Virus record (IMG/VR): IMGVR_UViG_3300025286_000126
Span: 1-25,673 of that record
Length of the DNA stretch: 25,673 nucleotides
Origin: a virus
Direction: 5' to 3' (one strand)
Numbering within the stretch: position 1 is the stretch's first letter; each line of letters begins with the position of its first letter. This document shows, piece after piece, positions 1 to 25,673 of this stretch. The notes beneath the pieces were generated by a model. It was not told where the DNA came from and searched no databases. It saw nothing but the letters and a program-made list of their open reading frames with translations. The translations under genes were made by a program, and so were the position numbers.

Positions 1-34
1 GTTCTTTTCTTATCCCTGTCCTGATGAATCTCAT
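1..34 (-). CDS. Possible start of a further leftward gene (partial, leaves window)
   Basis: An ATG at position 34 overlaps the TGA stop of the preceding membrane-anchored protein gene as ATGA, the same junction type seen elsewhere in this series. The frame stays open for 11 codons (MRFIRTGIRKE) to the window edge. The Shine-Dalgarno sequence is weak, and 11 codons are too few to identify a product. The call rests only on the junction and the continuing direction of transcription. Confidence 0.3.
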   Translation of the reverse strand, partial: MRFIRTGIRKE

Positions 35-906
35 CTGATGTATACCGGCTTGTCTACTATGCCGTCCGTCAGATTTGTGACAGACACAGAGGAATTCCAT
101 ACAGCGTCAGCCGAGTTGATATTCCCATCATCACCTACCCTCAAGTCTGAGAAGGTGATCTTCCCTGCCTTCACATAGTCGGCATCAAACGCACCCACAG
201 AAGCCTTTACTCCGTCGAGGATCAACTTGCGGATCAGTATGTCACTACCCCCAGTAGATGCCTTGATTATGACCCTGTCAACAATCATGTCTTCAGCTTG
301 GTACTGGGCTGACCCACGAGTAGATCCGATAGTGAATTGGGCGGTAGTAGTGGACATGGTCACATTCATGGTATGTCCTGCTGCCTCAACAGAACTCGTG
401 GCAATAAGATCATAGAACTCAGAATTTGCCCAATCCATTGTTGGGAATTCCGAACCGCCCTTGATCTCTATTTCATCCACCACTATATAAGCGGTCGTAG
501 TTCCCTGTAACTCAAACGCATTTGTTAGATTTGATTTCCCTAAAGACACGTTCTTAAACGTGACCGTGTCCAGGCGTATTCCAGACGGTAGGTTAAGTTG
601 GAGTGTCTGGCTGGCTACCCCAGGTTGCTCCTCGTCTACGATAGGCATACCGAGCATCGATGGAGCCTCATACGCAGCCCCACTCATTGGCCAAGTGATA
701 GCCGCTTCCCCTGTATTTATCAGTAAAAAAAGAGAGGCCAGAAATCCCAGACCCACGGTTGACAGGCTCCCTATGATTAACTTGCCGCCACCCATGTACA
801 CGCCGCCAGGTAGAGGGATTCGGAAGTGCCAAAACCTCGGCAACCGAAACGACAGTCTTGGCATACGAACCTTAACCTTCGGGGTTTTGATTTCTTTAGG
901 TTCCAT
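31..906 (-). CDS. Membrane-anchored beta-rich protein of unknown function
   Basis: This 291-residue protein has a start preceded by a good CGGAGG ribosome site. Residues 1-38 are strongly basic and rich in Pro-Arg pairs (for example RMPRLSF and RLPRFW). A single hydrophobic segment follows at about residues 43-64. The rest is rich in Ser, Thr, Val and Asp with alternating hydrophobic residues, as in beta-strand proteins. By the positive-inside rule this suggests an N-in, C-out (type II) membrane protein with an exposed beta domain; the segment could also be an uncleaved signal anchor. It overlaps the two-span membrane protein gene by 11 bases and lies last in a run of three membrane-protein genes after the tail fibre, where lysis genes often sit. 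I see no hydrolase motif. A lysis accessory, envelope-modifying or superinfection-exclusion role is possible but unproven. Confidence 0.75.
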   Translation of the reverse strand: MEPKEIKTPKVKVRMPRLSFRLPRFWHFRIPLPGGVYMGGGKLIIGSLSTVGLGFLASLFLLINTGEAAITWPMSGAAYEAPSMLGMPIVDEEQPGVASQTLQLNLPSGIRLDTVTFKNVSLGKSNLTNAFELQGTTTAYIVVDEIEIKGGSEFPTMDWANSEFYDLIATSSVEAAGHTMNVTMSTTTAQFTIGSTRGSAQYQAEDMIVDRVIIKASTGGSDILIRKLILDGVKASVGAFDADYVKAGKITFSDLRVGDDGNINSADAVWNSSVSVTNLTDGIVDKPVYIR

Positions 907-1225
907 TTTTGCCTCCGATTTTTGACTTTATTTCATCACTCATAATTCCCACTATAGCTGCACTCGCCCCTGTCACGGGCAGGGCAAAGATTGAGAAGGC
1001 TACGAGAATTATGTCAAGGTGGGGTGCAATCTCCGCTGGCCTTGAAGTCGTTTTCCAAACAATTAAAACCCCCAAAGACACGAACGCTAAGAATAGAGGG
1101 CCAACCAGACAGATTACCAGGAACTGCGTCCCTGTGAGAACCGTTTTGCTGCTGGCCTCCAACTCCAAGATACGGCGTTGCGCTGCCAGTAATTCTTCCT
1201 TAGAATCTATGTCAGTATCAGCCAT
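896..1225 (-). CDS. Two-span membrane protein, holin candidate
   Basis: This 109-residue protein has a charged N-terminal helix (about residues 8-26, coiled-coil-like). Two hydrophobic segments follow at about 33-57 and 71-94, and the tail is Lys-rich (EIKSKIGGKNGT). The size, two spans and charged tail fit small phage holins, which permeabilise the inner membrane late in infection. Its start overlaps the end of the upstream single-span gene as ATGGCTGA, so the two are probably translationally coupled. It also overlaps the next gene by 11 bases. Holins are too diverse for sequence alone to prove the function, and no endolysin is visible in this window. The assignment rests on topology and position after the tail fibre. 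Confidence 0.7.
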   Translation of the reverse strand: MADTDIDSKEELLAAQRRILELEASSKTVLTGTQFLVICLVGPLFLAFVSLGVLIVWKTTSRPAEIAPHLDIILVAFSIFALPVTGASAAIVGIMSDEIKSKIGGKNGT

Positions 1226-1388
1226 GAATTACCGCCAACACTACCACCCCAATCAACGCCATTAGCGACGTTAGAAAGGTGGCTATCTGCCACCTCAACA
1301 GTAGGTCTTGCCTTCTCCGTAGATCTCGGACCCTTGGCAGGATACCTGTCACTACGGTCTGTGAGAGGTTCTCTATTTTGGTGTCCAT
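1218..1388 (-). CDS. 56-residue single-span membrane protein
   Basis: This short gene was found by reading the frame between the 84-residue gene and the holin candidate. It begins MDTKIENLSQTVV and has a basic stretch (RVRDLRRRQDLLLRW, about residues 19-33). It ends in one hydrophobic segment, about residues 34-55, containing MALIGVVVLAVIHG. Its TGA stop lies inside the start of the next gene (ATGGCTGA), typical of coupled phage genes. No strong Shine-Dalgarno sequence precedes the ATG, but the start is only 6 bases past the TAG stop of the upstream gene, so re-initiation is plausible. The alternative GTG-started frame at 1392 gives a hydrophilic sequence with no features. A lysis-related small membrane protein is plausible, for example a holin partner or antiholin. 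This is inferred from topology and neighbours only. Confidence 0.72.
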   Translation of the reverse strand: MDTKIENLSQTVVTGILPRVRDLRRRQDLLLRWQIATFLTSLMALIGVVVLAVIHG

Positions 1389-1394
1389 ACACAG

Positions 1395-1649
1395 CTAGCT
1401 AGCAGCCGTGAAGGTTTTGGGCGTGATGGCCGCTTCGACCTTGAGTCTATTGTTAGCTTCACCTACTAGCTTACTCGCAAACTGGTTAATCTGGTAGACG
1501 AGCCACTCAGCGTCGGACATCGCTACGCCGCCCATAGGTAACGTCTGTAGGTATAATATGCCCTTATCCTTGGTAGCCTTGTCTATGGTAACCGTCTTTG
1601 TGCTGCCGGCTCTGATAGACAACTTGATTTCGACATCTCCGTCAGCCAT
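1395..1649 (-). CDS. Small protein of unknown function downstream of the tail fibre
   Basis: This 84-residue gene has an excellent AGGAGG ribosome site 8 bases before its ATG and follows the fibre gene by only 9 bases. The N-terminal half alternates hydrophobic and polar residues (VEIKLSIRAG, KTVTID), suggesting beta strands. The second half contains a likely helix (about residues 46-65, DAEWLVYQINQFASKLVGEA). It has no signal peptide, membrane segment or known motif. Its position suggests a tail-associated or fibre-accessory protein, but I do not recognise a family. Confidence 0.75.
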   Translation of the reverse strand: MADGDVEIKLSIRAGSTKTVTIDKATKDKGILYLQTLPMGGVAMSDAEWLVYQINQFASKLVGEANNRLKVEAAITPKTFTAAS

Positions 1650-1658
1650 ATAATCCTC

Positions 1659-4325
1659 CTAAACTAACACTTGGTCCCTAAGTTTTTTGACTTCGTTCAG
1701 CAACAGTACAGACAACATAGAGTAACGCACCGAGTAGGGTTTGCCTTCCCTCATATTCACAAGCTCCGGCAAGACTCTGTGAACCTCCTCTGCCGTCAGT
1801 CCGAAATCATCAGTCTCACCTTCTGACTTGGGCCAACTTTCAGGGGCATCAGATTTCTTTTCTCCAAATCGATATGACCTAGGTTGTAGTTGATAGATCA
1901 AGTTAGTGTCAATATCCAATGACCGTTTATCATACTTGTAGTATTCACTGGATGTCACGCTGTGCAGTTCATTACTACCATTTATGTTGACATCAGTTGA
2001 GGCGCTGGCAGCAAGCAAATTCGGTGCGAAGAGACCGCCGTCCGTAGCAATTTGGAAACAGTCAGCACCACCCCAGAATCTGAGGTTTCCACTAGTCCAT
2101 ACAATCGCAGGGGAATTGCTACTGTTATCCCCAGCATACAAATAGACATGATCCGCCCCGCCAGAGTCAGCTTTTATCTGAGCGGCGCTTCCAACGGCGG
2201 ATAACGCAACCCCCGCTTCCGCGGTAGCCGCTCCAGCAACAATACTTCCAACGACCGCTAGAGCATCTTCAGACTCATCCCAGAGCAGATACTTCCCGCT
2301 CGTAGCTCCGAAAAACTGAACATCATGCCCGGTATCATTAACCCCAACCGTCAGGGTTCCCCTCTGCACAACACCATCAGCCGAGGTATCCCAATGCCAG
2401 TACCTACTGGCAGTGTCTCCGTACAATTTAAGATCGTAACCCTGATCATCTACCCCCACCAGAATCGAACCGTCAATCTGCATATTACCGTCTATATCAA
2501 CAGCGTCTAGATTAGATGTACCGTCAATATCCATGTTTCCTGAGATATCCAGCTCCGTAGCGATCACCTTATCATTGAAAGTGGCGGCCCCAGCCGCGCT
2601 CATGTCCAGCGTAAGGGCGGTTATGGTACTCCCGCCGTCATTACCATTGATAATCAGGTCCTTGTCCTGTACGGCAGTCGCGATTACAAAGTCTGAGTTG
2701 CCATTCTTTGTCATCGTACATATAGTTGTAGCGTCAACATTGAAGTGGAAATCAGCGCCCCCAGAGTCGAACACTATGTCTGAGGAGGCGTCGAGAGTTA
2801 TGCCAGTACCGTCAACTTCAAAAGTCCCATCGGCTGTGATCTGTATGTTCGCATCCGTACCAGCAGCATCTACCGTAACAAGAGAAAAAGCCCCGTTAGT
2901 GGCGGCGGTCATGGTCACGGTATCGCTGGAACTTGGCGTCATTACTATTGAATCATCAGTAATAACCGTGGATCCTACGGTAAAGTCAGTGGTAGCGTCT
3001 ACAGTCCCGGCAAACGTTACGTTAGCACCACTAAAGGTAGCTGCCGTAGTCCCCGATGAACTGGATTTGATTAGCAGTTCACCACTATTGTTATTCAGTG
3101 TCCCAAAGAGTGTCCCATCGTCCTTGAGGAATATATCAGCCCCACCAGCATCTAGAATAATATCCGTTCCCGCGTCTAGCTCTATGCCTCCAGCATCGGA
3201 TAGAAGCTCGATAGAGCCCGTACCAGTACCTTGATCTGCGTGGAGTACGATAGTCTCGGACGTACCCCCGTCAGCCGTCAGGAGAAGAGCGTTTGCCCCA
3301 TTAAGCCCAGACTTTATGTTAATCCCGCCTACGTCAGAGAGTAGCTGTATTGATGACGCACCCTCTGTGGCCGCTGTACCCTGATCATTGAACAAGGTCA
3401 TGGTAGAACTAGTGCCGCCGTCTACCGTCAGGTTAACGGCGTTAGCCAGGTTGGCAGTAGACCTTATCCCTATCCCACCCGCGTCAGACAGCAGAGATAT
3501 AGACTCGGCTCCTTCTGTGACTGAAGTACCTTGGTCATTAAATATGGCAATAGAGCCTGTCGTGCCGCCGTCACTAGTGATATTCACCGCCTTGGCTAAG
3601 TTAGCTGTAGACCGAATCCCAACACCACCAGCATCTGAGAGTATATTTATAGACTCGGCACCCTCGGTAACTGACGTACCTTGGTCAGCATGAATCTTGA
3701 TCGTGCCACTTGTACCTGCGTTCTCTCGTAGATAGATAGCAGCGGCAGCGTCGTAGGTAGATAGAAGGTCTATATCTCCTGATGACGCGATATCAAAATC
3801 AGTTACATCGAAGTCAGCCGTTCCGTTTACATCTAATGTAGTAGTAACCGTCAGGATTCCTCCGACAGTTACAGTGGATGCCGCCGCGTTCGCACCGTTG
3901 GTTATAGTCAAGTAGTCAATAATAGTACCCGCAGAAGCCTTATCTGAGCCTATGGCAAGGGTGTCTGAGGCAGAAGCCTGCATCCTCCACCCATCACCCG
4001 CATCATCCGCCTGATCCGCAAAGAAGTAGATAGGCGCAGCCGCACCTTCCACACCACGCACCTTTAGACTTGCGGTATCCACCCCCTTGGTGGTGATCTC
4101 GTCAGACCAGAGTATGTACCTAACACTGGTGCCTGACGTTATCTTTATATCGTAGGTAGTATCAAGACTTGTCTCTGTAAATGACCAGGCACCGTTGCTA
4201 TCCGTAGTGGTAGAGGTTTCCTGTGAAGTTGTTCCTGTTTCCAAAAGCGCAACGGTTGCCCCGTTAACAGGGTCTCCGTCATCCTGAAATAGCTTCCCGC
4301 TTAAATCAATATCAGTTATAGCCAT
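1659..4325 (-). CDS. Tail fibre/spike with 50-residue repeats and C-terminal S74 self-cleaving chaperone
   Basis: This is an 888-residue fibre-type protein. Residues 1-90 resemble an Ig-like carboxypeptidase-regulatory/Cna-B fold (GxxxxxDGDPVNGATVALL, then DSNGAWSF), probably the virion-proximal end or an adhesive module. Residues 201 to about 396 hold four copies of an exact 50-residue repeat built on DQGT, EGAESI, LLSDAGG and DGGTS. From about residue 400 there is repetitive beta-rich shaft. The last 97 residues match the Peptidase_S74 intramolecular chaperone, with SxxxxK spacing at S792 and K797, GLTAEEVHRVLPELV and a terminal coiled coil (LLLNEVKKLRDQV). In characterised S74 proteins, such as endosialidases, this domain folds a trimer and then cuts itself off just before the serine. 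That makes a receptor-binding fibre the likely role here. The ribosome site is GGAG, and the start is 3 bases after the previous gene. Confidence 0.93.
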   Translation of the reverse strand: MAITDIDLSGKLFQDDGDPVNGATVALLETGTTSQETSTTTDSNGAWSFTETSLDTTYDIKITSGTSVRYILWSDEITTKGVDTASLKVRGVEGAAAPIYFFADQADDAGDGWRMQASASDTLAIGSDKASAGTIIDYLTITNGANAAASTVTVGGILTVTTTLDVNGTADFDVTDFDIASSGDIDLLSTYDAAAAIYLRENAGTSGTIKIHADQGTSVTEGAESINILSDAGGVGIRSTANLAKAVNITSDGGTTGSIAIFNDQGTSVTEGAESISLLSDAGGIGIRSTANLANAVNLTVDGGTSSTMTLFNDQGTAATEGASSIQLLSDVGGINIKSGLNGANALLLTADGGTSETIVLHADQGTGTGSIELLSDAGGIELDAGTDIILDAGGADIFLKDDGTLFGTLNNNSGELLIKSSSSGTTAATFSGANVTFAGTVDATTDFTVGSTVITDDSIVMTPSSSDTVTMTAATNGAFSLVTVDAAGTDANIQITADGTFEVDGTGITLDASSDIVFDSGGADFHFNVDATTICTMTKNGNSDFVIATAVQDKDLIINGNDGGSTITALTLDMSAAGAATFNDKVIATELDISGNMDIDGTSNLDAVDIDGNMQIDGSILVGVDDQGYDLKLYGDTASRYWHWDTSADGVVQRGTLTVGVNDTGHDVQFFGATSGKYLLWDESEDALAVVGSIVAGAATAEAGVALSAVGSAAQIKADSGGADHVYLYAGDNSSNSPAIVWTSGNLRFWGGADCFQIATDGGLFAPNLLAASASTDVNINGSNELHSVTSSEYYKYDKRSLDIDTNLIYQLQPRSYRFGEKKSDAPESWPKSEGETDDFGLTAEEVHRVLPELVNMREGKPYSVRYSMLSVLLLNEVKKLRDQVLV
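3138..3725 (-). repeat. Four in-frame 150-bp repeats in the fibre gene
   Basis: These bases encode fibre residues 201-396. The protein repeats with a strict 50-residue period for three copies (201-250, 251-300, 301-350), then a shorter, more divergent fourth copy. Conserved positions include DQGT, EGA.SI, LLSDAGGI and DGGTS. The repeats are diverged at DNA level, which points to old duplications maintained for structure rather than a recent expansion. Confidence 0.88.
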
Positions 4326-4328
4326 AAT

Positions 4329-4709
4329 CTACTCCCAGCTATGATCACGGTACTGGAGAGCCTCTGAAATCACCCAGTCCGGGTCCTGTACCAACTTATC
4401 ATGCTCTAACATTATCAGCGTTACGCCCTGACCAGCAAGTTGAGCCTTCGATAACACATCCATTCCTCGTGTCTCAATACCGCTATGATGACTGTAAAAC
4501 GACTCCTGTACCTGCATCGCTAGATCGGGAGGATCAGTGAACGTAAAGTCTGTCTCTATACTACTCTCTAAGCGCCTTCCCTGAGTACGAGGCTGGTAAT
4601 TAAAGTCCTTTCCAGGTTCCTTCCCAGCACGAACTAATGCCTCGAATGCCACATATGCCGCTTCACTACCCCGCCATCCTTCTGGCACCGTGCCACTTTG
4701 TGTAGTCAC
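4329..4709 (-). CDS. PD-(D/E)XK-like nuclease-fold protein in the tail module
   Basis: This 126-residue protein reads from a GTG start with TAAGGA upstream. Residues 18-70 resemble small restriction-endonuclease-fold proteins found in phage tail gene clusters: a helix (AAYVAFEALVRAGKEPGKDF), a GRR loop, a strand with D54 (TDFTF), then VQES with E69 in the Q-x-E position of the fold, followed by FYSHH. A second strand-helix pair (GVTLIMLEHDKLVQDP) follows, as in VSR/PD-(D/E)XK proteins. The pattern is partial and activity is not shown by sequence alone; some such proteins are degenerate structural modules. It lies between a small beta protein and the fibre gene, 3 bases from the latter. It could be a virion-associated nuclease or a tail accessory that keeps only the fold. 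Confidence 0.62.
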   Translation of the reverse strand: MTTQSGTVPEGWRGSEAAYVAFEALVRAGKEPGKDFNYQPRTQGRRLESSIETDFTFTDPPDLAMQVQESFYSHHSGIETRGMDVLSKAQLAGQGVTLIMLEHDKLVQDPDWVISEALQYRDHSWE

Positions 4710-4726
4710 TGCTTTTCCTTACGCAT

Positions 4727-5020
4727 CTACCCATCCAATATCACGGCCCAACAGACTTTATCTCCGTTGGTAGCCGCGTCTACGTATATAGTAGAAAATG
4801 CGATAGTGCCGCCTGCGGCCTTAAAGTCTATCTCTATCTCATTCCCAGCGGATAGCTCATACCCATTGGTCGCGGTAACATCACTGACCCCTAGATATGT
4901 AATGCCAGAGTTAGCCGCAAGAGCCTTAGCTTTGATCCATAATACTCTGTTAGTGGTATTAGATATCCGCTGCTCTGTACCTGCCGTACTGATAGTTGTG
5001 GTACCCGCGTCGAAAATCAT
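4727..5020 (-). CDS. Small beta-sandwich virion protein (putative)
   Basis: This 97-residue protein is made almost wholly of short hydrophobic/polar alternating strands (ISTAGTEQRIS, VLWIKAKAL, ITYLGVSDV, YELSAGNEIEIDF). Its ending, IYVDAATNGDKVCWAVI, is typical of small phage structural beta proteins found next to tail or decoration genes. It has no signal peptide or membrane segment. Its ATG overlaps the end of the 694-residue propeller gene as ATGA, with GGTGGA upstream, so the two are likely coupled. A virion surface or tail-tip role is inferred from fold and context. Confidence 0.7.
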   Translation of the reverse strand: MIFDAGTTTISTAGTEQRISNTTNRVLWIKAKALAANSGITYLGVSDVTATNGYELSAGNEIEIDFKAAGGTIAFSTIYVDAATNGDKVCWAVILDG

Positions 5021-7101
5021 GGTTCCACCAGATTTATAGTAGATACTCCGCGCTCATCGTACCCACTGTATTCCAGGCCCGTGGCGCTAGCAACGTCTAC
5101 ATAGAAATTACGTGTACCTCCGCTATCGTCACGGAAGGTGAACTCTACTAACGTGGTACTCTCTACCGCAGCTAGAAGTGCCGCACGTAGATCCTTAGAA
5201 CTCTTACTTTTATACTCTTTATTGAGATCCACCTGTACTTGGTGTCCCCACTTAGCAGGTAGTTTCTTTCTCCACTCCAAGGTTAAGGAGACCATATCAG
5301 GAGTTTTCTTTTTGTAGTTAGCCGTTGTCGTAACATTTGTACGTATCAACGCTACTTTGAACTTGATGGCACGGAAGGCAGTACCAGCAGAAGAACCGAA
5401 TGTGAATGTTGTTATACCCGAGGTCGCCCCAAGAGTAGTGCTAGTAATCTCACTGACATCATTCCCATCCGCATCTCTGAAAACCGAATAACTTTCCGAA
5501 TAGTCGGTAGCGTAGGTCACCGTTATCTTCTCTGTTGTAGATAAATCCTGTGCTTCTACCCTAAGCTTGAGAGCTAGTTTATCTACCTCACTCTGCCCCG
5601 CGTTAAACCAGGGGGTCTCATGGGTACCACTTACGGCATATTCAAACTCACTCACTCTAGACGGATTAATGATATCAACAGGGAGTTTCATGTAGTATAC
5701 GTGATCATCAAACCCGAACCAAAGACGATAGTTCTCATTCACATCTGAATAGGCGTTCGATACGTGCATAGCGTCGATTCTTCTGCCTTCCTTATCTGCT
5801 ACCCACTTAGCTTCCCATCCAAGCTCGTTGTACCCAAGGATGCTACTAGAACCAGTCCCCTCATTTATTACCGGGGAGCCACGCCCACCGTGTGTAGGGC
5901 TCCACTGGAACGGTACACTGTCGGAGTCTGTTATGGTCGGAGAAGTGGTAGCATCCACGCCCACGAGCAGCTCGTTATGAGTACCCTCGGTCAGCATGAT
6001 GGTGCCTCTGTTGGACTCGGGAAGCCCGTCATCCCTGTCAGGACCAACGACGGATAAAACCGCGGCATTAGTCCCGTTAACGTACCGATACAACCCCAAC
6101 CCAGAAGGGAAATATATAGAGTCTCTCCATCTATCCGCTCCTTTGCCCGCATGGGGATGGAACGGGAACTCTACCTCTGTCTTAACAAACCTGGCATTAG
6201 CCGCATCGTGCGCCCACAGGCCCTTTTTGGTAGACGCATAGAGGATAGGTTCTCCTCCTGCGTCACGGGCTACGAATAAGCCGGTGCAGTACCCAGCAGG
6301 TAAAGGCAATCGGGCATCGTCTACAGCAGTACCGTCATCATCCGATACAGTGAGCGCATACCATAACTGCCCCTCGTTAGATATTCCCCATAACCTATTA
6401 TCCCAACTTTCTAAATACTTAGTAGCCTTGGCAGTATCGGGTTTATCCCATACCCCATTATTAGTGCCGTCATAACTAGGATATCTAGCAAAAGACCATG
6501 TGCTACCTGAAGAATCATAGTGCGCCAATATCAGCCAGCTAACATTAGAACTGTCCGTGTAATTCAGCGAGTCAGTGACTTGTATCTCTATTCCCTCAAG
6601 CCCAGTATCACTGGCGTGAGCCCCGATAACATTCTCGTCACCCGCAGTCCTGCCGTCATACCATACGTCGGACGCATTGCTGTACACATATATCTTTGAA
6701 TTATTGCCTACCGCATCGTTCCATACCGCGTATATCTTGTCATTATGCTCGTTAATAGTCGCTATGCCGGTACCCGAACCAGCCGTAGCAAGACCATGCG
6801 CGACAGTATCTGTCTTATTGGCTAGGTTACCAAGTACGAGATGGTTCTTGTAACGTAGCTGGCAGTCAGACCACCAGGCACGGTTAACGTCCCCACCTGA
6901 CTCCATACGGTCTATACCGATACCCCCACGCCAGTCTGACCAGGCAACTATAGAAGTACGAGCTTGAGAATCTTTGCTGGTATCCCCTATAACAACCTTA
7001 GAAGGATATATAGAGGCTAAGACACTCTGCACAGGCCTCATTATAGGGTAATAAACCCCATTGAGACTTATCTCGTTTGGGCTCTCTACCTTTGCGACCA
7101 T
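5017..7101 (-). CDS. Large tail protein with beta-propeller-like region
   Basis: This is a 694-residue protein. Residues 40-420 contain many Trp/Tyr/Gly-rich blade-like strand groups (IVAWSDWRGGIGI, KIYAVWND, RLWGISNEGQLWYAL, PILYASTKKGLWAHD, LLVGVDATTSP), as in beta-propellers. The C-terminal 200 residues look like beta-sandwich domains (AEKITVTYATDY-type strands, then VEFTFRDDSGGTRNFYVDV). No signal peptide or membrane segment is present. It starts with TAATG overlapping the adaptor gene and ends with ATGA overlapping the small beta protein gene. By position after the adaptor-like gene and before the fibre it is probably a tail nozzle, hub or fibre-attachment protein of a short tail. Exact family is not recognised, and blade boundaries are approximate. 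Confidence 0.72.
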   Translation of the reverse strand: MVAKVESPNEISLNGVYYPIMRPVQSVLASIYPSKVVIGDTSKDSQARTSIVAWSDWRGGIGIDRMESGGDVNRAWWSDCQLRYKNHLVLGNLANKTDTVAHGLATAGSGTGIATINEHNDKIYAVWNDAVGNNSKIYVYSNASDVWYDGRTAGDENVIGAHASDTGLEGIEIQVTDSLNYTDSSNVSWLILAHYDSSGSTWSFARYPSYDGTNNGVWDKPDTAKATKYLESWDNRLWGISNEGQLWYALTVSDDDGTAVDDARLPLPAGYCTGLFVARDAGGEPILYASTKKGLWAHDAANARFVKTEVEFPFHPHAGKGADRWRDSIYFPSGLGLYRYVNGTNAAVLSVVGPDRDDGLPESNRGTIMLTEGTHNELLVGVDATTSPTITDSDSVPFQWSPTHGGRGSPVINEGTGSSSILGYNELGWEAKWVADKEGRRIDAMHVSNAYSDVNENYRLWFGFDDHVYYMKLPVDIINPSRVSEFEYAVSGTHETPWFNAGQSEVDKLALKLRVEAQDLSTTEKITVTYATDYSESYSVFRDADGNDVSEITSTTLGATSGITTFTFGSSAGTAFRAIKFKVALIRTNVTTTANYKKKTPDMVSLTLEWRKKLPAKWGHQVQVDLNKEYKSKSSKDLRAALLAAVESTTLVEFTFRDDSGGTRNFYVDVASATGLEYSGYDERGVSTINLVEP

Positions 7102-8375
7102 TATTCAACCAGCCGTACATTAGTTAGAAGTGGTAGCGACCTCTTGGCACGATTAGCCATACCGAACCAGAAACCTGCCTGAGAGCGGCGTTGGTCAGGA
7201 TCTGTGCCGCTACCACCAGAAGTAGCCGCGAAGGCCCTTGCTGTGGCAGCAGCTATTAGATACTCCTCGTTGATCTCGGAGGTGTCGGAGTCTGAGGTTA
7301 GTAGGGCAGGCTTATCACCACCCACTATCTTGAGTAGATTATACCGGGCTACCCCGTGAGCGTAGCTATCTAATACCACATCCTTGGCCTCTTTATCGAT
7401 CTTCCAGAGGTTACGAGGTATTTTGACCCACTCTGCGGTGTCGTTCTTTACCGCACTGATATCGTCCAGCCATATGGTACAGGCCCCAAGATCCGAATCG
7501 TACTCAAGTCCCACTGAAATAATAGCAGTGTCGGTCTCAGGATTGGAAAGTGCCATTCGTACAAAAGTCCATGTGTCTGCCGAGAGAGCAGGAACATTGA
7601 GTGTTTCTATAGGACTAGCACATGACGCAGTATTGTCTAGTAAGAGTTTAAGATTACCCGCGCTAGTAGCTACCGTACTCTTTACCCACATTTCTATATA
7701 GTCGTATCCGCTGATATTCTTACTAGAAATTGAGTCAGTAGCAATATCCCCGGCAGATGCCCCGGCAGCTATTACGAATTTACAGCTCTGAGTTCCCTGC
7801 TTTTTATCCTTCGTATCAAGAGATACCGTTATATCACTATCAACCGTCTCGTCAAACGCCTCGGCACACGCATGGAGACGTGTAAAGTCCACGCTGTTGC
7901 GATAGTAGATATCTTGAATCATGGATATACCAGACGGAACATCGAATCTCTGCTGATGACCGTCTGTATGAAAAGAGAGATTCTCTATAGGATCCCAAGC
8001 CCTACCTGTAGCTTCAAGGATAGCCTGGTTAATGAAGTCGTTTAGTACTGTGGGATTATACTCGTCATCCCATAGTTCATATGAGTCTGAAGTAGTCGAA
8101 GCCGCAGCAGCACTTAGAACAGGCGACACTGTAAGCGTCGTAGAACTAGATGTGTAATCAGATGCCCGAGTAGTTTCTACGGTACTGGCAGAATCGTCAA
8201 CGAAAACAACCCACCTACCGTTATGGTTGTCATCTGCACCGATAAGCGTGTTATCTACAATGGTTGACCCGTCACTTGCGCCGTTACCACTAGGCGACGA
8301 TACATATACCGCACCTAAATTATACCCAATGCTTTGACGAAGCTGGGCGCGGGTTCGTCCGTGAATAACTGCCAT
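7101..8375 (-). CDS. Adaptor/head-tail connector-like protein with inserted jelly-roll domain
   Basis: This is a 424-residue protein. The N-terminal helix (TRAQLRQSIGYNLG) and the stretch about residues 108-124 (PTVLNDFINQAILEATGR), with the C-terminal helices (EINEEYLIAAATARAFA), resemble adaptor proteins that dock below the portal. Residues about 168-310 look like a separate beta jelly roll of the carbohydrate-binding-module/galactose-binding type. They carry CKFVIAAGA, YDYIEMWVKS, LNVPALSADTWTFVRM and a closing CTIWLDDISAV, which fits the TWxxV ... DDI signature of CBM-like domains. Position between the capsid-side genes and the propeller gene fits a connector. Its stop overlaps the propeller gene start as TAATG. 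The adaptor role is inferred; the jelly-roll insertion is visible in the sequence pattern. Confidence 0.7.
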   Translation of the reverse strand: MAVIHGRTRAQLRQSIGYNLGAVYVSSPSGNGASDGSTIVDNTLIGADDNHNGRWVVFVDDSASTVETTRASDYTSSSTTLTVSPVLSAAAASTTSDSYELWDDEYNPTVLNDFINQAILEATGRAWDPIENLSFHTDGHQQRFDVPSGISMIQDIYYRNSVDFTRLHACAEAFDETVDSDITVSLDTKDKKQGTQSCKFVIAAGASAGDIATDSISSKNISGYDYIEMWVKSTVATSAGNLKLLLDNTASCASPIETLNVPALSADTWTFVRMALSNPETDTAIISVGLEYDSDLGACTIWLDDISAVKNDTAEWVKIPRNLWKIDKEAKDVVLDSYAHGVARYNLLKIVGGDKPALLTSDSDTSEINEEYLIAAATARAFAATSGGSGTDPDQRRSQAGFWFGMANRAKRSLPLLTNVRLVE

Positions 8376-8393
8376 ACCTGCACCCCACGATGT

Positions 8394-8501
8394 TTAATAT
8401 TTAACTTTACGGACCTTCTTTTTAGTCCGCTTACCATAGGCCTTAGCGGCCTTCTTACCCTTGGTTGTGTACGGGAACTTTTTCTTCCCCACCCTTGGCA
8501 T
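8394..8501 (-). CDS. 35-residue highly basic protein
   Basis: This small gene lies partly inside the 3' end of the coiled-coil gene, in another frame (47-base overlap). It reads MPRVGKKKFPYTTKGKKA and continues Lys/Arg-rich to a VRKVKY end, with about 17 Lys or Arg residues out of 35. A perfect AGGAGG ribosome site sits 7 bases before the ATG, inside the upstream coding region, which strongly supports real translation. Short proteins of the MPxVGxKKFPYTxKG type are familiar from phage structural modules, but their role is not established. The charge suggests nucleic-acid binding or contact with packaged DNA. The adaptor gene starts 19 bases downstream. Confidence 0.85.
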   Translation of the reverse strand: MPRVGKKKFPYTTKGKKAAKAYGKRTKKKVRKVKY

Positions 8502-8685
8502 TTGATGCCTCCTTACCGTTTAGGTTGGCGAGCTTACTTTCAAGTTCCTCAATCTGATTGGCTTTTTCTGTGACTGTACGGGTTAATGCGGCAACCTGTA
8601 CCTGCAAGGTCACCGTCTCGTTAACCTTACCTCGCAAAACCTCTGAAAGGTCCTGTTCATTTACCGTTACGTCTGTGTTTGCCAT
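8455..8685 (-). CDS. Small coiled-coil protein
   Basis: This 76-residue protein has an N-terminal acidic stretch, then a heptad-like helix at about residues 18-55 (VNETVTLQVQVAALTRTVTEKANQ, then IEELESKLANL), and a flexible charged end. A GGGGGAG ribosome site precedes the ATG. The gene overlaps the upstream 131-residue gene by 29 bases, and its 3' end contains the ribosome site and start of the basic 35-residue gene. Role unknown; small coiled coils in this position may act in assembly or as oligomerisation modules. Confidence 0.72.
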   Translation of the reverse strand: MANTDVTVNEQDLSEVLRGKVNETVTLQVQVAALTRTVTEKANQIEELESKLANLNGKEASNAKGGEEKVPVHNQG

Positions 8686-9052
8686 TGACTCCCCCTAATC
8701 CAGTAAAGTGGATGACTCCTGTAGAACTCTGCTTACGCCTTATCCTACTTTTCCTTATATCGTCTAGGATCTTTCCTATTTCCTTGCGCTGCTCTGGCGT
8801 TGGAGCTGGCTTGTGATCCTTCTGTCGAACCTCTTTTAACCAGCTATCTACCGCATTGGATACCATATCCTCTAAATGCGCCTGGGAAGTATCCCCATCC
8901 GCAAGGATACAGAACTTGTGCCTCTTATCCGTGACGGGGTCATGTACCTGGAATACGTGTTGCTGAATACCCCCGCCTGTCTCAGCATTGTACCCCACCG
9001 AGGATACAGAGTGATCCGTAACCCCCGGTGGAGTCCAAAGTTCTGAAATCAT
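8657..9052 (-). CDS. Unknown small structural-module protein
   Basis: This 131-residue protein starts with TAATG overlapping the decoration-like gene. Residues 1-65 contain likely strands (GGGIQQHVFQVHDP, KRHKFCILADGD). The middle is helical (DMVSNAVDSWLKEVRQKDH), and the end is strongly basic (DDIRKSRIRRKQ, then GKHRRNGK). It has no membrane segment or recognised motif. The basic end may contact DNA or an acidic partner; this is speculative. Neighbouring genes are capsid or connector genes, so a head-completion role is possible. Confidence 0.68.
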   Translation of the reverse strand: MISELWTPPGVTDHSVSSVGYNAETGGGIQQHVFQVHDPVTDKRHKFCILADGDTSQAHLEDMVSNAVDSWLKEVRQKDHKPAPTPEQRKEIGKILDDIRKSRIRRKQSSTGVIHFTGLGGVNGKHRRNGK

Positions 9053-9783
9053 TACTCTATGTTTGCTTTAATAAGCCCGTATTCGCCAGCCACGCCAGCT
9101 ATCGGCCCCATGTAACCAACGGGAGAAAGATTAACTGTACCATCTTCATCATAGACTTCTACTGCCCCATCTACGCCATTGGATGCTACTAAAGGAACAC
9201 CTAAGCCAGGAGTTCCATCAATTAAAGCTGTTGTAAACCCTTTGACACAAAGCCATCCGAAATCAGTATCTGCAATATCTACACAAGTCCAACCTAGAGG
9301 AGCATGGTCTACGTCATTAGCATCATGTGCCTCTACTTCCGTGTATGGATTTTCGTATAGCCCAACTTGCTGTGAAGTTGTTATCGCAGTTGCAAGCCCG
9401 TCTTCTTCGTCAAGTGTTACTACACACCCTGTTGCACTTGATACCACAGTATTACCTTTGACTCTGTACATATGACCTTCTTCTGCAACATCGTTGAAGA
9501 TAAGCCATCCATCTTTGTATAGATCCTTTGCAATAGTTAAAGACCCCGTAAGAGTTACAGTAGTAGCTCCAGCAGAGGCGGCAGATACTGCTAGGTCAAC
9601 CTGATGGGCAGCAGTTCCATCAATACCCATTACTAATTTACCTGCCGTTATATCTTCACCTGCTTCGCAATACACGAATTCTCTATCAAAAATCTGCATC
9701 CGAGTACCTAGTTTGTGTTTCTGGGCAGAAGTGGTTACTTTCTCCCACCCATATTTACCCATTATCGTTTGTGGAAACGACAT
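9052..9783 (-). CDS. Beta-rich capsid decoration-like protein (putative)
   Basis: This 243-residue protein has an AGGAGG-type ribosome site 6-7 bases before the ATG. After an N-terminal arm (residues 1-30) it is mostly strands and glycine turns. There is a small beta domain with DITAGKLVMGIDG, then ATTVTLTGSL, and a later GWTCVDIADTDFGWLCVKG stretch. That last motif resembles head-decoration or fibre proteins of the DUF2190 type, in which a GWxxVxG turn recurs. Position two genes after the major capsid protein fits a decoration or minor capsid protein. The family match is by pattern only. Its stop overlaps the next gene as TAATG. Confidence 0.62.
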   Translation of the reverse strand: MSFPQTIMGKYGWEKVTTSAQKHKLGTRMQIFDREFVYCEAGEDITAGKLVMGIDGTAAHQVDLAVSAASAGATTVTLTGSLTIAKDLYKDGWLIFNDVAEEGHMYRVKGNTVVSSATGCVVTLDEEDGLATAITTSQQVGLYENPYTEVEAHDANDVDHAPLGWTCVDIADTDFGWLCVKGFTTALIDGTPGLGVPLVASNGVDGAVEVYDEDGTVNLSPVGYMGPIAGVAGEYGLIKANIE

Positions 9784-9891
9784 AATAAACCTCCTTTAAG
9801 GTTTAGTTTACAGGTTCTAAGTCCTGCGATAGTCCGATATTTATTTTATCTGGGACGGCCTCGGTCTATCTTTACAGCCATCACAAATCTA

Positions 9892-10299
9892 TTATGAGTG
9901 TTTATCTTGCTCATGCTTTCGTAGAGAAGCCGTAGCGTTTGTGAGGCGAACGTGTTCCGCTACGTAGTCGCATTCCTTACAGGAAGCCTTTGCCATAGCA
10001 TTAGGATTACTCGACTCTACGTTTGAAGTCCTAGATTCTACACACCACCGACATTCACAACTATCCGAAGGGGCTACCGGCAGCATACCTAACTTAGCCT
10101 TTTTAGTCACATAGTCAGGATTGCCCGGTACTCCTTTTATAGCCGTACCGATAGGAAATACTATGTCCCCTACGTTGTTACGACCTGGAGCATGACGATA
10201 TAGAGTGGTCTTGGGTTGCCACGTATCTATATATTCCCATGAATAACCCTGTGAGACCAATTCTCGTCTAAGTTCCTGTCGCTCGGTGGTGGTTACCAT
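9892..10299 (-). CDS. Cys/His metal-binding protein next to the capsid gene
   Basis: This 135-residue protein follows the major capsid gene by 10 bases, with GAGGTAGGA upstream of the ATG. It has two Cys clusters: C81-x-C83-x2-C86 (CECRWC, preceded by APSDS) and C107-x2-C110. The second is followed by a helix ending H129-x4-H134, which looks like a C2H2 zinc-finger variant with a long 18-residue gap. The N-terminal part (ERQELRRELVSQGYSWEYID) is a likely helix. Similar small APSDxCxCxxC proteins sit beside capsid genes in many environmental phage genomes. The function is not established; a head-assembly or DNA-contact role is possible. Confidence 0.75.
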   Translation of the reverse strand: MVTTTERQELRRELVSQGYSWEYIDTWQPKTTLYRHAPGRNNVGDIVFPIGTAIKGVPGNPDYVTKKAKLGMLPVAPSDSCECRWCVESRTSNVESSNPNAMAKASCKECDYVAEHVRLTNATASLRKHEQDKHS

Positions 10300-10309
10300 T
10301 CCTACCTCA

Positions 10310-11179
10310 CTATGTACTTGTAGACGGTGCAGCAGCGTCGTAGGTCATTGCTGCGCCACGGCTATCATCAAGCTCAAATACTCCGTAGTCGGCAGTCATT
10401 ACTACTTCCGTAGCCCTAAGAGACGCATCACGTTGACGTTCTGTATTAGTCTCGACCGACTTGAGAACCGCGAGTGCTGATTTATCGGCGATTACGCCAA
10501 TCGCATCATCACTACTATCTACAGACAGATTGCCGTCCTCAAATATTGGTACGCCGTTAAGAGGTCTGAGTCCACTGAAGAACTCACCGAGTAGATCCTC
10601 ACTCCATCCCTTGGGAACAGGATATGTTTGAGACGCAGTTACTGCCGTATTGGCAATGTCAAATACTGCGTTAGGATGTTGGAGAATATAAAGCTGAGTT
10701 CCGAACTTGTTAGCCTTAGCATAAGCAATTGCCGCTGCTACGTTAGCAAGTTTGAGTGTAGTACCGGCTGCACCAAGAGTATCACCGCCGTTAAGACCAG
10801 AGTACAGCGCGTGTACATCGGTATCTTTCTTACGAGCCATACCGTCACCAAGTTGCCTGCCGACTATAGAGAATACATTGTCAGCAGCTTGTCTGACCAA
10901 CTTGTCGGTCAGAATGACCTTGGCCCCGACTTCCGCAGCCGTAAGGTCAACCGTGGTCATCCCGATATCTTCCTCGTCAACGATATCCTGTCCATCGGTC
11001 AGGTCAGATATAGTCATCTGTCCGACCTTTGGTACCGTAACCTGCTTACTTCCTTTAGGAAGGTTAAAACTCTCTATCAGCGCCATAGCAGGAGCGTTAT
11101 GCTCCTCTGTATATCTACTCGCCGCAAGAATAATCTTCTGGGCATTTTCCAGATTGCCCGTAGTCGCTGCCTGAGCCAT
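10310..11179 (-). CDS. Major capsid protein, HK97 fold
   Basis: This 289-residue protein directly follows the scaffold gene and has an AGGAGG ribosome site 8 bases from the ATG. Features fit an HK97-fold shell protein. There is an N-terminal helical arm (residues 1-40) and an extended beta/E-loop region (TVPKVGQMTISDLTDGQDI, then a DEEDIGMTTVDL strand). The EVGAKVILTDKLVRQAADNVF stretch and spine helix (GRQLGDGMARKKDTDVHALYSGL) come next. The A-domain includes YILQHPNAVFDIA and the repeated-strand GVPIFEDGNL and GVIADKSALAVL. The length is typical for a capsid protein of this type without a protease domain. It forms the icosahedral head around packaged DNA. Confidence 0.93.
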   Translation of the reverse strand: MAQAATTGNLENAQKIILAASRYTEEHNAPAMALIESFNLPKGSKQVTVPKVGQMTISDLTDGQDIVDEEDIGMTTVDLTAAEVGAKVILTDKLVRQAADNVFSIVGRQLGDGMARKKDTDVHALYSGLNGGDTLGAAGTTLKLANVAAAIAYAKANKFGTQLYILQHPNAVFDIANTAVTASQTYPVPKGWSEDLLGEFFSGLRPLNGVPIFEDGNLSVDSSDDAIGVIADKSALAVLKSVETNTERQRDASLRATEVVMTADYGVFELDDSRGAAMTYDAAAPSTST

Positions 11180-11199
11180 TATGAGTCCTCCTGACTAGA

Positions 11200-11967
11200 T
11201 TATGATAAACCCGCCGCTTTTCTCGCCGCAGCTTGTGCGCTCGACGATCTATCTCCAGCATTGTACCTATCCAGCCAGCCACCCTCATCAGCAGCCACCT
11301 CCGGGCTGCCCTGACTGTTATCAAGTGCCTGAGACGGAACCCTTGCCTGCTTGAATGATGCAAGCTCTGAGTCCCGTTTCCTATCCTCGGCCAGCTTCTT
11401 AGCTGCGCCTTCCATTGATTGAGGATCATTGTAAGTCCTCAGAGTCGATAAATCGTCCATATCCAAATTAAACTTCTTGGCTAAATGTACTGCCGCCGCC
11501 ATCTGACCCTGAAGGTGTTGTCCATACTGCTCGGCCTGCTGCATCAAGTCCTGATGTTGCTTCTGACTCTGCATATAGACATTAGCAGCCTGTTCGGCTT
11601 GCTCGGGTAAGTACCCGCTAGCCTCTAACTGCTGCTTATACGAATCCGCTTGGTTTTGTAACGCCGCCTGCTGTTGTACCTGAGCGTACTGAGCAGCGTC
11701 CTGCTGCATCTTAGTTATCTGCTGAGGAGTATACGCGGGCGGTGCCTGTGCAGGGGCCTGATCTGGGGGCGCCGTAGGCGCAGGAGGCGGAACTCCAGAT
11801 GTAAGAGGTTGATTCCCAGATGGCTGCTCCTCAGTAGGAGTAGTATCTGTCTCCGCGTTAGGAACCTCAGTGAGATTATCCTGCGTAGTTTCAGCGACAG
11901 GTTGTGTGTCCTCTGTAGTAGCAGGACTATCTGTTGCCGGTGCTTGGTCTAAGTTTTCAGTTACCAT
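11200..11967 (-). CDS. Capsid scaffolding protein
   Basis: This 255-residue protein lies just before the major capsid gene and has a GGAGG ribosome site. Residues 1-75 are acidic and disordered, with Thr, Glu and Pro, then a PPPAPTAPPDQAPAQAPP linker. Residues 80-160 are Gln/Ala-rich and helical with coiled-coil character (KMQQDAAQYAQVQQQAAL). The end is basic (DRSSSAQAAARKAAGLS), which fits the capsid-binding helix-turn-helix end common in phage scaffolds. Scaffolds guide procapsid assembly and then leave or are degraded. No protease is visible nearby. Composition and position make this call strong even without a direct family match. Confidence 0.86.
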   Translation of the reverse strand: MVTENLDQAPATDSPATTEDTQPVAETTQDNLTEVPNAETDTTPTEEQPSGNQPLTSGVPPPAPTAPPDQAPAQAPPAYTPQQITKMQQDAAQYAQVQQQAALQNQADSYKQQLEASGYLPEQAEQAANVYMQSQKQHQDLMQQAEQYGQHLQGQMAAAVHLAKKFNLDMDDLSTLRTYNDPQSMEGAAKKLAEDRKRDSELASFKQARVPSQALDNSQGSPEVAADEGGWLDRYNAGDRSSSAQAAARKAAGLS

Positions 11968-12002
11968 AAGTGTATATCCCTCCTAAGTCCCCAAGGCTAC
12001 AT

Positions 12003-12038
12003 ACTATATATAGTGGTTGTCAAGAACTTCACCACTAT
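12003..12038 (-). promoter_or_regulatory. Palindrome and inverted repeat before the scaffold gene
   Basis: The 81-base gap between the 1600-residue gene and the scaffold gene holds a 12-bp perfect palindrome (ACTATATATAGT, 12003-12014). Overlapping it is an 8-bp inverted repeat, ATAGTGGT at 12010-12017 with ACCACTAT at 12031-12038. A TTGACA on the minus strand (12023-12018) lies in the loop, but no well-spaced -10 box follows it. The gap is the largest between 9.9 and 24.3 kb, so it may hold a promoter, operator or RNA-processing hairpin that raises capsid and scaffold expression. There is no T-run, so it is not an obvious terminator. Confidence 0.45.
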
Positions 12039-12048
12039 CTAGCCCCTA

Positions 12049-15000
12049 TCACTGCTCTAAGGCAGGAGTTTTAGCGTACCCATTATATAGAAGTATCTCA
12101 TCTAATCTAGAATTATTTTTTCTCATTTGTAACCTAGTTCTACGTGTATATTTAACTGCTAATCTCAACCCTGCTGGAGCTTGATTCTTTAGAAACTCCT
12201 CGGATTTAGGAACGTTCTTTCTCTTTAGGCGGACATACTCTTTATGCGCCTCTTCAACGCCATAATGTTTTGCAAGTATCTTTTCTGCATCCCAGTATCC
12301 TGTACTTTCTATAAAATCAATATCTTTTCGCCGTTTAACTTCAACTGGAGGTAGATTTGCCAAAGACGCCTCTTTCATATCCCTAACAAAATTCTCACCG
12401 TAGGTAGTTATGAGATAGTTTAACCTCTCCTCTCTCTCGTCCCAGTTAAACTCTCCAGTATTAGGATTTTCAATAAGAGCGTATTTACCTCCCCCGAAAA
12501 TCTTTGTTAATAAATCTTTGTCATCGGTAAATAGTAGTCGGTAATAAATATCTTCAGCCTGCTGGAACGGCCCGTCCGGGTCCCTATCCTTACCAAGGAT
12601 GCCTTTCTTCTTAGCCTCTTCCCTGGCCTTTTCCCTGTCGTGGTAATAAACGTGCAAGATTAGTTTAACTCGCGTTTTATACCATGCCATCGGACGCCGA
12701 GAATCTTTATCTCTGGATTCTTTAGCTATTCCCTCCAACTGCTCACGTAGAGTATTTGTACGCTCTAGTTCTTTCTCTTTATACTCACCAAGAGCAGGGT
12801 TCCATCTTTTAGTAGATTCTATCGCCTTACGTTTTAGTTCTTCGTACTCGGGGTTCTTTTCTATCAGATTGCGTGTAGCACGATCATATTGCCAGTATTC
12901 TTCTGGAGAATCCCTAAGAACAGCAGGATCGACAGCGAAGAGACCCGAGGTAGGTATTTTATAACCTTTCGCTACTGCTATATCACCATAGGTCCCCTGC
13001 GGAGCGGGTCCCTCACGAGCTTCTCGTGCGCCAGGTGAAGGCCATGCTATATTCCAAGCCTTCTCCAAAGCCCCTCTCTCGTCTGGAGGCTCAGGAACCC
13101 GTGACGGCTCTTGTGCCTCTTGTGCTAATTTCGCGCCTATCTCACGCCTCTGTTCACCAGGAGGTGTTGGATACGCTCTCCATCCAGCGAACTCTGTTGC
13201 TCCTCTAACTAAAGCACCTCTAACGTCTCCTTCAAAAAGCCCCTTTTCAAGGAACATACTCTGCGCCCAAATATACATAAATCTCTCTGCTACCGTCTCC
13301 GACATCTGTAACAATCCGTCTCTAGTAGGATCACCTAGAAAATCTTTTCCAGACAGCAAGTCAAATCCACCCGATATTACAGGGCTTGTTTGTCCACGCG
13401 CGAACCTAATAATAGGATTACGCATATATTCCAAATTTTCCCAATTTATACTTTTAAGATCTTCGGGATTAGTAGACGTCCTAGCAAAAAGGGATATAAC
13501 ACTACGCACTTTAGAGCCCGGACCAACATTTTGTCCCGCTATCTTCCATGTTAGAAACTCAGGATTAGTTCTCCATTCATTCCCAACCTTCTTAACAGGA
13601 GTTAGGTGACTAGTCGCTTCCTCTATACTCTCACCTTTTGCTAATGATATCGCCACGGACAGCGCCGATAGGGCGGCAGCGCCACGGGCCATTGATTCAC
13701 GTGCCAGTTGACCAGACAATCCGCCGTTAAAGAGATCGAATAGTAATGCCGCGATTCCTCTCATGTACCGGGGAGCAAGAAGCGCAAGGGTTTCTTCTTG
13801 CGCTGTCGCTACACTTACTCCTAGACGCGCGCTAGAAGTCACACCCCTAAGTTTATTCACGTGTTGCGCTATAGCTTCTCGCCTTACAGCAGTAGTTCCA
13901 AGATGGTCAATAGACTTCAAAAATTCCACCCCAGCTACATCAAGAGCCCCTTCAAATCCTCTGGCGAATGGACGAGCCGTTGGGCCTACTACCTTACCAA
14001 AAACTCTTGGCGGCATGAGAGCCGCTGTCTTCCAAGCGGCTTCTCCCTTTGGCATAAATTTGATACCTGGGCCTAATATTCCCCCTGGCCCCAACGCCTC
14101 AGTCGTTTCTGACCGTCCTCCACCTACTAAATTTAAGCCAGGATACTTTCTTAGGACTTCTTGGGTATCAGGCTTATTCATATATCGAGCATGAAACTTT
14201 GTATCAAGCATCGCCTCTACGAATCCCTTACCGGCAATCGCGAAAGATTTAGGGTCACGGCCCATCAGCCAAAGTAGCTGGATTTGCATCGGGCTTATAT
14301 CTGCTCCCAACATGAAGTAACGGCTGACTGCGTTTACCTTATTTATCTTGGAAATCGCGTTATGAAATTTGGGTTCCAGGGTACTCATCAGCCTCTTTTG
14401 TGTCTCTTGAGGAAACGCCTTGCCCGCAAAGGCAGGACTAGTAACTACCCCCTCGTCAAACGTGGGAACTTTTGCTTTATCTGCCGCCTCCTGAGCAGCT
14501 TGTAACTTCTTTGCGCTTTCTTTGCGAATATCCGCAATAAGTCCACCCTCATAACGTGGCGATAACCCAGGTCTCCTAACCAACGTACCCCTAACCGCTG
14601 TTAATAACTCATCTAGGTCTTCATTGGCTTCTTTCCGAAGTGCCTTAATTACATTATGCGGAATCGTAAGAGGCTTTCCAGTCACCTTAAATACTTTCCA
14701 TCGATACCGTAGAAATCTCAAGTACGAATTTTTCTCTTTAAGGTCTGACTGTAACACTTGGTTTTTAGGATCTAGAGCAAGTAACTCTTCCGCTTTTTTT
14801 ACCTCTAGTATTGCCTTATTAAATTGCCCTGGATGCGGTACCTCAAAAACACGTTCTGGTTCTTTAAGTTCCTTGGCAGCTCTCAGAACATCCTCAATAC
14901 GAAGCCTAGTAGGTTCCCTTACCTTGCCTTTAATCTGTGGGAATATCCTCTCGATAGCCGCCACAGTACCAGGATGCAATACCTCGCCTCGCCTTGCCCT

Positions 15001-16851
15001 AAGAAGGGCGTCTTTTGCCGCTTCTGCCCTACGGATACGATTATTAGCCTCTATACGTGCTACCTTGGTCCATTCTGGAGCGGCTAGGGTTCGATAGTCT
15101 ATGTTACCGTCAAGCAGCCAGTCGGCATATCGCTTATCAATCACTCTGTTATAGGCACCTCTTACATTTATGTTTAACGCCTCATCAGCAGAGAGATATC
15201 TAAATCCCGCCTCAATGCCCTCAGCTTCTGTTTTAAAATATCTCGCCTTTTCTTGACCTAGTTTTGCCCCTACCCTTTTAGGGCCGACTCCAATAGAGCC
15301 TATGCGGTCAATCTCGCCTAAGTCGTTTACCTTGGCGAATATACGTCTACCAGCATACTGACCACCCTCCTCAAACGTGAGTTCTGGTACCTTAATTCCG
15401 TTTCTCTTTAAATAATTCAACTTGGCATTTTCTACATCATTGGCAATAGAAATCCATTCGTTAATAGGCTGTTTCGATCCTTTCTCCGCCTCAATAATTA
15501 GCCCTTTAAACTTCTTTGGGTTGCTACGTATATCATTAACAGAAAGACTTTTAAGAGGACCGTCTGCTATTAGACCTTTCTCATCAAGGTTTCCGAAAAT
15601 CTGACTCTGTTCTCCAAGCTCGTTAAGACGAGCCATAGTCCTGACTACCAACGTATTAGCGTCGTCCCGCAATCTACTCCTAGCCACAGCAGCCTGAGCT
15701 ATAGGATCATTAGCTACCGCGCTAGGATTGAATTTACCTTGGAAAGTACGCAGTATAGGAAGATTAGCAATCTTCCTCCAATTATCTGGATGTATCGCGA
15801 TTTTCACAGTCTCATCAAAACTAGTAGGGAAGTCGGCCATGACTTGTGAGCCAGTATCGATAGGGATTTCAGGTGCAACGCCAGCAGCCCGTGCGGCAGA
15901 GGGTACTACTCCTGGTGCCTCTCTAGCCATACCAGCCTCTAACGCTCTCAGAGCCGCAGGAGGTCCAGTCCCTGTTATCGCTCTGAGGGTAGGCCCAAGA
16001 GCCTTTGTAGCTAATTCCTCTGTAGCAGCCACTGGCTCAAGAGCTGTCGCTGCCGTGCGCCGTAACGCAGCCGGTATTCCTGGTTGGTGTACAACAGCCC
16101 CAGGAAGTTCAACCCCGCCTACTTTGACGGGAGGACGTAATTTACTTACTAGCCCTACGGTACCCCGGCCTTTAGTAACAGCTATATCCGCTAACAGCGT
16201 AGGAAGAATCTCTGCTCCAAATCGGACTACTGGATTAAGGTCTTTAGCTTTAAGTTCGCCTTTTTGTATCCGACGCTCCAGATAGTCACGGAATGTTCCT
16301 TCCCCTGATTCTTTCTGTAATTGAGCGTCTAGTTGCGCCCTCTCAGCTACCTGCTCCGGGGTAGGAGGACTTCCTCCTGCCCAGGGCTGTTCTAAAAGAG
16401 AAGCAACACCACTAGCAGCTTCTACTCCTGCCCATTTAGGAAGCGCCTGTGCGTAGAACTGAGTTGATAGACGTGGTTCCCACGGCGTATCCCTACCCAG
16501 TAAATACTTCTCAAAAGGTAATGGGGCTCGACCTTCCCGTGCCTCCCGTGTCGGCACAAAGAAATCCCAAGCCTTCCAAACTGGAGAAGGCAAACCCATA
16601 CCTAACCAACTTCTTTGATCAGGATCCTGGTCGGGACTTACAGGGATAGGCGTGGTCTGTGCCGTAGGAACAGGGGCAGGTGTAGGAGCAGGAGCCGCAG
16701 GCACGGCTTCTGTTTTATTGTCCCATGCCACCTTGGCTTCTAAAGTTAAGTCGCCCTTTGCGTTATATGGATTTGATATACTTCTTAGATTAGGATATTT
16801 AGTCTGATATCTACGCCATTCTCTAAGTTTAGTTTCCATACCGTTAGGCAT
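12049..16851 (-). CDS. Large polyvalent/internal virion ejection-type protein
   Basis: This 1600-residue protein overlaps the previous gene by one base (TAATG). Residues 45-80 form a Pro/Ala linker. Residues 85-200 hold short amphipathic segments (FEKYL at 113, FRDYL at 187). Residues 340-900 are charged and helical. From about 905, the pattern INKVNAVSRYFMLGADISPMQ, with WLMGRDPKSF and later helices to about 1100, resembles the conserved region of large polyvalent phage structural proteins. These have an N..nai.R.fm...D.s.plrQ theme and are thought to travel in the virion. The hydrophobic stretch around 1060-1110 (GIAALLFDLFNGG, RGAAALSALSVAISLA) could insert in membranes. The last 350 residues are highly charged. 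In the absence of a tape measure, an internal protein ejected with DNA is the best guess. No transglycosylase or protease motif is evident. Confidence 0.72.
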   Translation of the reverse strand: MPNGMETKLREWRRYQTKYPNLRSISNPYNAKGDLTLEAKVAWDNKTEAVPAAPAPTPAPVPTAQTTPIPVSPDQDPDQRSWLGMGLPSPVWKAWDFFVPTREAREGRAPLPFEKYLLGRDTPWEPRLSTQFYAQALPKWAGVEAASGVASLLEQPWAGGSPPTPEQVAERAQLDAQLQKESGEGTFRDYLERRIQKGELKAKDLNPVVRFGAEILPTLLADIAVTKGRGTVGLVSKLRPPVKVGGVELPGAVVHQPGIPAALRRTAATALEPVAATEELATKALGPTLRAITGTGPPAALRALEAGMAREAPGVVPSAARAAGVAPEIPIDTGSQVMADFPTSFDETVKIAIHPDNWRKIANLPILRTFQGKFNPSAVANDPIAQAAVARSRLRDDANTLVVRTMARLNELGEQSQIFGNLDEKGLIADGPLKSLSVNDIRSNPKKFKGLIIEAEKGSKQPINEWISIANDVENAKLNYLKRNGIKVPELTFEEGGQYAGRRIFAKVNDLGEIDRIGSIGVGPKRVGAKLGQEKARYFKTEAEGIEAGFRYLSADEALNINVRGAYNRVIDKRYADWLLDGNIDYRTLAAPEWTKVARIEANNRIRRAEAAKDALLRARRGEVLHPGTVAAIERIFPQIKGKVREPTRLRIEDVLRAAKELKEPERVFEVPHPGQFNKAILEVKKAEELLALDPKNQVLQSDLKEKNSYLRFLRYRWKVFKVTGKPLTIPHNVIKALRKEANEDLDELLTAVRGTLVRRPGLSPRYEGGLIADIRKESAKKLQAAQEAADKAKVPTFDEGVVTSPAFAGKAFPQETQKRLMSTLEPKFHNAISKINKVNAVSRYFMLGADISPMQIQLLWLMGRDPKSFAIAGKGFVEAMLDTKFHARYMNKPDTQEVLRKYPGLNLVGGGRSETTEALGPGGILGPGIKFMPKGEAAWKTAALMPPRVFGKVVGPTARPFARGFEGALDVAGVEFLKSIDHLGTTAVRREAIAQHVNKLRGVTSSARLGVSVATAQEETLALLAPRYMRGIAALLFDLFNGGLSGQLARESMARGAAALSALSVAISLAKGESIEEATSHLTPVKKVGNEWRTNPEFLTWKIAGQNVGPGSKVRSVISLFARTSTNPEDLKSINWENLEYMRNPIIRFARGQTSPVISGGFDLLSGKDFLGDPTRDGLLQMSETVAERFMYIWAQSMFLEKGLFEGDVRGALVRGATEFAGWRAYPTPPGEQRREIGAKLAQEAQEPSRVPEPPDERGALEKAWNIAWPSPGAREAREGPAPQGTYGDIAVAKGYKIPTSGLFAVDPAVLRDSPEEYWQYDRATRNLIEKNPEYEELKRKAIESTKRWNPALGEYKEKELERTNTLREQLEGIAKESRDKDSRRPMAWYKTRVKLILHVYYHDREKAREEAKKKGILGKDRDPDGPFQQAEDIYYRLLFTDDKDLLTKIFGGGKYALIENPNTGEFNWDEREERLNYLITTYGENFVRDMKEASLANLPPVEVKRRKDIDFIESTGYWDAEKILAKHYGVEEAHKEYVRLKRKNVPKSEEFLKNQAPAGLRLAVKYTRRTRLQMRKNNSRLDEILLYNGYAKTPALEQ

Positions 16852-17198
16852 TAGTAGAACCGCCTCACGGACGGCGCGAACCTAGACGTTGTACCTCCTG
16901 GTCTGAGACGTGGACTCATTGACGTGTACCTCTCAGTCCAAGGGTACTGGTCTAAATAATCAACGAAGGACATCGTTGGTTCCTCTCCTGCACGGAAAGA
17001 TCTACCCAACTCTCCCATATACTGGTTCATCACGTTCCCGTACTGACCTGACCAGTATTGTTGAGATGCCGGAGAATATCCTCCCCCGAATGGGGATGCA
17101 GCAGAGGTTCCCGCACCGAATGGTTCCGCGCTATAGTATGCCGATCTAGGCTCATACGGCAGAACGTCTTGTTGCCAAAAATTGTAATCTTCAGGCAT
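16851..17198 (-). CDS. Tyr/Gly/Pro-rich small protein of unknown function
   Basis: This 115-residue protein has AAGGTG before the ATG. The composition is low in Lys and rich in Tyr, Gly, Ser and Pro (SAYYSAEPFGAG, GGGYSPASQQYWSGQYG), suggesting an extended or disordered chain. A FVDYL motif at residues 78-82 is followed by DQYPW, and the end is basic (PRLRPGGTTSRFAPSVRRFY). The gene lies between the 251-residue and 1600-residue genes, and its stop overlaps the latter as TAATG. Probably a virion-internal or portal-proximal protein; no family is recognised. Confidence 0.72.
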   Translation of the reverse strand: MPEDYNFWQQDVLPYEPRSAYYSAEPFGAGTSAASPFGGGYSPASQQYWSGQYGNVMNQYMGELGRSFRAGEEPTMSFVDYLDQYPWTERYTSMSPRLRPGGTTSRFAPSVRRFY

Positions 17199-17229
17199 AT
17201 GTCACCTTATTATGTTCGCCCTATACTAC

Positions 17230-17985
17230 TTATACTACAAATTCTTTAGCAGCTAATCCTCTTCCTGCTTCAGTAAGATATCCTAGCCAGTCAACTTTGG
17301 TCGCAAAGGGGTTCTCTGAATAAAATCTTTGTTCTGCGCGTTCTCTACCCAACCCACGCATACGTCCAGCAACAGAACCCGCATAAGGATCATACGTCGC
17401 TAGTGAAATAAGATCCTCCACTTGGTCCATATCAGGAGCTAGTGGCCCCGTTCCACGCCACCGTTCGTATGCGGCATCAGAAGTCGCTTCTCTTCCTGGG
17501 TCTCTAGCAGCTCCTATCATTTCTGCCCAACCTTCTGGTGCCACACGCATCCTAGCTGATCTTCCGAACATTGGACCACCTGCGGGGGTTCCGGCTGCTC
17601 CTTGCCCGCCGGACATAAGCCACTGACGAAAGCTAGGAGCCTCGGCATAGCTTTCTGTACCGTATTGACCTAGCTCTGGAAAACCTGACGGTAGGGCCAT
17701 CGCGTACTGACCCATAAGAGGACCTCGCATCCTACTTAAAAGAGCGCTTTCATACGGATTACTCTCATAACGAGGCATAGCGGCTCTAGCGGCTCTGGCA
17801 TACTGTTCCTCTACACTTCTAGAGGCTAACTGACCCGCTATTTCAACAGGATCGTAAGGTATAATTGCCCCCCCTACATCTGAAGCAAATCCCCCTCCAT
17901 AAGTCGGGGCGACATTGGCTCCACCAAATCCCCAAGTCGCTGTAAATGGATCCCATCCATAAGTTCCTGGATCACCTATAGCCAT
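17230..17985 (-). CDS. Gly/Tyr/Ala-rich protein of unknown function
   Basis: This 251-residue protein has AAGGAG 8 bases before its ATG. The N-terminal 45 residues are Gly-rich (TATWGFGGANVAPTYGGGF). A helix at about 47-72 (EIAGQLASRSVEEQYARAARA) and several short Arg-rich helices follow. FRQWL at 119-123 and VDWLGYL near 231-237 resemble the FxxYL motifs in the neighbouring 115- and 1600-residue proteins. There is no membrane segment, signal peptide or enzyme motif. Composition and position suggest a portal-proximal virion component that is partly disordered. Confidence 0.72.
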   Translation of the reverse strand: MAIGDPGTYGWDPFTATWGFGGANVAPTYGGGFASDVGGAIIPYDPVEIAGQLASRSVEEQYARAARAAMPRYESNPYESALLSRMRGPLMGQYAMALPSGFPELGQYGTESYAEAPSFRQWLMSGGQGAAGTPAGGPMFGRSARMRVAPEGWAEMIGAARDPGREATSDAAYERWRGTGPLAPDMDQVEDLISLATYDPYAGSVAGRMRGLGRERAEQRFYSENPFATKVDWLGYLTEAGRGLAAKEFVV

Positions 17986-18040
17986 TAGAATTCTCCTTTA
18001 CCACTAGCTCAATCCGAATTAAACTTTTTCTTACTACACT

Positions 18041-20011
18041 TTAACTAAATTCCCCGTTAAGGCCAAGTGGGTCGCCTCTTTGACTTCTACGTATATAATC
18101 AGAACTATCCGTACCCCACGTTGGATTCATTGAGATGATTTTTGGATTGTCTACCCCCCAAGGTTCTGTCGGATCCTGACCAAGAAGTGTGTCCTGTGGT
18201 TGCGTCTGGTACGTACTAGGGGTTACATAGTCCGGGGGCGTTGGTTGTCTTGTAACGGCCCAGGGGCCACCTACCTTCTCACTAAGATACGCAGCAAGTC
18301 CTATTTTCTCCTCTGGGGATACAAACTGTTGATCATATTTCCACTGGTTAACGAAGTGCATAAAACCTATTTCTCTACGTTTACCGTGTTCTCCTCGGCC
18401 TGTGATACCGCCCCTAACTCTCGCGGCATCTATCTGGTTTTGCTTATCAATATCGCTACCGTAATGTATGCTCTGCCATATCGCACGGTCTGATAAATTG
18501 TATTCATGGAGTCCAGCTTGGAGTGTGGCGGAGGGTGGTTCTGTCATAAATCCTAACTTAACTAGGAGATTCCAACTATCCTCTTGAACATCCTTATTAT
18601 AGAAAGCAGCTTTTCCGGCTTTGTCTGTAATACCATACCCTGTCATATTCCAGCCTGCCCAACCGTGTTTATCTCGTTCTTCTTGACTCATACCCGCGTA
18701 ATTATGCTCTGGTTTTCGTAGGTCAAGACTAGCTAAATACCACTCTCCACGTCTAATAGGATACCAATAGTTAATATTATTCTGCATAGCAGGGGTCTCT
18801 GCGGCCCTACCCATGTAACGGTTAGCTAGGGCATTGAATGCAAACTTAGGGCTATCAACTCCTACTTCGTATATTGTTTTAGCCTGTTGTGGCAATAATG
18901 CAAGGTTGTATGCGTCTAATACTAATTTACGTGGGTCTTTTTCTTTAGTTGTGGAGGGGCCTACTTTAAGTTTATCTTTTGCTGCTGCGGCATCGGTCAC
19001 CGGATCTATATCGGCATCGGTCACCGGATCTATATCGGCACCCGCTGCTGCGGCTGATGGTGCGGCTGCTGTGGCTGATGGTGCGGCTGCTGTGGCTGAT
19101 GGTGCGGCTGCTGTGGCTGATGGTGGTGGTGGTGGTGGTGGTATATCCAGCTCATCATCATTGAGCATAAGATAATGAGGAGGAGAGAGTTGGAATTCCT
19201 CCTGATATCTCGCTAAAAACTCATTATATGCCTTTAGTACCCTGGTTTTCATACTAGCAAATAGATCCGGTGAAGGCTGCCTCTTGGTAAGTTTATGTAC
19301 GTATGTAGAGCCAATAAGATCGTAGTCCTTATATATAATAGAAAGTATCTCGGCTTTGAAGTGATCCCTATCATAAGTCGGTTCCACTGATTTATCAAAA
19401 TAATCTCTATCAGCGTCATAGGGGCCGCCCTCCTCTCCCTCCTTTGCAGCATCTTTGAACTTCTTATATAGAAGATCTAGTCTGCTCTGTTCTATGGCTT
19501 CTTTTCGTTCCATATCAGTTGGAGGAGGATAATAGGACGTAGGTTTAACAATAGTAGGACTAAGAATGTCGTCGGTAAAGGTACTACTAAGATCTCCAAC
19601 TATAGGATCCCCGCCCAACACAGGCCCTACTTCTGTTGGATCCATACCCAACAGCGTTGCCGGATCTGTCGTTTGGTAACCTGTGTCTATGCCAGATGCA
19701 AATTGACGGAAACCACTTCGCAATAAACGTGCAGGTATCTCGACCTGGTTAGGTGGAGCTAAAGGGTAAGGAGGAATATCAAAAGGAGCAGAAGGAGGAG
19801 GAGGAGGTGGTGTTACGCCCTGAAAGTTGTCCCGAGTCAAAGGTATCTTGCGTATCGGATCCCCCTCTATATCATCTGGGTAATACCTATCCTTATCTAG
19901 TTTTGCCTTCTCATCAAAGGCATCCCAAAATTCGTGCATATTCACACCATGACGCGCTGCATATTCTTGAGCAGCCTTCTGGATGCGATCTTTCGGAGCT
20001 AATAATGCCAT
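18041..20011 (-). CDS. Proline/alanine-linker structural protein of unknown function
   Basis: This is a 656-residue protein. Residues 1-45 form a charged helical start (RIQKAAQEYAARHGVNMHEF). Residues 67-90 are a proline-rich stretch, and residues 145-285 are acidic and helical. Near residue 290 begins a linker of seven prolines, three 7-residue SATAAAP units and two 8-residue ADIDPVTD units, ending about residue 340. The C-terminal 300 residues are folded-looking and Trp/Tyr-rich (NYWYPIRRGEWYLASLDLRK, then HGWAGWNMTGYGITDKAG). They contain a GGITGRGEHGKRREIG loop. No family is recognised. The two-domain-plus-linker build and the place after the portal suggest a minor head or internal virion protein. 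The ribosome site is weak. Confidence 0.72.
   Translation of the reverse strand: MALLAPKDRIQKAAQEYAARHGVNMHEFWDAFDEKAKLDKDRYYPDDIEGDPIRKIPLTRDNFQGVTPPPPPPSAPFDIPPYPLAPPNQVEIPARLLRSGFRQFASGIDTGYQTTDPATLLGMDPTEVGPVLGGDPIVGDLSSTFTDDILSPTIVKPTSYYPPPTDMERKEAIEQSRLDLLYKKFKDAAKEGEEGGPYDADRDYFDKSVEPTYDRDHFKAEILSIIYKDYDLIGSTYVHKLTKRQPSPDLFASMKTRVLKAYNEFLARYQEEFQLSPPHYLMLNDDELDIPPPPPPPSATAAAPSATAAAPSATAAAPSAAAAGADIDPVTDADIDPVTDAAAAKDKLKVGPSTTKEKDPRKLVLDAYNLALLPQQAKTIYEVGVDSPKFAFNALANRYMGRAAETPAMQNNINYWYPIRRGEWYLASLDLRKPEHNYAGMSQEERDKHGWAGWNMTGYGITDKAGKAAFYNKDVQEDSWNLLVKLGFMTEPPSATLQAGLHEYNLSDRAIWQSIHYGSDIDKQNQIDAARVRGGITGRGEHGKRREIGFMHFVNQWKYDQQFVSPEEKIGLAAYLSEKVGGPWAVTRQPTPPDYVTPSTYQTQPQDTLLGQDPTEPWGVDNPKIISMNPTWGTDSSDYIRRSQRGDPLGLNGEFS
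18990..19142 (-). repeat. In-frame repeat cluster coding a Pro/Ala/Asp linker
   Basis: Two identical 24-bp units (18990-19013 and 19014-19037) encode ADIDPVTD twice. Three identical 21-bp units (19052-19072, 19073-19093, 19094-19114) encode SATAAAP. A trinucleotide run of about 22 bases (19121-19142) encodes prolines. Base-perfect copies imply recent slippage or duplication. Copy number is likely to vary among relatives without breaking the frame, since every unit is a multiple of three. Confidence 0.93.
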
Positions 20012-20017
20012 ATCTTT

Positions 20018-20431
20018 TTATTCCCTAGTAAAAATAGCTTCTGGAAACGCTTCCATAAAAGCCCGAGCCGCTTGTTTAGCCCTGTTCTTTCTGCTGGATT
20101 GTTCTACCCTAACCATGCCCTCCAAATCCGAGTTGATCTTTCGATTAGCGGATTCCGACGCCATCATAGCCGCTACTGGCGGAGGCGCTCCTGCCTTCAT
20201 GGCCTGTAGGTATTCGGGATCAGGGCCTTTAGGTCCTGGCATATCAGGTAGTTTCCCCTGTTTTGCCAGCTCTGCCAGTTCGATCAGCTTGGGGTCTATA
20301 TTACCAGGCCTTCCTGGTGCGCCCTGCCCCATGAGTTGCTGTACGAACGGAGGCACCGCCCCAGTCATAATATCCTGTGGCATAGATCCAAAGGCTTTAA
20401 TAAGATCTTGTTCCTGCTTATTAGTAGGCAT
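20018..20431 (-). CDS. Small helical/disordered protein after the portal
   Basis: This 137-residue gene starts 2 bases after the portal stop, with GAGAGG in the upstream coding end. Features are an N-terminal helix, a Gly/Pro-rich middle (GQGAPGRPGN, GPKGPDPEY) and a basic helical end (VEQSSRKNRAKQAARAFMEA). It has no membrane segment or enzyme motif. It is probably translated with the portal and could be an accessory of portal assembly or a minor head protein; this is inferred from position only. Confidence 0.7.
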   Translation of the reverse strand: MPTNKQEQDLIKAFGSMPQDIMTGAVPPFVQQLMGQGAPGRPGNIDPKLIELAELAKQGKLPDMPGPKGPDPEYLQAMKAGAPPPVAAMMASESANRKINSDLEGMVRVEQSSRKNRAKQAARAFMEAFPEAIFTRE

Positions 20432-20433
20432 TA

Positions 20434-22299
20434 TTACCCTCTCGGCCCGACTAGGCCTATTCTACGTAACCGTTCTCCTTCTGACAACGCCCCTGGCCTT
20501 GGTTGCCCAGGCGGTCCTACCGGCCCTGTCGGGGGAGTAGGCATAGGGGGCGGAATTCCCGCTGCCGCGGGCGGCATCATCTGAGGCGGAGGCATAGGAG
20601 GAGGACCTGGAGGTGGCGGCGGAGGGCCTGCAATATCGGATGGCACATTACCGTTCCCCGCAGAGGGAGGTCCCGGGGGCATTCCCTGACCGCCGCCTTG
20701 TAGAGTATCCGACATTTTCCTAGCTTTAGCAAACAGCATAGAAACCAGCTCTCCGAAATACATCTGTGCCAGGTCTTCTCTGCCCTGTTTCATAGCGGCC
20801 TGGTACAGGGACCATATCCCTGCTTCCGGCAGGGTACGTTCAGCTATTTGTTCTTTCACTGCGTCTTCTATCTGGTCAGCGTCTTGTATACCCAGGATAT
20901 TATCTCTGATCCAGAGGTCTGGCATCAGAGGAGTTGGCCCTTCTCTAGCTATCTGGGCCATACCGTAACGAGACATATCGTCTTCAGGCAGTTTCGGAGC
21001 GACCTTTATCTCGGGGTCTCCTCCGTCTCGTATCCTCTCGGGGGTGATCTCCTCCGAGAAGTACATCCTGTTATTGTCCTGACCGCTTAGTTCCACTGCT
21101 TTGAACGATCCAGTCTGGTACTGGTCGCACAGAAGGTTAGATATTTGCGTATACGCGCTCTCTACGGCCTGGACCCTAGGTATCAGGACTGTCTCTACCC
21201 CTTGTCTGAGGGTATTGATGGCGAATCCTGACAGTTGGAACTGTAGCTCCCCGTATACCGAGTGAGGTACAGACCCTCTCTGCATCTCTCCCGATACCAG
21301 ACCCATGAACGCCCCTGACTCTCTGGCCATTTCGAGTAGTCCCAGGGGTTCGATGTCTTCCCCTTGCCCCAGAGATATCTCCGTACCTTCCTGATACGGG
21401 TCTTCGTCCAGGGTTTTAGCGCCGTCCCTGCTCCTAACTTTCAGACCTTGTTTTCTGGAGCGGGCCGTCAGCTCTAGCATAACGGACATCATGAAGTTAT
21501 GTTTCTCGTACAGGGCTCTGGTGGACTTGAACACTGACTCCCCATAGTCTTCCAGGGTATCTTCTATCGAAGACCATTCCATAGACTGCACCAGGGGAGT
21601 TGCTCCTACCGGCCCAAGAAATACTGGGACTTGTTCCGCGCCGTGGGGGGTTTTCTTCTTAATAAACCTCCCAGGGACAACAACGACGTTGCTTTCGTTG
21701 TCATAGTAGTCATAGACAGCGACGCCGTCGTCATCGTCCCTGCCATCGCCGAGACGCACACCGTATTGGCTTTCGATCTCAGTTCGAGTTTTCTTGATCT
21801 TGTAGCAGGCCCACGCTAGGCCGTCTGCCCCAACGCCCCAGTACGTGTGCATAGGATCCCACGGTGTTATATCAATGACGGTGGTTCCGTCCTTTTTCTT
21901 AACAAGCATAGCCCTTCCCGAGTACCAACCCCTTACGGCTATATACCATGCGAGTTGGGATTTCAGGGAGGGAACGAGTCTATTTCGGAGCCTATCGTTA
22001 GCGGATCTAAGCGCCCCTATAATAAACCTCTCCTTATCGTTATTAACCGCCCTGGTGTTACGGGGGTTACCGTTAGGAGGGATACGTATTACCAGGTCTG
22101 CGCCTGTCATCCACGAGATAATCTTATCCGCGTATGTCTGAGGTTCGTTAGACGTATACGACTTATACCCGTCTCCCGCGTCGTACTCTTCCAGCTTATA
22201 GAGCTGATGATCAGCGTCCATGCGGTTACGTAGCGGGTGGGTAGATTCGTAATGAGCGTCCACCTTATCGATAATATCTTCTGGTTTTAGCCTTGCCAT
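20434..22299 (-). CDS. Portal protein with proline-rich C-terminal tail
   Basis: This 621-residue protein follows the large terminase by 11 bases. Its start region is typical of portals (YADKIISWMTGADLVIRIPP, then KERFIIGALRSANDRLRN). The AWYIAVRGWYSGRAMLVKKKDG and ITPWDPMHTYWG stretches match the wing region, in which a WDP motif is common. The stem and long helices include YGELQFQLSGFAINTLRQG. Residues about 535-621 form a Pro/Gly/Met-rich, probably disordered tail ending basic (EGERLRRIGLVGPRG). The portal forms the 12-subunit DNA entry ring at one capsid vertex and binds the terminase. The long proline tail is unusual and could be exposed inside the head or bind neighbours. Confidence 0.9.
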   Translation of the reverse strand: MARLKPEDIIDKVDAHYESTHPLRNRMDADHQLYKLEEYDAGDGYKSYTSNEPQTYADKIISWMTGADLVIRIPPNGNPRNTRAVNNDKERFIIGALRSANDRLRNRLVPSLKSQLAWYIAVRGWYSGRAMLVKKKDGTTVIDITPWDPMHTYWGVGADGLAWACYKIKKTRTEIESQYGVRLGDGRDDDDGVAVYDYYDNESNVVVVPGRFIKKKTPHGAEQVPVFLGPVGATPLVQSMEWSSIEDTLEDYGESVFKSTRALYEKHNFMMSVMLELTARSRKQGLKVRSRDGAKTLDEDPYQEGTEISLGQGEDIEPLGLLEMARESGAFMGLVSGEMQRGSVPHSVYGELQFQLSGFAINTLRQGVETVLIPRVQAVESAYTQISNLLCDQYQTGSFKAVELSGQDNNRMYFSEEITPERIRDGGDPEIKVAPKLPEDDMSRYGMAQIAREGPTPLMPDLWIRDNILGIQDADQIEDAVKEQIAERTLPEAGIWSLYQAAMKQGREDLAQMYFGELVSMLFAKARKMSDTLQGGGQGMPPGPPSAGNGNVPSDIAGPPPPPPGPPPMPPPQMMPPAAAGIPPPMPTPPTGPVGPPGQPRPGALSEGERLRRIGLVGPRG

Positions 22300-22310
22300 A
22301 TTTGCCCCGG

Positions 22311-23696
22311 TTAGTTTGTGGTCCAGCGTTTAACTTTAATAAAGTCCTTACCGTTAACGTATCCGTACCCGAACCGGCTTACCAGCCCGTATATGACCGC
22401 TTTAACGGCGTGATTGTTCTTATCTTCGGGCGTATCGCCCACTATATTCCCTTCCCTGTCGGTTTTCCACCTATAAGCCCTGGTCTGTCCGTCGAAAGGG
22501 GAGGGGACTGCGCCGAACTCCGATAGTATCCCCCTGCATTTAGGGGAGAAGGTTACTTTAGGTCTGTGCGTGACTGGGTCAGGCTTTAAGAAACCTTTAA
22601 GTCTCTCCGTTCCTTCGTTTATCCGTATCTTCTGGGCGTCCAGGTATATCCCCGTTCTGTCCATCCACAGCTCTGCTGGAGCTGACATAGCCTGGTGCTG
22701 ATACCCCGCGATATCGATAGTTCCCGAGTGTACGTCCTTCCACCACGGCTTATTGGTCACGATATCTATGATCCCGTCCGTAGTGAGTCCCTGCTCGTAC
22801 ACCTCGTCGAAGACACATATCTGATCGTTAATATCTTGAGCCGCCATTACGGCGTATGCTCCTGCGTATCCTGGGTCCATCCAGAGGTAGACCTGTTCTC
22901 CCGGCACCCATTCGGCTTCTTCGTCCACGTGTATATCCGTGCGGAACTCTCCGAACACGAGACCTGTAGGAGGGGACGGGATCCCCTGTATACGCTCCAT
23001 AAAGAACTCGTCCGAGGCTTGTGTCCGCAGCTTTTGTATCTCCGGGTCATTAATACCCCCTGGGTACAGGTAAGCGTTAGAATAGCTCGGTAGCGAGAAA
23101 CTCTCCTCATCTTCTGTAGGCATCTGCCATGAGGAGAAAAGTTGGGGATACCATCCTAGGGACCCCTCGAAAGTACCTGACAGGAAGAGCCAGCCCCGTT
23201 TAGGCGCTACTCTACCTCTGAGTCTATAGAACGAGTTAAGATCTAACTGTGACGCTTCACATCCAAGCACCCCGTCAGGGGCTCTCATAGCGAGTGTTCT
23301 GGGATCTTTCGCCGATTTAGTCTCTATCCTGGTACCGTCAGCGAGTACGATACGTCCCGGGTCCACCCTCTTAGTGACCTCTTCCAGTATTCCCAGAGCC
23401 GAGAAGTCCTCTACCAGGTAGTCGAACTCCGCTCTTGTGCGTTCGTAGTCCGCAGCTACCAGCCAATAGAGCCCTTTTCCTTCCGTCTCCAGGAATCTCG
23501 ACACCAGATACTTAGACGCCACCATACTCTTACCGGCCTGCTCCCCGCCAGCAACCAGAACAAACCGTTTTCTGCAATTAAGAATATCCGCCTGGAGCTT
23601 CGTAGGTAAGAAGTCCAGTTGCGAGAATATATACTGCGTGATAGCGGGACTATTAGGCGGCCTAGCCCCTTGTAGTTCCGCTGTTAGAGTTGCCAT
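22311..23696 (-). CDS. terL: Terminase large subunit (packaging ATPase-nuclease)
   Basis: This 461-residue protein packages phage DNA into the capsid. The Walker A motif is GGEQAGKS at residues 50-57. The Walker B-like strand is GVLGCEA (142-148), with E147 as the candidate catalytic acid. The coupling motif SGT is at 173-175. The nuclease half begins at about 265, with D274 in YLWMDPG, D297/E298 in FDEVY, D328 in TIDIAG and NNHAVKAVIYG at 427-437. In many large terminases the last motif reads NHxxDA with an aspartate; here a lysine (K432) is in that place, so D425 or another acid may serve. The AGGAG ribosome site lies in the end of the small-subunit gene, with a 35-base overlap. The length is normal for the family. 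Confidence 0.94.
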   Translation of the reverse strand: MATLTAELQGARPPNSPAITQYIFSQLDFLPTKLQADILNCRKRFVLVAGGEQAGKSMVASKYLVSRFLETEGKGLYWLVAADYERTRAEFDYLVEDFSALGILEEVTKRVDPGRIVLADGTRIETKSAKDPRTLAMRAPDGVLGCEASQLDLNSFYRLRGRVAPKRGWLFLSGTFEGSLGWYPQLFSSWQMPTEDEESFSLPSYSNAYLYPGGINDPEIQKLRTQASDEFFMERIQGIPSPPTGLVFGEFRTDIHVDEEAEWVPGEQVYLWMDPGYAGAYAVMAAQDINDQICVFDEVYEQGLTTDGIIDIVTNKPWWKDVHSGTIDIAGYQHQAMSAPAELWMDRTGIYLDAQKIRINEGTERLKGFLKPDPVTHRPKVTFSPKCRGILSEFGAVPSPFDGQTRAYRWKTDREGNIVGDTPEDKNNHAVKAVIYGLVSRFGYGYVNGKDFIKVKRWTTN

Positions 23697-24177
23697 CAGA
23701 TCTCCTAGCCAGGATCTTCTGGGCCTCTGCCACCGCTTCTTCTCTCTCTATCTCTGACTCCGTCCTAGTTTCCTTCTTCTTCTTCCCTTCCTTAGACGCC
23801 TTGATCCCCTTCTTCAACCACTTCCTCCACTCCGCCATCATCTCCTTAGCGGCATCACTACCAGCGCTCTGATCTTTCCTATACCTCTCGGGCCAATGCG
23901 CGTTAAGAAGCGTAATTAACAATACCGGGTTGTCCCCAGGCTTCTGTACCTTAACCCTATCAATAGCTATATCCTGTAAATACTCACGGAAACTATGCTT
24001 CGCAGTCTCATATAATTCCTTAAACCCGTAGGTATCACTCCTGATCCACCCATATATAGTGTTCCTCGGCACGTTAACCGCCATAGCTGACTTACGTACC
24101 GACCCAACACTAGAAAACTCCACGAGGAACTGAGCCATCTTCTTCCTCGTATTTATCTCCCGCTCAGTCTTCCCCAT
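23662..24177 (-). CDS. terS: Terminase small subunit
   Basis: This 171-residue protein recognises phage DNA and recruits the large terminase. A helix-turn-helix spans residues about 25-50 (SVRKSAMAVNVPRNTIYGWI), followed by FKELYETAKHSFREYL. The NPVLLITLLNAHWPERYRKD segment is the characteristic LLIxLLxAxxPERYR pattern of phage TerS and TerS-like proteins. The C-terminal 60 residues are very charged (KGIKASKEGKKKKETRTESE). A GAGGGT ribosome site precedes the ATG. It overlaps the HTH gene upstream by 14 bases and the large terminase by 35. Confidence 0.88.
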   Translation of the reverse strand: MGKTEREINTRKKMAQFLVEFSSVGSVRKSAMAVNVPRNTIYGWIRSDTYGFKELYETAKHSFREYLQDIAIDRVKVQKPGDNPVLLITLLNAHWPERYRKDQSAGSDAAKEMMAEWRKWLKKGIKASKEGKKKKETRTESEIEREEAVAEAQKILARRSDGNSNSGTTRG

Positions 24178-24379
24178 TACCCTCGTTATCCTTCCTAGCT
24201 ATATGTAACCTTCGAGCTATCTGTCCTACCCTCTGCCTACTCACCCCAAACATACCACCCACCGCCTCATAGGTAAGATCCGGCTGTAACACTATAGCCC
24301 TACCAATATCCCTGGATCTCTTAGTAACTCTCCCAGTACCACTATGCTTAGTGTACCTATCATACCCAGCAATCTCCAT
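24164..24379 (-). CDS. Small helix-turn-helix protein, first gene of the leftward series
   Basis: This is a 71-residue protein from an ATG at 24379, with GGGGGGAG 4 bases upstream. A TTG at 24499 would give 111 residues, but that longer frame runs over the perfect TTGACA of the likely promoter, so the shorter start is preferred. Residues about 31-58 form a sigma-region-4-like helix-turn-helix (LTYEAVGGMFGVSRQRVGQI, then ARRLHI). The N-terminal part is basic (RVTKRSRDIGR). Being next to the small terminase, it could be a transcription regulator of the late series or a second DNA-recognition component for packaging. The two cannot be told apart from sequence. Confidence 0.75.
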   Translation of the reverse strand: MEIAGYDRYTKHSGTGRVTKRSRDIGRAIVLQPDLTYEAVGGMFGVSRQRVGQIARRLHIARKDNEGNGED

Positions 24380-24413
24380 ACATCTCCCCCCATAATAACC
24401 ATTCGCAACCCCA

Positions 24414-24442
24414 AACGTACCGCAATCACCCAAAAATGTCAA
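24414..24442 (-). promoter_or_regulatory. Leftward promoter candidate for the structural series
   Basis: On the minus strand, TTGACA (24442-24437) is followed after 17 bases by TACGTT (24419-24414). The -35 box is perfect; the -10 box matches the consensus at three positions, including the first two and the last. Transcription would begin about 25-30 bases before the ATG at 24379. It is the only well-placed promoter seen ahead of the terminase genes. Confidence 0.55.
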
Positions 24443-24542
24443 TTTATGTACCAATGTTTTACACATAACTTTGCACGGCAGTTTCGGCTTCGCCTGCAAG
24501 TTGCACGGCTAACACGGTGATTTACAGCACCATATCCCATAT

Positions 24543-24569
24543 CTTGATCCCCTTGATCCCCTTGATCCC
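24543..24569. repeat. Three tandem 9-bp repeats (CTTGATCCC)
   Basis: Three perfect copies of CTTGATCCC lie head to tail, followed by a partial CTT. They sit about 100 bases upstream of the leftward promoter -35 box. Each copy holds a GATC site, so the array is also a triple Dam-type motif. Confidence 0.92.
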
Positions 24570-24619
24570 CTTCAATAACATATAATCCCCACGCAGTTTC
24601 TGACAATGCGTGAAATGTT

Positions 24620-24660
24620 GATTCTCGATTCCATATACTAGGTTAGAATCGTGGAATCGA
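24620..24660. promoter_or_regulatory. Interleaved inverted sites GATTC/GAATC
   Basis: GATTCT (24620-24625) pairs with AGAATC (24645-24650), and TCGATTCCA (24625-24633) pairs with TGGAATCGA (24652-24660). Four GATTC/GAATC half-sites therefore lie in 41 bp in a, b, a', b' order. This could be a cooperative repressor-binding site. If transcribed, it could fold as a pseudoknot. Confidence 0.65.
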
Positions 24661-24681
24661 CTTTCTAAAAACCCCAGAAAT

Positions 24682-24771
24682 ATCACCTGTGATGTCCGTG
24701 ACAGTACGTGTGACACCTCTCCCGCCCCTGTTAATTCACTCCCATGTGATACCCGTGATATTTATGTGACA
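24682..24771. repeat. Two GTGA-rich imperfect direct repeats
   Basis: Copies at 24688-24715 and 24745-24771 share the frame TGTGAT, then CCGTGA, then TGTGACA, with one base of length difference. The first is entered by an ATCAC-CT-GTGAT palindrome (24682-24693). Three GTGA half-sites per copy, spaced about 11 bases apart, fall roughly on one face of the helix. This fits a regulator or initiator-protein binding array. Confidence 0.72.
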
Positions 24772-24877
24772 GAATTCTTAAATAACGTGTAGGTGCATAT
24801 CAAGAAGAAAAGGGCCTTTAGAGTAAAATTTCTGTCATTGATACCCATACTCTTGCATAGAGACTCCCAAGGCATCC

Positions 24878-24966
24878 CCCCTCTTGGGGAGGGGATTCCC
24901 TTCCCCTCTTGGGAGGGGACTCCCCTCACCTCTTAGGAGGGGACTCCCTTCCCCTCTTAGGAGGGG
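24878..24966. repeat. Four tandem 24-25 bp hairpin repeats
   Basis: Each unit carries CCCCTC, then a 4-5 base loop (TTGGG, TTGG or TTAG), then GAGGGG. Units begin at 24878, 24903, 24927 and 24951. The third has one stem mismatch (CACCTC). The spacers read ATTCCCTT, ACTCCCCT and ACTCCCTT. All four can form 6-bp G/C hairpins on either strand, and the G-tracts could also pair as quadruplexes. Confidence 0.93.
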
Positions 24967-25056
24967 AGCGCGTACCATACCTACTACCAGCCGTACCATG
25001 TCACACAGGCCAGCGGAAACACTAGCAGAGCTAGATTTAAATCTTCTTCGACGTAC

Positions 25057-25096
25057 AGATAGAGAGATAGAGAGATAGAGAGATAGAGAGATAGAG
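25057..25096. repeat. Five tandem 8-bp AGATAGAG repeats
   Basis: Five perfect head-to-tail copies of AGATAGAG give a 40-base purine-rich run on the plus strand, ending 5 bases before the large hairpin. It is likely to unwind easily and to vary in copy number by slippage. Confidence 0.95.
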
Positions 25097-25101
25097 TCTT
25101 A

Positions 25102-25157
25102 TATTCTCCCAGGATCACATAATTCCCAATAGAGGGAATTCTGTGATCCTGAGAATA
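25102..25157. terminator. Large 56-bp inverted repeat (hairpin)
   Basis: The left arm is 25102-25127 and the right arm 25134-25157, with a 6-base loop. Pairing is TATTCTC with GAGAATA, AGGATCACA with TGTGATCCT, and AATTCCC with GGGAATT. The only flaws are a 2-base bulge (CC at 25109-25110) and one mismatch (25120 with 25141). There is no T-run on either side, so intrinsic termination is doubtful. An origin hairpin, protein-binding site or RNA-processing element is equally possible, so the type given here is only the nearest available. Confidence 0.55.
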
Positions 25158-25190
25158 ATACTTTATAATCTTAAAGTTAACTTCTTTATC

Positions 25191-25244
25191 TTATTCTTAC
25201 TCTTACTCTTATTCTTACTCTTACTCTTATTCTTACTCTTACTC
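25191..25244. repeat. Three tandem 18-bp pyrimidine-rich repeats
   Basis: Three perfect copies of TTATTCTTACTCTTACTC occupy 25191-25208, 25209-25226 and 25227-25244. Each contains smaller TTACTC and TTATTC sub-repeats. The run is almost free of G on the plus strand, opposite in bias to the AGATAGAG run on the other side of the large hairpin. Confidence 0.95.
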
Positions 25245-25370
25245 TTCAATTCTTTGTATTTATAAATGTGACTCTTGATATGGAAGAATAATCCATCCCT
25301 CCCAAACCAATCTCACTCTGATATCTCCCATTTCTCACTAAATATTGCTATAAATTCGGTCCAATAACTA

Positions 25371-25400
25371 TTGACAAGCATAATGACATGATGTTACTGT
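25371..25400 (+). promoter_or_regulatory. Rightward promoter candidate for the plus-strand gene
   Basis: TTGACA at 25371-25376 is followed after 18 bases by TACTGT (25395-25400). The -35 box is perfect and the -10 box is fair. A GTTAC/GTAAC inverted pair (25393-25397 and 25414-25418) overlaps the -10 and start region and could be an operator. The gene starts 45 bases downstream of the -10 box. Confidence 0.55.
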
Positions 25401-25445
25401 AAATGAGATCAGTGTAACAACACACATAATCAGCGGGGGGCAGAA

Positions 25446-25673
25446 ATGACAGTAACACGAAAGACACTCATAGCATTCGCAGACATGGCATTAACTCTCA
25501 CTACCAATACCTTGCCAGACTGCCCAGACAATCACGACAATCGGACGCACAACGACGGAACACAGACACGCGGTACCTGGTGCTACTACTATGAGAAATT
25601 TGATACCTGGTTTGACACGATAGCATCCAGCACGCTGGAGTCTGTCCCGTTTTCAGTCTTCATTAAGGGAAAT
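25446..25673 (+). CDS. Partial rightward gene of unknown function
   Basis: This is the only supported plus-strand gene. It reads open from the ATG at 25446 to the window edge, 76 codons. It begins MTVTRKTLIAFADMALTL and is followed by a polar, Asp/Asn/Thr-rich part and an aromatic stretch (TWCYYYEKFDTWFDTI). The ribosome site is a run of six G (25435-25440) 5 bases from the ATG, and a TTGACA promoter lies ahead. It is probably the first gene of the early or replication half. I do not recognise a family; the N-terminal 18 residues could form an amphipathic helix. Confidence 0.7.
   Translation, partial: MTVTRKTLIAFADMALTLTTNTLPDCPDNHDNRTHNDGTQTRGTWCYYYEKFDTWFDTIASSTLESVPFSVFIKGN

Follow-up and report, generated by a model that had tools for sequence, protein, structure and literature searches.

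Genes and predicted promoters flanking the divergent region

The window, by which we mean the whole 25,673-base stretch of DNA analyzed here (virus record IMGVR_UViG_3300025286_000126), has no DNA-level similarity among annotated phages. Nearly all of it is occupied by a leftward operon, which we designate late on inferred grounds, as we do early for the opposite side. The head of this operon comprises a small helix-turn-helix (HTH) gene (24164..24379, minus strand; sigma-70 region 4-like, E 8.5e-4, a match below the curated Pfam cut-off), followed by the genes for the terminase small subunit (TerS; 23662..24177, minus strand; phrog_4044, E 2.4e-9), the terminase large subunit (TerL; 22311..23696, minus strand; ~25% identity and E 1e-18 in tblastn against annotated terminases) and, as assigned by position, the portal (20434-22299, minus strand). 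The start codon of the HTH gene, ATG at 24379, was picked by homology and by GGGGGGAG upstream of it. Since the gene most likely begins there, the non-coding stretch runs from about 24380 to 25445, leaving between the operons a spacer of ~1,066 bp without convincing genes; the initial annotation had given 24500-25445, which is indeed non-coding, but with its left limit drawn too far inward. On the other side, a rightward early gene starts at 25446 and is cut by the window end (25446..25673, plus strand). It belongs to no recognized family and, used as a probe, it retrieved zero relatives.

TerL has 414 relatives in IMG/VR, and the TerL search led to 80 viral contigs with 73-100% identity. In the relatives, the leftward terminase/structural operon lies on one side of the region and a rightward operon with replication genes on the other, and the gene maps of six genomes (G006, G008, G009, G013, G015 and G016) all place the non-coding region between divergent early and late blocks. 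The early/late boundary that had been proposed at the flip of gene direction is borne out by this gene content and by a late promoter shared within the family. Three TerL relatives with 54-55% identity (L168, L169 and L170) sit in three Chloroflexota MAGs, which may be taken as a weak hint at the host of these uncultivated phages.

The putative late promoter, TTGACA-N17-TACGTT (24414..24442, minus strand, with TTGACA at 24442-24437), combines the features expected of a sigma-70 promoter: the TTGACA hexamer, a 17-nt spacer, a -10 hexamer and a location in front of the operon and its HTH gene that is conserved in relatives. Its -10 hexamer TACGTT matches TATAAT at three of six positions, which leaves transcription from it predicted. 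Two copies of GGTAC accompany the promoter, one overlapping the -10 (24417-24421) and one just upstream of the -35 (24448-24452), and the layout GGTAC-TTGACA-N17-TACGTT precedes the HTH gene in most relatives. Indeed, the GGTAC promoter accompanies the HTH gene at 22 of 27 distinct loci and occurs at none of the 49 that lack this gene, and variant promoter forms occur in some of the five HTH loci lacking the standard form. As a genome-wide site family GGTAC was rejected, being common everywhere and special solely in its late-promoter placement. We propose that this leftward sigma-70-type promoter with its GGTAC copies would drive the HTH-TerS-TerL-portal operon, and that the product of its first gene, the small HTH protein, is probably autoregulatory and recognizes the GGTAC copies.

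The rightward promoter is less clear. A bare TTGACA ahead of the rightward gene (25371..25376, plus strand) is a weak early-promoter candidate that lacks an acceptable -10, and no rightward promoter was scored in the window. Family-wide, rightward promoters are enriched (23 of 53 versus 8.65 in shuffles), and such a promoter would drive the early operon. Of the two TTGACA promoters said to flank the 24500-25445 interval, the left one is thus well supported, although it lies outside that interval, and the right one is a weak candidate. No terminator hairpins were scored.

Repeats and their turnover among relatives

The non-coding stretch is crowded with repeats, and every repeat and palindrome that the initial annotation listed was found in the sequence. 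Tandem Repeats Finder reports four arrays: a 9-bp array of CTTGATCCC x3.3 (24543..24572), a 24-bp unit x3.7 that equals the four G/C hairpins and begins in a C-run belonging to the conserved element described below (24878..24967), an 8-bp array of AGATAGAG x5 (25057..25096) and an 18-bp array of TCTTATTCTTACTCTTAC x3.2 (25189..25246), the last being itself composed of a degenerate 6-mer x9.7. Together with a long hairpin (25107-25127/25134-25154; 21-nt arms, 90% complementary, 6-nt loop) these arrays lie within 0.95 kb. A GATTC/GAATC inverted pair with 9-nt arms (24625-24633/24652-24660) and a GTGA cluster (24683..24770, plus strand; six copies between 24689 and 24769) are found in the same stretch. 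The repeats are real and well above chance: in composition-matched shuffles of 24500-25445, a tandem array scoring at least 50 arose in 4 of 500, versus four arrays observed, and a hairpin with 18-nt arms in none of 100. The few further arrays elsewhere in the window are located within genes; 24-bp and 21-bp tandem arrays at 18988-19142, inside gene 18041-20011, have periods that are multiples of three.

The region is repeat-rich in relatives as well, but the repeats are lineage-specific. Sister L005 is near-identical to the window up to the 18-bp array, within which the similarity stops, with patchy differences earlier and unrelated sequence beyond; it has the 9-bp array, an identical long hairpin (25107-25154) and a degraded 8-bp array. 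Sister L002, with a 100% identical TerL and the same gene order, lacks nearly all window repeats and has none of the window's arrays; it carries a two-copy 9-bp array of different sequence, TTTTGAGTA, plus other short repeats. The 9-bp array is likewise replaced in L084, and the 24-bp G/C hairpin array, absent as an array in L002, has fewer units there. L018 and L020 hold different 9-bp arrays and inverted arrays based on 6 bp. In both sisters, repeats have been replaced wholesale around the bipartite element, and the eye-catching repeats would mostly represent fast-changing spacer DNA.

Of the combined origin and late/early switch initially proposed, the early/late boundary is supported, whereas an origin with initiator sites in these repeats is not, since the gene order is preserved in relatives where the listed repeats are different or absent, L002 having hardly any of them. 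Such a finding had been named at the outset as one that would refute the proposal. Direct repeats common to close relatives, as in an iteron-type origin, were not found among L002 and L084, where they differ or are lacking, or L005, where they are partly degraded.

The period of the arrays is a recurring trait. When runs of at least nine matching bases were scored at each lag, period 9 stood out in the spacer preceding the late promoter, with 35 cases over 34 kb of sequence from 27 relatives and a median of ~2 at other lags. Of the arrays divided at the element, 24 belong to 9.3 kb of late-side and 2 to 10.8 kb of early-side sequence. This excess is gone in a wider sample centered on the element, and the period-9 arrays therefore belong to the late-side spacer of HTH lineages. 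Their 9-mers are mostly unrelated in sequence between relatives. In some loci (L049, L018 and L046) the arrays form inverted pairs. We rejected the idea that the HTH protein binds the period-9 arrays, since the HTH region of L002 is 91% identical, yet its 9-mer differs. That the repeats themselves are functional, as the iterons, unwinding element and hairpins first suggested, appears improbable: their abundance far beyond chance and the late-side recurrence of period 9 would fit such a role, but not one of the window's arrays occurs in a sister whose TerL protein is identical, and copy number and sequence shift among sisters.

A conserved bipartite element between the predicted promoters

The striking repeats are a poor guide to this region, as its conserved site went unnoticed in one sequence and emerged by comparing many relatives. 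A k-mer comparison of relatives, followed by a profile search, revealed one strongly conserved non-coding block in nearly all relatives that cover the region; the k-mer motif search in the spacers gave little besides. This conserved bipartite element is a new result of this analysis: the initial list omits 24815-24881, the most conserved feature of the region. It consists of a CTTTA box, block A, a 24-nt spacer and block B (24815..24881, plus strand; 49 bits in the window). An alignment of 66 distinct sequences, ungapped over the aligned core, gives the consensus C.CTTTA-N4-AAAATTCTG[T/G]CAnGGGTA-N24-CAAGCCAT[A/G]CCCCC, in which block A extends up to GGGTA and block B follows N24. The window copy is somewhat diverged, with AAATTTCTGTCATTGATA as block A (24826..24843, plus strand) and CAAGGCATCCCCCC as block B (24868..24881, plus strand). 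Read from the consensus, the two half-sites are partly inverted and ~36 bp apart. In 11 of 62 relatives, including the window (24878-24893), a G-run lies no more than 34 nt after the C-run of block B, and the G/C hairpins thus seem to grow from the end of the element.

The element was found at 118 loci (77 distinct), never with a second copy per contig, and is traceable down to ~60% TerL identity. The Chloroflexota MAG relatives were considered as further cases and set aside, since at 54-55% TerL identity they have neither a TerS homologue nor the element; the element is also absent from 393 genomes of the class of one of these MAGs. In all 73 distinct loci with TerL on the examined contig sequence, TerL lies left of the element on the opposite strand. 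On three more element-bearing contigs a family TerL is located outside the examined piece, and some further element contigs without TerL in that piece are short and carry a TerS relative. Conversely, almost all contigs that extend 1.4 kb or more beyond TerS on its upstream side carry the element, the exceptions being a diverged virus (L069/L190) and L216. The distance from the element to TerS ranges from 226 to over 2,600 bp, and its distance to the late and rightward promoters varies as well.

These properties, i.e., anatomy, conservation, geometry and co-occurrence, are direct observations, to which any protein binding or function is added by inference. An RNA structure was rejected, as there is no Rfam match above the gathering score and consensus folding yields no structure. 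A leftward promoter (TTGG-N17-TAGATA) suits the near relatives and fails in distant ones. The element sits between both promoters, outside both predicted transcripts, and in this position it probably escapes transcription and functions at the DNA level.

The association with the terminase genes is not mirrored by the replication genes. The element is carried by 10 of the 40 contigs that bear a helicase and offer at least 8 kb upstream. Eight of these 10 contain the family TerS/TerL in the examined piece or are part of a family contig (L244), and the other two (L285 and L296) have the family TerL on the contig; one helicase contig, L236, is the same as G009. The other 30 show neither the element nor the family terminase in the examined piece, and one of them, L231, is a family contig whose element lies past the examined flank. 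Absent from helicase contigs without the family terminase, the element appears tied to the late/terminase module and not to the helicase, although the helicases compared are only weakly similar and an origin may change more rapidly than a helicase. In addition, replication modules differ under the same element, with a DUF3987-PolA fusion in L002/G001 and a CHC2 primase plus AAA_25 in G006; the G001 contig is incomplete, and a helicase may lie further right. The fusion (L002:496-4098, minus strand) is a 1200-aa protein that joins a DUF3987 helicase-like domain to a family A DNA polymerase and, apart from itself, has one weak IMG/VR relative (29%, L311).

Candidate roles and comparison with known systems

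On the strength of the sequence comparison, we consider it reasonably probable that the region is a divergent control zone with a DNA-level bipartite element as its core (as distinct from a packaging role). In this model, early and late transcription of a tailed phage would be controlled from the interval, where the two operons diverge, and the fixed-geometry element between both promoters would be the functional core. The genome of this phage would have a circular map, which measures ~40 kb in the best relative.

Our first guess for the role of the element, slightly favored and still tentative, is that it may be a terminase recognition site at which packaging starts. As expected of a pac-type site, it is conserved and linked to terS and terL, with one ambiguous exception. 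In this 40-kb contig, G014 (L163-L165), the element lies at most 75 bp from the contig edge, beside family-like early DNA, and TerL is unrelated; its early DNA (1-8068 and 31329-34524) is 90-96% identical to G008 in pieces. The contig is either a recombinant or a chimeric assembly (misassembly). A genuine recombinant would link the element to the early arm and so count against a packaging role. A cos cut at the element was rejected, since contigs run through it and their ends scatter without a shared base; the ends of G013 overlap on the far side.

A somewhat more doubtful option is a transcription switch, in which the element would serve as an operator: bending or looping of the DNA by a phage or host protein would shut off early transcription and start late transcription. 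The element lies between the late promoter and a rightward promoter enriched in relatives, its partly inverted half-sites at fixed spacing suit a dimeric or looping protein, and phage phi29 offers a precedent with p4 and p6 acting between the A2c/A2b and A3 promoters (PMC3100819). Its distance to both promoters, however, differs by hundreds of bases, no regulator was identified, and the element extends beyond the HTH lineages to which the GGTAC promoter code is limited.

A replication origin is rather unlikely as the role of the element, although an origin somewhere in this interval is possible. The element, alone or with the variable repeats, would then be the site of initiator binding and DNA opening. 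Its placement between divergent early and late blocks is that of the Ceduovirus origins, whose types are wholly different (PMC7150918), and its two partly inverted half-sites in probably untranscribed DNA would be compatible with this role. The region is also richer in A+T than its surroundings (G+C 0.42 versus ~0.48), but the 24-nt spacer of the element is A+T-rich in near relatives only, and 41 kb contain just 6 DnaA-like boxes. L011 has two DnaA-box-like sites (TTGTGGATA and TTGTGGATAA) immediately after block B. Cumulative GC skew, proposed at the outset as a check, reaches its lowest point within or close to the region in three relatives (G013, G006 and G008). The ends of G013 overlap as strain variants (438 nt, 79.5%), which indicates a circular map of ~39.7 kb; on this map the minimum lies at 27676, 0.3 kb away from the element at 27351, and the maximum at the opposite, convergent gene junction, as it also does in G008 and G009. 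The arms of G013 measure 27 kb (late) and 12 kb (early), and its slope is uniform across the antipode at ~7.4 kb (-412 at 8 kb, -868 at 16 kb and -1245 at 24 kb). A skew whose slope is unaltered at the antipode and reverses where the genes converge reflects gene direction, which accounts for it fully, and is therefore uninformative on the origin. The sharing of the element by different replication modules and its absence from helicase relatives without the terminase weigh against an origin as well. For a role outside terminase, switch and origin we reserve a small chance.

Returning to the element as a docking site, the 67-bp sequence may represent a new type of phage cis site, at which the terminase (or an initiator) docks with exact 24-nt spacing in an undescribed marine family, a proposal to which we give a little less than an even chance. 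If true, a docking site would remain constant while nearly all the rest of the control region, down to the late promoter code, is replaced. As a single-copy, orientation-locked site, the element provides a handle to map genome circles and locate the start of packaging or replication, and it could identify family members among contigs without known genes.

Several known systems resemble this arrangement in part. In the pac region of SPP1, TerS binds pacL and pacR, which flank the cut (PMC6316719). The likeness lies in the bipartite layout and in the proximity to terS where the late operon begins; pac, however, overlaps promoters and the start of gene 1, whereas the element described here lies past the late promoter and is separated from terS, which is downstream of it, by 226 to over 2,600 bp. 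The A2c-A2b/A3 region of phi29 is similar in that sites for regulatory proteins are located between early and late promoters (PMC3100819), and differs in that promoter distances are variable in the relatives studied here. SPP1 oriL/oriR, of the iteron type, likewise has direct repeats next to A+T-rich DNA (PMC6316719), whereas here the repeats are unconserved between sisters and no initiator gene was recognized. Origins of the Lactococcus Ceduovirus phages lie in the divergent region and fall into types without mutual sequence similarity (PMC7150918). As in phage c2 of this genus, two divergent transcription blocks enclose a variable non-coding region with unrelated types among close relatives (PMC7150918), but in the present family, where the origin role is putative and terS/terL adjoin the region, a strictly conserved bipartite element survives the turnover.
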